Shown here piece after piece: positions 1 to 64,000 of a stretch of 64,000 nucleotides of DNA; position 1 is the stretch's first letter; the number at the start of each line of letters is the position of its first letter. The stretch spans positions 1,674,001 through 1,738,000 of the forward strand of contig NZ_CP046703.1 of assembly GCF_009873495.1 (NCBI RefSeq), in the 5' to 3' direction. The position numbers were made by a program, and so were the translations under genes. The notes below the pieces were generated by a model. The model saw only the letters and a program-made list of their open reading frames with translations. It was not told where the DNA came from and did not search any database. This DNA is from Nostoc sp. ATCC 53789 (lineage in GTDB: Bacteria > Cyanobacteriota > Cyanobacteriia > Cyanobacteriales > Nostocaceae).

Positions 1-475
1 CTTCACTAATCCCAGATGTAACGCCAGTTGTTTTAGTACCTCCCACATCACCAAGGTTTAGGGAGGCAAAGGAGGCAATCAATCCTAACACAGTACCGAG
101 AAGACCTAATAATGGTGCTAGCCCGATAATTGTCTCAAAAATGTTTTGGAAACGTTTGAGTACAGGTATCTCAGCCTGAGCTTCGCTTTCTAATGCCAAA
201 CGAAATTCCTCTGGATTTGGCTCTTCCAATTCTAAAGCCGCAAGAAAAATCCGTGCCAATGGTAAATCTGCGTTTTTCTGAAGTTTATCCATTGCGCCGA
301 CAACATTATCAAGACGGTAGAGATTCAAAACCTCTCGCACCACGCGGTTTTGACGCTGATTAATCCGTACCCAAAACCTGATCCGCTCGATGATCAGTGC
401 CACACCCAATACCGAAAACGCCAACAGGGGCCACATGACCACACCACCTGCTGCAAACAAATTCTGAATTCCCAT
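1..475 (-). CDS. MotA/TolQ/ExbB proton channel family protein (3' end beyond window)
   Basis: Reading leftward from an ATG at 475, the frame stays open to the window edge and gives about 158 residues. It opens with a membrane segment around WPLLAFSVLGVALIIERI. Later comes the conserved IIGLAPLLGLLGTVLGLI segment of MotA/TolQ/ExbB proton channel subunits. Such proteins sit in the inner membrane and use the proton gradient to energise a TonB- or TolA-like partner. The divergent gene starting at 818 encodes a TonB-like protein, which fits an ExbB-TonB pair sharing a regulatory region. The C-terminus lies outside the window, so an ExbD neighbour cannot be seen. The family call is firm; the exact substrate system is inference. 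Confidence 0.88.
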   Translation of the reverse strand, partial: MGIQNLFAAGGVVMWPLLAFSVLGVALIIERIRFWVRINQRQNRVVREVLNLYRLDNVVGAMDKLQKNADLPLARIFLAALELEEPNPEEFRLALESEAQAEIPVLKRFQNIFETIIGLAPLLGLLGTVLGLIASFASLNLGDVGGTKTTGVTSGISE

Positions 476-817
476 GTAGTGCCTCTATAACATCATCCAC
501 AATACAAAATCAGACTACCAGAATCTAGTTCAAAGCTGAAACTTTTTCTCAATAAAATATAAAATATAATGATAACTTTTTCAAATGTAGCCATCATGAT
601 TTTTATTTAATTGTTCGTTTGCTTTGCATAAAAAAATTTAATTGGATTGAAACAAAAATTAATTTTGTTCAAATACCATGATATTGGTGGTTTTAAAAGA
701 TGTTTTTGCTAGTGAAGGGTTCCGTAAGGCGATCGCAATTAATTTTAATTTTTGACTTGATATTTGTAACCTTGCATTCTAAGATGGCTAAATTAGTGAG
801 AATAGGTAGCAATAGCT
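476..817. promoter_or_regulatory. AT-rich divergent intergenic region between ExbB-like and TonB-like genes
   Basis: This 342-base spacer separates two divergent genes and must hold both promoters. It is very AT-rich, with one HIP1-like site (gcgatcgcaa near 730). I could not pick out a convincing operator or hairpin. Confidence 0.4.
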
Positions 818-2287
818 ATGAGTTTTTCTGGCATTACTGTCGAGCAACGTTCCAAAGAAGTTGAGGCTCTCAAGTCTTTTCTGACTTACAGTCTGATAGG
901 TTCACTGGCGCTGCATATCGGCGTACTGTCATCAGGCATAAGTAATTATTTGACGAGAGTGCCTACAGGAGAAGATGAAGCGATAGAGGTGGCGATCGTG
1001 GATTCTCCGGCTGTGGAAGCAGAAAAACCGCTTGAAAAAATTCCAGAAGAACCCAAAAAAGAACCTGAAGTTGTTCAAAAACAATCTATAGAAACTCCAC
1101 AAATACAAAAACCAGTACAAGAATTGATTGAAAGATCGACAATTCAACCAGTTCAACAACCGCAACAAACTATTCAAAACCCACAGCCAGTTCAACAACA
1201 ACCACAACAAACAACTCAAAACCCACAGCCAGTAAATAGGGAAATTGCTCCGAAACCATTCGTCCCTGTGACAACTGTTGCTCCTCAGAGTGGTGGCGGT
1301 GGTGGCTCTGGTGTTGGTTTAGGCTCAGGTAGCGGTATTGCTGTAGGTACAAGCAGTGGTAGTGGCGCTGGTGGAGGAACTGGCACTGGCTCTGGTGGTG
1401 GCATTGGCAGTGGTACTGGCACTGGTGTTGGCTCAGGAATTGGCTCTGGCACTGGTAGTGGTGTTGGCTCAGGTAATGGTAGTGGTATTGGCTCAGGTAT
1501 TGGTAATCAAACAGAAAATCGTCCGCCAGTAGCAACAGCGCCAACAGCACCAACATCTCCAAAAATTAACAGTTCAGGTAATGGTAATGGTCGTGCAGCC
1601 TGCCGCGAATGTAATGCCAAATATCCAGAAGCAGCAAGGCGGCGAGGAGTTGAAGGTAGAGTAGAAGTAGCTGTTGATACTGATGCACAAGGCAATGTTA
1701 CCAATGTTCGGGTTGCTCGCTCCAGTGGAAACCGCGATTTGGATGAAGAAACTGTAAGACAGGCGCGTGACTGGAAATTAAAACCCGCAGAAGGTGGTAG
1801 ACAAGGGGTATCAATAGCCACTGAATTTGCCATACAAGGTTCACGGCGATCGCGCCAAGTTCAAGAACGGAAAAGACAAAGAGAAGCAGAAGAGAGAACC
1901 CAACAGACAACGGCTGCTAACTCCACAGAAGAAGCTCCAAAACGTAGGCGCAGAGAGTTGACACCTTCATCTAATGAAGTTAGAACCACAAGACCAGCAA
2001 TATCTGGATTTAGTAGACGATTGGAACCTCAAACAAGGGAAAGTACTCCTACCAACTCATCATCTGGAGCTAGCACAACTCGCACTCAAGGAAGTGCAAG
2101 AGAATCTCTACGCCGTATCCGTACTGAACGAGCGGGTAGCAATTCATCACAAAAGCCACAACCAACCGCAAATAGGCGGCGGCGAAGAGACAACTCTAAC
2201 CAGAACAAGTTGCGGGACTCGTTGCGCCGTTTACGCCAACAACCCCAATCGCAACCTGCTGCACCGCCTGCTACAAGTCAGGAGTAG
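818..2287 (+). CDS. TonB-like energy transducer with Gly/Ser linker and basic C-terminal tail
   Basis: The 489-residue product has an N-terminal membrane anchor (about residues 22-45), then a Pro/Glu/Gln/Lys-rich stretch typical of the periplasm-spanning part of TonB (45-150). A Gly/Ser repeat tract of GSGxG type follows (about 160-235). A TonB C-terminal domain lies at about 258-342 (PEAARRRGVEGRVEVAV, then DWKLKP). Unusually, about 147 further residues rich in Arg, Gln, Ser and Thr follow it, ending in RRRR- and QQP-type low complexity. TonB transmits proton-motive force from ExbB/ExbD to outer-membrane transporters, and the divergent ExbB-like gene supports this. Why the domain is internal is unknown; the tail could bind peptidoglycan or another polyanion, but that is speculation. 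Confidence 0.82.
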   Translation: MSFSGITVEQRSKEVEALKSFLTYSLIGSLALHIGVLSSGISNYLTRVPTGEDEAIEVAIVDSPAVEAEKPLEKIPEEPKKEPEVVQKQSIETPQIQKPVQELIERSTIQPVQQPQQTIQNPQPVQQQPQQTTQNPQPVNREIAPKPFVPVTTVAPQSGGGGGSGVGLGSGSGIAVGTSSGSGAGGGTGTGSGGGIGSGTGTGVGSGIGSGTGSGVGSGNGSGIGSGIGNQTENRPPVATAPTAPTSPKINSSGNGNGRAACRECNAKYPEAARRRGVEGRVEVAVDTDAQGNVTNVRVARSSGNRDLDEETVRQARDWKLKPAEGGRQGVSIATEFAIQGSRRSRQVQERKRQREAEERTQQTTAANSTEEAPKRRRRELTPSSNEVRTTRPAISGFSRRLEPQTRESTPTNSSSGASTTRTQGSARESLRRIRTERAGSNSSQKPQPTANRRRRRDNSNQNKLRDSLRRLRQQPQSQPAAPPATSQE

Positions 2288-2303
2288 AAATGTAAAAGTG
2301 TTA

Positions 2304-2420
2304 CCAATACTTTTCGGATAAACCCAATAATCTCTCTTTTGGTCTGGGGAAAGGTTAAAGGGGAAAGGGAAATTCAAACCCTTTCCCTTTCCCCTTTTCC
2401 CCTTAACCGAAAAGTATTGG
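2304..2420. mobile_element. 117-bp MITE-like element with 14-bp inverted ends and 8-bp target duplication
   Basis: The ends CCAATACTTTTCGG (2304-2317) and CCGAAAAGTATTGG (2407-2420) are perfect inverted repeats. The octamer AAGTGTTA occurs directly on both sides (2296-2303 and 2421-2428), as expected for a target-site duplication. The inside holds a purine-rich and a pyrimidine-rich tract that can pair into a long hairpin. There is no coding capacity, so the transposase would act in trans. Confidence 0.8.
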
Positions 2421-2490
2421 AAGTGTTACGTCTCTAGAAGGATGTAGAAATTCCTGATTTTTTGTGAGCATTTCAACAGGTACGGTTATT

Positions 2491-2519
2491 GCGTAGGCGT
2501 AGCCCGTCGTAGACATCGC
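2491..2519 (-). repeat. Dispersed 29-bp repeat (GCGATGTCTACG family), copy 1
   Basis: This stretch reads, on the minus strand, as a copy of the repeat that begins GCGATGTCTACGACGGGCTA. Further copies in the window are at 35893-35912 (partial), 44381-44480 (interrupted), 45348-45376 (inside a gene) and 63798-63826. Confidence 0.75.
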
Positions 2520-2703
2520 ACATTGCGATGAAACCGAACCTACTCAACTTGAAGGTTGATTTAGTCTAATAACTAGGAAGCTTGAAATTGAGCTTTGTGC
2601 AATTTAAGATTGCTTAACAACCCATTTTATCAGCTGTTCGCAAGCTAAGAAGCTTGAGATTGAGCCTCCTAAGACTAAATAGTTCATCTTAGAGGTGATA
2701 GTT

Positions 2704-3201
2704 ATGGCACTGATGCGTTGGAACCCATTCCGGGATAGTGAACGTTTAGAACCATTTCGGGATACTGAATCTTGGGAACCATTCCGAGAAATCGATACCT
2801 TGCAGAGGCAAATGAATCGTTTATTTGACAGATTGATGCCAACTACTAATGGTGGTGAGAGGCCTGGATTTATATTTAGTCCTGCTGCTGAACTAGAAGA
2901 AACTGATGATGCAATTCGCTTGAAACTAGAAGTACCTGGTCTAGAAGCAAAAGATATAAATGTAGAAGCAACTCCCGAATCAATTTCAATTACCGGTGAG
3001 CGTAAAACTGAAACCAAGAGTGAAGAAAACGGTATTACTCGGTCTGAATTCCGTTATGGAAAATTTCAGAGGATAATCCCGTTACCTTCCCAAATTCAAA
3101 ATGACAAAGTGCAAGCTGAGTACAAAAATGGTATTCTCCAGTTAACTTTGCCGAAAGCGGAATCAGAAAAACACAAAGCCGTCAAAGTCAATCTTGGTTA
3201 A
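2704..3201 (+). CDS. Hsp20/alpha-crystallin small heat-shock protein
   Basis: The 165-residue product is an ATP-independent holdase chaperone that binds unfolding proteins in the cytoplasm. The N-terminal arm (about 1-50) contains near-repeats of EPFRDxE. An alpha-crystallin domain covers about 50-155 with the usual features: LEVPGLEAKDINVEA, ITGERK, RSEFRYGKFQRIIPLP and NGILQLTLPK. The ATG at 2704 is chosen because GAGGTGA lies five bases upstream; a GTG at 2695 is in frame but overlaps that ribosome site. A terminator follows at 3256. The gene stands alone, which suggests its own heat-responsive promoter, though I could not identify one. Confidence 0.93.
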   Translation: MALMRWNPFRDSERLEPFRDTESWEPFREIDTLQRQMNRLFDRLMPTTNGGERPGFIFSPAAELEETDDAIRLKLEVPGLEAKDINVEATPESISITGERKTETKSEENGITRSEFRYGKFQRIIPLPSQIQNDKVQAEYKNGILQLTLPKAESEKHKAVKVNLG

Positions 3202-3255
3202 TTCAATTCAAGATTCGGGAGTCTTGGACTTTCTCTGATATTTTGATTAGCTGTG

Positions 3256-3293
3256 AGAACCGCCTTCTAAAAAATGGGAGGTGGTTCTTCTTT
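3256..3293 (+). terminator. Rho-independent terminator of the small heat-shock gene
   Basis: AGAACCgCCTtC (3256-3267) pairs with GgGAGGtGGTTCT (3276-3288) and is followed by TTCTTT. It lies 55 bases after the stop codon. Confidence 0.75.
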
Positions 3294-4115
3294 ATACATA
3301 AATTGCTTTGCTACTCGTCACCCATCTACTATGGGGAAGAGGGCTTAAAAGTGGTCTACTTTATATAATTGGCAATTATACACACTGGTAATAACTTGAT
3401 TTTTCCATCAATAAAAGTAGAAGCGAATAATCTTGCACTCCCCTATGCTCAATTTCCCTAATGAAGTCGATGAAAATCGTTTCTGCATCCAGATGAATCA
3501 AAATCAGGGACTGAAGGATACTCTGGTAAGATTTAATTCACAGTCTATTCAAGCACCTCGAAAAGGTCTTTAAGAAACTATTGTCGAAGTGTAATCTTAT
3601 CCAGCGAAACTAGTAGTCTGCCAACCCAAAAATGCGCTTGTGAGGTCTGGGTAAAGGGTAAGGGATTTAAAACCTTTCCCCCTTCCCCCTTACCCCGCTT
3701 TCGTCACGAAAGCGAACTACTAGCTTATGCTTGTCTTTTCTTGGCAAGATTATTCCGATATGTACTTTTCAATTTACAAAACTGGCATGATTGAGAGAGA
3801 TTGTGCTTTAGTTGAAGACTACCCATTTGTATCGAAAGTGCATCACGTTAGGCAACAACAGCTAGTTATAGACAGTGGGAATTGTATTCACAATCAAGCA
3901 TCATAGAAATGGTGGTAGTTTTTGCTCATCATCAACTATATGCTGAGATGATAGTCAATGGCTAACTCTCAAGTTGCTCATCTGTACTTTATGTTCAATG
4001 TCAAATTCACTGATTTGAATAAAACTTCTACATAAACACACACTGATGCAGTTTGATTTGCTTGAATAGCTATATTGATAGGACGTTGATCCGAAGGCAA
4101 TTCACAATCCTGATT
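3294..4115. other. Gene-poor intergenic region with a MITE-like palindromic element
   Basis: About 820 bases without a convincing gene. At 3610-3723 lies a 114-bp palindromic element with ends CTAGTAGT and ACTACTAG and an inner purine/pyrimidine hairpin resembling that of the element at 2304-2420. It ends in a small hairpin GCTTTCG/CGAAAGC (3697-3713). A 42-codon open frame (3445-3573) has no clear ribosome site and is not called. Confidence 0.5.
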
Positions 4116-4361
4116 ATGGCAAGTAAATTCATTGATGTTAGAGAATACACTGTCAGGGCGCACAAAAGACAGATTCATACTCGTGTTTTCCAGTTTGTCT
4201 GTAAAGAGTGTAACGATCTGACAAAACGCGAGACGTTCGGGCCTCGACCTTTATATTGCGAGAGATGTCGCCCTCCCCAAGCACCTAAGAAATCTCAGCC
4301 AACATCTCAGAAAGCAAAACCCAGACCAATGTCTTACAAAAGTGACATCGATTTAAATTGA
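4116..4361 (+). CDS. Small four-cysteine zinc-ribbon-like protein, hypothetical
   Basis: The 81-residue basic protein carries two CxxC pairs (C29-C32 and C48-C51) spaced as in a zinc ribbon, followed by a Lys/Pro/Ser-rich tail. A zinc ribbon suggests nucleic-acid or protein binding, but I do not recognise the family. The ATG at 4116 gives the natural start MASKFIDV; the frame is open upstream to a TTG at 4053, but that extension looks random. It ends ten bases before the next gene, so the two are probably co-transcribed. Confidence 0.7.
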
Positions 4362-4371
4362 TTGAAGCCTT

Positions 4372-5397
4372 ATGACTCAAAATGGACAATTAGAACCACC
4401 TCCGGGCACTTTCCTCTCTCCACTGTTGGAATTACGAGACTATTATGCTCGCCTCACAGAAGAGTATGAACGCCTTTTTGTGCAGGCGCGATCGCAACTC
4501 GATCATGTAGAAGCGTTGTTGTCTAACTGGTCTTTTTCTGATCCCAACAAGCAGATATCAAGACTGACGGCGGCCGATGAAACCTCAAATGTTTCCCCAG
4601 AAGGCTCTCTGCGGTTTTTATCGCCTCTTGATGACATGGACGAAATCAACTTGGTGGAGTCTCTACAGTCAGAACCCACAGACTCGGATAAGGTTGAGAT
4701 CGATAATTCCTTTTCTGCTGCTGTTGATACAAAAGAGAGAAAACTTCCAACTACATCGCCAGATGCAAAGATAGCCTCAGAGAACAACGATAGTTCAACG
4801 AGGGTGGCAGAAATCCCCATGCTACCCCAGTACAATCACGCTATCTCCCGAATGGAAGCCATTAAACAGCTATTGCAAGAGCAGATAGGCACTGTCTGTC
4901 ATATCGATTTTATCGTGCGATCGCTTTATGGAGAGTTAGATTCCAATTTATTCAAAGTAGTTAAAGGTAGGGTTCAATCTTCCCTCACCCAAGGTAGAGA
5001 AAGGAATTACTGGGTAACTATTCCCGATGAGCCAGGTTGTTATACTCTGGATTTAAATTTGGTAGCCCCAAGTAAACGCAATGGTGCTTCTAGAAACAAA
5101 AATAAGAAGCCTTTTGTACCCCCGCCAAAAGCAGTACCGATGCTCAAAACCTTTGAGGGTCAATTCTTAATTGATGCTCTCACCTCTCTGTTTGAAGAAA
5201 ATCCAGGTAAAGTTTTCAGCGTTGCTGAAGTCATCGCCGGAATTTATGGAGAACTAGATTCTCAGCAAATTAGAGAGATTAAAAATAAGGTGTTGAATGA
5301 ATTATCTAGAGGCTATCGGACAGGCAGATTCTCTAGGGTTCCTAACGAAATCGGCTTCTATACTTGGGACTCCAATCTGATATCGAAGGCTCGTTAA
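4372..5397 (+). CDS. Conserved hypothetical protein with a duplicated C-terminal domain
   Basis: The 341-residue product has a heptad-like N-terminal helix (about 18-55), an acidic Ser-rich linker (60-150), and two copies of an 80-residue domain (about 152-235 and 258-340). Both copies share YGELDS, a helix, then a ...R...VP(D/N)E.G.YT.D.NL(V/I) ending. The size and helix-helix-strand pattern resemble winged-helix modules such as those used in DNA binding, but this is inference from shape only. It follows the zinc-ribbon gene by ten bases and probably shares its transcript. No enzyme motif is visible. Confidence 0.7.
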   Translation: MTQNGQLEPPPGTFLSPLLELRDYYARLTEEYERLFVQARSQLDHVEALLSNWSFSDPNKQISRLTAADETSNVSPEGSLRFLSPLDDMDEINLVESLQSEPTDSDKVEIDNSFSAAVDTKERKLPTTSPDAKIASENNDSSTRVAEIPMLPQYNHAISRMEAIKQLLQEQIGTVCHIDFIVRSLYGELDSNLFKVVKGRVQSSLTQGRERNYWVTIPDEPGCYTLDLNLVAPSKRNGASRNKNKKPFVPPPKAVPMLKTFEGQFLIDALTSLFEENPGKVFSVAEVIAGIYGELDSQQIREIKNKVLNELSRGYRTGRFSRVPNEIGFYTWDSNLISKAR

Positions 5398-5400
5398 ATT

Positions 5401-5440
5401 GGCATAGGGCATGGGGCATTGGGCATGGGGCATTGGGAAG
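5401..5440 (+). repeat. Short tandem GGGCAT-type heptamer repeats
   Basis: The sequence just after the stop codon consists of repeated GGGCAT(T/G)G heptamers, followed by pyrimidine-rich CATCTCCC repeats. It resembles the short tandem repeats common between genes in heterocystous cyanobacteria. It separates two convergent genes. Confidence 0.6.
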
Positions 5441-5496
5441 AATTTACTCCCTCATCTCCCCCATCTCCCTTATCCCCCCATCTCCCTATCCCAAAA

Positions 5497-7008
5497 CTAT
5501 CCCAAAAACAGCTTGTATGCGGGATTCTTGTTTTCATCCCAATAACGATAGCCCAGATTATCGAGAAAAGCTTGCCACTCTTCCATCTCGTGGGGAGGAA
5601 CCTGGATACCAACCACGATTCGTCCGTAGTCTGCGCCGTTGTTGCGGTAGTGAAAAAGACTAATATTCCAGTCGGGACTCATGGAAGTAACAAACTTCAT
5701 CAATGCACCGGGACGTTCGGGAAACTCAAAACGGTAAAGTAATTCATTATGAGCCAGAGGAGAGTGCCCACCCACCATGTGCCGCAGATGTAATTTAGTT
5801 AGTTCATCGTCTGTTAAATCAAGAGTTTCAAATCCTTGAGCTTCAAAGGTTTCTACCATCTTTGCAGCATCAGCACGGTTTTGAATTTGCACACCTACAA
5901 AAATATGGGCTGTTTTTTCATCAGCAATGCGATAATTAAACTCTGTAAGATTACGGTTGCCAATACATTCACAAAACTGGCGAATACTTCCCCGTTCTTC
6001 AGGAATTGTGACTGCAAAGATTGCTTCCCGACGTTCGCCTAACTGGGCCCGTTCTGCCACAAAGCGGAGACGATCAAAATTCATGTTTGCACCACAGGCT
6101 ACGGCAATTAGAGTTTGTCCCTCAATTTGTTCTCGTTCTGCGTAGGCTTTGGCAGCTGCGATCGCTAATGCACCGGCTGGTTCTAAAATGGATCGCGTAT
6201 CCTCAAACACATCTTTAATCGCAGCACATGTATCGTCTGTATCCACCAGAATGATTTCATCTACATACTGCTGACATAAACGGAAGGTTTCTTCACCTAC
6301 TTCTCGCACCGCCACGCCATCAGCAAATAACCCCACTTGAGACAAACGCACCCGATGTCCGGCTTTTAGCGATTGAGACATCGCATCAGCATCTACTGGT
6401 TCAACACCAATAATCTTGATTTCGGGACGCAATCTTTTCACATAAGCCCCAATCCCCGAAATCAATCCGCCACCTCCAATTGCGACAAAAATTGCATGGA
6501 TGGGTTGCTGATATTGTCGCAAAATTTCCATCCCGATGGTTCCCTGTCCAGCAATTACATGAGGGTCATCAAAGGGATGAATAAAGGTCAAACCTTTTTC
6601 CACTTCTAATTCACGGGCATAGCTATAAGCATCGTCGTAGGTGTTTCCATATAACACGACAGCTCCGCCCCTCATTCTCACTGCGTCCACCTTGACTTGA
6701 GGTGTAGTTATTGGCATGACGATAATTGCTTTGGTTCCCAAACGATTGGCTGCAAGGGCAACTCCTTGAGCATGGTTGCCCGCAGACGCTGCAATTACAC
6801 CCTGTGCCAAGATATCTGGTGGTAGTTGCACCATTTTGTTATAAGCACCCCGCAGTTTAAAGGAAAATACTGACTGCATATCCTCACGTTTCAACAGGAG
6901 TTGATTATTCAACCGCGCAGACAAATTTGGTGCATACTCCAGTGGTGTTTCCTGGGCAACATCATATACACGGGCAGTCAGGATTTGGATAAGGTAGTCG
7001 CAATACAT
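5497..7008 (-). CDS. ilvA: Threonine ammonia-lyase, biosynthetic
   Basis: The 503-residue enzyme converts threonine to 2-oxobutanoate, the first step committed to isoleucine, in the cytoplasm. The PLP lysine sits in SFKLRGAYNK (K51). The glycine-rich phosphate loop is visible as GGGGLI, and SAGNHAQG is the substrate-binding loop. The C-terminal 180 residues (about 325-503) form two ACT-like regulatory domains, the arrangement of the isoleucine-inhibited long form. The ATG at 7008 is preferred over an in-frame TTG three codons upstream because it gives the usual MYCDYLIQIL start. The gene is convergent with the preceding one and has no visible operon partner. Confidence 0.95.
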   Translation of the reverse strand: MYCDYLIQILTARVYDVAQETPLEYAPNLSARLNNQLLLKREDMQSVFSFKLRGAYNKMVQLPPDILAQGVIAASAGNHAQGVALAANRLGTKAIIVMPITTPQVKVDAVRMRGGAVVLYGNTYDDAYSYARELEVEKGLTFIHPFDDPHVIAGQGTIGMEILRQYQQPIHAIFVAIGGGGLISGIGAYVKRLRPEIKIIGVEPVDADAMSQSLKAGHRVRLSQVGLFADGVAVREVGEETFRLCQQYVDEIILVDTDDTCAAIKDVFEDTRSILEPAGALAIAAAKAYAEREQIEGQTLIAVACGANMNFDRLRFVAERAQLGERREAIFAVTIPEERGSIRQFCECIGNRNLTEFNYRIADEKTAHIFVGVQIQNRADAAKMVETFEAQGFETLDLTDDELTKLHLRHMVGGHSPLAHNELLYRFEFPERPGALMKFVTSMSPDWNISLFHYRNNGADYGRIVVGIQVPPHEMEEWQAFLDNLGYRYWDENKNPAYKLFLG

Positions 7009-7265
7009 GGGTGTCAAGGTGTTAGCAAATGCCGGATGAAAACTAATTTTACGTTACAAGCGATCGCACTGGTTTTATTTAATTCCATCTTTTGTAATTT
7101 TGAGTGAATAAAATTTCAATATTACTAATCCTTTTGGAATAGAAACAAGTATCAGTAATTGAGTTTTTTTAGTGGCTTAAAATTTAGTGCGATCGCTGCT
7201 AGGTTCATTTTAAAAGAGTTTCGCCAACCGTCCAGATATTTAGCTCAACAAATAAGTATAATGTT

Positions 7266-7279
7266 GCTTATGAACATAA
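7266..7279. promoter_or_regulatory. Perfect palindrome upstream of the RNA-binding protein gene
   Basis: CTTATGAACATAAG (7266-7279) is a 6+6 inverted repeat with a two-base centre, 128 bases before the RRM gene in an otherwise AT-rich 398-base intergenic region (7009-7406). It is a candidate dimer-binding operator. Nothing else structured was seen in the spacer. Confidence 0.4.
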
Positions 7280-7406
7280 GTTTTCAATTTATGATAAAGT
7301 ATCGATAGAAGATTAAATTCGGCTGTGTAGTTTGTTTTTATAGATACTTGTATTACAGACCTCTCCGCATCTAAATCTCTGCACCCTCTGATTCTGGAGA
7401 TATTGT

Positions 7407-7709
7407 ATGTCAATTTACGTTGGTAATCTATCTTATGAGGTTAAAGAAGAGGATCTCCGCCACGTTTTTGCAGAATACGGAACGGTAAAAAATGTTCAAT
7501 TGCCTATCGACCGAGAAACAGGTCGGATGAGAGGTTTCGGCTTTGTAGAAATGGAATCAGACGCACAAGAAACAGCAGCAATTGAAGCCCTTGATAATGC
7601 TGAGTGGATGGGTAGGAGCTTAAAAGTGAATAAAGCTAAACCCAAGACTGATGGAGGTTCCTCTGGCGGTAGAAGGGGTGGTGATGGTGGTTCCTCTCGC
7701 CGTTATTAA
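7407..7709 (+). CDS. RRM-domain RNA-binding protein (Rbp type)
   Basis: The 100-residue product is a single RNA-recognition motif (about 2-80) with a short Gly/Ser/Arg tail. RNP2 is visible as IYVGNL and RNP1 as RGFGFVEM. Cyanobacterial Rbp proteins of this size bind single-stranded RNA, and many are induced by cold. GGAGAT precedes the ATG. The long AT-rich leader and the strong terminator 20 bases after the stop suggest a single, tightly bounded transcript. The glycine tail is of the type seen in cold-inducible members, but the tail alone does not prove cold control. Confidence 0.93.
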   Translation: MSIYVGNLSYEVKEEDLRHVFAEYGTVKNVQLPIDRETGRMRGFGFVEMESDAQETAAIEALDNAEWMGRSLKVNKAKPKTDGGSSGGRRGGDGGSSRRY

Positions 7710-7727
7710 GGTCTCTAAAGTCTTGAG

Positions 7728-7754
7728 GGCAGACAAGGCCGTCTGCCTTTTTTT
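7728..7754 (+). terminator. Rho-independent terminator after the RRM gene
   Basis: GGCAGAC (7728-7734) pairs perfectly with GTCTGCC (7741-7747) around a six-base loop, followed directly by seven T residues. Confidence 0.92.
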
Positions 7755-7821
7755 GTGCTTCTGTTGATTTTTGTTAGCCTAGTTTTCCGTAGGTATCGTT
7801 TTTGTAATAAGTGTAGCAGCC

Positions 7822-8325
7822 ATGAACCCAGAAGCTAAACATATTGTTAGCGAACTAAGGCATAAGTTCTACTCTAACTTCGCTGCTTCTATGAATATGC
7901 CGGTAATCGTAACTGGTACATCTTATAGTAGTAATTCCCCGATCGCATCTTGGATGGATCGTAGGGAAAGACTGAACTATGTAAATGTATACGCTTATAC
8001 TGCGCCTGATGAATTTGTCCCATTCCGTCCGTTCATTCTTCGACTGGCTATAAACAAGAGTGCTGGGAGAGTGGCGACGTTCAGAAAAGGACAAGTTTGC
8101 CGAGGTCTTAATTTGATGTGGGACTTTGAATTAACTGTGCTACCAAAAGAAATCTTAGACTTTCTTCCCTGGATAGTTAATTTAGTGGAGGCTCATGACA
8201 AAGGTTCATCCTTATTGCTACAATCACCACCTCATTCATTTGAATTAGAAGTGCCAGAGGTTGGGTTTTTTAATAACGCTTGGACTCAGAAAGCTAGGCT
8301 TCTTGCAAATTCGACAATATCTTAA
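7822..8325 (+). CDS. Hypothetical protein, 167 residues
   Basis: The start at ATG 7822 follows the terminator of the RRM gene, so the gene has its own promoter. The product is soluble in appearance: no signal peptide, no membrane helix and no repeat. It is rich in aromatic residues and contains NVYAYTAPDEFVPFRPF and MWDFELTVLPKEILDFLPW. I do not recognise the family. Codon use is like that of its neighbours and the frame is intact, so it is probably a real gene. Confidence 0.6.
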   Translation: MNPEAKHIVSELRHKFYSNFAASMNMPVIVTGTSYSSNSPIASWMDRRERLNYVNVYAYTAPDEFVPFRPFILRLAINKSAGRVATFRKGQVCRGLNLMWDFELTVLPKEILDFLPWIVNLVEAHDKGSSLLLQSPPHSFELEVPEVGFFNNAWTQKARLLANSTIS

Positions 8326-8551
8326 TACTTAGTGATTAAGTTGCTAGTTAAAAGCAACTAAAAATATATATTATCTAATACAAAAGTAGCGAATCTACTT
8401 TGGTGATTGTCCAAAATATTTGTCAACTTTTAAAACAAAATAGACAAGGTTGCACGACTGACTGCTAGAAGATTCTCCTCATTTACCAGCTAATCATGCT
8501 ACTCGTGCGTTAATGCCTGATAATTAATAAGGCAATCTACAGAGAGCAAAC

Positions 8552-9529
8552 ATGCAGACTCTCCAAAAATCCCTCCCAAGCATGGGCTGCGGGACTTGGG
8601 CCTGGGGCAACCAACTGCTTTGGGGATATGACGAAAGTATGGATGACCAGTTGCAAGCGGTGTTTAACCTTTGTGTAAACAACGGTGTGACTTTATTTGA
8701 TACGGGTGATTCTTACGGAACTGGGAGATTGAATGGTCGAAGTGAGTTACTGCTGGGACGATTCAACCGAGAATATCTAGGTTCAAACAAAGAAAATATT
8801 TGTATTGCGACTAAGCTTGCTGCTTACCCGTGGAGATGGACACGGCAATCAATGGTAAAGGCTTGCAAGTCATCTGCCCAACGCCTAGGAAAAAACGTAG
8901 ATTTGGTACAGATGCACTGGTCAACAGCAAATTACGCCCCTTGGCAAGAGGTAGGGCTGTTAGATGGTCTTGCGGATTTATATGAGCAAGGACTGGTTAA
9001 GGGAGTAGGACTGTCCAATTATGGGCCTAAACAGCTTAAACAAGTGCAGAAAAAGTTTGCTGAACGAGGTGTTCCTATTACTACTCTGCAAGTTCAATAC
9101 TCTTTGTTGTCTACATATCCTGTCACCCAATTAGGGCTTAAAGACCTTTGTGATGAGTTGGGAATTAAACTGATTGCCTACAGCCCTCTAGCTTTGGGAC
9201 TGCTGACAGGAAAATACTCTGAGCAAGGCCCTTTGCCTAAAGGTATTCGAGGTCTGCTGTTTAGGCAGATATTACCAGGAATGCGCTCGCTTTTGGGATG
9301 TTTGCAAGAGGTGTCACAATCCAGAAACAAAACCATGTCACAGGTAGCAATTAATTGGTGCATCTGTAAAGAAACCATTCCCATCCCTGGAGCAAAGAGC
9401 GTAGAACAGGCAAGAGAGAATATTGGTGCTTTAGGTTGGCAATTAAACGTCAGCGAGATTGCAGAGTTAGATAAGGCGGCGGCGAATGTAGGCAAGAAAA
9501 TGGTACAAAATATCTTTCAAACTAAGTGA
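8552..9529 (+). CDS. Aldo/keto reductase
   Basis: The 325-residue product has the (beta/alpha)8 signature of NADPH-dependent aldo/keto reductases. The catalytic tetrad can be read as D in LFDTGDSYG, Y in the same motif, K in IATKLA and H in VQMHW. The NADP-binding C-terminal part shows AYSPLALGLLTGKY and IPIPGAKSVEQARENIGAL. Such enzymes reduce carbonyl compounds in the cytoplasm; the substrate cannot be deduced. The ATG at 8552 is preceded by AGAGAG. The gene is single, with 600 bases of gene-free DNA behind it. Confidence 0.92.
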   Translation: MQTLQKSLPSMGCGTWAWGNQLLWGYDESMDDQLQAVFNLCVNNGVTLFDTGDSYGTGRLNGRSELLLGRFNREYLGSNKENICIATKLAAYPWRWTRQSMVKACKSSAQRLGKNVDLVQMHWSTANYAPWQEVGLLDGLADLYEQGLVKGVGLSNYGPKQLKQVQKKFAERGVPITTLQVQYSLLSTYPVTQLGLKDLCDELGIKLIAYSPLALGLLTGKYSEQGPLPKGIRGLLFRQILPGMRSLLGCLQEVSQSRNKTMSQVAINWCICKETIPIPGAKSVEQARENIGALGWQLNVSEIAELDKAAANVGKKMVQNIFQTK

Positions 9530-9737
9530 AATTTCAACGGTAATTGATTTAATTTTGCAAAAACTTGGTTTAAGTCTGAAAATAAAAATACTTGAATTTT
9601 ATATAAATCCAGACATAAATTCCTTAATTATGTCTAATAAATTAGTAACATTAATTACTATTTTCATAGTATAATACATTATCTTTTAAAAGTTATATTA
9701 TCAAGAATAGATACATATAGCGGTTCAGTTAAGCCGT

Positions 9738-9800
9738 GGGTTTTGAGACGCGATAAATCGCCGTCTCTACAAATGTTTTGGTTTTATCTGAACTGTATTG
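9738..9800 (+). repeat. Dispersed 63-bp repeat with inner GAGACG/CGTCTC hairpin, copy 1
   Basis: This segment matches the complement of 48481-48544 with only one substitution and one single-base gap. The inner GAGACG...CGTCTC forms a hairpin. Two near-identical copies 39 kb apart indicate recent spread of a non-coding element. Confidence 0.8.
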
Positions 9801-9986
9801 CTCTATAATTAAAATCCCGTAGAATATATTTTCAGATAACATTTTTTAAAGACTTAAATCAATGAGTTATGTCCTAAAGTTTGCTCTGAAGAACTTGAAT
9901 TTTAAAGTGTACTAGGAAAGAATGAATATTGAGTCTAACATCTTGTAGACACTCTTGGTGACAACTTAACCTTATCCAATGTCCAC

Positions 9987-10009
9987 AGTCCGCGAAAGCG
10001 GACTTTTTT
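9987..10009 (+). terminator. Strong orphan terminator, possible small RNA end
   Basis: AGTCCGC (9987-9993) and GCGGACT (9998-10004) form a perfect seven-pair stem with a GAAA tetraloop, followed by TTTTTT. It lies 458 bases after the aldo/keto reductase gene and points along the plus strand, with no gene directly before it. It may end a small RNA transcribed from about 9850-9950; the rest of 9530-10129 is AT-rich with no gene. Confidence 0.75.
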
Positions 10010-10129
10010 ATGCAAGCTAAAGTTGTAATCGATTATTTAAGTAAATAAGCAATGAGTAGTAAGGGTTTCAAATTTTATGATGACGAGAGTGATTAAGGAG
10101 GGTTAAAGGAGAATAGAATGAGAGGATAA

Positions 10130-10954
10130 TTACTGATTTGTTTTTACAAGAGTAGTAAACTCTTGCAAAGCTTTCTGATACTTTTTTTCACCTACCCAGA
10201 ATAAATCATTATGATTGGCCTCTTCAACCCACAAATAAAGCTTTGGCGATATTGCAGCATTAAACAACTTTTCTCCATGAGCAAAAGGAATGACATCATC
10301 TGCTTTGCCATGAATCACTAGTATCGGACATTTTAGTTTTTTGATATTGTCCAGATTGGGAAATTTGTCAAAAGGTAAAATCCTAAAAGGTACTATTACT
10401 TGAAAAGCTGAAATAAACGAACTTTCAAGAATTAAACCAGCTATCGGTTTTCGCATTGCTAGGTTTACCGCAGAACCACCGCCAACCGAACGCCCCAAAA
10501 CTATAATTCTTTCAGGTGGTGCTTTTAAATTTTCGGTCAAATAATTGTAAGCGCTATTAATATCTTCGTATGCGTGGCTTTCTGTCGCCTTTCCTTGACT
10601 CGTACCATAACCACGATAATCATAAGCAAAGACACTAAAACCCCATGCGTGTAATTTTTCTAGGATTTCTTTAATATCTCCTAAATCTTCAGAATTACCA
10701 TGAACATAAAGAATAGTGTAATTAGCTTGATTGTTTAATAAGTATGTAGCTGAGATATTTGTATTTTCTCCACTTTTTAACTTAATAATTTCTGGATTAT
10801 CCTGATAACTAGAAGGACGAGATAGAAAAATCATACTATCTGCCCGAAAATATACATATAAAGCAAAAAATATATAAATAAACATGAAAGATTTAAGCAG
10901 TCTTTGCCAAGTAAAATCACCAATTAGCAATTTTATAATTTGCTGTTTTTCCAT
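10130..10954 (-). CDS. Membrane-anchored alpha/beta hydrolase
   Basis: The 274-residue product has an N-terminal membrane helix (about 15-36: LLKSFMFIYIFFALYVYF) and then an alpha/beta-hydrolase fold. The nucleophile elbow is GRSVGGG, the oxyanion region is LYVHGNSED, the acid is in GKADDVIPF, and the catalytic histidine is in EEANHNDLF. This resembles the ABHD12/13-like group that acts as serine hydrolases on membrane-proximal esters or acyl chains. The substrate is unknown. The gene is alone on its strand and is preceded by about 120 bases carrying a repeat (11006-11080). Confidence 0.88.
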   Translation of the reverse strand: MEKQQIIKLLIGDFTWQRLLKSFMFIYIFFALYVYFRADSMIFLSRPSSYQDNPEIIKLKSGENTNISATYLLNNQANYTILYVHGNSEDLGDIKEILEKLHAWGFSVFAYDYRGYGTSQGKATESHAYEDINSAYNYLTENLKAPPERIIVLGRSVGGGSAVNLAMRKPIAGLILESSFISAFQVIVPFRILPFDKFPNLDNIKKLKCPILVIHGKADDVIPFAHGEKLFNAAISPKLYLWVEEANHNDLFWVGEKKYQKALQEFTTLVKTNQ

Positions 10955-11005
10955 TAGTTTTTATTTTTATTTCCCTTCAGCCTAACCATCAATGATTTGT
11001 TTATA

Positions 11006-11080
11006 GAACTTACGCAAAACTACACGCTGTAGAGGCAATACTCTACGATTTCTCCAACAGAGTACCCGCAGAGTATTGCC
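11006..11080. repeat. Dispersed ACTTACGCAAAA repeat with inner hairpin
   Basis: GAACTTACGCAAAACTACAC begins an element related to the one at 17744-17833, but without the second end. Inside, GGCAATACTCT (11034-11044) pairs perfectly with AGAGTATTGCC (11070-11080). It lies just after the stop codon of the minus-strand gene at 11104 and may also act as its terminator. Confidence 0.6.
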
Positions 11081-11103
11081 CCTATTTAAAAACCCAGTGA
11101 AAA

Positions 11104-11370
11104 CTATTTTGATTTTCGTGCCGATTTGGGCGGTGTTCGGTGTGCGCCAAAGTACTTCTCACTGCGATAGCGCAACCACACCCGCAACACTTGCGGAATC
11201 TGCTCTTTTTGTTCTTTATTCAGTGTATTGTAAAGGGCTAATGCGCGATCGCGCTCACCCCGACAAGCAGCATTATTGTGAGCATCCCAATAGCTGCGGG
11301 CTACCCGAATCCGCCGACAGACTTCTTTAATCAGTTCTTCTCCTGTGATTGGAACATCCTGCTTTGCCAT
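11104..11370 (-). CDS. Small basic conserved hypothetical protein
   Basis: The 88-residue product is Arg/Lys-rich (for example RRIRVARSYWDAHNNAACRGERDRA) and ends in KSARKSK. It has no signal peptide or membrane helix. The well-spaced helices and high positive charge would suit a nucleic-acid or ribosome-binding role, but no family is recognised. It is convergent with nothing and divergent from the nuclease gene at 11585, from which it is separated by 214 bases holding HIP1-like sites. Confidence 0.65.
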   Translation of the reverse strand: MAKQDVPITGEELIKEVCRRIRVARSYWDAHNNAACRGERDRALALYNTLNKEQKEQIPQVLRVWLRYRSEKYFGAHRTPPKSARKSK

Positions 11371-11584
11371 ACTCAGATGCGATAAATTTCTAATGCCATT
11401 GCACTTGTGTACAGGTTATGAGTGTTACAGGCTGGTACTTATTTGGGAATACTCTGAATTAGGAGTGATAAGGAAGGCGATCGCGCTAACACTTTTAATT
11501 CAAATGTACTATATCACCTTATAACCACTCCTATCTTACAAAAAAGACGTATCAATACTCACTAATCTACCAGGACTAACTAAG

Positions 11585-12796
11585 ATGGGATTTACTGAAG
11601 ATATTGTCAAGCTGTCTGAACAAGTGCGTAAGCGATTTGACCAAGTTGTTGGCGAAGAAGCTACTAAGATGGCGTTGATTGTTCCTTTTTTAAGCGCTCT
11701 TGGCTACGATGTCTATGATCCTAGCGAAGTCATGCCGGAATACGTAGCAGACTTTGCTACTAGAAGAGCAGGACAGTTTGAAAAAGTAGATTACGCCTTA
11801 GCTATTAACGGTACTAAAGTTATGCTCGTAGAGGCAAAAGCCCGTGGTCAAAAAGCTGAGGCACATGATGGGCAACTGAGCAAATATTTTAATGCACTTC
11901 TGACAACAAAAGTAGCTATTGTAACTAATGGGATTGAGTACCGTTTCTTTACAGACTTGCGTGATAAAAATGTCATGGACAAGGAGCCATTTTTTACTTT
12001 TAACATCCTTGAATATGATTCCAAAGATATTGATAACCTCAAATTTTTTCATCGTGATAATTTTGAGGTTGCAGCTATTACCAACCATGCTGAAGAAATG
12101 GTTTATGTAAAAGGCATGACTCAGCTTCTAGGAAATCTTTTACGTTCTCCTTCTGAAGAATTTGTTCGCTTTTTAGTGGCTGAACTTGGTACTGTTGCTC
12201 CTAGTTATGAAATTCAAGGTCGAATTACTGGTAAAGTTATTGATAAATTCAGACCAATTGTTAAAAAGTCAATTCAGGGAAGTTTAGTAGAGTTAATGAC
12301 TCGCTCACTTAGCCAAGAAATAACTCCGCCTGTTGAAATTGAAGTAGAACAAGAGATTGAAGAAGAGGAAAAACAACAAGAATATCAAGAATCGAAAATA
12401 GTAACAACGGCTGAAGAAATCGAAGCTTTTGAAAAAATTAAAGCAATTACGAAAACGTTAATGAGTTACAATTTTGAACTCCAATATAAGGATACAGCTT
12501 CATACTTTGGTATCAATCTTGGCAAAAGTACTTGGTGGTTTCTGAGACTATATCTATCTTCGCAGAAAAAAAGTTTAATTACTCGGCTAAGTGTAGATGA
12601 AGTAAAGTCGCTAGTTTCAAACTTTGAAGTGCAGGAAGTAACAGCTTCTCTGGGGGATGCTGCATCAAAAGTAATTATTTCCTCCATTAGTGATTTCGAT
12701 AAGCTGACACCATTGATTCTCAGATGTTACGAAACAGAAGCAGCCAAGCATCAAACATTCATCCCGGATGTAATCAGAATGGAAAAATCAGCTTAA
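11585..12796 (+). CDS. Orphan type I restriction enzyme R-subunit N-terminal-like nuclease (HsdR_N)
   Basis: The 403-residue protein has a PD-(D/E)xK nuclease core near the N-terminus: YVADFATRR, then KVDYALAINGTKVMLVEAKARGQK, which supplies the D and ExK residues, and later KYFNALLTTKVAIVTNGIEYRFFTD. This is the HsdR_N arrangement. There is no helicase region and no hsdM or hsdS next to it, so it is not a complete type I restriction enzyme. An acidic Gln/Glu-rich linker (about 255-275) joins it to a C-terminal domain of about 120 residues of unknown function. It may act as a stand-alone defence nuclease or in DNA metabolism; this is inference. Confidence 0.82.
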   Translation: MGFTEDIVKLSEQVRKRFDQVVGEEATKMALIVPFLSALGYDVYDPSEVMPEYVADFATRRAGQFEKVDYALAINGTKVMLVEAKARGQKAEAHDGQLSKYFNALLTTKVAIVTNGIEYRFFTDLRDKNVMDKEPFFTFNILEYDSKDIDNLKFFHRDNFEVAAITNHAEEMVYVKGMTQLLGNLLRSPSEEFVRFLVAELGTVAPSYEIQGRITGKVIDKFRPIVKKSIQGSLVELMTRSLSQEITPPVEIEVEQEIEEEEKQQEYQESKIVTTAEEIEAFEKIKAITKTLMSYNFELQYKDTASYFGINLGKSTWWFLRLYLSSQKKSLITRLSVDEVKSLVSNFEVQEVTASLGDAASKVIISSISDFDKLTPLILRCYETEAAKHQTFIPDVIRMEKSA

Positions 12797-13009
12797 CTCA
12801 AGGTATCTAATACAAAACTCCATCTACCCAACCATTTTTTTGCTGTTTCCCATTCTGAGTGTGGAATATTTGTAGACAAAAGCAGATTGGGAATAACAGC
12901 ATACTAAAAAGACAAAGTTATTAAACTAATTTTTTCATCAGATTTTATTTTTGCCTGCCAGTAAATTAGCGATCGCAGTACTAATCGGCTAACCTCTAAA
13001 TATTTAAGA

Positions 13010-13042
13010 CAAAAAAGTGGCTCTGCAATCAGCAGAACCACT
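13010..13042 (-). terminator. Rho-independent terminator of acsF
   Basis: On the minus strand, AGTGGTTCTGC (13042-13032) pairs with GCAGAGCCACT (13026-13016), followed by TTTTTT. It lies 26 bases after the acsF stop codon. Confidence 0.88.
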
Positions 13043-13067
13043 AAAGCTTTCGCAAATCTGTTATAAA

Positions 13068-14144
13068 TTAACGAACTGCCCCTTGAGCAGAAACAGTATC
13101 AATGGGTTTCATCAGGTACAGCCGCAATAACTGCCAGCCATTGGAGATGTAAAGTGGCAGTTTTTGGAAGAATTGCAGGAATTTGGGAGTGCTGGAATTA
13201 GCGATCGCACCCAGCTTCTCGTTATTGCTGATACAAGTATCCAATCGCTGATAAAACTCAGGATTCTCTACATCCAGCATTAGCGGGAACACGCGACCGG
13301 CGTTTTCGTTAGTCTTCTGAATTACATGAATGTCGTATTCTCGTGCATCCAATCCCAGGGTTGCATAAAAGTCCTTGCGTTGGATGTCATTGAGATACAT
13401 TGTCGCAAATACCGACAACAGGAAGAACCGACTCCACAGCCGTGCTTTCCAATCATTCAATATTTGTGGCTGGGATTTCATGATGGCATCAAAGAAATCG
13501 CCGTGGCGGTTTTCATCTTGACACCAGTTTTCAAAGAACCGGAAGATTGGATAAACCCGGTCTTCGGGATGTGCTTCTAAATGGCGATAAATGGTGATGT
13601 AGCGCCAATAACCGATCTTCTCAGAAAGATAAGTAGCGTAAAAGATGAATTTCGGTTTAAAGAAGGTATAATTGCGGCTCTTAGTCAAAAACCCTAAATC
13701 TAAAGACAGATTAAAGTCCGACAAAGCTTTGTTCAAAAAGCCAGCGTGACGTGCTTCATCCCGTGACATCAGGTTAAAACACTCTGCCAAGACGGGGCTT
13801 TTTCCTTTCAAGCGACGGCCAAGTTCTTTATATAGCAAAAAGCCGGAAAACTCTGCTGTACAGGAACGTTCTAGAAACTCAACGAACAATTTGCGAGTTT
13901 CCCCGTCAATATGATCCCAGGATTGGTCAAACTCCGCATCCCGAACAAAGTGATGGCGGTTGTAGTCAGTGCGGAACTCTTCGAGAATGGCTTGTAACTC
14001 GTCTTCATTGACGGAGATATCCATCCGCGCCATTTCATCAAAATCGGTAGTATAAAACCGAGGTGTTAACAGGGTTTCTTTTGCCGGGACTTTAATCCCT
14101 GGCCGGATTTCTTCAAAGCCTGGTTTTTTGAGGGAATCTACCAT
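13068..14144 (-). CDS. acsF: Magnesium-protoporphyrin IX monomethyl ester (oxidative) cyclase
   Basis: The 358-residue diiron enzyme forms the fifth ring of chlorophyll, using oxygen to convert Mg-protoporphyrin IX monomethyl ester to protochlorophyllide. Carboxylate and histidine iron ligands are visible in [23 protein letters not shown], and the later [14 protein letters not shown] (ExxH) motif. The length and sequence are those of the aerobic cyanobacterial and plastid AcsF (ChlA/CHL27). The ATG at 14144 is followed by [16 protein letters not shown]. It is transcribed alone, with a strong terminator. It proves that the organism makes chlorophyll under oxic conditions. Confidence 0.97.
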
Positions 14145-14510
14145 GTCTTGATTGCTCTTTCGTCTTTATTATCTTAAGTAGACCAGAAAGCCAAGGTTAA
14201 AGCTCTGGCAAGGCGTAACAGCCCACAATAATCCAATTGTATAAAGTTTAGTCTACCAAGGTGCGGGTGAGAAATTTGTAAGTAAAAGATTAAGAGTTGC
14301 AACAATCATTCAATATTTACGGAATCAAAAATCGCAAATTAGTAGTCAAATAAACGTAGTTCGGTGATTAGCAGGGTTTTGATCGAGTGGAGTAGCACGC
14401 ATTTTTTGTATTTTAAATCACTATAATCTCAGTAACTTTCTGTAGTTGCTACTACAACATAGAAAACCCATTTTAGACAACAAAAGCAAATCCAAAGGGT
14501 TGAAAACAAG
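14145..14510. promoter_or_regulatory. Divergent promoter region between acsF and TM2 gene
   Basis: A 366-base AT-rich spacer separates two divergent genes, so it should hold both promoters. No clear inverted repeat or hairpin was found. Confidence 0.4.
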
Positions 14511-15005
14511 ATGAATCTTGAAAACAATCAGCATAAAGACCGACTGCTTGTCTCTTACATTTTGTGTGCAGCATTCTTTTTCGGATTAGGAGGACTGCAC
14601 CGTTTCTACAATGGCAAAATCGGGACTGGTTTGTTGTGGCTGTTGACTGGTGGTGTCTTTGGGATAGGGCAGTTCGTAGATTTGTTTCTCATGTCCAACA
14701 TGGTTGACGAATACGAACACAACCTGAGACTAAAAGCAGGTATATCTCCCTTTGGAGTGCCGTTGAATCAAGCAGTGGTTGCCTCTCAAGTCCAACACCC
14801 AACAGGCAACCAACTGATGATTAAACTGATTGAAGCGGCGGAAAGCAAGGGTGGTATTTTAACTGTTACTCAAGGCGTGAAGTTCACGGGCGCTAGCTTT
14901 GCAGAAGTGGAAGCTACTCTCAATGAGATGTACAAATCAGGTTATGTCAAAATAGATAACGACCCCAATACTGGAGCCGTTATCTACCATTTCCACGAAC
15001 TTTAA
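14511..15005 (+). CDS. TM2-domain membrane protein
   Basis: The 164-residue product begins with a TM2 domain: two membrane helices (about 13-32 and 42-62) with the family features FGLGGLHRFYNGK and GLLWLLTGGVFGIGQFVDLF. A soluble C-terminal part (about 95-164) looks like a small winged-helix-type domain (TVTQGVKFTGASFAEVEATLNEMYKSGYVKI). The function of TM2 proteins is not well defined. The start at 14511 follows an AT-rich leader. The gene ends directly before heptamer repeats. Confidence 0.82.
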   Translation: MNLENNQHKDRLLVSYILCAAFFFGLGGLHRFYNGKIGTGLLWLLTGGVFGIGQFVDLFLMSNMVDEYEHNLRLKAGISPFGVPLNQAVVASQVQHPTGNQLMIKLIEAAESKGGILTVTQGVKFTGASFAEVEATLNEMYKSGYVKIDNDPNTGAVIYHFHEL

Positions 15006-15010
15006 ATTTT

Positions 15011-15133
15011 CATTTGTCCTTTGTCATTTGTCCTTTGTCCTTTGTCCTTTGTCATTTGTCCTTTGTTAAAAACCAATGACTAATGACTAATGACCAATGA
15101 CCAATGACCAATGACCAATGACCAATGACTAAT
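15011..15133. repeat. Two STRR-type heptanucleotide repeat blocks
   Basis: Eight units of C(A/C)TTTGT (15011-15066) are followed by eight full units of AC(C/T)AATG (15072-15127) and a partial one. Short tandem heptamers like these are typical of Nostoc/Anabaena genomes. The last unit supplies the stop codon of the convergent gene at 15129, as a related array does at 60711. Confidence 0.92.
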
Positions 15134-15785
15134 TTATACCTAGCCACTTTTGACCGTCCAAGCGCTGAACTAAGCCAAATACCAACAAGTCGAGGGTAAT
15201 TTTGCGCTCATCGATTAAGAAGGACTCAAGAGTGCTAGGTTTTTTGCCTTCATTACAGGAAAATCCCTTTTTCCCTTGAATATCTTCTTCGGGGAAATAC
15301 AGGTTAAACTGACGCAAACCAATTTCTTTCCAACTGCCGATAATTTGCCAGCATTCTTCAGCAGATTCAAAGCCAGTAATTGGCACTTTCTGCTTGGCAA
15401 AAGACACTTGTAAATCTTGCACACCTTGTTGAGCGATCGCTTTTTGTAAAGCTGGCAAGTAGTCTTGCTCGATAAACTCTACAAACGGCTTATCTTCAAC
15501 AGATGGGGCTTTTTCCTTTTTGGCGGCTTTAGCGGCGGGTTTTTCTTCGGTTGCGGCGGGTTTTTCGCCTACTGCGGCTTTAGCTGCGGCTGCGGGTTTT
15601 TCTCGCTTGGGGGGTGTAGCGGTTGGTTTAGCAGCGTTTGGATCTGGCGCGTTGGCAGTAGGAAGGTCTGTGGCTTCAGGTGAGTCTGTACTCGGAGCGT
15701 TTTCTTCAGCCACACTGGGAGCTTGCTTGTCAACAGTGCTGGGAGCTACTTCTCCCGCTTGATTGTGATTGGTTTGGTCTGCCAT
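15129..15785 (-). CDS. DUF2996 family protein with Ala/Pro/Lys-rich N-terminus
   Basis: The 218-residue product has a disordered N-terminal half (about 1-105) built of Ala, Pro, Glu and Lys with repeats such as EKPAA. A folded C-terminal domain follows (about 106-218), with FVEFIEQDYLPALQKAI, ECWQIIGSWK and RQFNLYFPEEDI. The latter matches my recollection of the cyanobacterial and plastid DUF2996 family, of unknown function. The stop codon falls in the heptamer repeat array, so the last residues may have been set by repeat invasion. Start ATG at 15785. Confidence 0.78.
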   Translation of the reverse strand: MADQTNHNQAGEVAPSTVDKQAPSVAEENAPSTDSPEATDLPTANAPDPNAAKPTATPPKREKPAAAAKAAVGEKPAATEEKPAAKAAKKEKAPSVEDKPFVEFIEQDYLPALQKAIAQQGVQDLQVSFAKQKVPITGFESAEECWQIIGSWKEIGLRQFNLYFPEEDIQGKKGFSCNEGKKPSTLESFLIDERKITLDLLVFGLVQRLDGQKWLGIN

Positions 15786-15953
15786 TGCTCAGGTCAATCC
15801 TTTAATCTAGCTTTGGGAGCGATCGCTCACCTTGATGTATCGGGTATTTTTATTTTGACATACTAGTGCAGCAAGGCAGTAATAACTGTACAGTTAAAAA
15901 TAACGCCAAGGCATAGGGTATAAGCTTTCTTGCCTTCTATTCCCTACCCCTTC

Positions 15954-16000
15954 AATTTTAGATTTTAGATTGTTCAATCCAAAATCCAAAATCTAAAATT
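15954..16000. repeat. A/T-rich palindrome downstream of the EamA gene
   Basis: AATTTTAGATTTTAGATTG and its near-complement CAATCC...AAAATCTAAAATT form a long A/T-rich hairpin (15954-16000) just after the stop codon of the minus-strand transporter. The motif CAAAATCTAAAAT recurs before rtcB (54960) and is a common intergenic repeat. Confidence 0.6.
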
Positions 16001-16012
16001 CTTCCGCCTCAT

Positions 16013-17116
16013 TCAAATCCCCTTGAATCCCATATCAGTTTCTACTTGTTGCTGTGCCGGAATCGAACTCACTTTGCCAGACGCAATGCTAGAAGTCTTA
16101 CGCCAAATTCCCAGTTGGCTCAAAAATATGCCTACTAAAATCACGCTACCGCCAATATATTGAGGCAAGGTAGGGGCTTCACCCAAAATTAAATAGGCTG
16201 CTAAGATGCCCACAATTGGGCCAAATGAGCCAATTAAGGAAGCCGTAGATACAGTAGAAGTTTTCAAGCCTTTAATCAAAAAAGACTGGCCTAGCACCAC
16301 AATTAACCCACCGTAGAGAAACATCCATTGCCATAAGAACGGTGAGAGGACATCAGCAAAATGATTTTTGCCATAGAGGACTAAAGCAATGAAGAAAAAG
16401 ATTATGGTTCCTAGTCCAGTCCGAAAGATGCTATAGATTCCCAAAGGGATCTGTGAAAGATATTTCTTACCAATAATCGTAGAAGCCGTTGCAGCTATAG
16501 ATCCTACTGCTGCTAAAAGTTCCCCTATGCCTAAATTGAAACCTCCCATATTCATCATGGCTTCTGTTGGAGGTTGAAGGATGATAGTTAGGATAACACC
16601 GACAAACGCTGCGATCGCTCCGATAAATTCCCAAATATTTACCCGTTCCCTCAACAACCAGACTGACAAAGCTAGAGTTAGAGGCGGTTCCAAACGTCCT
16701 ACCAAGATGACATTATTTACCCCTGTGACCGAAAGTGCCTGGAAAATTAAGCCAGGGGCTAACGCTCCCGATAAAATAGCGACTGCTGTTAAACTGACCC
16801 AATCCGTCCTTGAGAGTTGCTTCAAAGTAGCTTTGTTCCACTGTCGCCCATAGATGAGGATCAAAAGTATCAAGGCGCAAAGGTTTCCCACAAATAAAAC
16901 ATTACATAAAGAAATCGGATTACGTTCCCCGATAAAATGTTCAGCACCGATTTCTGTTAGCCTTCGGGTAACTGCGCCAGATGCTGCAAAAATTAGCATT
17001 GCTAGCCAGAGATATGTTTGTCCTGAAACTCTATGAATTAAGCGATGTGGTCTTTTGGGCCTAGTCACAATAGCATCACTGCAATAAAAGCATTGCTCAT
17101 TATAAGTTGCCGTCAC
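16013..17116 (-). CDS. EamA/DMT-family membrane transporter
   Basis: The 367-residue product contains about ten hydrophobic segments arranged as two EamA halves. Family features include GRLEPPLTLALSVWLLRERVNIWEFIGAIAAFVGVILTI in the first half and SFGPIVGILAAYLILGEAPTLPQYIGGSVILVGIFLSQLG in the second. These drug/metabolite transporters sit in the cytoplasmic membrane and export or exchange small metabolites; the substrate is unknown. The start is a GTG at 17116, giving a cytoplasmic N-tail with CxxC before the first helix at about residue 30. It is transcribed alone. Confidence 0.88.
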   Translation of the reverse strand: MTATYNEQCFYCSDAIVTRPKRPHRLIHRVSGQTYLWLAMLIFAASGAVTRRLTEIGAEHFIGERNPISLCNVLFVGNLCALILLILIYGRQWNKATLKQLSRTDWVSLTAVAILSGALAPGLIFQALSVTGVNNVILVGRLEPPLTLALSVWLLRERVNIWEFIGAIAAFVGVILTIILQPPTEAMMNMGGFNLGIGELLAAVGSIAATASTIIGKKYLSQIPLGIYSIFRTGLGTIIFFFIALVLYGKNHFADVLSPFLWQWMFLYGGLIVVLGQSFLIKGLKTSTVSTASLIGSFGPIVGILAAYLILGEAPTLPQYIGGSVILVGIFLSQLGIWRKTSSIASGKVSSIPAQQQVETDMGFKGI

Positions 17117-17320
17117 GCAGTTCAGAATGAGGTTTTGTTGAGAAAATACTTAAATTATGCTGTGATTTTGAGTTACCATCATTGCCTGAGAAAGTGCTGA
17201 GAATCAACTAAATTTTCTCAAAGGATAAATTCATGAAAATAGTGGCTTAGTTTCAATAAGTTCTCACTCCCACCTGAGATGCTTGAGATGTTCAGGATAA
17301 AACAGAAAAGAGAGTCACAA

Positions 17321-17683
17321 ATGAAACTCGCACCCTTACTTACAAGTTTTGCTTTGGTTGGTTTTTTCACAGTTTGGGACGTACCATTAAAAGCGATCAA
17401 TCCGTCATTAGTGCAGGCATCGGCAGCCGAAGAATTGTCTGTAACACAGAAACTAGATTTGCTTACTAAAAGTAAGGGTCAGATTGGTAGTGGTGATCAA
17501 CTACGTCGTTTCTTTTTTGCTGACTTGGAGCCAATCGGTATCCAGTTAGGTGGTGCAGGTCATGTAGTTAACCTTTATAACAAAGCCAATGATGTCACAT
17601 TTGCTTACTGTTCTCACTACGATGTGATTGTAGCGATTAAGAAGGGTAAGGTGACAAAATTTGAACCCAGCGAAGTGAAGTAA
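17321..17683 (+). CDS. Small exported hypothetical protein
   Basis: From the ATG at 17321 the product is 120 residues: a signal peptide (about 1-32, LLTSFALVGFFTVW, with cleavage near QASAAEE) and a mature part of about 90 residues. AAAAGAGAG precedes this ATG; an in-frame ATG at 17279 would place 14 charged residues before the signal and is less likely. The mature part has one Cys and a repeated IGxQ/VxLY pattern but no family I recognise. It probably resides in the periplasm. Confidence 0.68.
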   Translation: MKLAPLLTSFALVGFFTVWDVPLKAINPSLVQASAAEELSVTQKLDLLTKSKGQIGSGDQLRRFFFADLEPIGIQLGGAGHVVNLYNKANDVTFAYCSHYDVIVAIKKGKVTKFEPSEVK

Positions 17684-17743
17684 TACTAAATCCATTTTCT
17701 AATTAATATTTGCTAAGACCAGAGGAGCAATTTGATTACATCT

Positions 17744-17833
17744 AGGACTTACGCAAAACTACACACGGTAGACGCAATTCATTAATTGTCTCTACCAGAA
17801 AATCAATGTTTTGGCTATTTTTGCGTAAGTTCT
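17744..17833. mobile_element. 90-bp MITE-like element with ACTTACGCAAAA ends
   Basis: AGGACTTACGCAAAA (17744-17758) and TTTTGCGTAAGTTCT (17819-17833) are inverted ends with one mismatch. A relative with one end only is at 11006. No target duplication could be made out. The rest of 17684-18273 is gene-free. Confidence 0.65.
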
Positions 17834-18273
17834 GACATTTATTTAGGTTGCGATGTCTGACAAGACACTACTTTGCATCTACGATCTAGAACTCTTGAAC
17901 AAGGGGTCTAGACCAGATGTGTTTCAACTCTTCGTCCCCTGGAAAAGGACATAGGTTGCTTCTCTGACAGTCAACCGCTTTTGATCCGTACTGGGAGAAT
18001 TGGCCACTCGTCCAGCTATAAAAAGTGATCCCTTTGCCATAGCCGAAATAGCGTAGTAGCGCCCATTGTGAGAGGTTAAGCTTATAGAGCTTTTGTCAAT
18101 AAGCAAATAGTACTTAAAAATATGCTAAAAATCGGGCTAATCAACAGAATTTTTAGGCTAGCGATCGCATCATATTTAAAAGCATCATTCGTTCTTGCAA
18201 TCAAAATACGGAATTGCATATACTGTCTCCTCACTGGCAACCCTAAATTTAGATATCTGAAGAATTACGAGTG

Positions 18274-20091
18274 TTAATGAGAAATGCCATACTGTTTTGC
18301 CTGCATATTCCATAGTGCGGTATATTCGCCTCCACGCTGTAAAAGTTCCTGATGAGTACCATCCTCAATTAAATGACCAGATTTGAGAACTAAGATTCGG
18401 TCAGCTATACGCACTGAAGCCAGTCGATGGGTAATCAAGATTGTAGTCTTACCCTCAGCTAGCTCAATAAAGCGAAGGTAAAGATCACACTCACTGCGGG
18501 GGTCGAGTGCAGCAGTAGGCTCATCCAATAGCAAAACCTGGGCTTCTTGGCGGACAAAAGCACGAGCTAGAGCTAACTTTTGCCATTGGCCTCCAGAAAG
18601 TTCTGTACCGCCAAACTGCTTGCCCAGTGGTGTAGCCTCCTTTGTAGGAAAATGATCGACTAGTTTGACAATATCGGCTTTTTCAATCGCGTATTTGAGA
18701 ATGTCTGGATGCTCTAGAGCAGCTAGGTTTCCTAAAGCGATATTTTCCCCCAGCGTCAGCGCATAGTGACCAAAGTCTTGAAAAACTCCAGCAATTTGCT
18801 GCCGCCATTGCTCTAAATTTAAATTTCTGAGGTCTATACCATCGACTAGAATACATCCTTGCGTTGGATCGTATAGCCTGGTTAACAGCTTGACTAAAGT
18901 AGTTTTCCCTGCACCATTTTCTCCTACTATGGCTACTGTTTGTCCAGGGAAAAGGGTAAAAGAAATATCTTGGAGTGCTAATCTACCATCTGGATAGTAA
19001 AAATCAACTTTTTCAAAAGTAATACCTGAACGAATCGGAGTCGGTACTTTTTCTCCAGGTACGCTCAGTAGCATGGGGATTGGACTGTCAAGAAAATTGA
19101 AAAACTGTTGCATGTAGAGAATATTTTCAAACAGATCCAGCCAATTAGCCACCAATCTTTCAAGGTTATTCTGGAAGTAAGTCAATGACTGTACAAATAA
19201 AAGTACACTGCCTGGACTGAATTCTCCTTTAAAAGCTTTCTGTACCACCCAGTAGAAAGAAAAACCATTTCCCAAAGTGCTGAGGATAGCTAGACTAGAC
19301 GACCAAAATGCTTGCTTGTCCCTCAGATAGCGCATAGATTGATGTAAAGACTGAAATGCTTGCAGATAACGCTCGATAAAAAAGGAACCTAGCTTAAATA
19401 ACCTGATTTCTTTGGCATAGGTATCAGTAAGCATCACCGAAGTGTAATATTCCATTCTTCGAGCTTGGGGACTGTTCTCAAATAAATTTAGCCAAATAGC
19501 TTTGCCATACTGAGAAGAAACCACTATCTGGGGTATAGTTGCGATCGCTATCACCAGTGGTATCCAAAAAGCTAGAGGAACTAGTAACCAAACTATCACT
19601 ATTAAGGTCACTAAAGATCGACCTGATTCAACCAAATTTTCCAGTAAATTCAGTGGTTTATAGCCAACTTGTTGTTGCAACAGTTGTAGCTCATCATAGA
19701 ACAGAGAATCTTCAAAACGGCTCAAATCTGAAAAAGTATCAGCTTTCCGCATTAATAATAAGCTAATGTGAGCCGTTAACTTGTCATTGAGATTTCCTTG
19801 CAGTGCCAATACCCAAGGATACAGCAGTGATTCTAGTAGCAAAGCTCCAACCCATCCTGCTACCAAAGGGGCAAGAGTTGCATAACCTAATTCTCTACCA
19901 GATATTAAGGCTGTTGCTACAGTATCTACCACTAGCTTGGTTATCCAAACACTTATGGCAGGAAGAAAACCTTGTAATACCGTGACAGCAATCAACAAGA
20001 CTATTTCTCTGGGTGCTGCTGTCCATAATAAAGGTAAAGAACGAAATAAAGCTTTAGTGTAGCCTGCAAGCCAAACTCTTAAATCGCTCAT
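18274..20091 (-). CDS. ABC exporter, fused membrane and ATP-binding domains (peptide exporter type)
   Basis: The 605-residue half-transporter has a membrane domain (about 1-330, six hydrophobic stretches) followed by an ATPase domain (about 350-600). Walker A is GENGAGKTT, the signature is LSGGQ, Walker B is VLLLDEP, and the switch histidine is in THR. There is no C39 peptidase domain in front, so it would not itself cut a double-glycine leader. It probably acts as a homodimer in the inner membrane. It lies 823 bases from, and divergent to, the Cys-rich precursor gene, which makes it the likely exporter of the mature peptide. The ATG at 20091 is used; a TTG one codon upstream is also in frame. 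Confidence 0.88.
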   Translation of the reverse strand: MSDLRVWLAGYTKALFRSLPLLWTAAPREIVLLIAVTVLQGFLPAISVWITKLVVDTVATALISGRELGYATLAPLVAGWVGALLLESLLYPWVLALQGNLNDKLTAHISLLLMRKADTFSDLSRFEDSLFYDELQLLQQQVGYKPLNLLENLVESGRSLVTLIVIVWLLVPLAFWIPLVIAIATIPQIVVSSQYGKAIWLNLFENSPQARRMEYYTSVMLTDTYAKEIRLFKLGSFFIERYLQAFQSLHQSMRYLRDKQAFWSSSLAILSTLGNGFSFYWVVQKAFKGEFSPGSVLLFVQSLTYFQNNLERLVANWLDLFENILYMQQFFNFLDSPIPMLLSVPGEKVPTPIRSGITFEKVDFYYPDGRLALQDISFTLFPGQTVAIVGENGAGKTTLVKLLTRLYDPTQGCILVDGIDLRNLNLEQWRQQIAGVFQDFGHYALTLGENIALGNLAALEHPDILKYAIEKADIVKLVDHFPTKEATPLGKQFGGTELSGGQWQKLALARAFVRQEAQVLLLDEPTAALDPRSECDLYLRFIELAEGKTTILITHRLASVRIADRILVLKSGHLIEDGTHQELLQRGGEYTALWNMQAKQYGISH

Positions 20092-20914
20092 CAATTAAAC
20101 CTAATTTTTTATTCGAGTATCAAGTAAATAAGCTTGATGCCAGTATTTAAAACCTATCTTATATATTCCCCTAACTTAAAATTCGCTATCAGCGCTATTA
20201 CAAAATGGTTTTTTACTGTCAGTATGCTTTTTCTTTTAAAGTCTCTCTAGCTTTTCTGCATCAGTAACCAATGCAGAAAGTAATATTAGGCGCTATCCAA
20301 AATAAAGATAATCCTACTTAAGAAATAAAAATATTACTATCAAGACTAAAAACAATATTACTTAGGTATGAATAAAAAACTCTAGAAAAAGATAATGTTA
20401 TAAGAGTTAGATGATCAAAAAAAGAGAATGTGACGCTAAAAGTAGCAAAAGCATTCTCAAAGACTAGGTTTTAGGGAAGATAAATTCCATGAGACAATAC
20501 AATTACGTCGAGATATTCCTCCCTGTGGCGACCTCCTGAAAAAGGAGGTACATAAATTATAAGTCTTTTTTATTCAGGGTTGGAAGGATCTTTAAATGAT
20601 TAAAATTTTAATCAGACTGTATTGTCCTAGGTGATATTTTCCTTAACTTGCCAAAAAGTGATTTTGATCTTTTGTGGATTAGTTAAGATTCTGAATAAAA
20701 GACTGAGTGTTTTTGTTTACCTATAACCGGATGTAAATGATAGTTAGACATTAACCGCCATCTCGTTTTTTGATCATACTTTACATTCGCTAGTTCCAAC
20801 ATCAATTCTTCCGTGAAAGCTGATTGAGACATGAAGATCATTACAGCTTTTGACTGACTCGAATGCAGATTTAAAAACAGGCTAATGAATTTAATTTCAA
20901 AGGAATGAGTAACC
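20092..20914. promoter_or_regulatory. Divergent regulatory region of the LAP cluster
   Basis: This 823-base AT-rich spacer lies between the exporter and the precursor. It contains the hairpin ACCTCCT-GAAAA-AGGAGGT (near 20531-20549), followed by a T-rich run (20565). AAAGGA (20899-20904) lies ten bases before the precursor ATG. No gene is called here; a minus-strand frame across the precursor start is judged chance. Confidence 0.45.
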
Positions 20915-21271
20915 ATGCTTGCAGAAAAAACACTGACCCAACAAACAATAGATATGCGTTTAGAAGACAAAGCAGACAAACTTGAACAACTGCTGTTGTC
21001 CGATGAGGAAATTGCAGCTTTAGAAAAGTTAGCAATGCCAGGAATGTTTGAATCTGAGACTAGTCAAAGATGGTTTGCTAATTGCGGTGGATGTGGTGGA
21101 TGTGTCGGATGTAGGGGATGCGGATGTAGGGGATGCGGATGTCGAGGATGCGGATGTCGAGGATGCGGATGTCGAGGATGCGGATGTCGAGGATGCGGAT
21201 GTCGAGTTGCTGAAGGTGGAACAATATCAGGTGTGCTAGACGACACCGATGAGGTCGGTTTTGGATACTAA
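20915..21271 (+). CDS. Cys-rich precursor peptide of a linear azol(in)e-containing peptide
   Basis: The 118-residue peptide has an acidic, helix-prone leader (about 1-58, with KLEQLLLSDEEIAALEKLAM) and a core (about 60-97) that starts NCGGCGGCVGC and continues as six RGCGC pentapeptides plus Arg. The core has 16 Cys, no Ser or Thr, and seven Arg. A 21-residue acidic tail follows, ending GFGY. The repeats are encoded by near-identical 15-bp units (GGATGCGGATGTCGA), pointing to growth by slippage. Downstream genes for an E1-like protein, YcaO and SagB-type dehydrogenase suggest that the Cys become thiazolines and then thiazoles. The layout recalls the CXX-repeat heterocycloanthracin precursors of Bacillus, but the period is five, not three. 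The bioactivity is unknown. A metallothionein-like metal binder is the main alternative. Confidence 0.85.
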   Translation: MLAEKTLTQQTIDMRLEDKADKLEQLLLSDEEIAALEKLAMPGMFESETSQRWFANCGGCGGCVGCRGCGCRGCGCRGCGCRGCGCRGCGCRGCGCRVAEGGTISGVLDDTDEVGFGY

Positions 21272-21356
21272 ATAAGCTGGAAATAGAACAGCAATTCCGT
21301 CATTTTAGAAACCAATTTTTTTAAGTTTAGAGCCACAATATCTGGCTTTAAAAGTT

Positions 21357-21429
21357 AAAAACCCTGTCTTTTAAGTTGTTTTTTTGCATTCATCAATTTT
21401 ATAGCTGCAAAAGCAGGGTTTTTCATTTT
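21357..21429 (+). terminator. Attenuator-like hairpin between precursor and maturation genes
   Basis: AAAAACCCTG (21357-21366) pairs perfectly with CAGGGTTTTT (21414-21423). An inner pairing TTTTGCA/TGCAAAA extends the stem, and T-rich sequence follows. Partial termination here would give more precursor than enzyme, as is common in peptide natural-product operons. Confidence 0.65.
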
Positions 21430-21507
21430 CTCAATATTTTTGGATACAACCGAGTTTTCAGATTTTTCTATTTCTTTGATGGAGCTTGGGATAATAAAAC
21501 AAAGCCT

Positions 21508-22635
21508 ATGAAATTAAATGATGCTCAACGCCTGCGTCTACTAGAACACGTTGTCGTTCACACTATGCGGTCAGATTGCAATGGCGAAGAAACTATGATA
21601 TTCAATACGAGGCGGCGAACCCTGACAGTGAAGGGTCAAGCACTGCATGATGTAGAAAAAATTGTTTTACCTTTATTAGATGGTTCCCGAACAATAGGAG
21701 AAATTCGGGCGGCAATTTGCGAAAAGTTGACAGATTCTTCACTAAATCAATGTTTAGAGTTTTTGATGGACAATCGTTTAGTAGATGAGTTGCTGGAAGA
21801 TCCAGTTGATTTAGATAGTCGTACATATTTACTTCCTCAAATCAGCCTCTATCATGAGCTAGGCTTTAAGCAAAAAGATGCCCAGAAGCACTTAGCGAAC
21901 GCGAGGATTGCTGTTTTTGGACTCGGAGGTTCAGGGTTGATAGCTGCAATTAATTTGGCTAGTGCTGGTATCGGTTTTCTCCGCCTATGTGATGATATCT
22001 GCACATTTTCATCTGATTTACCGATGATGTCAGGCTCAGTCTTTAATCAAATAGGTGCTTTTCGAGTTGTGGAAGCAGCTCGACAAATCGAGGCGATCGC
22101 AAAAGTAACTCAAACTGAAACTGTGACAGATCCTTTAACTAACGACGAAACAGTAAATGCTTTGCTTGAGGACGTTGATCTGGTGATTGTCGCCACCGAT
22201 GCCGTATCTGTCAATCTCGCTTATCGCCTGAACAGACTATGCCTGAAGATGCAGCGCCCATTGCTACCAGGTGGCGCAGTTGGTGTTGAAGGAACTTTTG
22301 GGCCGCTAGTCTTTTCTCAGGATGGCCCTTGCTATCTTTGCTATCGGATGCGGTCTATTGCCTGTGCCAAGCTTCCAGAAGCGGAATTCGCTATTGAGCA
22401 GTTTCTCGACCGAGAACGCCGTTCTCAACCGCGTTTGCGAGAAAACTTACCGATCGCGCAGATGTTGGTTGGTAGTTATCTGGCTCTTGAAACAGTGAAG
22501 ATGTTGCTCGGTTTGCCAATCGCCACTGACGGTAAATTACTGCATCTAGACTTGCTCGGCACAAAGCTGACTCACAACGTTGTGCTGAAGAAACCTGGTT
22601 GTCCACATTGTTCAGGACAGGAGAAAACAAAGTGA
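21508..22635 (+). CDS. E1/ThiF-like cyclodehydratase partner (TOMM C-type protein)
   Basis: The 375-residue protein has an N-terminal region (about 1-115) with the size of a RiPP leader-recognition domain, then an E1-like Rossmann fold (IAVFGLGGSGLIAAINLASAG at about 134). Structural zinc cysteines appear as CYLC (about 276) and CPHC (about 367). The segment where true E1 enzymes carry an adenylation Arg is diverged (FSSDLPMMSGS), as in TOMM C proteins, which bind the leader and stimulate YcaO rather than activating ubiquitin. The ATG at 21508 is chosen; the frame is open upstream to 21376 but that overlaps the hairpin. The stop overlaps the YcaO start by four bases (GTGA), implying coupled translation. 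Confidence 0.85.
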   Translation: MKLNDAQRLRLLEHVVVHTMRSDCNGEETMIFNTRRRTLTVKGQALHDVEKIVLPLLDGSRTIGEIRAAICEKLTDSSLNQCLEFLMDNRLVDELLEDPVDLDSRTYLLPQISLYHELGFKQKDAQKHLANARIAVFGLGGSGLIAAINLASAGIGFLRLCDDICTFSSDLPMMSGSVFNQIGAFRVVEAARQIEAIAKVTQTETVTDPLTNDETVNALLEDVDLVIVATDAVSVNLAYRLNRLCLKMQRPLLPGGAVGVEGTFGPLVFSQDGPCYLCYRMRSIACAKLPEAEFAIEQFLDRERRSQPRLRENLPIAQMLVGSYLALETVKMLLGLPIATDGKLLHLDLLGTKLTHNVVLKKPGCPHCSGQEKTK

Positions 22636-23942
22636 ATGCAGCGATCGCTAGTCCACGCTGGCGCGATTTAGTTAGCCCGCATACGGGAATCATCCGAGCC
22701 ATTGATAGATTTACCAAGCCTTATACAGAGTTTGATCTGCCAGTTTTGTGGCAAGCCGAATTAGCAAATTTCCAACTTCGCAAACAGCAGGATGATTTAC
22801 GCTACGGCGTAGGTAGGGGCATGACTGATGAACAAGCAATTTTTGGTGCAGTTGGCGAAGCAGTAGAGCGCTACTGTGGTGGTATTGTAGATTATCGGCA
22901 ACTGATTGTCAGTAGCTACGCAGAATTAAGTCATTGCGCCGTCCATCCTCCAACTTTTTTCTCTTTTTCTGACAAACAATACTCTGACCCCAATTTTCCA
23001 TATTCACCTTTCGATCCGGCAACGCAGACTTCGTGGATACCTGCCCTTTCTCTAGCAAGCAACCTACAGGTTTTAGTTCCAGCATTTATGGTTTATTTCG
23101 ACTGGGATAGCAATCTACCAGGAGATTATATTTTACCGGTCACTTCTAATGGTATGGCTAGTGGCCCAACTCTTGAGTTTGCTGTTTGCAGTGGCTTGTG
23201 CGAGTTGATTGAGCGCGATGCTTTTATAATTACATGGTTAAACCGCCTACCTGCCCCACGCATTTATTTCGCTCACCGTCCAGGAATTGAGACGGAAATT
23301 TTAAGCCACTACGCCCGATTTGGCATTGAGCTAGTTACGTTCTATTTGATTACTGATATTCAGATCCCAGTTGTGATGGCAATGTTAATTGACCGTTCAG
23401 GTAAAAGTCCATCTGTTACAACTGGTCTAGGATGCCATCTCGATGGATCAACTGCGCTTCGTAAGGCAATTTTTGAAGTTTGCCAAGCCCGTTTTGGTGA
23501 TATAGAACGCATGGCTAGCGGCACTGGGATTAATCTCAATAAATATGAAGATGTGCAGAATTTGGACGATCACAGCGCTTTTTTCTACAAAACGGCTCGG
23601 CTACGCGAGTTGGCATTTTTGTTGGAGCATGACCAATACCTAACGGTTGAAGATTTACCAACTTATGCATCTTCAGTAGAGGTAGAAAAATTGCAATCGG
23701 TCATCGCCAGGTTGCATTCAGTGGGTGTTGAACCTTATTTAGTGGAAATTACAACCCCTGATATTGAGTCGCTCGGTTTTCGAGTAGTGCGGACTTTAGC
23801 CAGTGAACTAGTCCCAATATATTTTGGCTATGGACTAGAGCCATTGGGAACTCGGCGGTTGTTCAAGGTACCAGAAAGGTTAGGTTACGGTGAGCGACGT
23901 ACCGCAGATGACCTAAATCCGTGTCCACATCCTATGGCTTAA
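22632..23942 (+). CDS. YcaO-domain cyclodehydratase (TOMM D-type protein)
   Basis: The 436-residue YcaO protein uses ATP to activate the backbone amide and cyclise Cys onto it, forming azolines in the precursor. YcaO motifs are present: GAVGEAVERYCGG, SGLCELIERDAFI and STALRKAIFEVCQARFG. The C-terminus is PCPHPMA, which fits the PxPxP tail that azoline-forming YcaO proteins need for activity. The start is a GTG at 22632 with ACAGGAGA seven bases upstream; a TTG at 22599 is in frame but has no ribosome site. It overlaps the E1-like gene by four bases, so the two are made together. Confidence 0.92.
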   Translation: MNAAIASPRWRDLVSPHTGIIRAIDRFTKPYTEFDLPVLWQAELANFQLRKQQDDLRYGVGRGMTDEQAIFGAVGEAVERYCGGIVDYRQLIVSSYAELSHCAVHPPTFFSFSDKQYSDPNFPYSPFDPATQTSWIPALSLASNLQVLVPAFMVYFDWDSNLPGDYILPVTSNGMASGPTLEFAVCSGLCELIERDAFIITWLNRLPAPRIYFAHRPGIETEILSHYARFGIELVTFYLITDIQIPVVMAMLIDRSGKSPSVTTGLGCHLDGSTALRKAIFEVCQARFGDIERMASGTGINLNKYEDVQNLDDHSAFFYKTARLRELAFLLEHDQYLTVEDLPTYASSVEVEKLQSVIARLHSVGVEPYLVEITTPDIESLGFRVVRTLASELVPIYFGYGLEPLGTRRLFKVPERLGYGERRTADDLNPCPHPMA

Positions 23943-24119
23943 TACGATTTTAGATTTTGGATTAGGAATTACTTTCTTGTCGCAATCATTTTTTGACGTT
24001 GCATAAATGCGGGATGAATTGGCGGGTGCATTGATAAATCCTTCCAAATTTGGCTAAATCATCCCATGATTCAGCAACTCCCATTTTTTAAATTGGCTTA
24101 AAACGAGGAAATCAGCGTA

Positions 24120-24851
24120 ATGTACACAGCCAATGAGCCACTGGAGTTAGCTCTATTGTATCATTTGAACTCTCCAGTACCTAAAAGTTCTGTCAAGCGT
24201 GTTCCGGCTACTGAACTGCGGTATATGCCGGAGGCTCCTTTTCTGGAACTTCCAAAAGCACCACACGATAACCTGCTGAGTAAGCTTTTAGAGCGACGGT
24301 CTTCTGTGCGATCGTTTGATAAGTCGGTCATGCCAATGATCACATTAGCTCAGTTGCTTGATGCAGGATGCGGTCTCAATGGGCTGCGTCAAACAGATGG
24401 TTATACCTATGAAGCCCGAAACTCACCGTCTGCGGGAGGACTTTATCCGATTGAGATTTTTGTATCGACACAAGCGGTAGAAGGTTTAGCAGATGGATTA
24501 TATCACTACGAACCACGCGGTCATGGCTTACATCGGGTGAATGATGCAGTACCAACAGACTTTGTAGAATCTTTATTGCAGCAGGATTACATTGTAAATG
24601 CCAATGCTCTGTTTCTGTTCACATCTGTTTTTATGCGCTCAATGTGCAAATACGGTGCGCGTGGCTACCGTTTTGCACTTTTGGAAACTGGTCATCAAGC
24701 TGAAAATATATGTCTAATGGCTGTGCAATTGGGGCTGGATAGTCTGTGCATAGGTGGATTCTATGATATGAGTCTGAACGCCATGTTGGGTATTGATGGG
24801 AAGCGCCATGCGGCACTTTATTGTGTCGCCGTCGGTACTGCGAAGAAGTAG
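24120..24851 (+). CDS. SagB-type nitroreductase-fold dehydrogenase (TOMM B-type)
   Basis: The 243-residue flavoprotein belongs to the SagB-type branch of the nitroreductase fold. It shows RRSSVRSFD, then NSPSAGGLYPIEIFV and GLYHY, and later LLETGHQAENICLMAVQLGL. It would use FMN to oxidise thiazolines to thiazoles. GAGGAAA lies upstream of the ATG at 24120. It follows the YcaO gene by 177 bases on the same strand and ends the cluster, 45 bases before a convergent gene. An FMN-binding test would confirm activity. Confidence 0.9.
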   Translation: MYTANEPLELALLYHLNSPVPKSSVKRVPATELRYMPEAPFLELPKAPHDNLLSKLLERRSSVRSFDKSVMPMITLAQLLDAGCGLNGLRQTDGYTYEARNSPSAGGLYPIEIFVSTQAVEGLADGLYHYEPRGHGLHRVNDAVPTDFVESLLQQDYIVNANALFLFTSVFMRSMCKYGARGYRFALLETGHQAENICLMAVQLGLDSLCIGGFYDMSLNAMLGIDGKRHAALYCVAVGTAKK

Positions 24852-24896
24852 TGTGCGCCAAGTTCCCTGCCCCATTCCCCTTGCCTCTTCGTTGAC

Positions 24897-26102
24897 TTAA
24901 ATACCTCTTAATGCAGCTATGGGATCGAGTCGTGCTGCTTTTCTGGCTGGCGCTACACCAAAGATTAGACCAATGCTACCAGAAACGCTGGCTGTGAGAA
25001 ATATTGCTCCTATTGGTACTGATGGTTGTAAGGGGGAGAACATAGCAACTATAAGTGCGCCACTAACGCCAATACCAGTTCCGACTAAACCGCCTGCTAC
25101 GGACAGGATAATCGCCTCAATTAAGAATTGGGTAAGAATTGCTTTTTCTGTTGCGCCTATTGCTTTGCGTAGTCCAATTTCTTGGGTACGTTCGGTGACA
25201 GAAACTAGCATAATGTTCATGATGCCAATTCCACCAACGAATAAAGATATACCTGCGATCGCCGCCAAGACTAAACTTAAATTTATCGTCACTTGATTGA
25301 TCAAGTCTTGGACTGACTTATTGGCGGCAACTGTGAAATCTTTTCTGCCCCGTCTGCGTGTCAGAATATTAATTGTTTGAAATGCCGCTGCGCGAATGCT
25401 ATCTTGATTTTTTGCTGACAGTTCTAAGTAGTCGATGGGAATACCATTAGGCGATCGCCTACCCACTAGCTGATCTGCCATAGTACTAATTGGCACGTAA
25501 GCTATATCATCGGGGTTATCCCCCATAAATGCACCTTTAGCTTGCATAATCCCAATAACTTGAAAACTCAAGTTATTCATCTGTAGTAACTGACCGATGG
25601 GATTTTCATTACCAAAAAGTTTCCGCGCAACTACTGGCCCTAAAATCACCACCTGAGAATTTTGATTTAGCTCGATAGGGTCAAAAAAACGGCCTTGATG
25701 TACCTGGAGATTGCGGACATAAAGAATTCCTGGCGTTGTACCTGTAACATTAACTTTACTGATGCGTCCCTGACGCGATAATAGCAAGTTGCTGCTAATT
25801 TGCGGGGCAACTTCTCGCACGGCGGGAGCCATAGTTGCGATCGCTTGAGCATCTGCCAAGAACAGTGAAGGCACATCAGAGCTTAACCCCTCTAGATTAT
25901 CGCCACCAGCGAACACTGATAGTTGATTTGGCCCCAGAGACTCCAACTTTTCTTGCGTAAATTTTTGCGCCCCTTGCCCAATAGCGATCATTGTAATCAC
26001 AGAGGCATTGCCAATGATAATACCAAGCATGGTCAACATGCTACGGAGCTTATTTGCAGCCAATGTTTTGACTGCCATTTGTGTACTTTCTAGTAAATTC
26101 AT
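24897..26102 (-). CDS. MacB-like ABC transporter permease (FtsX domain), no ATPase
   Basis: The 401-residue permease has a first helix (about 20-45), a periplasmic MacB_PCD-type domain (about 50-250) and three C-terminal helices of the FtsX domain, with the motif VTERTQEIGLRKAIGATEKAILTQFLIEAI. It lacks the ATPase domain of full-length MacB, and no ATPase gene is beside it, so the ATPase must come from elsewhere. It follows the adaptor gene by 98 bases and forms an inner-membrane unit for export across the envelope, as in DevBC-like systems. Substrates of such pairs include peptides and glycolipids. Confidence 0.9.
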   Translation of the reverse strand: MNLLESTQMAVKTLAANKLRSMLTMLGIIIGNASVITMIAIGQGAQKFTQEKLESLGPNQLSVFAGGDNLEGLSSDVPSLFLADAQAIATMAPAVREVAPQISSNLLLSRQGRISKVNVTGTTPGILYVRNLQVHQGRFFDPIELNQNSQVVILGPVVARKLFGNENPIGQLLQMNNLSFQVIGIMQAKGAFMGDNPDDIAYVPISTMADQLVGRRSPNGIPIDYLELSAKNQDSIRAAAFQTINILTRRRGRKDFTVAANKSVQDLINQVTINLSLVLAAIAGISLFVGGIGIMNIMLVSVTERTQEIGLRKAIGATEKAILTQFLIEAIILSVAGGLVGTGIGVSGALIVAMFSPLQPSVPIGAIFLTASVSGSIGLIFGVAPARKAARLDPIAALRGI

Positions 26103-26200
26103 AATAATTCGTAATTCGTAGTTCTGAGTCGATAATTACAACTAGGGAAATATTGTTGAATGATCGAAAAATATCAGTACCAATTGAAGATTCGGCTATT

Positions 26201-27517
26201 CTAAAATCCAATTTTATCTACACCTTCAATTTTTTCTGTACTGGGGGGAGACATTAACACGCGATCGCCTTTCTGAAGTCCTGCCAAAACTTGCACTTGA
26301 TCACCACTAGTAGCACTTACTTTCACTGGTTGGAAACTGGCAGCATTTTGACTATCAATAACATATACCCCGGTTTGACCATTGGGCTGAGTTGTTACAG
26401 CCGCCAGAGGAATTACTAGAGCATTCTTAATAGTCTGACTGTGGAATGTCAGGCGTACATTCATTCCTGATTTCAACTTGTCTTGCCCATTCGATAAAAC
26501 TACCTTAACTCGAAAAAAAGTGATATTGTTTTCCTGCACTGCTCTTGGTGCAATTAGACTTACTTTTCCTTTGAAGGTTTCATTAGGATAGGTGTCTGTT
26601 TGAATATCTACAAACTGACCGCGATTGATTTTGGCAATGCTAGCTTCAGGAATTCTGGCTTCAATTTCTAAGCCACTAGAGAGTTCAGCAATTGAGGTCG
26701 AGGTTGCACCTTCAGTATTAGAAGCTGATGTGGTGGGTGTAACAAAATCCCCTTCTTGGGCAAAGCGACGGGTAATAATTCCCGCAAATGGGGCACGGAT
26801 GATAGCATTATTCAACTGACTTTGATAAAAAACTAACTGAGCTTTAGCCTGTGCTACCTCGGCTTCAGCTTGGGCAATTTCCTCGGGACGTAATCCATTT
26901 TTGGCTTTCTTCAAACTTTCGCGTTGTTCTTTGAGCCGTGCTAGTTCTGCTTCTAAGTTAGCTCTAGCTTCTTGTTCTTTAGTGACAAACTCTTCAAAGG
27001 CATTGCGGGAAATAGCACCCTCTTGTACCAACACTTGATTGCGTTGCATCTCTACGATTGTTCGATTCAATCGAGTTTGAGATGCAGCTACTAATGCTTC
27101 TGCGGAAGCAACTCTAGCTTTAGATTCAGCAATGTCTTCTTGTCGAGTGCCAGCAACCTTTTGTTTCAAATCAGCCACAGCTTTATTTAGTGATGCTTGA
27201 TACTGATTTACCTGTGCTTGTAATCTTTCACTATCCATAAGGGCAATAATTTGTCCTTTTTGGACGCGATCACCTTCATTCACATACAATTTAGCAATGC
27301 GTCCAGAATCTTCTGGGCTAAGATTGATTTTTTGTAATGCTTGCACCACTCCATTAGCTTGAATCTGCACTACCCAATCTTTAGTTTGCACTAAGATAGT
27401 TTGACTAGTTAAATCTGGCTGGGAGGAAGTTTCTTGAGTTTTCCAGTAAACTGTCGCCATACTTCCCAAGGTGCTGGCTAACAAGATACCGAAAATCCAA
27501 GGACTAAATTTCTTCAT
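26201..27517 (-). CDS. HlyD/MacA-like periplasmic adaptor protein
   Basis: The 438-residue membrane-fusion protein begins with a membrane anchor (about 7-26). A lipoyl/barrel-sandwich half follows (LSPEDSGRIAKLYVNEGDRVQKGQIIALMDSERL), then a long coiled coil (about 105-230) with hairpin repeats of Ala, Glu and Gln. The second lipoyl half and beta-barrel include IIRAPFAGIITRR. It links an inner-membrane exporter to an outer-membrane duct. It is the first gene of a pair with the MacB-like permease. Start ATG at 27517. Confidence 0.92.
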   Translation of the reverse strand: MKKFSPWIFGILLASTLGSMATVYWKTQETSSQPDLTSQTILVQTKDWVVQIQANGVVQALQKINLSPEDSGRIAKLYVNEGDRVQKGQIIALMDSERLQAQVNQYQASLNKAVADLKQKVAGTRQEDIAESKARVASAEALVAASQTRLNRTIVEMQRNQVLVQEGAISRNAFEEFVTKEQEARANLEAELARLKEQRESLKKAKNGLRPEEIAQAEAEVAQAKAQLVFYQSQLNNAIIRAPFAGIITRRFAQEGDFVTPTTSASNTEGATSTSIAELSSGLEIEARIPEASIAKINRGQFVDIQTDTYPNETFKGKVSLIAPRAVQENNITFFRVKVVLSNGQDKLKSGMNVRLTFHSQTIKNALVIPLAAVTTQPNGQTGVYVIDSQNAASFQPVKVSATSGDQVQVLAGLQKGDRVLMSPPSTEKIEGVDKIGF

Positions 27518-27684
27518 CCGATTATACAGTTTGATGTAGCCACTAAAATTAACTCCTGATAAGTCTTGTATAAATAAAGTATCAATAACAAAAACTTACT
27601 AGAAACAAAAATTGATATTTTTAATAGCGCAATAGATTGCCATACAAGTGACTTGCAAAAAATAAATTATTCCAAATTATTTTT

Positions 27685-27722
27685 AGATTTGTAGAAGCGC
27701 AAGGCCTTGCACCCCTAGGGAT
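27685..27722. repeat. GCAAGGCCTTGC palindromic repeat
   Basis: GCGCAAGGCCTTGCAC followed by CCCTA is a palindrome of a common cyanobacterial intergenic family. Apart from this and the small broken peptide gene, the 735 bases before 28252 hold nothing I can identify. Confidence 0.5.
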
Positions 27723-27751
27723 ATTTTTTAACTGGAAGTCTCTAACTGTTA

Positions 27752-27940
27752 TTAACTCATCCAATTTAACAAATTATTGCCATCAGATTGATTGTTAATT
27801 AATGGGTTTTTACCATCTCCCTTACCAAGTCTGATAATTTGCACAGCAATCTCCATAGCAACCCCACTCACTTAGAACTTGCTGTTTTCAGTAGATATTT
27901 CTGTCAGCACTTCAGCCTTGTTGGCAATTTTGTCTGACAT
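27752..27940 (-). pseudogene. Small double-glycine-like peptide gene with an in-frame stop
   Basis: From ATG 27940 the minus strand reads 22 codons, a TAA, and then 39 more codons in the same frame to a TAA. The first part ends LTEISTENSKF and the reading continues, after the stop, as VSGVAMEIAVQIIRLGKGDG. Together these recall a bacteriocin-type leader (E-I/L-S-T-E-x-x-x-x-SGG), with GV where GG would be expected. It lies 235 bases before the adaptor gene and on the same strand. A GTG directly after the stop could restart translation. I infer a nonsense-broken precursor of an exported peptide; chance cannot be excluded. Confidence 0.4.
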
Positions 27941-28251
27941 ACATAATTTTGCCTTAAATTTGTCTAAAAAATTATTAACTCTCTACTATTACTTATAAAT
28001 AATCTATTTCTTATTTAAATTATTCCCTGGTTATATTTTAATAAGCTGAAATTCCAACTTTCGGTTATCCAAAAATCTACCTATTGCAGTACATCTGTCT
28101 GCAAGGATTTACATATTGGTGCAATAGTTACTTTTTGGTAAACATGGCTCTAAATCCTGATTCTTCGGCTAGCAGCTTCATTTGACATAGCTAAATCCCT
28201 GACAATACATCCTTTAGGTTAGTATTTCCAAGTTTTCATGCTATCTAACAA

Positions 28252-29124
28252 TTAAAGTGGCGTAATCCAATAAGTAATGCCTCGGATAAGTAGTTTCTTA
28301 AAACCAAATAAAGGTAAATTCTCTTCATCTAAACCCACATAAGTCCAATGTGGAACATCATTTTCTACTGTTTGAAACCAACCATTTTGATTAAGAGCTT
28401 TTCTTTGTTCTTTACTGCCTACGCGTAAATCAATGGCTAATCCCCAGAGATGTTGTGAAGTTCCGGGAGGTGCAACCAAGCCGAGAATTTTTGTTTCTTT
28501 GCCCTGTTGAACTTTTGCCAAAATTTGATTATTAGCATATTTTTGCCAAAATCTTAAATTCGTGTTGAAAGTGCGAGTACAATCACCAGAACCATAACCA
28601 GATTTTAGCGGGATATGTTGTTGAACTCGCGCTTTATTTAGAGCATCAGCCGCCGACTTTTGTAAATAACAATCGTTAGTGCCATCAACATGACCCATTG
28701 TTAAAGTAGCTTGAAATTCTTGGGTTTCTTGTTCATTAGCAAAAATATCTTTTGGCGGCAGTTTAATTCCGACATCTTGATTTACAAAAACTGCACCATA
28801 AGCTCGCAGCAAAGTATATTCATAAGTACCAGGCTGAGGGATTGTAGGTAATTTCTGGTTAATCGCAGATAAAAAACGCTGGTTACTATTTAATTCTGGG
28901 TTGGGAATAAATGGTTTTGGTGTTATCTCTTTAGAGGTATTTATACAAGGTGATGAAACAGTTGGAGAGCATACATTTAATGGTTGTGAAGTTCTAGCAA
29001 ATTGGTGGTGGGTAATCTCATTACTCGCTACTAAAACAAAAATTATTCCGATAACTATACTGATGAAACTTGCCTTTCTAATAAATCTAGTAATATCTTT
29101 TTGCTTTTTGATGGTGAGTTTCAT
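28252..29124 (-). CDS. M15 family D,D-carboxypeptidase-like protein
   Basis: The 290-residue product has an N-terminal membrane anchor or signal (about 14-35, ASFISIVIGIIFVLVA) and a C-terminal metallopeptidase domain of the M15/VanY kind. Zinc ligands are in GTSQHLWGLAIDL (SxHxxGxAxD) and in VPHWTYVG. Enzymes of this family cut D-Ala-D-Ala or other peptidoglycan cross-links, outside the inner membrane. The ATG at 29124 gives MKLTIKK; a TTG at 29151 is also in frame but less likely. The gene is single and divergent from mnmG. Confidence 0.86.
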   Translation of the reverse strand: MKLTIKKQKDITRFIRKASFISIVIGIIFVLVASNEITHHQFARTSQPLNVCSPTVSSPCINTSKEITPKPFIPNPELNSNQRFLSAINQKLPTIPQPGTYEYTLLRAYGAVFVNQDVGIKLPPKDIFANEQETQEFQATLTMGHVDGTNDCYLQKSAADALNKARVQQHIPLKSGYGSGDCTRTFNTNLRFWQKYANNQILAKVQQGKETKILGLVAPPGTSQHLWGLAIDLRVGSKEQRKALNQNGWFQTVENDVPHWTYVGLDEENLPLFGFKKLLIRGITYWITPL

Positions 29125-29502
29125 TTTTAAATAATTACTTAGTTGATTCAAAGGTAAACGTAACAGCCTTGTCCAAATATCTATTGTTGATAAATTAAAA
29201 AAAATTTATTAGAGTCAAACTATATTTTTATACATTTAAAAAAGTATTTAATATGTTAGTAAGAAAACAATTCGTGTTAATTACTAACTATGTGAACAAT
29301 AGTTGTGGTAAACAAACCGGAATGTTGTCACAAAATTTAAAAAATATAATATTTTTTATTGAATACTCAAGTTTAAAAAGAGAAACTTGTCTCTGATTGA
29401 GTACTAGTAAATTTGATAACTTTTTTATTAGAAAGTTACATCCATGAAACCACTGGAACAGCTAAAATTGAAAAGAACTCTAAGCTTGCCGATCCTGTAA
29501 GT
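29125..29502. other. AT-rich divergent spacer before mnmG
   Basis: About 378 bases, very AT-rich, between the divergent M15 peptidase and mnmG genes. It should hold promoters for both. No hairpin or repeat was seen. Confidence 0.4.
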
Positions 29503-31425
29503 ATGACCATGCACAATTCCGTTCAATTCCAAGACGCTTTTGATGTCATAGTCGTCGGTGCAGGTCACTCCGGTTGCGAAGCGGCTCTGGCCTCTGCACG
29601 CCTCGGTTGTCGTACCCTGTTATTGACGCTCAACTTGGATAGAATCGCTTGGCAACCCTGTAATCCAGCAGTGGGTGGCCCGGCAAAATCTCAGTTGACT
29701 CATGAGGTAGATGCACTCGGCGGGGAAATAGGTAAAGTAGCAGACCGCACCTACCTGCAAAAACGTATCCTCAACTCTTCACGGGGACCTGCTGTTTGGG
29801 CATTACGCGCCCAAACGGACAAGCGCGAATATGCAGCAGTGATGAAGAATATTGTCGAGAACCAAGAAAACTTGACAATCCGCGAAAGTATGGTGACAGA
29901 TTTGGTGCTGGGTGCTAATGATGAAGTCATCGGCGTTGAAACTTATTTTGGTGTAGGGTTCCAATGTAAAGCTGTCATCTTGACAACTGGCACTTTCCTG
30001 GGGGGCAAAATCTGGGTTGGCAACAAATCAATGCCGGCGGGACGCGCTGGGGAATTTGCGGCTGAGGGATTGACACAAACCCTAAATCGCCTGGGATTTG
30101 AAACCGGAAGACTCAAAACTGGAACCCCAGCACGGGTAGACAAGCGATCGGTGGATTATAGTAAAATGCTCATCCAGCCAGGAGATGAGGATGTGCGCTG
30201 GTTTAGTTTTGATCCAGAGGCATGGGTAGAACGGGAACAAATACCCTGCTACATCACCCGCACCACCGCCGAAACCCATCGTCTAATTCAAGATAATCTA
30301 CACCTGTCGCCAGTTTATGGCGGTTGGGTGGAAGCGAAAGGGCCGCGTTATTGTCCCAGCATTGAAGATAAAATTGTGCGCTTTGCCGATAAGGAAAGCC
30401 ATCAAATTTTTATTGAACCAGAAGGACGAGATATACCCGAACTTTATATCCAAGGGTTTTCTACAGGGTTGCCAGAAAATTTGCAGTTGCAAATGTTGCG
30501 GACTCTTCCCGGTTTAGAAAAATGTGTGATGCTGCGTCCGGCTTATGCTGTGGAATATGACTATTTACCTGCAACTCAGTGTTACCCCACACTGATGACC
30601 AAAAAGGTTGCTGGACTATTTTGTGCTGGGCAGATTAACGGCACGACAGGTTATGAAGAAGCCGCGGCCCAAGGACTGGTAGCAGGAATTAACGCGGCTA
30701 GATTTGTTCATTCTCAAGAAATGATTGTGTTTGCCCGCGAGCAAAGTTACATTGGAACGCTAATGGATGACCTGTGTACCAAGGATTTACGGGAACCTTA
30801 CCGGATGCTCACCAGTAGATCAGAGTACCGCTTATTATTGCGTTCTGACAATGCCGACCAACGTTTGACAACCCTGGGACGAGAAATTGGTTTAATTGAC
30901 GATCGCAGATGGAATCTATTTACCCAAAAACAAGCGAACATTACCACAGAAAAACAAAGATTACAAGCTACACGAGTCAAAGAACATGATGAAATGGGAA
31001 TAGCGATCGCATCTGATACCCAACAAGCAATCAGAGGTTCAATTACCCTCAACGACTTACTGCGCCGTCCGGGATTCCATTATGTTGACCTCGACAGGTT
31101 CGGGCTAGGAAACCCCAACCTCAACCGCGCCGAGAAAGAAGGCGCAGAAATTGACATTAAGTATTATGGCTATCTCGCTAGGCAACAAAATCAGATTGAC
31201 CAAATTGCCCGCCAAGCCCACCGCCAATTACCTGCGGATTTGGATTATACCACGATTGATACCCTTTCTAAAGAGGCACGGGAAAAGCTGACTCACGTAA
31301 AACCACTCACTCTTGGTCAAGCTGCACGTATCGGTGGTGTAAACCCAGCCGATGTTAACGCTTTATTATTATATTTAGAATTGCGTAAAACCAAGAGCCA
31401 GCATGAGTTTCCAGCGTTAGCTTAA
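29503..31425 (+). CDS. mnmG: tRNA uridine-5-carboxymethylaminomethyl modification enzyme MnmG
   Basis: The 640-residue FAD protein works with MnmE to modify U34 of several tRNAs, which keeps decoding accurate. The FAD-binding motif [19 protein letters not shown] is near the N-terminus, and the family features [22 protein letters not shown] and [14 protein letters not shown] follow. The C-terminal helical domain contains SREAR-like and [16 protein letters not shown] sequences. The ATG at 29503 (or 29509) gives a start just before the FAD motif; the frame is open to a TTG at 29413, but that extension is not conserved-looking. The gene is alone. Confidence 0.95.
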
Positions 31426-31655
31426 CAAAAACTTGATAAAGACTGAGTATAGTAGTAGGGAGGGAGATTGGTATGATAGATGACATAACTATTAGTACTG
31501 CTATCATCAACAATCCCCAGATTCAAGTTGATTTTAATACCAACGCTCAACCAACTCGTCTCAATAAGACGGTGGATTGGATATCTCATCTGTAATCCTA
31601 ATTCCCAGGCAGTAGGCGCGGCGTTTCCTCGTCCTAGCAATAACCCAGAACGTCT

Positions 31656-32969
31656 ATGTTACAAGAAGCCAGTACCCGTCTCATAGTACCAGAACCATCA
31701 GAAGATTTAATCGCCAACGAGCCTTGGTCGATAGAAAACTATGCTGATGGTCTCATGGATGAACTCTTTGCCGATATCGACTACATTCTGGATGTTAGTG
31801 ATCATCTGCCTTCTCAAACCGTTAGGCATGGTAGGCAGAACAAAGCTCAACGCCACTCGCCTCCAGAATACGTGCCTCTGCAAACAGTTACGATACCGCA
31901 GATTATTTTACCAAACGGACAGTCAGTTACTCAAAATAACAACAAGCACTTGAGTACCGTTGTCTTTGATAACGCCACCATTAAACCAGTTAGTAGAAAG
32001 CGTCAAAAAAGCAGTCGGACTTTGGGCAAACTGCTGATTGTCGGAACAACTTTAGGTGTGGCGATCGCTGGTATTCTCTACTTGGTACAGTCTGGAGTCG
32101 TATATCTTTTAAATCCCAACTTAACCCAGCAAGCTCTTCTAGCGCCGCAAACGCAATCACAATTGCCTGGAAAAACAGAAATTGAGGCAGATTTGGTTGA
32201 CTATATGCTGGGAGCGCTGGCAGTTATAGACAAGCAAGAATTAAAAGGCAATCGAAAATCTTTCAGTTCGGGATTCTCTAGTCAGACAAATACTAATCAA
32301 ATAGCCCTTGGTAACGGGCAAATAAATGGTAATTTACCACCACTTCCACTTCTGGCCAATAATACACCACCAGCCCCTAACCGTTCTGGCAGCGTTGTTG
32401 AGCGGATCTATGTTCCTGTTTATCAAGCGCCGTCGCCAATGCGCTACGCCCTGCCAGCAATTCCTGGTAGTCCCGCACTTCTACCACAAGTTGCCAATGC
32501 ATTGCAGGCATCTCAACCTAACGTGGTGAAAAGTGCCCTAAATACGGTGCGACAAGCTACCAAGCCTGTAACCGTCAATATGTTAGCGGCGGCTGTACGA
32601 GCAGAACTTAAACCTGTAGCTGGACGAACTGTACCGATTACCGTGCGACAAACACCCAAGCCTCTACCTGCATTACCAGTGGTTCCATTACGTGCAGCAC
32701 TCGCGCCAGAGTCAGAACCAACTATTACCCAGGAACAAGTATATCCGGCAACTGCGATCGCAGTTGCTCCGAGTAATACCCTAGAAGGATTGCTAGAGTT
32801 AGGTAACAAATCTGCCGCTTTGTTTAAAATTGACGGCGTGACTCGCCGCATCAATATGGGTGAAAGCATTGGCCAGAGCGGTTGGACACTGGTAGAGGTT
32901 AGTAATGGCGAAGCTGTCATCCGCCGTAACGGTGAAGTGCGATCCATTTACACAGGGCAGAAGTTGTAA
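31656..32969 (+). CDS. Single-pass membrane protein with GspC/PilP-like C-terminal domain
   Basis: The 437-residue protein has a cytoplasmic N-terminal part (1-125), one membrane helix (about 129-152, LLIVGTTLGVAIAGILYLVQSGV) and a long Pro/Ala/Asn-rich periplasmic linker. A C-terminal domain of about 50 residues follows (ALFKIDGVTRRINMGESIGQ, then GWTLVEVSNGEAVIRRNGEVRSI). That domain resembles the homology region of GspC and PilP, proteins that connect the inner and outer parts of type II secretion and type IV pilus machines. I infer a role in assembling such a complex. No other secretion gene is nearby. Confidence 0.72.
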   Translation: MLQEASTRLIVPEPSEDLIANEPWSIENYADGLMDELFADIDYILDVSDHLPSQTVRHGRQNKAQRHSPPEYVPLQTVTIPQIILPNGQSVTQNNNKHLSTVVFDNATIKPVSRKRQKSSRTLGKLLIVGTTLGVAIAGILYLVQSGVVYLLNPNLTQQALLAPQTQSQLPGKTEIEADLVDYMLGALAVIDKQELKGNRKSFSSGFSSQTNTNQIALGNGQINGNLPPLPLLANNTPPAPNRSGSVVERIYVPVYQAPSPMRYALPAIPGSPALLPQVANALQASQPNVVKSALNTVRQATKPVTVNMLAAAVRAELKPVAGRTVPITVRQTPKPLPALPVVPLRAALAPESEPTITQEQVYPATAIAVAPSNTLEGLLELGNKSAALFKIDGVTRRINMGESIGQSGWTLVEVSNGEAVIRRNGEVRSIYTGQKL

Positions 32970-32996
32970 AATCCAAGGCATCTAACTCACCAAAAA

Positions 32997-34562
32997 TTAG
33001 CTTCTTACTGGTGGGTTAATTTCAAAATGAATATGGTTGTCGTGACCATTTAGAGAAACACAAAGTCCCTCTTTAATTAGCTGTTGATCGTTGAAAAAGA
33101 CCGCCCTTACCAGTTTTTGATTAGTAATCGACTTGAGAATAGCTCGTGCAGCATCGCGATCGTAGTTAGAACTTGACCAAACAATACCACCAAAATTTCC
33201 ATTTTTTTGGGGTAAGTAAATATCGCACATCATGCCAGTTTCATGTCCATGATGATCGGGAGTATCGCCTCCATGAGGAAGACTAACATCGTTAATTGCA
33301 AATGGAGCGGCTAGGGGATGAGTATTACGATAACTGTTTTGATAATCTTGGGCAATTTTTTTAATCACATCAGCTAACCAGTGTGTTCCAAAATCGTGGT
33401 TATCTTGAGTATCTTCCAGTTCACCGTTAACTAAACCATTATTAGGATCGCTTTTGGGCATCAACTCCCAACGTGGTGCATTAGCTGCTTGCAACCATCT
33501 ATGAGTTATTCCACCAACATCAACTCTACCATCACCATTAACAGTACTGCGACCAGCAATAATTGATTGAAATAATTTGATTGCGTCAAATAGTCCCCTG
33601 TCTCTGTCTGCACTGTCAGGATCGCCTACCCATTTGTAGCCTAGCTCATACAATCGCGCCTTAATAGCCTTAACATCAGCAGCTTTATTGACTCCGCCAA
33701 TTCCCACACTACCCTCAAGTTTAATTACCTTCGCTCCTGGTAAGCTGGATGCTGTAGGTTGTTGAGTATTCTCATCGTCCTTGTGATCAAAAGGAACAAC
33801 AACTTTAATGGGGATCTCTAGAGTTTGATCGTCAACAGTAATTATCATCCGGCGATCGCCTGCTTGCTTAAAAACGAAATCAAATTGCCATTTGCCATCC
33901 TGACTAATTGCTACACTTACGACTGTAAATTTATCGTCGCTCGTAATCGACAAAAATTTGCCACTGGCGGTTAAAGGTGCTACGCCTTCAACCCTGAAAT
34001 TTTGCCATAATTCAACTTCTTTTGGCACACGAATTAACTGAAGTTGTTCCACTGAAGCGGGAATAGTAACTCCACCTGCATTAGCCAGTAACTTCTGTGC
34101 CTCTGGAAGCAAGTCTACAACTTTACTGACATATTTAGGATCGGATGAATAGCCTTTAGCCTTGAGAAAGCCAAGGAAATTTTCTGGTGTATTAGTATAC
34201 TCCTCTAAACCTTTATATGGTGTGCGAGTTAAAAACTTCCAATAACCAATAATAAAAGCGTCTATATCCGTAAATTTACAGAACTCAACTTCTTCTGGCT
34301 CAGAAGGAACCTTGATTTTTAACGGTTCGGCAAACCCTTTCATATCAGGAATTCGCCATTTTAATCCCGCAAAATTATTAGCATTGACAGCAAGGTCGCT
34401 TTTACCTCTGCTGGACTCTAGTAACCATTGAGCAAGGGTGACTTCTTTTAAAATTTGCCGATTAATATCAGTAATTTTTGCACTTTCAATACCAACTTGT
34501 GTAAATATTTTGACTAAATCTTTGTTAGAATAATTGTTTACTAAATCATCTAGTAATGGCAT
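32997..34562 (-). CDS. Multidomain peptidoglycan hydrolase (glucosaminidase-like and M74/M15-like)
   Basis: The 521-residue protein has an N-terminal glucosaminidase-type domain (about 1-160, TLAQWLLESSRGKSDLAVNANNFAGLKW). A beta-rich middle part (165-255) and a peptidoglycan-binding-like module (about 285-360, IKARLYELGYKWVGD) follow. The C-terminal domain is a metallopeptidase of the MepA/LAS type (about 380-521), with HGGDTPDHHGHETGMMCDIYLP and HDNHIHFEI. It carries no signal peptide, so it needs lysis, a holin or another route to reach the wall. It lies 89 bases after an amidase gene on the same strand; together they look like a cell-wall lysis pair. Confidence 0.8.
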   Translation of the reverse strand: MPLLDDLVNNYSNKDLVKIFTQVGIESAKITDINRQILKEVTLAQWLLESSRGKSDLAVNANNFAGLKWRIPDMKGFAEPLKIKVPSEPEEVEFCKFTDIDAFIIGYWKFLTRTPYKGLEEYTNTPENFLGFLKAKGYSSDPKYVSKVVDLLPEAQKLLANAGGVTIPASVEQLQLIRVPKEVELWQNFRVEGVAPLTASGKFLSITSDDKFTVVSVAISQDGKWQFDFVFKQAGDRRMIITVDDQTLEIPIKVVVPFDHKDDENTQQPTASSLPGAKVIKLEGSVGIGGVNKAADVKAIKARLYELGYKWVGDPDSADRDRGLFDAIKLFQSIIAGRSTVNGDGRVDVGGITHRWLQAANAPRWELMPKSDPNNGLVNGELEDTQDNHDFGTHWLADVIKKIAQDYQNSYRNTHPLAAPFAINDVSLPHGGDTPDHHGHETGMMCDIYLPQKNGNFGGIVWSSSNYDRDAARAILKSITNQKLVRAVFFNDQQLIKEGLCVSLNGHDNHIHFEINPPVRS

Positions 34563-34589
34563 GGTTTTTCCTTTAAAAACTATTTGTAT

Positions 34590-34618
34590 AACCCCGATTT
34601 ATTAAATAAGTCGGGGTT
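34590..34618 (-). terminator. Hairpin between amidase and hydrolase genes
   Basis: AACCCCGATTTATT (34590-34603) pairs with AATAAGTCGGGGTT (34605-34618) with one mismatch and a one-base centre. It belongs to the CCCCGACTTCTT...GGGG palindrome family seen again at 63977-64000. It may reduce read-through between the two genes. Confidence 0.6.
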
Positions 34619-34651
34619 GTAGATGTTAACCAATGATTGAAAGATAATTAG

Positions 34652-35413
34652 TTAATCTTTTTCTATAACTTTGGCATGTCCAGCATAAACAAAATGCTCG
34701 TTTCGGTTTCCTTTACTTTGATCGGGCCACTTAACCGAATAATGATTTTCTTCAAAAATGACATCTAAAATTGGGTAATCTCCTGGCTCAATCTCAAAGA
34801 TAGAATCTTTTGGTAAGTCTGATGCCTGTTCTGTAGAAGGCTTTAAGAAAGTTTTTGTTGTAATTTCCAAAACGTATTTCTTATCAGCTTTAGGTTCCTT
34901 TGGTTTTGGCTGACCTATTAATCCATCTTTAATTGCTTCCGCCATTTTTTCAACATCGAATAGATCCATATCTACTTGGGCATCACAAAAGCAGCACTCA
35001 ATTAAAATAGCTGGCATTTGTGTATTCTTAAGAACAAAGAAACCTGTATCTTTCACCCCTCTGTTATAAAAACCAAGTTGAACAATTTCTTTGAGAACTG
35101 ATTCCGCAATACCTTGTGATGCGTTACTAATGGCATAAATTTCTGTGCCATGAGCTTTAGCGTTAAATTTATTAAAGTGAATCGAAACATAGACATTAAC
35201 GTTATTGGCATTTGCCTTATTAGTTCGTTGTCTCAGAGAATCGGTTACGCTGCTAGCGCTTGTAGGAGTGCAATCGATGGCGGTATGATTTGCTGCTCTG
35301 AGTTTTTGTATCAATTGTGTACCAACTGCTTTAGTTAAAGCATCTTCTTGTTTGATGCCTGTTGCTCCTGTATCTGGAGGACAGTTGTGTCCCATATCAA
35401 TACCAAATTTCAT
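34652..35413 (-). CDS. N-acetylmuramoyl-L-alanine amidase (Amidase_3)
   Basis: The 253-residue zinc amidase cuts the bond between muramic acid and the stem peptide of peptidoglycan. The fold is read from FGIDMGHNCPPDTGA (first zinc His), VNVYVSIHFNKFNAKAHGTEIY (second His) and ILIECCFCD (catalytic Glu). The C-terminal 75 residues (about 180-253) look like an SH3-type or other wall-binding domain. There is no signal peptide, which is unusual for a housekeeping amidase. It precedes the multidomain hydrolase gene on the same strand. Confidence 0.9.
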   Translation of the reverse strand: MKFGIDMGHNCPPDTGATGIKQEDALTKAVGTQLIQKLRAANHTAIDCTPTSASSVTDSLRQRTNKANANNVNVYVSIHFNKFNAKAHGTEIYAISNASQGIAESVLKEIVQLGFYNRGVKDTGFFVLKNTQMPAILIECCFCDAQVDMDLFDVEKMAEAIKDGLIGQPKPKEPKADKKYVLEITTKTFLKPSTEQASDLPKDSIFEIEPGDYPILDVIFEENHYSVKWPDQSKGNRNEHFVYAGHAKVIEKD

Positions 35414-35609
35414 CTTGCTGATTTCCTTTTTATACTTTGAGATGTAAGCATAATTTAATTACACTGTATTAATTATTAGCTTAAATATAAGCGCTCTGTC
35501 GGTGAGATAAAGTGAGTTTTTGCTGTAAATAAATGTGACATTTTACGTAAAAATATCATTTCAAGAAGATATTTCTTAAGTTCAACGTAGAAATAAAGCA
35601 GGCTCACCC

Positions 35610-35885
35610 ATGACAGCACAAGAGGCGCTGACTCTAGTCGATACTCTTTTATGCTCTACCTTTGGGCAAAGACTCAATGATGTTCAATCTGTGGTTTTGC
35701 GGGAAAGTTGGCTGGGGCACACTTATGCGGAAATTGCGGAGCAGATAAGTTATGAACACGACTATATCAAACAAGTGGGTTCTCAGTTGTGGCGATCGCT
35801 TTCTCAGGTAATTGGTGAAGAGGTTTGTAAAAAAAATATCCAATCTGTTTTACGTCGCTACCAGCAGTCTCAAAGGCTTGAATAA
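35610..35885 (+). CDS. Solo helix-turn-helix protein of the vMAP/NACHT N-terminal type
   Basis: The 91-residue product reads AQEALTLVDTLLCSTFGQRL, then a helix-turn-helix pattern (ESWLGHTYAEIAEQISYEHDYIKQVGSQLW). This resembles the N-terminal module that in cyanobacteria is fused to NACHT, WD40 or CHAT domains in conflict-type proteins. Here no effector domain follows; a dispersed repeat starts eight bases after the stop. It may be a free-standing regulator or the stump of a larger gene. The upstream 190 bases are AT-rich. Confidence 0.6.
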   Translation: MTAQEALTLVDTLLCSTFGQRLNDVQSVVLRESWLGHTYAEIAEQISYEHDYIKQVGSQLWRSLSQVIGEEVCKKNIQSVLRRYQQSQRLE

Positions 35886-35892
35886 TTGAAGA

Positions 35893-35912
35893 GCGATGTC
35901 TACGACGGACTA
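35893..35912 (+). repeat. Dispersed GCGATGTCTACG repeat, partial copy
   Basis: GCGATGTCTACGACGGACTA is a 20-base partial copy of the dispersed 29-bp repeat. It lies right after the solo HTH gene, at a point where that gene may have been cut. Confidence 0.6.
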
Positions 35913-35945
35913 TGACATTTGTAAAAAAGTTTGTGAATACAATTT

Positions 35946-36893
35946 TTATTTTTGACATATAGATAAAAGCAGACATTCCCAAACCAGCCTAGGTTGAGCA
36001 TAAGCAAGCAAGTATTTACGAGATTGTTCTAGCTGATTAATAATACTGGGTTGATGCCAACGCTGCCAGTATAATTGCTGAAGATAATCAACTAACCACA
36101 GTTGGGCTTCTGTATCTAAATCCTTATCAATTTTCTTGGCTAACTCCAAGGCTTTGCGGTAGGAAGCAGGGGCTTTTTTCAAATCTTCGAGTAACTCCGG
36201 GGGAATAGTTTGTAATTGCTCGTAAGATGCGATCGCACTTCCAGCACTGCCAGCTGCTATACTCAGCACTGCCTGATTTTGCAAAATTTCTTGATGACTT
36301 GTTTGTGTAAGTACAACAGCCAAAGACTGTGCATCTAAGCGATAAAAAGGAATGCGTTGACAGCGTGACACCAAAGTTGGCAAAACAGACTCAGGTGTAG
36401 GTGCAATTAAAATTAACGTCGCCTGTCCCGGTTCTTCCAAGGTTTTAAGTAAAGCGTTGGCTGCGGCTTCTGCCATTGTTTGGGCTTCTTCCAGCACCAC
36501 CACATTTCTCGGCGCTTCCAAAGGCGGACGACTTAAAAACTCGGTAATTTCCCGAATTTGCTCTAGCCGAATTACAGGTGGTGCTTTACGCTTAAGTCCT
36601 TTCTCAACCGCTTCTGCTGCTGTTAATCGTTGTCCCTGATATTGGTACGTCGGTTGCACCCACAACAAAGCTGGATGGTTCCCCTGACGCAAACGGTTTT
36701 GTAAAGCCGCAGTGACTCCCATCTCGCTAGAAAATAGCAATTCTATAAAGCACCTGGCTGCTAAACTTCTTCCTACACCATCTGGCCCCACAAAGAGGTA
36801 CGCTGGAGCAACCCGGTTTTGTCTGACAGCCTGAGTCAGTAATTCTATGGCTTGCTGTTGTCCTACAAGTGTTGCAAATGGGTCAATAGTCAT
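35946..36893 (-). CDS. holB: DNA polymerase III delta' subunit
   Basis: The 315-residue AAA+ clamp-loader protein opens with FATLVGQQQAIELLTQAVRQNRVAPAYLFVGPDGVGRSLAAR (P-loop at about 35). It continues with VVVLEEAQTMAEAAANALLKTLEEPGQATLILIAP, the Walker B and SRC-region sequences of delta' and gamma/tau proteins, and SRCQRIPF. It helps to load the sliding clamp during replication. The gene is single. Start ATG at 36893. Confidence 0.92.
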   Translation of the reverse strand: MTIDPFATLVGQQQAIELLTQAVRQNRVAPAYLFVGPDGVGRSLAARCFIELLFSSEMGVTAALQNRLRQGNHPALLWVQPTYQYQGQRLTAAEAVEKGLKRKAPPVIRLEQIREITEFLSRPPLEAPRNVVVLEEAQTMAEAAANALLKTLEEPGQATLILIAPTPESVLPTLVSRCQRIPFYRLDAQSLAVVLTQTSHQEILQNQAVLSIAAGSAGSAIASYEQLQTIPPELLEDLKKAPASYRKALELAKKIDKDLDTEAQLWLVDYLQQLYWQRWHQPSIINQLEQSRKYLLAYAQPRLVWECLLLSICQK

Positions 36894-37885
36894 TAGTTAA
36901 TTGTAGAGTGACATTCTCACTTCTACAAGGATTTTGGGATACAAAGTAGTTCTCGTACCTTGAGAGAAGCCTTTATACTATTTCACTTGAAAGTTGATAC
37001 AAATAGGCAGCAGGGCGAAAAAGTTAGAGACAAATTAGGCTTTTCGGTAAATGGTATTACGCATATAAAATAGAGTGTAAATTTGCACATAAATACTTAA
37101 ACTTATAGCAATAAAATTTTGATATTTAATAGCTATTCTCTAGGTATTCAACTCCTAAAAGATAATCTTTTTTTAGCTTCTGCACTTATCTAGCAACTAT
37201 ACTTTAAGGTAATTTAAACCTTAGCCAATATTCATTAAGAAAGGCAAACATTATCAAATATTTTTTTGGTTTTCGATAAGCTGAATAAATAGATAAAAAG
37301 ATGGAAGCATCCAAGTTTTTCAAAAAATCACGGGATTGACGCAAAAATCCTTTATAAATCTCTTGACGTTGTGTTATTTACGGTTCGTTTCTTATTCAAT
37401 TATCTTCTGCTAACGAAACCTCATCTATGTTGAAACCTAGAGTTTTTAAAAGATATATTTATGTAGGTTGGGTGGAGTGAAACGCAACCCAACATTACCA
37501 CCTTATTTATGTTGGGTTACGCGATCGCTGCACCCAACCTACAAAACTACGGTTCTCAAGGTAGACAAGGTTGATCTGCAAGCCTTGGCAAAAATTCGTA
37601 GCTAAGTTAAGTGGCTGCTTTAAACATTTTTCAGGGCATCTAAATGTTAGCTAAATTATTCGCTAAATATCAAAATATTTAGCGATGCAGGAATTACCAT
37701 TATCACCGAGAAAAATCCTTACACCTTATATCCAATGGCTCTTCTACCTGATTTTTCTTAAATAAAATCTACAAATTTAGGTGAAGATGCGCTGAGTATT
37801 TTGGCATTTCTAAAACTACAAGAACGGTGATAAAAAGTCATAACACCGAAATCAATAGAAATCAAAATTGCCAAAGGAGGCTGAT
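36894..37885. other. Long gene-free region with a palindromic MITE-like element
   Basis: Almost 1 kb of AT-rich DNA without a convincing gene. It contains an 80-bp element at 37464-37543, with outer ends TGTAGGTTGGGTG/CACCCAACCTACA and a second inner pair CAACCCAACAT/ATGTTGGGTT. A 26-codon frame at 37685 is not called. The strong ribosome site AAAGGAGG (37873-37880) at the end belongs to the next gene. Confidence 0.6.
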
Positions 37886-39451
37886 ATGGAAATCTTCGAC
37901 TATGTGATTCTGGGAGCCGGGCTAGGTGGACTTTCGGCCGCAGCCTGTTTAACTCGACAAGGCTATCGGGTAGTAGTTCTAGAGCAACATTATTTACCTG
38001 GCGGATGCTGTCACACCTTTGATTACGGAGAATATCGTTTTTGTGCTGACGTGCATTACATCTCTCAATGTGGTTCTGGTCAGACTGTAGGTCAATTTCT
38101 CGACTATATTCATCAAAATGTACCCTTTAATAGTCTCGATTCTGACTGCATTGATCGAGTCATCACACCAGAGGCGGATTTCAAAATTCCTTTGGGATGG
38201 GAGAATTTGCGATCGCGTTTACTCTCCACATTTCCAGAAGAAGCTGGTGCGATTAACCATTACTGCAATGAAATTCAGCAACTCCACCAAGAAATTCGCA
38301 ACCTAGTGCAGGAGGTACGCTGGTACGATCAAAAGTTGTCTGACTGGTTAAAACTACCAAAATATTTGAATTTATTTTGGAAGCGGAATTGGACACTGCA
38401 AGATTTGTATAACCATGTCGGATTATCGCCTAAACTGCAAGCAGTACTGGCGGGGCAAAGTGGCGACTATGCACTACCACCGCAGGAAATTGCACTACTC
38501 ACCCATACTTCCTTAGTTTGGGACTACTCAGAAGGCGCTTATTATCCAAAACATCACTTCAAACACCTTGTTGACACCATTGCACAGGTAATTACCGCAG
38601 GTGGAGGTGTTATCAAGTACTCAACCCCGGTGAGCCATATTCAAGTTAGCAACCATAGTGTCCTTAGTGTCCTTGCTGATGGTAATAGCTATCACGCCAG
38701 CAAAGCTTATATCAGCGACCTCGACCCCAAATTAACAGTGGAGTTAATGCATGATATTACAGCTTTGAGTCAAAAAGAGCATCAACGCCTCACTAGTTAC
38801 CAATACTCAGCCAGTGCTTTTAATATCTACCTGGGTTTAGATAGCCGCTTCGATCCTCAACGCTACGGCATTGGTAACTGGAATGTTTGGTATTATCCCA
38901 CAGGCGATCTGAACAGAGAATATCAACAACAATTAGAAGGTGACTTTAGCCAACCGTGGATTTTCCTCTCTTGTCCAACTATGAAATCTAGCGAACCAGG
39001 GATGGGGCCAGAGGGACATCATGTATTAGAAATTGCTACTGTCTGTTCTTATGAACCATTTGAACATCTGTACAAAAGCAACCCAAAAGCGTATAAAGCC
39101 AAAAAGCGAGAATTTTATCAGCAGATTATGACAAGTGTGCGAGATTTTATTCCCGATGTAGACAAATATGCCCGGATGAAAGTTTACGGTACACCTACCA
39201 CCAGCGAATTTTATTTAGGACAACCGCAAGGTAATATTTATGGTGCGAAATTAGTACCTAAACAGGTTGGTTTAAATCGTCTGGGATATACGACAGAGTT
39301 ACCTAATCTCTTTTTGGTAGGGGCGAGTGCCGGGTATCCAAGTGTACCAGGTGTAATTGGCAATGGGATGGATGTTGTCGAACTGCTGACAGGACAATCG
39401 GTATGGCACAAAGCAGCTGAAAGACCTCAGCCTTTGGTAGCAATTGGGTAA
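37886..39451 (+). CDS. FAD-dependent oxidoreductase of the CRTISO/phytoene-desaturase type
   Basis: The 521-residue flavoprotein begins with a dinucleotide-binding motif, FDYVILGAGLGGLSAAACLTRQGYRVVVLEQHYLPGGCCHTF. It ends with NLFLVGASAGYPSVPGVIGNGMDVVELL, the second FAD-contact motif of carotenoid isomerase and desaturase-like enzymes. The start is ATG 37886, with AAAGGAGG five bases upstream, one of the best ribosome sites in the window. The substrate is probably a lipid or isoprenoid. It shares family features with the minus-strand gene at 50095-51657 (HTF, FCADVHYISQCGSGQTV versus FNAQFHYVWDCGEGQTV), so they are paralogues or related types. Confidence 0.85.
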   Translation: MEIFDYVILGAGLGGLSAAACLTRQGYRVVVLEQHYLPGGCCHTFDYGEYRFCADVHYISQCGSGQTVGQFLDYIHQNVPFNSLDSDCIDRVITPEADFKIPLGWENLRSRLLSTFPEEAGAINHYCNEIQQLHQEIRNLVQEVRWYDQKLSDWLKLPKYLNLFWKRNWTLQDLYNHVGLSPKLQAVLAGQSGDYALPPQEIALLTHTSLVWDYSEGAYYPKHHFKHLVDTIAQVITAGGGVIKYSTPVSHIQVSNHSVLSVLADGNSYHASKAYISDLDPKLTVELMHDITALSQKEHQRLTSYQYSASAFNIYLGLDSRFDPQRYGIGNWNVWYYPTGDLNREYQQQLEGDFSQPWIFLSCPTMKSSEPGMGPEGHHVLEIATVCSYEPFEHLYKSNPKAYKAKKREFYQQIMTSVRDFIPDVDKYARMKVYGTPTTSEFYLGQPQGNIYGAKLVPKQVGLNRLGYTTELPNLFLVGASAGYPSVPGVIGNGMDVVELLTGQSVWHKAAERPQPLVAIG

Positions 39452-39605
39452 GAAATTGTAGCTTTGATAAAGCGATATCTGGCGACAAGCCGCTATGTGT
39501 CTAGGCTTGCAGTTGTGATGACTGAGAAGGGATCGCTTTTACTTTATAAGAGGATGTTTGAAAAGTCCTCTTGTCGGTATCAAAAGTTCTAGATCCCCCT
39601 AAATC

Positions 39606-39651
39606 CCCCTTAAAAAGGGGGACTTTGATTCCAAGTTTCCCCCTTAAAAAG
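39606..39651. repeat. CCCCCTTAAAAAGGGGG palindromic repeats
   Basis: CCCCCTTAAAAAGGGGG (39606-39622) and CCCCCTTAAAAAGG (39639-39652) are copies of a palindrome common between cyanobacterial genes. The nested element at 39652 begins within the second copy. A further hairpin AAGAGGA...TCCTCTT lies at 39549-39573. Confidence 0.6.
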
Positions 39652-39741
39652 GCTACGGTGTACACACAAGTCGAATTACCCCCCTCAATCCCCCCTTGGA
39701 AAGGGGGGAAGCCGGAAATCTAGTTCCCTCCCCTTTACAAG

Positions 39742-41230
39742 GCTACGGTGTACACACAAGTTTGCCCAGAGCGAGTTTCCACCCAAAAAAGGTGGATTCA
39801 AATTGCTCAAGACCGCGAACCAAAGTAGTAATACCGGGAGGTTTTTGAGACTTGTAACCAGACCAACCACCAAGCCGAGCAATAATCCAAGTAGCCCAAG
39901 GAAGAGAGGAAGGAAGATAGGGATTTTGTTGCAATTGAGTTTTCCCCTCTAAAGTTGGTGAAATGCTAGACAAGCAATGCTGTTGCTCGTGTGAAAAAGC
40001 AACAGTAGCAGGTAAATTAGGGTTATCCCGTCCCTGAATCAGTTGTAAAATTCGCACGGCGACTGACAAAGCTAATACAGTCAGTCGTTGAATGGCAGCA
40101 ATCGATTCTAATTGGGTAGCTTCGAGATTTAAACCAGCAGTTTTGAGGGTGGCAAAAAGTTGTTCAATTCGCCATCGCCAGGTGTACCATCGAATCACCT
40201 GTAAAGCTTGTTCTAAACAAACAACTTGGTGGGTGGTGAGCAATCGCCAATGAATCGGTGCTTGACCTGGTGGTGGGTTGACCTCCACGGCTTCCACGGC
40301 ATAAAGTGTCACACTCGGAGGATAATCTTGTCCATTCAATTTATCTGGACGTTGAATTTTCACCATTGCACGGCGAACAATTAATAATGCCTCTCTTGCG
40401 GTTCTACTAGTGCGTGCATCTGCTGGGACATCTACTGTGTAAGTCCCCTCGCTCGGCTGTTGGTTTAAGTATGTATAAAATGATGAGGTCTTTCCCACCA
40501 GGCGACGGTCAATGCGCGCTCTGACCAATACATGATTGTCTTGATTTGCGACTGTCACAAATTCCTCATACATATCACTTTCTCGGTCGCCGATATGGGT
40601 AATCATTTTGGCTTCACCAACATTGATGCACTGTTGAGTTTCATAAGCTGAACGCAGCCATTTGTATGATTCTTTCTCCTCTATTGGCAATTGGCTATAG
40701 TTTCGTTCATGTTTATCTTGATGGTTGATATCTCTAGTCCACAGTTTTACTGTACTTATCCCCAAGGGAAATCCATTTGCTGCATCTAATACTAGTGTGG
40801 GATGAATATAAAATCCTATATCCCTATTGTTTCCTACTACACCTAGACCCAAAGCTTCCAACCTGCCTACATGAGACTGCAAGTTAATTTCGCTGGTATC
40901 ACTGATAGCTAATATATGCTTTCCTTCTACATGAGATACGCAGTGATCTGATAGGCTTCGCACTAATTCCCCTACTGTCACACTCTTATTCTCCAAAAAC
41001 CGATAGTATCCTATTTGTTCGGCTCTATTTTTACTTATTTGTCGAATGCTGACTGATTGATGTTTTCCCAAAGCTTCGTACAATGCTGCCCCCTTTTTAT
41101 CAGTCTTGGGTCTCCAAATGCTTTTCCCTCTACTGCTTGCGCGTGTATTCTGATTGGATTTTCCATCGCCTTTTACTCCCCACAACTCCTTCCCTTATTA
41201 CTTTACTTGGACTTGTGTGTACACCGTAGC
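39742..41230 (-). mobile_element. IS4-family insertion sequence (1489 bp)
   Basis: The element has perfect 20-bp inverted ends (39742-39761 and 41211-41230) and a direct target duplication TTTACAAG on both sides (39734-39741 and 41231-41238). It holds a single transposase gene. The perfect ends, intact gene and identical duplication suggest a recent insertion and possible continued activity. Confidence 0.93.
39743..41185 (-). CDS. IS4-family transposase (DDE, YREK motif)
   Basis: The 480-residue transposase shows the three acidic residues of the DDE site: D in SDTSEINLQSHVG, D in GDRESDMYE, and E in YTWRWRIEQLFATLK. The last segment fits the Y-x2-R-x3-E-x6-K signature of the IS4 family exactly. 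It cuts and rejoins the ends of the insertion sequence. Its stop codon lies within the left inverted end and its start is about 25 bases inside the right one. The frame is intact over the full length. Confidence 0.95.
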   Translation of the reverse strand: MWGVKGDGKSNQNTRASSRGKSIWRPKTDKKGAALYEALGKHQSVSIRQISKNRAEQIGYYRFLENKSVTVGELVRSLSDHCVSHVEGKHILAISDTSEINLQSHVGRLEALGLGVVGNNRDIGFYIHPTLVLDAANGFPLGISTVKLWTRDINHQDKHERNYSQLPIEEKESYKWLRSAYETQQCINVGEAKMITHIGDRESDMYEEFVTVANQDNHVLVRARIDRRLVGKTSSFYTYLNQQPSEGTYTVDVPADARTSRTAREALLIVRRAMVKIQRPDKLNGQDYPPSVTLYAVEAVEVNPPPGQAPIHWRLLTTHQVVCLEQALQVIRWYTWRWRIEQLFATLKTAGLNLEATQLESIAAIQRLTVLALSVAVRILQLIQGRDNPNLPATVAFSHEQQHCLSSISPTLEGKTQLQQNPYLPSSLPWATWIIARLGGWSGYKSQKPPGITTLVRGLEQFESTFFGWKLALGKLVCTP

Positions 41231-41422
41231 TTTACAAGGGGAGGATTAGGGTGGGGTAAAAACCAGATTCGTAAACTACTCCAGACTTGTGTGTACACCG
41301 TAGCTTTTTAGGGGTGGTTAGGGGGATCTCAAAGTGCCTAAAGTCACAGCTAAACACTTTTCAAGCAACCTCTAAGACGTAGTAGGGGTAAAATCGTAAC
41401 TTTACCTTTTTAAATGCAGAAG

Positions 41423-41608
41423 GATGCAATGGCATTATCAGGCAATGCAATGCCATTGTCAGGCGATGCAATGGTATTGTAAGGCAACGCATTGGCATTG
41501 TCAGGCGATGCAATGACATTGTAAGGTGATGCATTGGCATTGTCGAGCGACGCATTGGCATTTTTAGGCAATGCAATAGCATTGTCGAGCGATGCATTGG
41601 CTAAATTT
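41423..41608. repeat. 21-bp minisatellite, about nine units
   Basis: Tandem units of the form GG(C/T)(A/G)A(T/C)GCA(A/T)TG.CATTGTCA run without spacers from 41441 to 41608, with a further unit before. On the plus strand each unit reads as a heptapeptide like GDAMALS, but two units end in TAA. On the minus strand the frame stays open and yields HRLTMPM-type repeats. Neither frame has a good start, so it is treated as a repeat and not a gene. Confidence 0.85.
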
Positions 41609-41724
41609 GTAGTGTTTTAAACGTAGAGGGACGCAAACAAAGCACAAAGCAAAGGTAGGCAGAGTCTTTTTGAAGAGAATTTGTTACAACAAATTTATGC
41701 AATGTTGTAATCAGGAAGTCTCAG

Positions 41725-42330
41725 ATGTCGCACAAAGAATTTATTTATTGCTGGCAAAAATGGTTACTTCCCATCGTGGTACGTATTGTAGTAACAATTT
41801 GTCTCACAGTAGGGGTGTTAGGCATTTTGGGAAGCACTGCTTCTACAAGTAATGCTCAAGCTCTTTTTCCTGATTCTGTGACAGCTAATGCTCAACTAGT
41901 AAGTACCACTAAGCGTATTCAGGACAAACAGACACCATCAAAATCAACACCGCTAAATGCTACTGTATATCATAGTCCCGAATGTAATTGTTGTGGTGGG
42001 TGGATTGACCACTTAAAGACACAAGGTTTTGAAATCACAGACTTTTCCACGCCTGACATCGAAACGGTTAAACAAAAGTACAACGTGCCAGATAACTTAT
42101 CATCTTGCCACACAGCAATTGTTAATGGATATGTCATAGAAGGACACGTTCCAGCAAACGACATCAAACGTTTGCTTCAAGAAAAGCCAAATGTTGTTGG
42201 TTTATCTGTTCCCCAAATGCCTGTAGGCACTCCTGGGATGGAGATGGGAAATCGAAAAGACCCGTTTACGGTGTTTGCCTTTGATGGCAATAAGTCAGTT
42301 GCGGTATTTAATAAATATCCATCTTCTTGA
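41725..42330 (+). CDS. DUF411 family membrane-anchored metal-related protein
   Basis: The 201-residue product has one N-terminal membrane helix or uncleaved signal (about 14-38, LLPIVVRIVVTICLTVGVLGIL) and then a DUF411 domain (about 72-200). Typical features are ATVYHSPECNCCGGWIDHLKTQGF and SSCHTAIVNGYVIEGHVPANDI. DUF411 proteins are often found with copper-resistance genes and have Cys and His residues that could bind metal. No copper gene lies next to it here. It acts in the periplasm or on the membrane. Confidence 0.88.
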   Translation: MSHKEFIYCWQKWLLPIVVRIVVTICLTVGVLGILGSTASTSNAQALFPDSVTANAQLVSTTKRIQDKQTPSKSTPLNATVYHSPECNCCGGWIDHLKTQGFEITDFSTPDIETVKQKYNVPDNLSSCHTAIVNGYVIEGHVPANDIKRLLQEKPNVVGLSVPQMPVGTPGMEMGNRKDPFTVFAFDGNKSVAVFNKYPSS

Positions 42331-42448
42331 TATTATCTCACTGGATTCAGAGGATGTTTTAAAAGTGGATTTTAATCTATCTTTAGCGATTAAAATGGTC
42401 AAAAGCTTTTAAAATATCCTTATATTATCTGAATCAGTGGTAGAAGAT

Positions 42449-43396
42449 TTACTGGTTAGAATCAGTTTTGATTAAGTGCGACAAATGACTGAACCATCTC
42501 CCAAACCAGAAGCGAGATGCTATGATTGAAACATTTTGAGAAAGATGCTCAATCGCATGGTTACAATCTTGCAGGCTTGCATCAATTCCCATTGCGTGAT
42601 AAATCCCGCGAGCATTGCAAAAGGCATTCATCGCTTCTGATTCACGGTTGATTTTTTCTAGCACTAAACCCAAATTAAACCAGGAGTTTGCTTCTGCATT
42701 TTGGTCATCAAGATTCCTTCTAATCTCTAATGAATATTGATGAAACTCAACCGCTCTTTGGTATTGTCCCAGAGCATTATAAGCACTTCCCAATCCACTT
42801 AAGGCCATGCCTTCACTATTGCGATCGCTAATTAATCTTGTCACTTCTAACCATTGGTGGTAAAACTCAATTGCCAGTTGGTACTGCCCCAATGATTCAT
42901 AAGTATTGCCCAAACTTCCTAGACAAATGGCTTCTCCAGTGCGATCGCCTGTTTTCCTGGTAATACTCAACCACTGCTGATAAAACTCAATCGCTTGGTC
43001 GTACTTGCCCAGGTATTCATAAGTATTGCCTAAGCTTCCTAGACAAATGGCTTCTCCAGTGCGATCGCCTATTTTCCTGGTGATACTCAACCACTGGTGA
43101 TAAAATTCGATTGCTCGCTGGTATTTCCCCAGTGATTGGTAAGCGTTACCCAATCCAGACAAAGATTTGGCTTCTCCGAAGCGATCGCCTATTTCTTTCG
43201 CTATATCCAACCACTGCTGATAAAACTCAATTGCCAGGTGGTACTCCCCAATGGACTGATAAGCATTGCCCAAACTTGCTAAACAAATGACTTCACTGTT
43301 GCGATCGCCTATTTCTCTGGCTTTGTGCAAGCACCGCTTTTCAAACTCAATGGACTCGATGTTATTTAGGCTCCCTGTTCTAATTACTTCTGTCAT
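42449..43396 (-). CDS. Tetratricopeptide-repeat protein
   Basis: The 315-residue product is made of about six 40-residue TPR units of the type A(I/V)EFYQQWLxIxR(K/E)IGDRxGEAxxLxxLGNxYxxLGxYxx, a form often linked to protein-protein docking in signalling proteins. There is no catalytic domain, so it is probably a scaffold. The repeated units are also repeated at DNA level, and each carries a HIP1 octamer at the codons for IGDR; the sites are exactly 120 bp apart (42821, 42941, 43061, 43181, 43301). Start ATG at 43396. The last segment (about 250-315) differs from the repeats. Confidence 0.92.
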   Translation of the reverse strand: MTEVIRTGSLNNIESIEFEKRCLHKAREIGDRNSEVICLASLGNAYQSIGEYHLAIEFYQQWLDIAKEIGDRFGEAKSLSGLGNAYQSLGKYQRAIEFYHQWLSITRKIGDRTGEAICLGSLGNTYEYLGKYDQAIEFYQQWLSITRKTGDRTGEAICLGSLGNTYESLGQYQLAIEFYHQWLEVTRLISDRNSEGMALSGLGSAYNALGQYQRAVEFHQYSLEIRRNLDDQNAEANSWFNLGLVLEKINRESEAMNAFCNARGIYHAMGIDASLQDCNHAIEHLSQNVSIIASRFWFGRWFSHLSHLIKTDSNQ

Positions 43397-43645
43397 TCTC
43401 TATAGAAAACGAAATTTTTGCTTGATAGGTTGTTGATTATACAATTTTCTGTGCCTTCAACACACAATAACAGAACTTATAAGTACAAGTTCTGTCAAAA
43501 TCTAGGAATTGTTCTTCAATATGTAACTTTGTTTTATACACCAGCGATCGCTGTGTATAAAATACTTTTATTTATATTTGGTAAGAAGCACACGAGTATA
43601 GTATACTCACAAATTTGGCTTTAGAAAAAATATAAGAAAAACCAA

Positions 43646-44038
43646 TCAATCCGCAGCAGCATAATCAGGCAATGCGTTGAGTTGTGAATTAACAGCACTT
43701 AGATAATTTTGGTCATTTAAAGCTTTTGATGGTAATTTATCTGCATTAACAGCAGCTTTCACCAAATCGTTTGCAATAATATTTCTCTTCTGAGTTTCAA
43801 ATACTAGCATCTCTCCACTAGGAATGCCGTGCTGCTTCAAACCTCCCTGATACGCAAAAGTAACTAGATTGAAAGGTTGGAGGTAATTTACAGTAATAGA
43901 GTTACCAGGTAAGTTGTTAGAGTTAATAGCAATTGTTTCAGTATTATTGTTAGTAGCTGTTTGAGCGACAGCGATTCCAGATACAAGGGTAATAGAAGCA
44001 AAAATAAGTGCAGAATTTATTAAAGTAAGGAGTTTCAT
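43646..44038 (-). CDS. Small secreted hypothetical protein
   Basis: The 130-residue product starts with a clear signal peptide (about 1-25, MKLLTLINSALIFASITLVSGIAVAQ; probable cut after AVAQ). The mature part is Asn-rich at the beginning and ends in DYAAAD. There is no Cys, repeat or catalytic motif, and I do not recognise the family. It probably lies in the periplasm. It is transcribed alone; the spacer before it, up to 44664, holds hairpins and a repeat. Confidence 0.65.
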   Translation of the reverse strand: MKLLTLINSALIFASITLVSGIAVAQTATNNNTETIAINSNNLPGNSITVNYLQPFNLVTFAYQGGLKQHGIPSGEMLVFETQKRNIIANDLVKAAVNADKLPSKALNDQNYLSAVNSQLNALPDYAAAD

Positions 44039-44182
44039 AAGGTTATTCTTAGGTAAAATGCGATCGCTGTTCTTTAGTAATAGAATCTTCTTTATTATTA
44101 ATCTCAGCTTCCTTCATTCAGGTCATCTGATCGGTTGATATCTGACTCACCCAAAAGGGTGAAGCAATTGAGTGATAAAAAT

Positions 44183-44272
44183 TCCGTTAAGTCGAGATAT
44201 ATAACAGAACGATTGTAATTTTCTAGTACTTAACGGAGGCGAGTTGAATATTTATGCAATTTTTTAACTCGC
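44183..44272. repeat. Two adjacent hairpins upstream of the secreted-protein and GDSL genes
   Basis: TCCGTTAAGT (44183-44192) pairs with ACTTAACGGA (44228-44237), and GCGAGTT (44239-44245) pairs with AACTCGC (44266-44272). The region lies between divergent genes and may have a regulatory role or be a repeat remnant. Confidence 0.5.
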
Positions 44273-44380
44273 GTCTTGAGTTTCTATAAGCATTGCAGCA
44301 ATTAGTTTTCCAGATTTGCCGACTCTTCAAGCAGGCGATCGCCTTTATGCAACCATAAGTAATTTGACAGATTTTTCATT

Positions 44381-44480
44381 GCGATGTCTACGATGGTCAC
44401 TGAGCCTTTTCGTACCACTTCGTGGAAGCAAGCTACGCGCAGCGTCTCGTAGAGAAGTGCGGGCTACGCCTACGCATTGT
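44381..44480 (+). repeat. Dispersed GCGATGTCTACG repeat, interrupted copy
   Basis: GCGATGTCTACGATGG at 44381 and GCGGGCTACGCCTACGC (about 44459-44476) are the two halves of the dispersed repeat, split by about 60 bases that include the palindromic-looking CCACTTCGTGG. A larger related repeat family is implied. Confidence 0.6.
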
Positions 44481-44663
44481 GGGCAAAACAGAACAGCGTG
44501 GCATTAAAACAATTGGCAAAATCCACACCTGAAAGTATCCGGTTTTGCTCACTAGCCCTCTAGCTAGCTTGTTAAGTTAGAGAAGTGTTCAATTGCAAGC
44601 TCAATCTTTAATCACAAAATAATCATCAACATCTGTAGTCTTTAGGGTTTGCAGAAAAGTTTA

Positions 44664-45575
44664 ATGCAAAGAAAAAAGTGGCTTTTAAGAACAGGACTTG
44701 CTCTCCTTATTTTTATTATGGTTGTAGCGGCAAAATTTATGGATAAAACTCATCCCATCTCAGAACTTTATGTATTTGGAGACAGTCTTTCGGATACAGG
44801 GATGGTATTCCGGGCGACAGGAGGAATGTACCCACCTAATCCAACTTACTTTCAGGGGCGTTACTCGAATGGTCGGGTTTGGATTGAGTATCTTGCCGAA
44901 AGCCTCCATCTTTCCTCTAAACAAACTCACAATTTTGCTTATGGAGGAGCAACTACTGGCAATGTTGACAACAACTATGTACCTAGCGTGCTAAATCAAG
45001 TGCAATCGTTTACGCAGACACATCAACAGACGAATCCAGATGCTTTGTATGTGCTGTGGGCAGGAGCAAATGATTATTTGCAAGGAGTAAGCAGTGCAAC
45101 TATTCCTGTTAAAAATGTGACAACGGCAATCAATTCTCTAACTGATGTGGGTGCTAAGAAGATTCTGGTAGGAAATTTACCAGATTTAGGACAGTTACCT
45201 GCCACTAGAAACAGTACAAATTCTGTAAGCCTCAGTGGATTAACACAAGCACATAATCAAGGCTTGAGGCGATCGCTAAAAGTACTAAGTCAACAGCATT
45301 CCGATCTGGAGATTGTGCAATTAGATGCTAACGCGCTATATCGAGATGCGATGTCTGCGACGGGCTACGCCAACGCAAATCCGGCAGCCTTTAACTTTAC
45401 CAATGTCATCAGTCCATGTCTATCTGGCGATCGCACCTGTAGTAACCCAGACCAGTTTTTGTTCTGGGATGGCATTCATCCAACGGCTGCGGCTCATCGC
45501 ATCATCGGGGAAACTGCTTTTTCAACGATTCAAGAGGCAGGGATGATTAATCCTCGTTCAATGTTGGTTCTATAA
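44664..45575 (+). CDS. SGNH/GDSL-type hydrolase with in-frame repeat insertion
   Basis: The 303-residue secreted or anchored esterase has an N-terminal membrane helix (about 6-25). The nucleophile block is FGDSLSDTG, block III is WAGANDYL, and the Asp/His pair is DGIHPTAAAH. These enzymes hydrolyse esters of lipids or acyl groups. At 45348-45376 a copy of the dispersed 29-bp repeat lies in the coding frame and encodes AMSATGYANA, next to NPAAFNFTNV; nine extra residues seem to be added to a surface loop without breaking the frame. ATG 44664 is preferred; a TTG at 44649 is also in frame. Confidence 0.88.
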   Translation: MQRKKWLLRTGLALLIFIMVVAAKFMDKTHPISELYVFGDSLSDTGMVFRATGGMYPPNPTYFQGRYSNGRVWIEYLAESLHLSSKQTHNFAYGGATTGNVDNNYVPSVLNQVQSFTQTHQQTNPDALYVLWAGANDYLQGVSSATIPVKNVTTAINSLTDVGAKKILVGNLPDLGQLPATRNSTNSVSLSGLTQAHNQGLRRSLKVLSQQHSDLEIVQLDANALYRDAMSATGYANANPAAFNFTNVISPCLSGDRTCSNPDQFLFWDGIHPTAAAHRIIGETAFSTIQEAGMINPRSMLVL

Positions 45576-45606
45576 CTTACCTCGATCAGCCAAAAATCAC
45601 CGATAG

Positions 45607-45626
45607 GGGCGCACAACTGTGCGCCC
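45607..45626 (+). terminator. GC-rich hairpin after the GDSL gene
   Basis: GGGCGCACA (45607-45615) and TGTGCGCCC (45618-45626) form a nearly loop-free hairpin 31 bases after the stop. It belongs to a palindrome family seen in many cyanobacteria and may act as a terminator. Confidence 0.55.
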
Positions 45627-45665
45627 TTACACTATGATTTAATTTACTAAAAATAACTGTAAAAT

Positions 45666-45689
45666 ACGGTAAGCCTTAAGAATTACCGT
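45666..45689. promoter_or_regulatory. Inverted repeat upstream of metY
   Basis: ACGGTAA (45666-45672) and TTACCGT (45683-45689) form a 7+7 inverted repeat with a ten-base centre, 71 bases before the metY start. It could bind a dimeric regulator such as a LysR-type protein. No riboswitch motif was recognised. Confidence 0.4.
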
Positions 45690-45753
45690 TGATTAATCTA
45701 ACCCAACGCTCAAATAGCACATTACTTATTTATATAATTGGAAACCAAAATAA

Positions 45754-47064
<1,311 letters not shown>

Positions 47065-47371
47065 TTCTTAATTTGGCATGGGCAAGAGGACTTGGGGACA
47101 AGGAGAATTGGGGACAAGGGGAAAGACTTGTTTTAAGTTCTCACCTCTTGTCCCGAATGGCACTAAGAAAAGCTGAAATCTGGTCAGGGCAGGGTGTGGG
47201 AGGTGTGGGAGGTGTGGGAGGACGGGGAAGAAGTCTTACCCCCACACTCCCCACACTCCCCACACTCAAAAAGCAAGTTATATCAGGGCTTTGCGATTAA
47301 CTTAGTGCCATTCCCTCTTATCCCCTTGTCCCCTTGTCTCCCCTACCTCCCATCTCCCCACTTCATACAAT
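47065..47371. repeat. Nested purine/pyrimidine inverted repeats in the metY-metX spacer
   Basis: Repeats of TGGGGACAAGG (47093-47130) and GTGGGAGGT (47195-47222) on one side can pair with CACACTCCCC (47243-47270) and CCCCTTGTCCCC (47318-47338) on the other. A large cruciform or RNA fold is possible and may reduce metX expression. No gene is present. Confidence 0.65.
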
Positions 47372-48442
47372 ATGATCTACTCAGATTTCATCTCACCACA
47401 AACCCAGTTTTACCAGCTTACAGTGCCATTTCAACTTGAAAGCGGCGAAGTATTAATTGGGGTTCAGATTGCTTATCGCAGCTGGGGAGAGTTAAATGCT
47501 CAAGGCGATAATGGGGTACTAATTTGTCATGCCTTAACTGGTTCGGCTGATGCTGATGATTGGTGGGAACCTTTGTTTGGTTCAGGGAAAGCCTTCAATC
47601 CAGATCGCAATTTTATTGTGTGCAGCAACATTTTGGGAAGTTGTTACGGTACAACAGGGCCAACTACTATCAACCCAACAACCAGAAAGCCTTATGGTGT
47701 ATCCTTCCCTAAAATTACAATCCGAGATATGGTTCGCCTACAAGCTGTACTACTAGAATATCTGGGTGTTCAATCTCTGCGGTTCGTAATTGGTGGTTCG
47801 CTCGGTGGAATGCAATCACTGGAGTGGGCATTATTATATCCCGACAAGGTGAAAGGTATTGCACCTATCGCTGTTTCTGGCAGACATTCCGCTTGGTGTA
47901 TTGGATTAAGTGAAGCCCAAAGACAGGCAATTTATGCCGATCCAAATTGGCAAGGAGGAAACTACACCCTGGATACGCCTCCAAACCAAGGACTAGCAGT
48001 GGCGAGAATGATGGCGATGTCTACTTACCGTTCTTGGGATAGTTTTACAACCCGCTTTGGACGGCAGTATGATCCCTCTGAGAAGTTTGCTATAGCCAGT
48101 TACTTACAGCATCAAGGTCAAAAGCTGACAGAACGATTTGATGCCAATACTTATATTACCCTCACCCATGCAATGGATGACCACGATATTGCACGCGATC
48201 GCACAACTCCTAATTTATCAGATTATGAATCTGTTCTGGGAAGCATCCAGCAACCAACTCTAGTTGTCGCCATTGATTCTGATATTCTCTATCCACCAGT
48301 AGAACAACAAGAATTAGCAAATTTAATCCCTAATGCTCAACTGTCGTGGTTAAAGTCAACCCACGGACATGACGCATTTTTAATTGATATGGCTGCATTG
48401 AATGAAATTATTCAACAGAACCATAAGTTTGTTCTTTTTTAA
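47372..48442 (+). CDS. metX: Homoserine O-acetyltransferase
   Basis: The 356-residue alpha/beta-hydrolase-fold enzyme acetylates homoserine with acetyl-CoA, supplying the substrate of MetY. The triad can be seen: Ser in GGSLGGMQSLEWA, Asp in DSDILYPP and His in STHGHDAFL. The family motif NILGSCYGTTGP is also present. The start is ATG 47372, preceded by a pyrimidine-rich tract. It follows metY by 307 bases of repeat-rich DNA. Confidence 0.95.
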   Translation: MIYSDFISPQTQFYQLTVPFQLESGEVLIGVQIAYRSWGELNAQGDNGVLICHALTGSADADDWWEPLFGSGKAFNPDRNFIVCSNILGSCYGTTGPTTINPTTRKPYGVSFPKITIRDMVRLQAVLLEYLGVQSLRFVIGGSLGGMQSLEWALLYPDKVKGIAPIAVSGRHSAWCIGLSEAQRQAIYADPNWQGGNYTLDTPPNQGLAVARMMAMSTYRSWDSFTTRFGRQYDPSEKFAIASYLQHQGQKLTERFDANTYITLTHAMDDHDIARDRTTPNLSDYESVLGSIQQPTLVVAIDSDILYPPVEQQELANLIPNAQLSWLKSTHGHDAFLIDMAALNEIIQQNHKFVLF

Positions 48443-48480
48443 ACCATAGAAACGATCGCAGTAGTCAATATCACATAACT

Positions 48481-48544
48481 CAATACAGTTCAGATAAAAC
48501 CAAAACACTTGTAGAGACGGCGATTTATCGCGTCTCAAAAACCC
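48481..48544 (-). repeat. Dispersed 64-bp repeat, copy 2
   Basis: This is an inverted, near-identical copy of 9738-9800 (one substitution and one single-base gap). Next to it, CCCTTAACCCAAGCGTATTGG (about 48564-48584) resembles the right end of the MITE-like element at 2304-2420. Confidence 0.8.
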
Positions 48545-48597
48545 AAAATTTTTGCCAGTGGCCCTTAACCCAAGCGTATTGGTTTAGAATTACAATC

Positions 48598-49929
48598 TCA
48601 AGACCGATGGGAACGGGGATGAGTTAAATATTTTCCAATGCCCGCCGTATCCGCCGCTATATTTACTGTGTCTGGGTTTCCGTCGTTGAAAGCAGAAATG
48701 GAGACAGCTAAGGGTGAACCGATGAGTTGGGCAACTCGAAAGGCAGACGCGATCGCTCCTTCATGCAATCCGTCTCCTAGATAAGCTCCCGCATAGTAAG
48801 TATTGTTCTCTCCATTAGTGGCAACTACTTCGTCTCGATATCGAAAAGATTCAGTGGTATACAACGGAGTGTGATGTTCTTGAGTGTGAATAATGTGAGC
48901 AGGATCAATCAATCCTTCTAGTTGAAACGATAAAAAATAATGCTGTGGCGATGAGATGCCACAAAGCTGATTCAAATAACTGTTATATCCCCATTGAGTA
49001 TCTGTCTGGAAGAAATCAAATTCTGAGGGGTGGTGAATGTGATGATGATCATACATGGAAGTATCAGTATGAATTGTAGTGGTTGCATAATTGGCTTTCC
49101 AATCTGAGAAGCGTTTAATTTCAGCCTCGGTTGGGTCAGCTAACAGAGCCATCACTTGGTCGGGTGGCGTGGCAAACACGACTTTATCAAACTCCTGGAT
49201 TTCACCCTGCGATCGCTGGATTTTCACACCATCTGCACTTCTAGAAATATTAACAATCTCCACATTCAACAAAATTTCCCCTTTAAATCGCTCCAGAATT
49301 TTTTCAATATAGGAATATACACCGCCTTTAATCCTGAGCCATTTGACTGCGAGGTAGTCGCGTAACATCGGAATTCCCATCTCTGCGGGAAAGTTATCAA
49401 TGAGTTCAAAGGGCATTGAGTAGCTATACATCGTTAGCAACTTTAGCCAGGTATTGCTTATACTTTGGTTGTTTACATATTGAGACAGTGGCTGATTGTA
49501 AAAATCTTCCATCTGGGCAAATCGCGTTTTTAGCCATAATCCAAGGGAACGGGTATGGATGGTATCGAACCGCAGATATTCAATGAGGCGTTGGATGCCT
49601 GTATAGTTGTTCTCATTCGTGACCTTTGAGAAAAAGGGACTGCCATTTTGGGGGAATAAAGCTGAACCGACACGGATGGGTTCTAGTGCCACTCCTAGCT
49701 CTTGCATAAGAGCAACAAAGCTGTGAAATACGGTAGGAAATTCTAGCACTCCACTTTCCAACATTTCATTGCAATCAGATTGGTTAGGTTTTACATTCTT
49801 GTTGAGTGTCCGAATATGCCCCCCCAACATCGGCTGCCGTTCAAACACGGTGACATGATGCCCTTGTTTATCAAGTAGGTAAGCTGTAGCCATACCACTG
49901 CCTCCACCACCGATAATTGCAATTCTCAT
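48598..49929 (-). CDS. FAD-dependent amine-oxidase-like oxidoreductase
   Basis: The 443-residue flavoprotein starts with a dinucleotide-binding motif (RIAIIGGGGSGMATAYLLDKQGHHVTVFERQPMLGGH) and has the C-terminal family element YYAGAYLGDGLHEGAIASAFRVAQLIG. The middle resembles FAD oxidoreductases of the protoporphyrinogen-oxidase and cyclopropane-fatty-acid-associated kind. The substrate is not clear. The ATG at 49929 is used because GAGAGGT precedes it; the frame is open to 50064 but without a ribosome site. The next gene upstream on the same strand is a CRTISO-like oxidoreductase, 165 bases away; the two may form an operon. Confidence 0.82.
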   Translation of the reverse strand: MRIAIIGGGGSGMATAYLLDKQGHHVTVFERQPMLGGHIRTLNKNVKPNQSDCNEMLESGVLEFPTVFHSFVALMQELGVALEPIRVGSALFPQNGSPFFSKVTNENNYTGIQRLIEYLRFDTIHTRSLGLWLKTRFAQMEDFYNQPLSQYVNNQSISNTWLKLLTMYSYSMPFELIDNFPAEMGIPMLRDYLAVKWLRIKGGVYSYIEKILERFKGEILLNVEIVNISRSADGVKIQRSQGEIQEFDKVVFATPPDQVMALLADPTEAEIKRFSDWKANYATTTIHTDTSMYDHHHIHHPSEFDFFQTDTQWGYNSYLNQLCGISSPQHYFLSFQLEGLIDPAHIIHTQEHHTPLYTTESFRYRDEVVATNGENNTYYAGAYLGDGLHEGAIASAFRVAQLIGSPLAVSISAFNDGNPDTVNIAADTAGIGKYLTHPRSHRS

Positions 49930-50094
49930 AACTGACCTCTCAGTTGTTGAATATGAATAATATAGGAATCCGGTTTGATTCCTGAATTTACTTGCGTGGA
50001 TTGGGAATTGTGAATTGGGAAGAAAAGAAGGATACATCCGTATTGAGTCTTGTTCAAAAATCAAATAGGAGTCCTATATGTGCGAGTTGTCTGT

Positions 50095-51657
50095 TTAGCT
50101 ATTGCCTAAAAGCACATCACCAGATAATCGTTGATACAGCAACGCCCCAGTCCAGAATGTGGGAGCAAAGCCCGGATAGCCTGATGAGGCATTGCAGAAA
50201 TAGAAATGATTGAGTGAGGTTTCGTGATTCAAGCGCCCCAAACCCATGTTGCGCGGTGTGAGACTAGAACCGTAGGAATTCCCATTGGGACACCAGCAAT
50301 AACGTTCATTGGTGGTGGGACTGCCGGTGATATGAAAGACTAGATGCTTTCTAAAATTCGGTATATATTCTTTTTCCACGACATCCAGGATAGAATCGAA
50401 GATTTCTTGCTTTTTCTGGTTGTAAGCTTTGCGATCGCTTTGTCGCAATTGCTTAAAGTAGTTGTAATTAGCAACGGTAAGGAATTCGACAATCTGGCAA
50501 TCCTCTGGACAATCCCGACTCGCTTGTGTCAATAAAGTCGGCGTTGTTATGGCAAAGCTAGGATTGGAAAAATCATTGTGTTCATACATCTGAGCAAAGG
50601 CTTCATTTAAATCCTGATGACCAGTGTGGAAAAGATTCCACTTGCCAAATCCATAGTCTCGCAGGTCGAGGTCTTTGACGACGCAATAAGCCATGTAGTT
50701 GGATGCAGAATACTCATAGTTGAGTTTTCGGCGCACGGTTTTAGAAAAATGTGACTCACCAATCATTTTGGCGGCTTTTTTGGGGTCAATGTTACAAATC
50801 ACGGTGTCGCCTGTAAATTCATGAGTTTGATGGGTGTTTAAATCCATCGCCTCAACGCCCGTAACCGTTTTGTCTATGACTCTAAAATTCGTGACTTCAT
50901 GGTTTAGTAGTACCTGCCCTCCATTTGATTCAATCACTTTGACTAACGAATTGATAACATGCTCAAAATGCTGGGTTGGATAGAATGCACCTGCTTGATA
51001 GCCCTTGAATAAAGCGACCCAGGCATAAAACGAGAGTTGATTTGGAGGCAGCAAAAAATCAGGCCATTGCAGAGCTAATAGGGTTTGGGCGGCTTGTGGG
51101 AGCTGAAATTTATCGAATACATCCTGAAGTGTACTGTTGAGATATTGGACAGTACAAAACACTTCACCTGGATGTTTGAGCAGTTCAATTGGCTTAACTG
51201 GAGGAGCAAGTCTTTTCAAACCTGCGCTCGTTTTTTCAACATCGTTAACAAATTGGCGAATGCGATTCTCTGATCGAGAGGCTCCGCCAACGCTATATTC
51301 AGGAAACAGCTTTGATAATCGCTGGATCAGTTCCTCTGATTCCGAAGGCATATCTAACGCATACCCCGGCATTCGCATGTGGTCAAAACCATCCGGGTCG
51401 TACCGTTCAAAAGTCACTTCCCGATCCAAGCCCAATTTCTTGAGTACCCGATTAACCGTTTGTCCTTCACCGCAATCCCAAACATAATGGAATTGGGCAT
51501 TAAACGTGTATTTTTTAGCCATCATAAACGTGTGACCAAAGCCGCCCGGATGCTCATGAGCTTCGAGTATTTGCACGGTCTTACCTGAGTTTGCCATCAA
51601 AGCGCCAAAGACCAATGCTGATAAACCACTGCCTACAATTAGGTAATCCGCTTTCAT
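50095..51657 (-). CDS. FAD-dependent oxidoreductase of the CRTISO/retinol-saturase type
   Basis: The 520-residue flavoprotein begins with ADYLIVGSGLSALVFGALMANSGKTVQILEAHEHPGGFGHTF and ends with NHFYFCNASSGYPGFAPTFWTGALLYQRL, both FAD-contact regions of carotenoid isomerase-like enzymes. It resembles the plus-strand gene at 37886-39451. GAGGAAA is 13 bases upstream of the ATG at 51657; GAGG-AAA-CCTC there could also fold on itself. With the amine-oxidase-like gene downstream it may act on a common lipid or isoprenoid; this is inference from position. Confidence 0.84.
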   Translation of the reverse strand: MKADYLIVGSGLSALVFGALMANSGKTVQILEAHEHPGGFGHTFMMAKKYTFNAQFHYVWDCGEGQTVNRVLKKLGLDREVTFERYDPDGFDHMRMPGYALDMPSESEELIQRLSKLFPEYSVGGASRSENRIRQFVNDVEKTSAGLKRLAPPVKPIELLKHPGEVFCTVQYLNSTLQDVFDKFQLPQAAQTLLALQWPDFLLPPNQLSFYAWVALFKGYQAGAFYPTQHFEHVINSLVKVIESNGGQVLLNHEVTNFRVIDKTVTGVEAMDLNTHQTHEFTGDTVICNIDPKKAAKMIGESHFSKTVRRKLNYEYSASNYMAYCVVKDLDLRDYGFGKWNLFHTGHQDLNEAFAQMYEHNDFSNPSFAITTPTLLTQASRDCPEDCQIVEFLTVANYNYFKQLRQSDRKAYNQKKQEIFDSILDVVEKEYIPNFRKHLVFHITGSPTTNERYCWCPNGNSYGSSLTPRNMGLGRLNHETSLNHFYFCNASSGYPGFAPTFWTGALLYQRLSGDVLLGNS

Positions 51658-52059
51658 AGGAGGTTTCCTCAAACAATAAACGTCTTTTTCGATAACAATT
51701 TTCTCTATGCTTCAACCCGCTCTATCACAATGGTTTGATGGTAATCTAAGTGGTTCGGCAAACAAAAAATATATATATTCGGCATTGCGAATTAAGTGAA
51801 GCAGGTTGATATCGATCTTGCTTCCATTTACACTATTTCGACGACTTTATCTTAAATTACCGTAATCTCTCATCCCTCTACAGGATGGGGAACGTCAATT
51901 GAGTTACCCCAGCATCGGCGGTTGTACCTTACCAAATTTCCAGGTAGGGAGCGTTCCTAAGCCCAACAGACTCACAACAAACACTACAATCCAGCCGACA
52001 ATGCCAGACTCACCATCAACGTTAGAAGTGGAATCAATGGAATACCAATTGGATTGTAA
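51658..52059. other. Spacer before the CRTISO-like gene, possible gene remnant
   Basis: The minus strand has an open frame directly after the Uma2 stop (about 51912-52059) that reads as a hydrophobic segment, GIVGWIVVFVVSLLGLGTLP, followed by WKFGKVQPP. It has no start codon. This may be a remnant or chance. No other feature is seen. Confidence 0.3.
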
Positions 52060-52707
52060 CTAAATCACTCCTATTTGCTGTCTTGCCCATACACGAAATG
52101 CTTTCATTGTCGCATTCCTTCCATTGGTCTTACTCAGGATCAAATATTCGGGAATCACTTGCTGAATTGGAAGATTGGGGAAAATAGAACTGGTATTTGA
52201 TTCTACATATTTACCATCGAGCAGCACGTTTATTTCCAACTTGCTTCCATTCCATCGCCACAGTTCTGGTACTCTCAACGCTTGATAATTATTGAAACGA
52301 GTGCGGGAGGTAATATCAATTTCAATAGCCAAATCTGGAGGTGGATCAGTTTCTAAATTGATTCTATCTTTGCCCCTAATTCTAGCTTCATTTTGGATAT
52401 AGAAACAATCATCAGGTTCTACCCCAGCATCCATACTTTGTTTATCAAAAGTCGTAGATCCCAAACTCCAAAATTCCAGATCGAGTTCTTCTAATAAAAC
52501 TTTTACCAAGTCTCCAATAATAACTTTAGCTACTTCATGCTCTGGTAATGGAGCCATTATTTCCAGCACTCCTTGACTGTAACCTATCCTAGAACTGCGA
52601 TTGTCCCCCAATTCTGTCAAAATACGTTTGTATACCGACCAGGAGATATCTTTAATCAACAACTGATGACCGGCTCTAACAATTAGTTGATTGAGTTCAA
52701 GTAACAT
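52060..52707 (-). CDS. Uma2 family (DUF820) PD-(D/E)xK nuclease-like protein
   Basis: The 215-residue product has the Uma2 fold, abundant in cyanobacteria. Conserved elements are RIGYSQGVLEIMAPLPEHEVAKVIIGDLV, then the putative active site in GVEPDDCFYI and PPDLAIEIDITSRT (D and ExD). The family is related to restriction endonucleases; biological roles are unknown and many copies are linked with mobile DNA. Start ATG at 52707. It lies close to the tRNA-Ala gene, on the same strand. Confidence 0.9.
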   Translation of the reverse strand: MLLELNQLIVRAGHQLLIKDISWSVYKRILTELGDNRSSRIGYSQGVLEIMAPLPEHEVAKVIIGDLVKVLLEELDLEFWSLGSTTFDKQSMDAGVEPDDCFYIQNEARIRGKDRINLETDPPPDLAIEIDITSRTRFNNYQALRVPELWRWNGSKLEINVLLDGKYVESNTSSIFPNLPIQQVIPEYLILSKTNGRNATMKAFRVWARQQIGVI

Positions 52708-52871
52708 ACCAAACTATCTCCTCTTTATTCAAACTCAGGCAGAACAAAATAATTAAAAAAAGGGGTTAGGGAAAAGGCGACCAACGCTCCCCTCTTCCCA
52801 CACCGCACCTTTATCAATTCTTATCTAACTTTAATTAGCAAATTGCGACATATAATTTGCGAATGTACAAA

Positions 52872-52944
52872 TGGAGAATAACGGATTTGAACCGATGGCC
52901 TCTGCGGTGCGATCGCAGCGCTCTACCAACTGAGCTAATTCCCC
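52872..52944 (-). tRNA. tRNA-Ala (anticodon CGC)
   Basis: The minus strand folds into a 73-base tRNA: acceptor GGGGAAT/ATTCTCC, D arm with AGCTCAGTTGGTAGAGC, anticodon stem CTGCG/CGCAG with loop ATCGCAC, and T loop GTTCAAATC. The anticodon CGC reads GCG codons (Ala). The G3-U70 pair, identity mark of tRNA-Ala, is present. CCA is not encoded. A HIP1 octamer (52909-52916) overlaps the anticodon arm. Confidence 0.95.
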
Positions 52945-53009
52945 TGAATCGTTGCTAAGTCAAGAGTAATATTACTCATTAACTCAACAAACTATCACCA
53001 TAGAGTATT

Positions 53010-53738
53010 CTAACATTCAGTTGCCGATGGCTGAGGCTCTTTTTGAGAATAAATCTTCTGCACGCGTTCCAGTTCTAAATCACTGAGATAATCAACAGTC
53101 CAATTACAGCAGCGCTGAAGCATGTGGAATGGGTAAGTGTTCGCTACACCAACAACTTGCATCTGCGATCGCTTCGCTGCGGCAATACCTGCGGGGGTAT
53201 CTTCAATTGCCAGACACTCTTGTGGTTGAAGGTTTAATTCAGGATATTCTTTATTTAGGCATTTTACTGCCAGTAAATAACCATCAGGTTCTGGTTTACT
53301 GGTGGTTATGTCATCGCCTGCAACGATAATTTTGAAATGTTGGTCTAGTTTGGCACGATGGAGTACCAATTCTATTTCTTGGCGAATAGCGCCACTGACT
53401 AATCCTAATTTCAAATTCCGCGATCGCACCTGATATATTAAGTCTTCAACACCTGGATATAAAGGCAGTTTCTCTATTTTCTCTAACTCCACCGTATAAG
53501 CTTGGGCTTTGCGGTACAACAACTGAGTTAAGTAGTTTTCGTTAGCGACTCTACCACGATTAGCGAGTAGTTGCTGAAAACAAGCGCGATCGCTGCGTCC
53601 AAGAGAAGCTTGACGCTCACTCACCTTTTGGGGTTGGAGATTTTCTTCAATGAGAATCTCGTCGATCAGTTGTAGGTGGATTGGCTCATCGTTAATGATG
53701 ACACCATTGAAATCAAAGAGAACTGCCTTTAAACTCAT
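53010..53738 (-). CDS. HAD-superfamily hydrolase, beta-phosphoglucomutase-like
   Basis: The 242-residue product is a subfamily-IA HAD protein with a helical cap (about 15-90). Motif I is VLFDFNGVI, motif II is GLVSGA, motif III is the Lys in SKPEPDGYL, and motif IV is AIEDTPAGIAAA. In motif I the second Asp, the usual acid/base, is Asn. This could alter the chemistry, as in phosphatases or dehalogenases with changed motif I. The gene overlaps the methyltransferase gene by four bases (ATGA), so both are translated from one message. Confidence 0.87.
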   Translation of the reverse strand: MSLKAVLFDFNGVIINDEPIHLQLIDEILIEENLQPQKVSERQASLGRSDRACFQQLLANRGRVANENYLTQLLYRKAQAYTVELEKIEKLPLYPGVEDLIYQVRSRNLKLGLVSGAIRQEIELVLHRAKLDQHFKIIVAGDDITTSKPEPDGYLLAVKCLNKEYPELNLQPQECLAIEDTPAGIAAAKRSQMQVVGVANTYPFHMLQRCCNWTVDYLSDLELERVQKIYSQKEPQPSATEC

Positions 53739-54622
53739 GCGATTATGCCAAATGCGGGAGATCCAAGTCCCTCCAAATCATTATTATCTACTGATGTGGG
53801 AGTATAACGACGGACATTTTCAGTTGCGATCGGTTTAACGCCGCCAGTTACCTGATTTATCCACCATACATCCTGCGATCGCACGGCTTCAAATCCGGCC
53901 GCACCCATATTCGCCTCTGTACTACCAGCAGCATACTCACGAATATATGGCTCTTCAAAAACATCATTAAGCCATTCTAGCTGCCGCAGAGTCTTTTGAT
54001 TTCCATCTAGAATTAGTACTTGCCCTCCAGTTACTAACAACCGAAAGCTTTCCTGCAAAATTGCTAGAGACACCTCATTTGGAGTTTCGTGGAATAGCAA
54101 AGAAGCTGTCACTAAGTCAAATGTTGCATCTCTGAAACTGGTTTTTTCCGCATTTCCGTGTCGCCAGACTATCTCTAAACCAGCATTTCTAGCTTTATCT
54201 TCTGCCCTTACCAGCATATAGGGTGATAAATCCAAACCAATAACTTCCGCTTCGGGAAAAGCCCGTTTTAACATTAAAGTAGTGGAACCTGTGCCACAAC
54301 CTAAGTCAAGTATGCGTCGTGGTTTTACCTTGACGGCATCAACTAAAGCTTGACGGACAATACCTTCATTAGGCGGTAGAACATATTGGGTAATCGGATC
54401 GTAAGTAACTGCTGCATTGTAAGTAAGATAGCCGCCTGTAATCCCGTGAAAGTTTTGACTGCTGTAGTACGAGGGAATTATGACATCATCTCGCCGGAAG
54501 CGATCGCATTCTTTCTCCCAGTCAATACTATCAGCGTAACGCTGTAACCCGTCTTCATCAATCAAAAGACGCACTACAGGAGATAAAAAACGTTCCCAGA
54601 TTGTATCTTGACGCACTGCCAT
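53735..54622 (-). CDS. Class I SAM-dependent methyltransferase
   Basis: The 295-residue product has a SAM-binding Rossmann fold with motif I ILDLGCGTGSTTLMLKRAFP, acidic residue after the second strand (VIGLDLSPYML) and motif FDLVTASLLFHETP. The N-terminal extension (about 1-95) may help to select the substrate, which is unknown. It is the first gene of a two-gene unit with the HAD hydrolase, sharing ATGA. ATG at 54622. No neighbouring pathway gives a clue. Confidence 0.85.
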   Translation of the reverse strand: MAVRQDTIWERFLSPVVRLLIDEDGLQRYADSIDWEKECDRFRRDDVIIPSYYSSQNFHGITGGYLTYNAAVTYDPITQYVLPPNEGIVRQALVDAVKVKPRRILDLGCGTGSTTLMLKRAFPEAEVIGLDLSPYMLVRAEDKARNAGLEIVWRHGNAEKTSFRDATFDLVTASLLFHETPNEVSLAILQESFRLLVTGGQVLILDGNQKTLRQLEWLNDVFEEPYIREYAAGSTEANMGAAGFEAVRSQDVWWINQVTGGVKPIATENVRRYTPTSVDNNDLEGLGSPAFGIIA

Positions 54623-54997
54623 ATTGTGTCAGAACTTTAAAAGCTGATTTAAACAGAGTAATTTTCTTTACAAATTTTAATATATCTAGGAAACATCTGT
54701 TTTCTCTCTCTGGTATGGACTTGACGTTTATAAATACATGGCTTACATTTGTATTACAATGATGTTACTCCCTAAAAGTAGTTTTTCAGCTTCATGAAGA
54801 CCGAACGAGTTAAATGAAAGACAATAAACATTTAAATTGCTACAACTAAGTAGTATGTCAAGTTTAAATTTATGGGTAAGCAAATTAGTAGTAATGAATT
54901 TAGTGCTTACTACAAACCCTAAAAATTACTAGATAAATTATCACTACCATAGACCTAATCCAAAATCTAAAATTTAAAATTCAAAATAGAATAAATT

Positions 54998-57145
54998 ATG
55001 CCCTACGAAAAGTTAGAAATTACCACACCAGCACCCGTTTTATCTTGGGCAAATCACTCTTTGGGCCCAGAAGAAACCAAGATGGCAAAAAATGTGGCAT
55101 CATTACCATTTGTGTTTAAGCACGTGGCCTTAATGCCAGATGTCCACTTAGGCAAAGGTGCTTTAGTTGGTTCTGTAATTGCAACCAAAGAGGCAATTAT
55201 CCCTGCTGCTGTCGGTGTAGATATTGGTTGCTTCATAGGAGATACCTTAATTCCTCTAGCGGATGGTAAATCTTATCGTATTAAAGACCTAATGGATTGG
55301 GGTACAGAGTTTATTGTTTATGCTTGTACGCCAACAGGAAAAATCGTTGCGGCTCAAGCAACTGCTAAGTTGACTAGACGAAATGCTCCACTCGTGAAAG
55401 TGATTCTGGATAACGGTGAAGAAATTATTTGTACTCCCGATCACCAATTCATGCTTCGAGACGGAACCTATAAAGAAGCTCAGTTACTTCAAGCAGAGAC
55501 TTCCTTAATGCCCTTTTACTCCAAGACTGACAAAGATGGCTACACCCTGATTACTCAGCCATACTCCAGCAGATGGCAAAAAGCACACTGGATTATTGCC
55601 AGGTCTGGGTTACTCGGCAAAGTTCCTAGATTTGAGGGACAGAAAACAGTTATTCATCATCAGAATTTCGATGAATCTGATAATCGACCAGAAAATCTTC
55701 AATTCATGGGTAATCGCGATCATTCTGCTTACCACCGCTCTCTAGTGGAGCGTAACCAACACTGGCATTCTGCCGAATTTGAAGAAAAAAGAGTTGCTTC
55801 CCTTGCTCAAAAAGCAAAAACTCCAGAAGGATACCAATACTATGCTGAACGGGGAACTAGGAATATCCTTCAATACATGGAACAGCAACCAGAGCATTTT
55901 AAAAATGCAGTCGCAGATAATGGTAATCGGGGTAAACAATATCTAGTTGAATATAACAAGAGTGAAAAAGGGAGAGAAAAATCTCAAGAGATTGCTAACC
56001 GATACTATACCTGTGAGATTTGTGGTGTAGATGTCAAAACTCCAATTGGACTCCACAATCACCGCAGAAAAGAACATCAATGCAATCACAAGGTTGTAGC
56101 AGTAAATCTACTAAATTACACAGAGGATGTTTACTGTCTAACAGTACCGGAGTACCATAATTTCGCTCTGAAAGCCGGAGTATTTGTTCATAACTGCGGT
56201 ATGAGCGCGATCAAAACAGCATTTACCGCCGAACAACTAGAAGGAAAACTGAAGAAAATCCGCTTGGATATTGAAGCAGCAATTCCGACTGGATTCAACG
56301 AAAATAAAGACGTTGAAAAATCCGTCAGTAACTGGCAACACTGGGATGATTTTAAAGACTTGCATCGAGGTGTGCAAGACCTACAAGGTAAAGCAATGAA
56401 ACAGATGGGTTCTCTTGGTGGAGGAAATCACTTTATTGAAGTGTGCCTTGATACAGAGAATCAAGTTTGGCTGATGCTGCATTCTGGTTCGCGTAACATC
56501 GGCAATAAACTCGCCCAGTGTCATATTCACACAGCCAGAGAATTAGCAAAAATGGCAGGTAATAAATTACCTGACCCTGATTTGGCTCACTTTGTCGCTG
56601 GTACGCCAGAATTCCAGGCATATTGGCATGATTTGCAATGGTCACAAAACTATGCGCGTGTCAACCGCGATGTGATGATGGCGCGTTTTAAGCACATAGT
56701 TGAAAAACATCTGGTAGGCGGGAAAGCAACTAAACCTTTATTGCAAGTTAATTGTCATCACAATTACGCCGAAAAAGAAGTGCATTTTGACGAGGATGTA
56801 TACGTTACTCGTAAGGGTGCAGTCCGGGCTCAGACTGAAGATTATGGGATTATTCCTGGTTCGATGGGGGCAAAGTCTTTCATTGTTAAGGGTAAAGGTA
56901 ATGCTCACAGTTTCTGTTCTTGTTCCCACGGCGCGGGGCGTTTGATGTCTAGAAATAAGGCAAAAAATGTCTACACACTTGATGATTTGATAGAGCAAAC
57001 AAATGGTGTAGAATGTCGCAAAGATGAGGGTGTACTAGATGAGATTCCAGGTGCTTATAAGCCAATAGAACAAGTAATGGCAAATCAAGCAGATTTAGTT
57101 GAAGTTGTAGCAACACTAAAGCAAGTTCTTTGTGTTAAAGGATAA
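54998..57145 (+). CDS. rtcB: RNA ligase RtcB interrupted by an intein
   Basis: The 715-residue reading frame is an RtcB RNA ligase (393 residues after splicing) with an intein of 322 residues (78-399). RtcB joins 3'-phosphate or 2',3'-cyclic phosphate ends to 5'-OH ends with Mn and GTP, and is used in tRNA and RNA repair. The N-extein contains PDVHLGKGALVGSVI and ends VDIG; the C-extein begins CGMSAIKT, where the Cys (residue 400) is the Mn ligand and the required +1 residue of splicing. GSLGGGNHFIEV and SCSHGAGRLMSR (catalytic His) follow. Ligation thus requires protein splicing. The archaeal protein PH1602 also has an intein in this gene. A terminator follows at 57154. Confidence 0.96.
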   Translation: MPYEKLEITTPAPVLSWANHSLGPEETKMAKNVASLPFVFKHVALMPDVHLGKGALVGSVIATKEAIIPAAVGVDIGCFIGDTLIPLADGKSYRIKDLMDWGTEFIVYACTPTGKIVAAQATAKLTRRNAPLVKVILDNGEEIICTPDHQFMLRDGTYKEAQLLQAETSLMPFYSKTDKDGYTLITQPYSSRWQKAHWIIARSGLLGKVPRFEGQKTVIHHQNFDESDNRPENLQFMGNRDHSAYHRSLVERNQHWHSAEFEEKRVASLAQKAKTPEGYQYYAERGTRNILQYMEQQPEHFKNAVADNGNRGKQYLVEYNKSEKGREKSQEIANRYYTCEICGVDVKTPIGLHNHRRKEHQCNHKVVAVNLLNYTEDVYCLTVPEYHNFALKAGVFVHNCGMSAIKTAFTAEQLEGKLKKIRLDIEAAIPTGFNENKDVEKSVSNWQHWDDFKDLHRGVQDLQGKAMKQMGSLGGGNHFIEVCLDTENQVWLMLHSGSRNIGNKLAQCHIHTARELAKMAGNKLPDPDLAHFVAGTPEFQAYWHDLQWSQNYARVNRDVMMARFKHIVEKHLVGGKATKPLLQVNCHHNYAEKEVHFDEDVYVTRKGAVRAQTEDYGIIPGSMGAKSFIVKGKGNAHSFCSCSHGAGRLMSRNKAKNVYTLDDLIEQTNGVECRKDEGVLDEIPGAYKPIEQVMANQADLVEVVATLKQVLCVKG
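55229..56194 (+). other. Intein in RtcB (HNH endonuclease and C2H2 finger)
   Basis: Splicing blocks can be read: A is CFIGDTLIPL, B is GEEIICTPDHQF, F is VYCLTVPEYHNFAL and G is VFVHN followed by Cys. The endonuclease-type insert has an HNH core (residues about 218-246, VIHHQNFDESDNRPENLQF). Residues 337-360 fit a classical zinc finger: Y-x-C-x2-C-x9-L-x2-H-x4-H (C339, C342, H355, H360). The finger may help target the homing site. Confidence 0.93.
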
Positions 57146-57153
57146 ATTTGTCG

Positions 57154-57175
57154 GGTGGGTAGTCCCACCTTTTTT
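57154..57175 (+). terminator. Rho-independent terminator of rtcB
   Basis: GGTGGG (57154-57159) and CCCACC (57164-57169) form a stem with loop TAGT, followed by a T-rich tract. It lies nine bases after the stop. Confidence 0.88.
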
Positions 57176-57181
57176 CTTTTT

Positions 57182-57432
57182 TAAATGCAGAAGCTGGTTT
57201 TCAAAATATTCAAGTGAAGACCCAACAACTAGGTTTCTACTGCAATCTAGAGCAAGCTAAAGAATGGAATGGAGGATGGTTTCATCCTAGAGAAAATCCC
57301 TTGTTACAGGTTTCATCAGAGCAAATGGCAGAATTAAAAGCAGAGTATCGTCAAAAAATTGAAGCAGAAGTAACAGAGCAAGGTGCTTGGTATGAAAATC
57401 TGACTTTTTTTGTAACTGGTAGAAAGGTTTAG
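57182..57432 (+). pseudogene. C-terminal fragment of a methyltransferase-like gene
   Basis: The frame from about 57182 reads NAEAGFQNIQVKTQQLGFY, then LEQAKEWNGGWFHPRENPLLQVS, and ends LTFFVTGRKV. This looks like the last 80 residues of a SAM-dependent methyltransferase. The N-terminal SAM-binding part is missing: the fragment begins right behind the rtcB terminator. There is no ribosome site, although a GTG at 57214 could start a 72-residue peptide. I judge it a decayed remnant left by a rearrangement near rtcB. Confidence 0.6.
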
Positions 57433-57440
57433 AGCAAACT

Positions 57441-58319
57441 CTAATTTTCTATTGTATTTAGCCAATTCATTAAATCAGCCTCACTAGCAAAATCTAGTAA
57501 GACTTCACCCAAATTTTCTAACTGAGCTAGGGACAACTCTTGCAACTGGGATTGTAACTGAGAATTAATTGAACCAAGCCGACGAGTTAACAGACGTATC
57601 ACTAACCTGAGTTCTGATTGTCTTCCTTGTTCAAGACCTTGTTCAAGACCTTGTTCAATGCCTCGTTGTCTACCTTCTTGCAATCCTTCTTGGAGAATTT
57701 CTTGATAAATGGCAGATTCTCTCATATCTTCTCTCCTCAAAAACTGACGAATGAGTTCTGGCTCGAAGACCAACCCTGCTAGAAGTTGGGTACATACCGA
57801 GATACTCTGCTTCGTGGCTGCTTCTTCAATCATACTCACCTGAACTGCTACTTGTTGCAGTAAGCTTTGAGGAGAATCTGTTCGCGCCAAAGTTGCCAGA
57901 GGTAACAAACCAGAAGATAACAATAAAGGCTCTGGGTCTTGTTCCCAAATTCGGATGACGCGATAACGATGGGTAGTATTGCGGGCAGTAAATTGATCTA
58001 CAAATACAGCTTCTGAAGTTGTGGGTTTAAGGAAAATTACTACCTGCTCGATATCACAATTGTATTGTCGATATAGCCGCACCTAATAGTCCAACATCCG
58101 CAGTGGCAAGGGTGGAGTTGATGCTGGTAAGGTTTGAAACTCTAAATGCAGTATTTGATTGGCAGTTTGCAAAAAGGTTACTGAATCGGCACGAATTGGT
58201 TCTTGATTTAATTCTGTTTTGAGAATCTGGATGTCCGTTACTTCAGATGCAAGTAAGTAGCGGATAAAATCTTCTGGATACTGCTCAACCAGATATTTCA
58301 GGGTGTTATCGTATGTCAC
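57441..58319 (-). pseudogene. Rpn/PD-(D/E)xK transposase-like gene with nonsense codon
   Basis: From GTG 58319 the minus strand reads 78 codons to LRMLDY, then TAG, then 212 more codons in the same frame (VRLYRQYNCDIEQVVIFLK...). A single TAG (58085-58083) interrupts an otherwise intact gene. The first part has the YLVEQYPEDF and HLEFQT motifs of the Rpn nuclease group; the second has an EQGLEQG-rich tail. In relatives I expect a Trp or Arg at the stop, so TGG or CGA-type to TAG change is plausible. Rpn proteins are recombination-promoting nucleases. Confidence 0.8.
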
Positions 58320-58409
58320 TGTGATATCAGTTTGGACATAAACTCATGTAGAGACGTGATATCGCTACATGATTTGTTCATAAAAATTTAAGTTTACGTG
58401 TTGTTTATT

Positions 58410-58454
58410 GTTAGCGCTACTCTACGATAAAGGCTGTTCGCTCATAGCGCTAAC
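58410..58454. repeat. Perfect 10-bp hairpin near the pdhC 3' end
   Basis: GTTAGCGCTA (58410-58419) pairs with TAGCGCTAAC (58445-58454) across a 25-base loop, 26 bases after the pdhC stop on its strand. It could end the pdhC message. A second hairpin CATGTAG/CTACATG lies at 58345-58371. Confidence 0.55.
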
Positions 58455-58479
58455 ATTTAAATTTGGTGTCTTTTCAAAA

Positions 58480-59781
58480 TTACATTGTCAAAGATTGAGG
58501 ATTTGTCTCAATCAATTTTGCTAAATCTTGCAAGAACGCCGCAGCATGGGCACCGTAAATAATGCGGTGGTCAGAAGTAATATTGACTTGCATTTGTTGC
58601 CGCACGCCAAATAAACCGTCGGGTGTTGCTACCACTTGCGGACGGGATGCCCCGATCGCTAAAATTGAACCTTGTCCAGGCGGCAAAATCGCATCAAATT
58701 TGTCTACGCCAAACATCCCCAAATTAGATAGGGTAAAAGTACCACTGTTGTATTCTTGGGGTTGTAGTTGTTTTGCTCTGGCACGTTCTACCAAAGACTT
58801 CCAAGTACGCGATAGAGAATAAATATCCACTGCATCTGCATTTTGCAACACAGGTGTAATTAATCCGCCATCATCCATCGCTACGGCTACGGAAATGTTG
58901 ATATCAGAATGATAAACAATACCCTGGTCTGAATAGCTAGCATTTAACAATGGGTGTTTTTGCAATGTCACTGCTACAGCTTTCGCCAGTAGCGCTGTCA
59001 TTGTCACGCCTTTGGATTTAATTTGTTTATAAAGTTTGTCTAATCCGTCAGTGGTAATTGTATAACCGACACGGAAGACGGGCACGGATATGGTGGCTAC
59101 CATGTTCCGCACTACGGCATTTTGGAAGGTAGTTAGAGGTACGATTTGACCAGGAACAGCAGCTACCACTGGCGCGGGTGCTGGTGTGCGAGGTGCTGGG
59201 GATGGAACTGGGGCGCTGGTTGGTACAGCTGCTGGTGGGGCAACTGGGGGAGTGGCGGGTTGTTTGCCCTTATTGGACAATGCTTCTACATCTTCGGCGA
59301 CAATGCGACCGTGGGGGCCACTGCCTTGGAGTGTAGTTAAATCAACTTTGAGTTCTTTGGCTAATTTGCGGGCACGGGGTGAAACTACAAGTCTGCCTTC
59401 TTTGTGATTAGAGCCGTTTTGAGACGCTAAGGCAGGTGTTGCAACTGAGGCTGTGGCGGGGATTGGTTCAGGGGCAGAGGTAGTAGTAGCAGCCACGCCA
59501 GAGGAATTGGCAAGAGATTTGGCCTGTTCAATTTCAGCTTCAGTTTCGGCTATGAAGGCGATCGCAGATCCTACTGGGGCAGTTTCACCAGCTTCAACTA
59601 TGATATGAGCAAGAAAGCCTTCATAAAAGGTTTCTACATCCATATCTGCCTTATCTGACTCTACAACCACCACTGTTTCGCCTTTTTCCACTTTGTCCCC
59701 TGGCGATTTCACCCAGGAGACGATTTTGCCTTCCGTCATGGTGGAACTCAGCGCCGGCATAAATACTTCATGAATGCTCAT
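58480..59781 (-). CDS. pdhC: Dihydrolipoamide acetyltransferase (E2 of pyruvate dehydrogenase)
   Basis: The 433-residue E2 carries acetyl groups from pyruvate to CoA in the pyruvate dehydrogenase complex. A single lipoyl domain (1-80) carries the lipoylated lysine in ESDKADMDVE. A Pro/Ala linker follows, then the peripheral-subunit-binding domain (about 130-170, SPRARKLAKELKVDLTTLQGSGPHGRI), a second Ala/Pro linker, and the catalytic domain (about 210-433) ending in ITSDHRIIYGAHAAAFLQDL. The start is ATG 59781 (MSIHEVFMPALSSTM). The E1 and E3 genes are not in the window. Confidence 0.95.
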   Translation of the reverse strand: MSIHEVFMPALSSTMTEGKIVSWVKSPGDKVEKGETVVVVESDKADMDVETFYEGFLAHIIVEAGETAPVGSAIAFIAETEAEIEQAKSLANSSGVAATTTSAPEPIPATASVATPALASQNGSNHKEGRLVVSPRARKLAKELKVDLTTLQGSGPHGRIVAEDVEALSNKGKQPATPPVAPPAAVPTSAPVPSPAPRTPAPAPVVAAVPGQIVPLTTFQNAVVRNMVATISVPVFRVGYTITTDGLDKLYKQIKSKGVTMTALLAKAVAVTLQKHPLLNASYSDQGIVYHSDINISVAVAMDDGGLITPVLQNADAVDIYSLSRTWKSLVERARAKQLQPQEYNSGTFTLSNLGMFGVDKFDAILPPGQGSILAIGASRPQVVATPDGLFGVRQQMQVNITSDHRIIYGAHAAAFLQDLAKLIETNPQSLTM

Positions 59782-60186
59782 AGGGTGGTTTGGAAATCAA
59801 TGGTTTATGGACTTTAACAGCTTTCATCAGATCGAATTGTATCTTGGCGGGAGAGTTTTGGGCTGGAGATTTTATATTTTAGATTGGGAATTGGTATTGG
59901 GAGAGTTCCTAACTCTTAACTCTTAACCCCAGGAACCTAAATATGAATTGGATGTCTATAATACAGAGCAATCCTTAAGGGTTAGCCAATATCTCGATCT
60001 CGTTTTAATCGTTGACTTGCAAAAACCACCATGAGTTTCTCATAGATTAAATGGGATTGCTATTTATACTTCCTCATACCGGATGCTTAAGATACAAGAG
60101 CTACTCACAGGTAGAGGATATGGGATGCAGTTCAATCTAGAATTCAAAATTGGTAATAAACCTATTTGAAATTTCTGTTTACTTTT
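59782..60186. other. AT-rich divergent spacer before the anchored hypothetical gene
   Basis: About 400 bases between divergent genes pdhC and the gene at 60187. Short repeats of CTCTTAACTC type and an AATTGGTA run are visible, but no clear regulatory element. Confidence 0.4.
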
Positions 60187-60711
60187 ATGTCGGCAAAGCT
60201 AAAATTCTTTTTGATTCTGATACTAAGTATCTTTGCCACTGCTGGCGCTGGAGTATATATTACCCAGCGCCAGCAATCTGCACCGATTGTTGAGACTAGT
60301 TATGGTCAAACCCAGCAGGTGAGAGCAATACATCAATCTCAAGAGATTGTGGCATACCCAGACCGCTCTAACTATAAAACCATACCTTTAGAAAATATCA
60401 ACTCATCTCTCCAAGGAAGCGATCCAGCTACCCTCGCTCTGAATGCCTTTGACAACATACCAGCAGTGGAAGGAACGCGAAAGGTAGAGGTAGCTTATCC
60501 ACAACGAAATCAGGCTTTAGTGACGATTACCCAATTCAAGCGGGGTGATGATGCCGTTAGTGCAGTTAAATATCGAGTTGAGATGTCAGCCTTCGGGCGA
60601 TCGCTATTTATTAGTTCTCCTCCAGTCTGGCAAATTGTTTGGGCTGGCTCCCAGGTAGAATGTTCGGCTGGGAGCCTCTCCCGCACAAAGTTAAATCACA
60701 TTTGTCATTAG
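60187..60711 (+). CDS. Membrane-anchored hypothetical protein ending in a repeat array
   Basis: The 174-residue product has an N-terminal membrane anchor (about 5-25, FFLILILSIFATAGAGVYI) and a periplasmic part of about 145 residues with two Cys near the end. I do not recognise the family. The ATG at 60187 gives MSAKLKF; a TTG at 60166 is in frame but lengthens the N-terminus only. The last codons (HICH) and the stop TAG come from heptamer repeat sequence (CATTTGTCATTAGTC), so the C-terminus was probably changed by repeat invasion. Confidence 0.65.
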   Translation: MSAKLKFFLILILSIFATAGAGVYITQRQQSAPIVETSYGQTQQVRAIHQSQEIVAYPDRSNYKTIPLENINSSLQGSDPATLALNAFDNIPAVEGTRKVEVAYPQRNQALVTITQFKRGDDAVSAVKYRVEMSAFGRSLFISSPPVWQIVWAGSQVECSAGSLSRTKLNHICH

Positions 60712-60760
60712 TCATTGGTCACAAAACAAATGACAACGGACAAATGACAAATGACAAATT
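60698..60760. repeat. STRR-type heptamer repeats at two convergent 3' ends
   Basis: CATTTGTCATTAGTCATTGGTC and ACAAATGACAAATGAC-type units fill the space between two convergent stop codons. The same unit families as at 15011-15133 occur, in the opposite arrangement. They supply the stop codon of the plus-strand gene. Confidence 0.85.
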
Positions 60761-61209
60761 TAAATGTCGCCGCGAATCTCTTCTACAACGCCATCGCGCA
60801 GAACGATTTCTACTTGCATTTTGCTAATCAGGTTATCTCCTATCTCTACCCGGAAAAAGCCTTCCATTTGGAATTGGTTGACTTCCTGATCTTGCTGGAG
60901 AAACTGCACTTGCTGGAGATTTTGCAGCAACTGATTTTTTTGTTCTAGAAATTCACTTTTCTTTTGATTGACTTGGAGTTGGATATTGTCAATCTGTTGG
61001 AGGGTCTGGGGCCCGGGTGGTTGCAGACTCTGCTTTTGAATTGCTGCGATCGCTCTTTGTCCTTCTACGTCTAGCTGTTGCAGTTGCTGATCGAGTTGAT
61101 TGATCTGGGTTTGTAACTGCTGTTGTACTTCCTCTTTCCAAAGGGGAGTCACAATAACTTTGACGTTAACGACGCGTTTCAGAAGCAAATTAGATTTGGA
61201 GACATCCAT
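60760..61209 (-). CDS. YlqD-family coiled-coil protein
   Basis: The 149-residue product starts MDVSKSNLLLKRVVNVKVIVTPLWKEE and continues as a long coiled coil rich in Gln and Leu (about 28-115, QLDQQLQQLDVEGQRAI). A final beta segment EIVLRDGVVEEIRG completes the YlqD-like pattern. The function of YlqD proteins is unknown. It is followed by heptamer repeats and lies 42 bases behind the acyl-ligase gene on the same strand, so the two could be co-transcribed. Confidence 0.8.
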   Translation of the reverse strand: MDVSKSNLLLKRVVNVKVIVTPLWKEEVQQQLQTQINQLDQQLQQLDVEGQRAIAAIQKQSLQPPGPQTLQQIDNIQLQVNQKKSEFLEQKNQLLQNLQQVQFLQQDQEVNQFQMEGFFRVEIGDNLISKMQVEIVLRDGVVEEIRGDI

Positions 61210-61251
61210 AAATATTTCACGTTCACTCTTTACAGTTGGGAGGTGGAATTA

Positions 61252-63201
61252 TCAGGCAAACATGCCGTCAATAATATCGCGATAACGTTCCGTGACGACA
61301 TGTCGGCGAACTTTTAGTGTTTGTGTCATCAAACCATTTTCGATGGAAAACGGTTCTAGAATGAGTTTGAATGTCCCAATGCGGTCATCCGGTCGATAGC
61401 CTGGACGATTTTGCACTTCTCGATTCAATTCTTGCCGAAATAAATCCTGGATCATTCTACTCTCCAAGTCAATTTTTTGACTAGGTGAAGAAGTGGCTGG
61501 ATCGTTCTGCGCCCATTTTTCTAGGGCTTCGACATTGGGGACAATCAAGGCTCCCAAGCTGCGCTGATCTTGGCCGACGAGCATAATCTGATCGATGTAG
61601 GGCGATCGCAAACACGCGTCTTCAATCGGCTGCGGCTCGATGTTTTCCCCGTTAGTCAATACAATCGTATCCTTTGCTCTGCCAGTCAGCACTAAGTCGT
61701 CTTGTGGTGTCAACCAGCCCAAATCGCCGCTATCAAACCAACCTTCAGCATCAATTGCTTTCGCTGTCGCTTCCGGATTTTGGTAATAGCCTTGCATAAT
61801 TTGCGGCCCCCTCAACAATACTAAGCCTCGCTTCTCTATTGGCAAAGGCGCTTTTGTCTCAGGATCTACGATTTTAGCTTCTGTAGCGGGGAGTGGTAGC
61901 CCTGATGCACCAATCAAATTTCGCCAAGGACGGCGTACATGGGTAACAGGAGAAGTTTCTGTCAAACCATAACCTTGCAAAATCTGCACACCAATAATTT
62001 CAAAGAAGTTATCGATGTGTCTAGGAAGCGCACCACCGCCGCTAATCATCTGCTTGACGTGTCCTCCTGTGGCTTCTCGCACCTTGGCATAAACTAGTCG
62101 TTCTCCCAAGGCGTGGAGGGGTAATAAAGCCAATGCTTGGATCTTAGCTGCTAATCGTTCGATGGGTGAAGCATGAAGATTATTTAAATCCAATCCCTGA
62201 GCAACTCGCCGCGCTTTAATATATTTGTCGCTAATGCCCAACAAAAAGTTAATTAGGCGTTGTTTTTTGGCTGGTTGTTCGCGGAACTGCTTTTGCACTC
62301 CTTCATAAATCGATTCCCACAGACGGGGCACGCCCACCATATAATTAGGTTTAAATTGTCTCAAATCTCCTTTCACAGAACGCAAGTTGGTATAAATTTG
62401 CGTGCAACCTTGAGATAGTAGGTAATATTCAACAGTCCGCTCGTAGCTATGCCACGAAGGTAGAATACTGAGAACAATGTCGCCCGCATTTGGTTGTAAT
62501 ACTGTGCCAAAGGTGATCACTTGGTGCATCAAATTTTTATAAGACAGCATTACACCCTTGGGTTTACCTGTAGTGCCAGATGTATAAATTAGTGTTGCCA
62601 AAGCATCACGATTTTGTTTAACTGGCACAAAATTATGATTTTTCCCAATTTCGATCAACTGTGCAAAATTCAGCACCTTTAGAGTTTCGCCCGTTGGTGG
62701 TGCTTCATCCGAAAGTAAGATCGCAAACTGAATTGGTAAATCGTTGAGACGGTCTTGTAGTTTTTTAAGTGTCTTTAAATCCTCAACTACTATTGCCGTA
62801 CTGCCGCTATTAGCGATGATAAACAGCAATTCTTCTTTTTCCGCTTGGGAACTACGCACCGCATCAACTGCACCAGCAGCCATTATGCCTTGATCGGCAA
62901 TAAACCACCGGGGACTGTTGTCAGAAATTAAGGAAATGCGATCGCCTAGCTTCACTCCCAACGCCTGTAACCCAGCAGCAAATACAACTATTTGCTCCGC
63001 TAACTGTGTATAAGTAATCACAATTTCTGGTTTAGCGTGAGGACTGCGGAGGGCAACAATATCACCAAATCGTTGAGATGCCAAAGGCCAAACTTCTGGT
63101 AGCGATTCCACATTTGTGTAATCTACCAACCGCTTTAATGCCTCACGTTCTTGCTCACTGATGTTAGATAAAAAAGAAGACGCGGTTTGGGTTTTTGACA
63201 T
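61252..63201 (-). CDS. aas: Long-chain acyl-ACP/acyl-CoA synthetase
   Basis: The 649-residue AMP-forming ligase activates free fatty acids; in cyanobacteria the single enzyme of this type acts mainly on acyl carrier protein to recycle fatty acids. The P-loop motif is TLIYTSGTTGKPKGVMLSY, followed by GYGLTETSPV and GWFDSGDLGWLTPQDDLVLTGRAKD. It ends KVRRHVVTERYRDIIDGMF. It works at the membrane. Start ATG 63201. CoA versus ACP preference cannot be seen in the sequence. Confidence 0.92.
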   Translation of the reverse strand: MSKTQTASSFLSNISEQEREALKRLVDYTNVESLPEVWPLASQRFGDIVALRSPHAKPEIVITYTQLAEQIVVFAAGLQALGVKLGDRISLISDNSPRWFIADQGIMAAGAVDAVRSSQAEKEELLFIIANSGSTAIVVEDLKTLKKLQDRLNDLPIQFAILLSDEAPPTGETLKVLNFAQLIEIGKNHNFVPVKQNRDALATLIYTSGTTGKPKGVMLSYKNLMHQVITFGTVLQPNAGDIVLSILPSWHSYERTVEYYLLSQGCTQIYTNLRSVKGDLRQFKPNYMVGVPRLWESIYEGVQKQFREQPAKKQRLINFLLGISDKYIKARRVAQGLDLNNLHASPIERLAAKIQALALLPLHALGERLVYAKVREATGGHVKQMISGGGALPRHIDNFFEIIGVQILQGYGLTETSPVTHVRRPWRNLIGASGLPLPATEAKIVDPETKAPLPIEKRGLVLLRGPQIMQGYYQNPEATAKAIDAEGWFDSGDLGWLTPQDDLVLTGRAKDTIVLTNGENIEPQPIEDACLRSPYIDQIMLVGQDQRSLGALIVPNVEALEKWAQNDPATSSPSQKIDLESRMIQDLFRQELNREVQNRPGYRPDDRIGTFKLILEPFSIENGLMTQTLKVRRHVVTERYRDIIDGMFA

Positions 63202-63461
63202 AACACCTTACCTAAATATCGTAAATTAATTGTTTTTCCAGTTTATTTTGTTATCCCGCTACAATAACCGTCCTTATTATCCACATTCCCTTCTGTGTAT
63301 AATAATTCCAGAAATTCCACGTTTATATTTACAAAAATTTATGTTAAAGTTAGTTTACATAGAGTGCAAGCAATAGATGGACTGAAGGTCAATCCTACAC
63401 ATAATATTATGTTTGCACCTCAAAACAGCAATCGCCTATTTTTCACAGGAGATGATTACCT

Positions 63462-63707
63462 ATGAATTTGATAGACGCTATACTGCTAACGCTGCTCAAT
63501 ATTACTATTTGCATAGCGTTTCCTAAGCTTGTAGCAATCTTTTTGGCTGATAAAATCAAACCTAATGGAGTGTCGCGTAACGGTTCAAAATTGCAAATAG
63601 CCAAAATTGAACTTACGAGTTTTCCTTATTGTACAGCGTACTCATTAACAGGGAGTCAATACTGCAAATTCAGTCCTGATTTTTGTTCCAAGTGTTCTCC
63701 AAATTGA
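63462..63707 (+). CDS. Small hypothetical membrane-anchored protein
   Basis: The 81-residue product opens with a hydrophobic helix (about 4-28, IDAILLTLLNITICIAFPKLVAIFL) and ends in a Cys-containing tail (YCTAYSL, YCKFSPDFCSKC). AGGAGA lies upstream of the ATG at 63462, supporting translation. I do not recognise the family. The tail with four Cys could bind metal or form disulfides, but that is a guess. Confidence 0.55.
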   Translation: MNLIDAILLTLLNITICIAFPKLVAIFLADKIKPNGVSRNGSKLQIAKIELTSFPYCTAYSLTGSQYCKFSPDFCSKCSPN

Positions 63708-63797
63708 TGGATTGTTTGCCAAGTTGGAAAAATTTATTTTTTTCCAGCACCTATATTTTTGCATTCCAATTGATAGTTTATGTGTCTACTTATGCAA

Positions 63798-63826
63798 GCG
63801 ATGTCTACGATGAGCTACGCTAACGC
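63798..63826 (+). repeat. Dispersed GCGATGTCTACG repeat, copy near right edge
   Basis: GCGATGTCTACGATGAGCTA begins a full-length 29-bp copy of the dispersed repeat family also seen at 2491, 44381 and 45348. Confidence 0.75.
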
Positions 63827-63976
63827 TAATTCGATTATGATTGCTGAAACCCTTATGCTGTAAGTATTTATCATTTACACACAAGCTTATTGAACAGTAC
63901 GTACATAATTTCACAGTGCGATCGTGTCGTTCAGTAGCGATCCTATTTGATTTGTAAGAATTGCAACCCCCAGATC

Positions 63977-64000
63977 CCTGACTTCTTAAAGAAGTCGGGG
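63977..64000. repeat. CCCCGACTTCTT palindrome, cut by the right edge
   Basis: CCTGACTTCTT and AAGAAGTCGGGG pair into a hairpin at the end of the window, and the same family is at 34590-34618. The rest of 63708-63976 holds only the dispersed repeat at 63798. Confidence 0.6.

Follow-up and report, generated by a model that had tools for sequence, protein, structure and literature searches.

The stretch of DNA analysed here (the window, 64,000 nucleotides of Nostoc sp. ATCC 53789, contig NZ_CP046703.1) very probably carries the genes for a small peptide rich in cysteine and for enzymes that would close its cysteines into rings. Positions 18274-24851 hold genes for an ABC exporter, a precursor peptide, an E1-like C protein, a YcaO D protein and a SagB dehydrogenase. 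A sequence-only reading had described these as a LAP/TOMM cluster, and this is well supported by curated matches and by gene order: all five genes were found, with YcaO, SagB and the E1-like protein each above its curated cut-off and the transporter gene matching ABC_tran. By description of its gross features, the cluster probably belongs to the anabaenasin group.

Organisation of the cluster and its enzymes

The features of the locus are as follows.

18274..20094, minus strand: ABC exporter, a half-transporter (membrane domain and ATPase), ABC_tran E=5e-33, divergent from the precursor
20915..21271, plus strand: precursor peptide, 118 aa, with leader 1-56, core 57-96 (16 Cys) and tail 97-118
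21083..21202, plus strand: precursor core, first to last Cys, an RGCGC repeat with 16 Cys, 6 Arg and no Ser/Thr
21203..21268, plus strand: conserved acidic C-terminal tail ending GFGY, putatively follower-like
21361..21422, plus strand: terminator-like hairpin, then a T run, between the precursor and enzyme genes
21508..22635, plus strand: E1-like (ThiF fold) C protein, 375 aa, ThiF 1.5e-30, TIGR03882, putative leader-binding partner
22632..23942, plus strand: discrete YcaO cyclodehydratase (D protein), 436 aa, TIGR03604 320 bits, C-terminus NPCPHPMA
24120..24851, plus strand: SagB-type FMN azoline dehydrogenase, 243 aa, TIGR03605 135 bits
24897..27517, minus strand: MacB-like permease and HlyD-like membrane-fusion protein (Pfam), adjoining SagB, cluster membership doubtful

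The exporter named in the sequence-only reading is present, with its strand corrected to minus. The same reading held that the genes covered every step of the pathway, which goes too far: neither a leader peptidase nor a recognisable immunity gene is found among the five, nor did Pfam match a peptidase domain in the exporter.

The C protein scores 50 bits against TIGR03882 (cut-off 36.9), and ThiF was matched in all 24 C proteins. A candidate winged helix, PKMT_2nd, lies at residues 28-79, with a best E of 0.0013 that is below the Pfam cut-off, and is matched in 20 of the 24 members. The score against the SagC-family model TIGR03603 is 41.1 bits, far below the cut-off of 187.65. The start of the C gene had been placed at TTG 21376 and is most likely ATG 21508: homology among nine aligned C proteins (the window and eight relatives) begins at the Met of this codon, and Met 1 is invariant in 24/24 (alignment A4). 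A script had assigned the starts in the relatives, taking whichever start codon lay closest to the match, and the agreement is support rather than proof.

The YcaO protein exceeds the cut-off of TIGR03604, the azole-forming subfamily (219). Profile comparison also matches it to three cyclodehydratases of known structure, MusD, LynD and TruD, and for LynD and TruD the alignment takes in the C-terminus. Its gene also stands with a moved start: TTG 22599 gives way to GTG 22632, the most likely start, which overlaps the E1 stop. The stretch shared by the nine YcaO proteins begins at this GTG, although five of the eight relatives have an open start farther 5'. Identity to the window protein is 69-79% (alignment A2). 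SagB, above its cut-off of 78, has profile matches to 3eo7 (a putative nitroreductase), BmdC, CyaGox and McbC; Lys177-Tyr178 is invariant in 9/9 proteins and identity to the window is 68-85% (alignment A3).

Precursor anatomy and distribution

The core of the window precursor spans 40 residues and is preceded by a 56-residue Cys-free leader and followed by a 22-residue tail with Ser/Thr and acidic residues. The description of 16 Cys without Ser or Thr holds from first to last Cys, but not for the whole precursor. The same anatomy was seen in 36 distinct precursors, which share a conserved leader, a hypervariable Cys/Gly/Arg core and an acidic tail. Their cores contain 528 Cys, 5 Ser/Thr and no Asp/Glu in 1486 residues, with 9-20 Cys per core. 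Cysteines are never adjacent; they are separated by one (57 times), two (405), three (29) or four (once) residues, a mostly CXX pattern. All 36 tails end in FG followed by Y, N or H, and all have 3-6 acidic residues within the last 12.

Codon comparison of 32 leaders (496 pairs) gave a mean pN of 0.12, below the mean pS of 0.31; by this measure the leader is under purifying selection. Between the window and Desmonostoc muscorum FACHB-395 (L038), the cluster enzymes are 98-100% identical and precursor indels are confined to the core, which suggests that the core gains and loses Cys units between near-identical strains.

In 23/24 public Nostocales loci the C gene is preceded on its 5' side by a precursor that shares this leader, and the 24th ends before that point. 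This, together with the lower pN than pS of the leader, argues against a chance finding. D follows C in all 24 named loci and SagB is found in 23, the exception being a Dendronalium locus (L057) which is not at a contig edge and whose fetched 17 kb gave no match to SagB. Of the 24 genome_contigs loci, 22 have the ABC exporter next to the cluster; the other two, L051 and L059, are cut short by a contig edge.

The C protein was found in 16 of the 43 genomes of its family, and a sample of 343 further genomes from the phylum gave none; its distribution is restricted and patchy. Half of the 16 Dolichospermum genomes, the clade to which Anabaena sp. 90 presumably belongs, have a TIGR03604 protein above cut-off. 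Seven of these eight YcaO proteins are in this cluster and one is in a 772-residue open frame, the size of a fused protein. Twelve weaker precursor matches, among 22 genomes matched, were rejected as low-complexity Gly/Cys sequence (E 8e-7 to 9e-4, 28-63% identity); they align mostly with the core or part of it, and several have internal stops. For the one such genome fetched at length (G278, L037), neither C nor D nor any other of the nine query proteins was matched at E 1e-5.

Relation to known groups and proposed pathway

The cluster had been called likely new. A group with the same gross features was already named anabaenasin, from genomes, in 2015, with its product described as unexplored in the accessible part of that account (PMC4603692), so the claim of novelty holds only in part. 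According to the same part, the group has discrete C and D proteins, a unique C protein and Gly- and Cys-rich precursors, takes its name from Anabaena, and then comprised 11 species and 5 precursors (PMC4603692). The window cluster shares the discrete C and D proteins, the Gly- and Cys-rich precursor, a C protein unlike those of other groups and, presumably, occurrence in an Anabaena strain. The leader, tail and core rules given here are additional to the 2015 description, as far as its accessible part goes (PMC4603692). Peptide pathways of this kind are known but have been little studied, and in the literature we found no account of a worked-out product. The accessible part of Wang 2011 (PMC3140520) has no mention of SagB, ThiF, YcaO, cyclodehydratase or cysteine. 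For Anabaena sp. 90, the genome paper counts seven putative bacteriocin clusters, and in its accessible part we could not recognise the window cluster among them (PMC3542288).

Other known systems are more distant. The cores of heterocycloanthracin and sonorensin have CXX-like Cys repeats, and these systems share TOMM enzymes with the window. The comparison made in the sequence-only reading survives as an analogy, but not as family membership: the window precursor reaches 14.1 and 13.3 bits against TIGR03601 (cut-off 35), and among four precursors the best (L102) reached 29.9 bits, still below cut-off, while two had no match. Heterocycloanthracin clusters have a fused C-D cyclodehydratase, in the part of the 2015 account available (PMC4603692), whereas the C and D proteins of the window are separate. 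Microcin B17 and streptolysin S (SagBCD) share discrete C, D and B proteins and ABC export; the window differs in a C protein far below the TIGR03603 cut-off, a nearly all-Cys core, a conserved acidic tail and five genes that include no CaaX-type protease. Cyanobactins and the NHLP/Nif11 azole peptides are likewise cyanobacterial YcaO peptides, and the window D protein aligns with LynD and TruD, but it is discrete and unfused, and there is no gene of PatA/PatG type among the five. No Pfam or NCBIfam model for NHLP or Nif11 matched the window precursor.

We consider it highly likely that the cluster is a TOMM/LAP polythiazole pathway, with enzymes, leader, core and export working as follows. 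The conserved leader would hold the precursor on the E1-like C protein, while the YcaO D protein would use ATP to cyclise core cysteines to thiazolines, which SagB would oxidise to thiazoles. The core offers Cys units with one to four residues between them, mostly CXX, and Cys as almost the only cyclisable residue. A peptidase from outside the five genes would cut off the leader, and perhaps also the acidic tail, and the ABC exporter would secrete a cationic thiazole-rich product. Gene content, conservation, the rules of the core and the distribution are observed; the azole chemistry, cleavage, structure, activity and export, and any antimicrobial or signalling role, are here proposed from sequence. 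Several points speak against the pathway: the five genes include no peptidase or immunity gene, the Dendronalium locus gave no SagB match, the C protein falls far short of the TIGR03603 cut-off, and its winged helix is below threshold.

It is also possible, though we hold this joint reading to be doubtful, that these precursors form a leader-core-follower polythiazole family, in which the cationic, nearly all-Cys core is rebuilt by gain and loss of repeat units between strains of a single species while the enzymes hardly change, and the conserved acidic FGY tail is a follower removed on export, acting as a recognition element or a charge-neutralising cap.

Some cysteines might instead escape cyclisation, free thiols and azoles together giving a copper- or zinc-binding product rather than a bacteriocin. 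Cysteines spaced as CXC and CXXC among basic residues do recall a metallothionein, the cysteines are never adjacent, unlike those of the cytolysins, which lie in contiguous blocks in the accessible part of the 2015 account (PMC4603692), and the Dendronalium locus has no SagB match. However, D and SagB are strongly conserved relative to the window, and we think such a product unlikely. It is far less probable that the Cys-rich basic repeat is an ordinary metallothionein-like protein lying beside TOMM enzymes by chance, with the real precursor elsewhere. The suggested comparison with precursor families brought no Pfam or NCBIfam precursor model to cut-off, which would suit such a protein, but a Pfam search of the window precursor minus its first 13 residues gave nothing up to E 0.1, and the gene is kept upstream of C with its conserved leader and tail flanking the variable core. 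We rejected the plain metallothionein reading on the absent Pfam match and the conserved synteny. The YcaO superfamily catalyses several reactions, and the enzyme might install another backbone change, a thioamide or amidine. We give this hardly any weight, as the best match is to the cyclodehydratase subfamily, SagB and the E1-like C protein accompany it, and the core is Cys-rich and nearly without Ser/Thr.

For the probable anabaenasin group, named from genomes alone and with no explored product, the analysis defines the precursor anatomy exactly and supplies 36 natural variants of the core along with a compact set of enzymes. If the polythiazole pathway is correct, the system would show how a cyclodehydratase deals with up to 20 non-adjacent cysteines per chain, and whether the conserved C-terminal tail serves in recognition. 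If the cores are rebuilt combinatorially, they would be a natural library, made by enzymes that tolerate 9 to 20 Cys in many CXC/CXXC orders. A role in competition or signalling among filamentous cyanobacteria would suit both the patchy distribution and the change of cores from strain to strain.

Intergenic elements and flanking transporters

An Rfam scan of the window found one tRNA. Between the precursor and enzyme genes, 21361-21440 folds at -17.0 kcal/mol (window sequence alone), and the hairpin there is a possible attenuator. The upstream alignment showed conserved patches that correspond to no named element.

The MacB/MFP pair at 24897-27517 is also present in the Desmonostoc locus, where it is 99% identical. 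Another pair, on the exporter side, occurs in 5/9 loci of one set and 5/24 of the other, and none was found in the fetched stretch of the remaining 18/24 loci. We did not accept the window pair as a firm part of the cluster: the pairs are on opposite sides and 56-58% and 49-51% identical. A second MacB copy in the genome of the window, L089, shares 49% identity with the L028 copy, less than the 56% of the window copy, and on this ground the two cluster-side copies may be related after all.

The five genes and their predicted roles

The sequence-only reading had placed five genes of a peptide-modifying cluster in the window, and all five were confirmed at those positions.

Genes of the cluster (window positions, strand, product and family)
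18274–20094, minus strand, ABC exporter (Pfam ABC_tran)
20915–21271, plus strand, precursor
21508–22635, plus strand, E1-like protein C (TIGR03882; Pfam ThiF)
22632–23942, plus strand, YcaO protein D (TIGR03604; Pfam YcaO)
24120–24851, plus strand, SagB dehydrogenase (TIGR03605; Pfam Nitroreductase)

Relatives, when compared, point to ATG at 21508 as the start of C and GTG at 22632 as that of D; as the relatives' start codons were picked by a script, this comparison supports the choice rather than proves it. The genome has a single precursor match and one TIGR03604 protein. A hairpin followed by a T run lies between the precursor and the enzyme genes (-17.0 kcal/mol on folding without a shuffle control) and may allow a surplus of precursor over enzymes. 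Upstream of the precursor, 20500–20914 is conserved in part, possibly as a long 5' leader or promoter region; Rfam gave no match in this stretch.

D, SagB and C all score above the cut-offs of their models (320, 135 and 50 bits), while C reaches 41 of the 187.65 bits required by the SagC-family model TIGR03603. Cyclodehydratases of solved structure that match the D profile are MusD (1e-35), LynD (1e-34) and TruD (4e-33), and the LynD and TruD alignments extend to the C-terminus of D, with NPTPMP opposite the NPCPHP of D. The top match of the SagB profile is a putative nitroreductase, 3eo7 (2e-45), followed by BmdC, CyaGox and McbC. Its Lys-Tyr pair at 177–178, a pair important in McbC, is invariant in nine of nine proteins. 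For C, the profile matches are to MoeB and MccB. The MoeB residues that contact ATP mostly have no like residue aligned in C, which suggests that C lacks adenylating activity. Residues 28–79 of C match a winged helix in 20 of 24 members but under the Pfam cut-off, so that the leader-binding element is likely present.

Alongside the observed genes, their conservation and the rules of the core described below, we infer every chemical step of the pathway. Most likely, C would bind the precursor leader, D would cyclise the core cysteines with ATP and SagB would oxidise them, after which the ABC protein would export the product; the leader, and perhaps the tail, would be removed by a peptidase encoded elsewhere.

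Relatives and the anabaenasin group

A genome_contigs scan that took the C alignment as query found 24 loci, in Desmonostoc, Nostoc, Anabaena, Dolichospermum, Trichormus, Sphaerospermopsis, Amazonocrinis, Atlanticothrix, Fortiea and Dendronalium. D is present at 24/24, SagB and the precursor each at 23/24 and the exporter at 22/24. Where the precursor (L051) or the exporter (L051, L059) is absent, its place would be past the contig end. The Dendronalium locus (L057, 8001–17125), which lies off the contig edge, has precursor, C and D, and the stretch fetched there shows no match to SagB; without a dehydrogenase encoded elsewhere, this cluster would make a thiazoline-only product.

Cox et al. 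2015 (PMC4603692) name ten groups whose products are unexplored. One of these is anabaenasin, from 11 species, with a discrete cyclodehydratase, a unique C protein and Gly- and Cys-rich precursors; in Anabaena sp. 90 a transposase separates C and D. Among 16 Dolichospermum genomes, TIGR03604 over cut-off identified the same cluster as in the window in seven and lay in a 772-residue frame in one. No transposase was seen between C and D in these seven clusters, where the two genes lie side by side. Given the 2015 description and this indirect test in Dolichospermum, the window cluster is probably an anabaenasin. Our literature search found the name in PMC4603692 only, and in further searches no title or abstract opening reported a product of such a cluster.

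A constrained leader and a variable core

Searching 291 genomes of the order (E up to 0.001) gave precursor matches in 22, ten of them strong (E 4e-20 or better, the window included); the remaining 12 look like low-complexity matches. We compared 36 distinct precursors. The leader has 56 residues in 32, with 16 positions invariant among these, 51 in three and 57 in one. Cores carry 9–20 Cys, and their 1486 residues include 641 Gly, 528 Cys and 185 Arg. Asp and Glu are absent from the cores, and the five Ser or Thr are spread over four precursors. Core cysteines are separated by one (57 cases), two (405), three (29) or four (1) residues and are never adjacent. All 36 precursors end in FGY (33), FGN (2) or FGH (1) and have 3–6 acidic residues in the last 12, which lack Arg and Lys in 35; one, at L050, has a tail Cys. 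Apart from this end, conservation is lower in the tail than in the leader (mean pN 0.28, pS 0.44 over the last 15 codons, where the window row included the stop codon and was shifted by one; the end statistics are corrected).

At the Amazonocrinis nigriterrae locus, tandem precursors at 6752 and 7300 have nearly identical leaders and 20 and 12 core Cys. A divergent branch (L034, 8698–9036; L035, about 9212) has CXXX-type cores rich in Tyr, Trp and Arg, and EFGN ends.

The window and Desmonostoc muscorum FACHB-395 probably belong to a single species, since a genome labelled as the same species (G583) has the FACHB-395 precursor. Between the two, the exporter differs at 9 of 1821 bases, C at 16 of 1125 and SagB at 8 of 729, without indels, and the D proteins are 98% identical. 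The precursor leader (4 of 168 bases) and tail (2 of 69) likewise have no indels, whereas the 135 aligned columns of the core contain six substitutions and 15 gap positions. As drawn in the alignment the gaps are of 9 (8+1), 3 and 3 bases, and thus preserve the reading frame. The 300 bases upstream have 15 substitutions and two gap positions. Repeat slippage or recombination would be the natural cause of the core change.

Distribution and genomic site

Full-length C matches (E below 1e-200) occur in 16 of 386 genomes of the phylum: 16 of 43 listed members of the window's family and none of 343 others. At E 1e-8 a C match is present in 65 genomes; in the 49 beyond those 16 it covers part of positions 105–279 only, as would MoeB-like paralogues. 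In the order sample C occurs in 10 of 291. In a tree of 25 C proteins the window groups with Desmonostoc (100/99) and Dolichospermum lies near Anabaena and Trichormus; eight of 22 inner branches are open.

The cluster is in two of six genomes of the window's own genus and missing from G168, G240, G265 and G496. G240 keeps the flanks, matching window 16003–17746 and 28162–32962 at 85–90%, with two unrelated frames (345 and 505 aa) between the flanking genes; the cluster, with the neighbouring MacB-like permease and fusion-protein genes, thus occupies a variable site. In G265 the left flank matches up to 17746, the right flank being outside the fetched stretch. Within the fetched stretches, FACHB-395 alone among the 24 loci has the window's left-flank genes.

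The left edge of this site is marked by a MITE-like dispersed repeat (17743–17845; terminal inverted repeats GGACTTACGCAAAA / TTTTGCGTAAGTTC). Counting this copy, the window genome has 32 matches to the repeat, which vary in length, and G496 has many. The MacB permease and HlyD-type fusion protein (24897–27517) adjoin SagB without a directly adjacent ATPase gene; a different such pair lies on the exporter side at Dolichospermum and some Anabaena and Trichormus loci.
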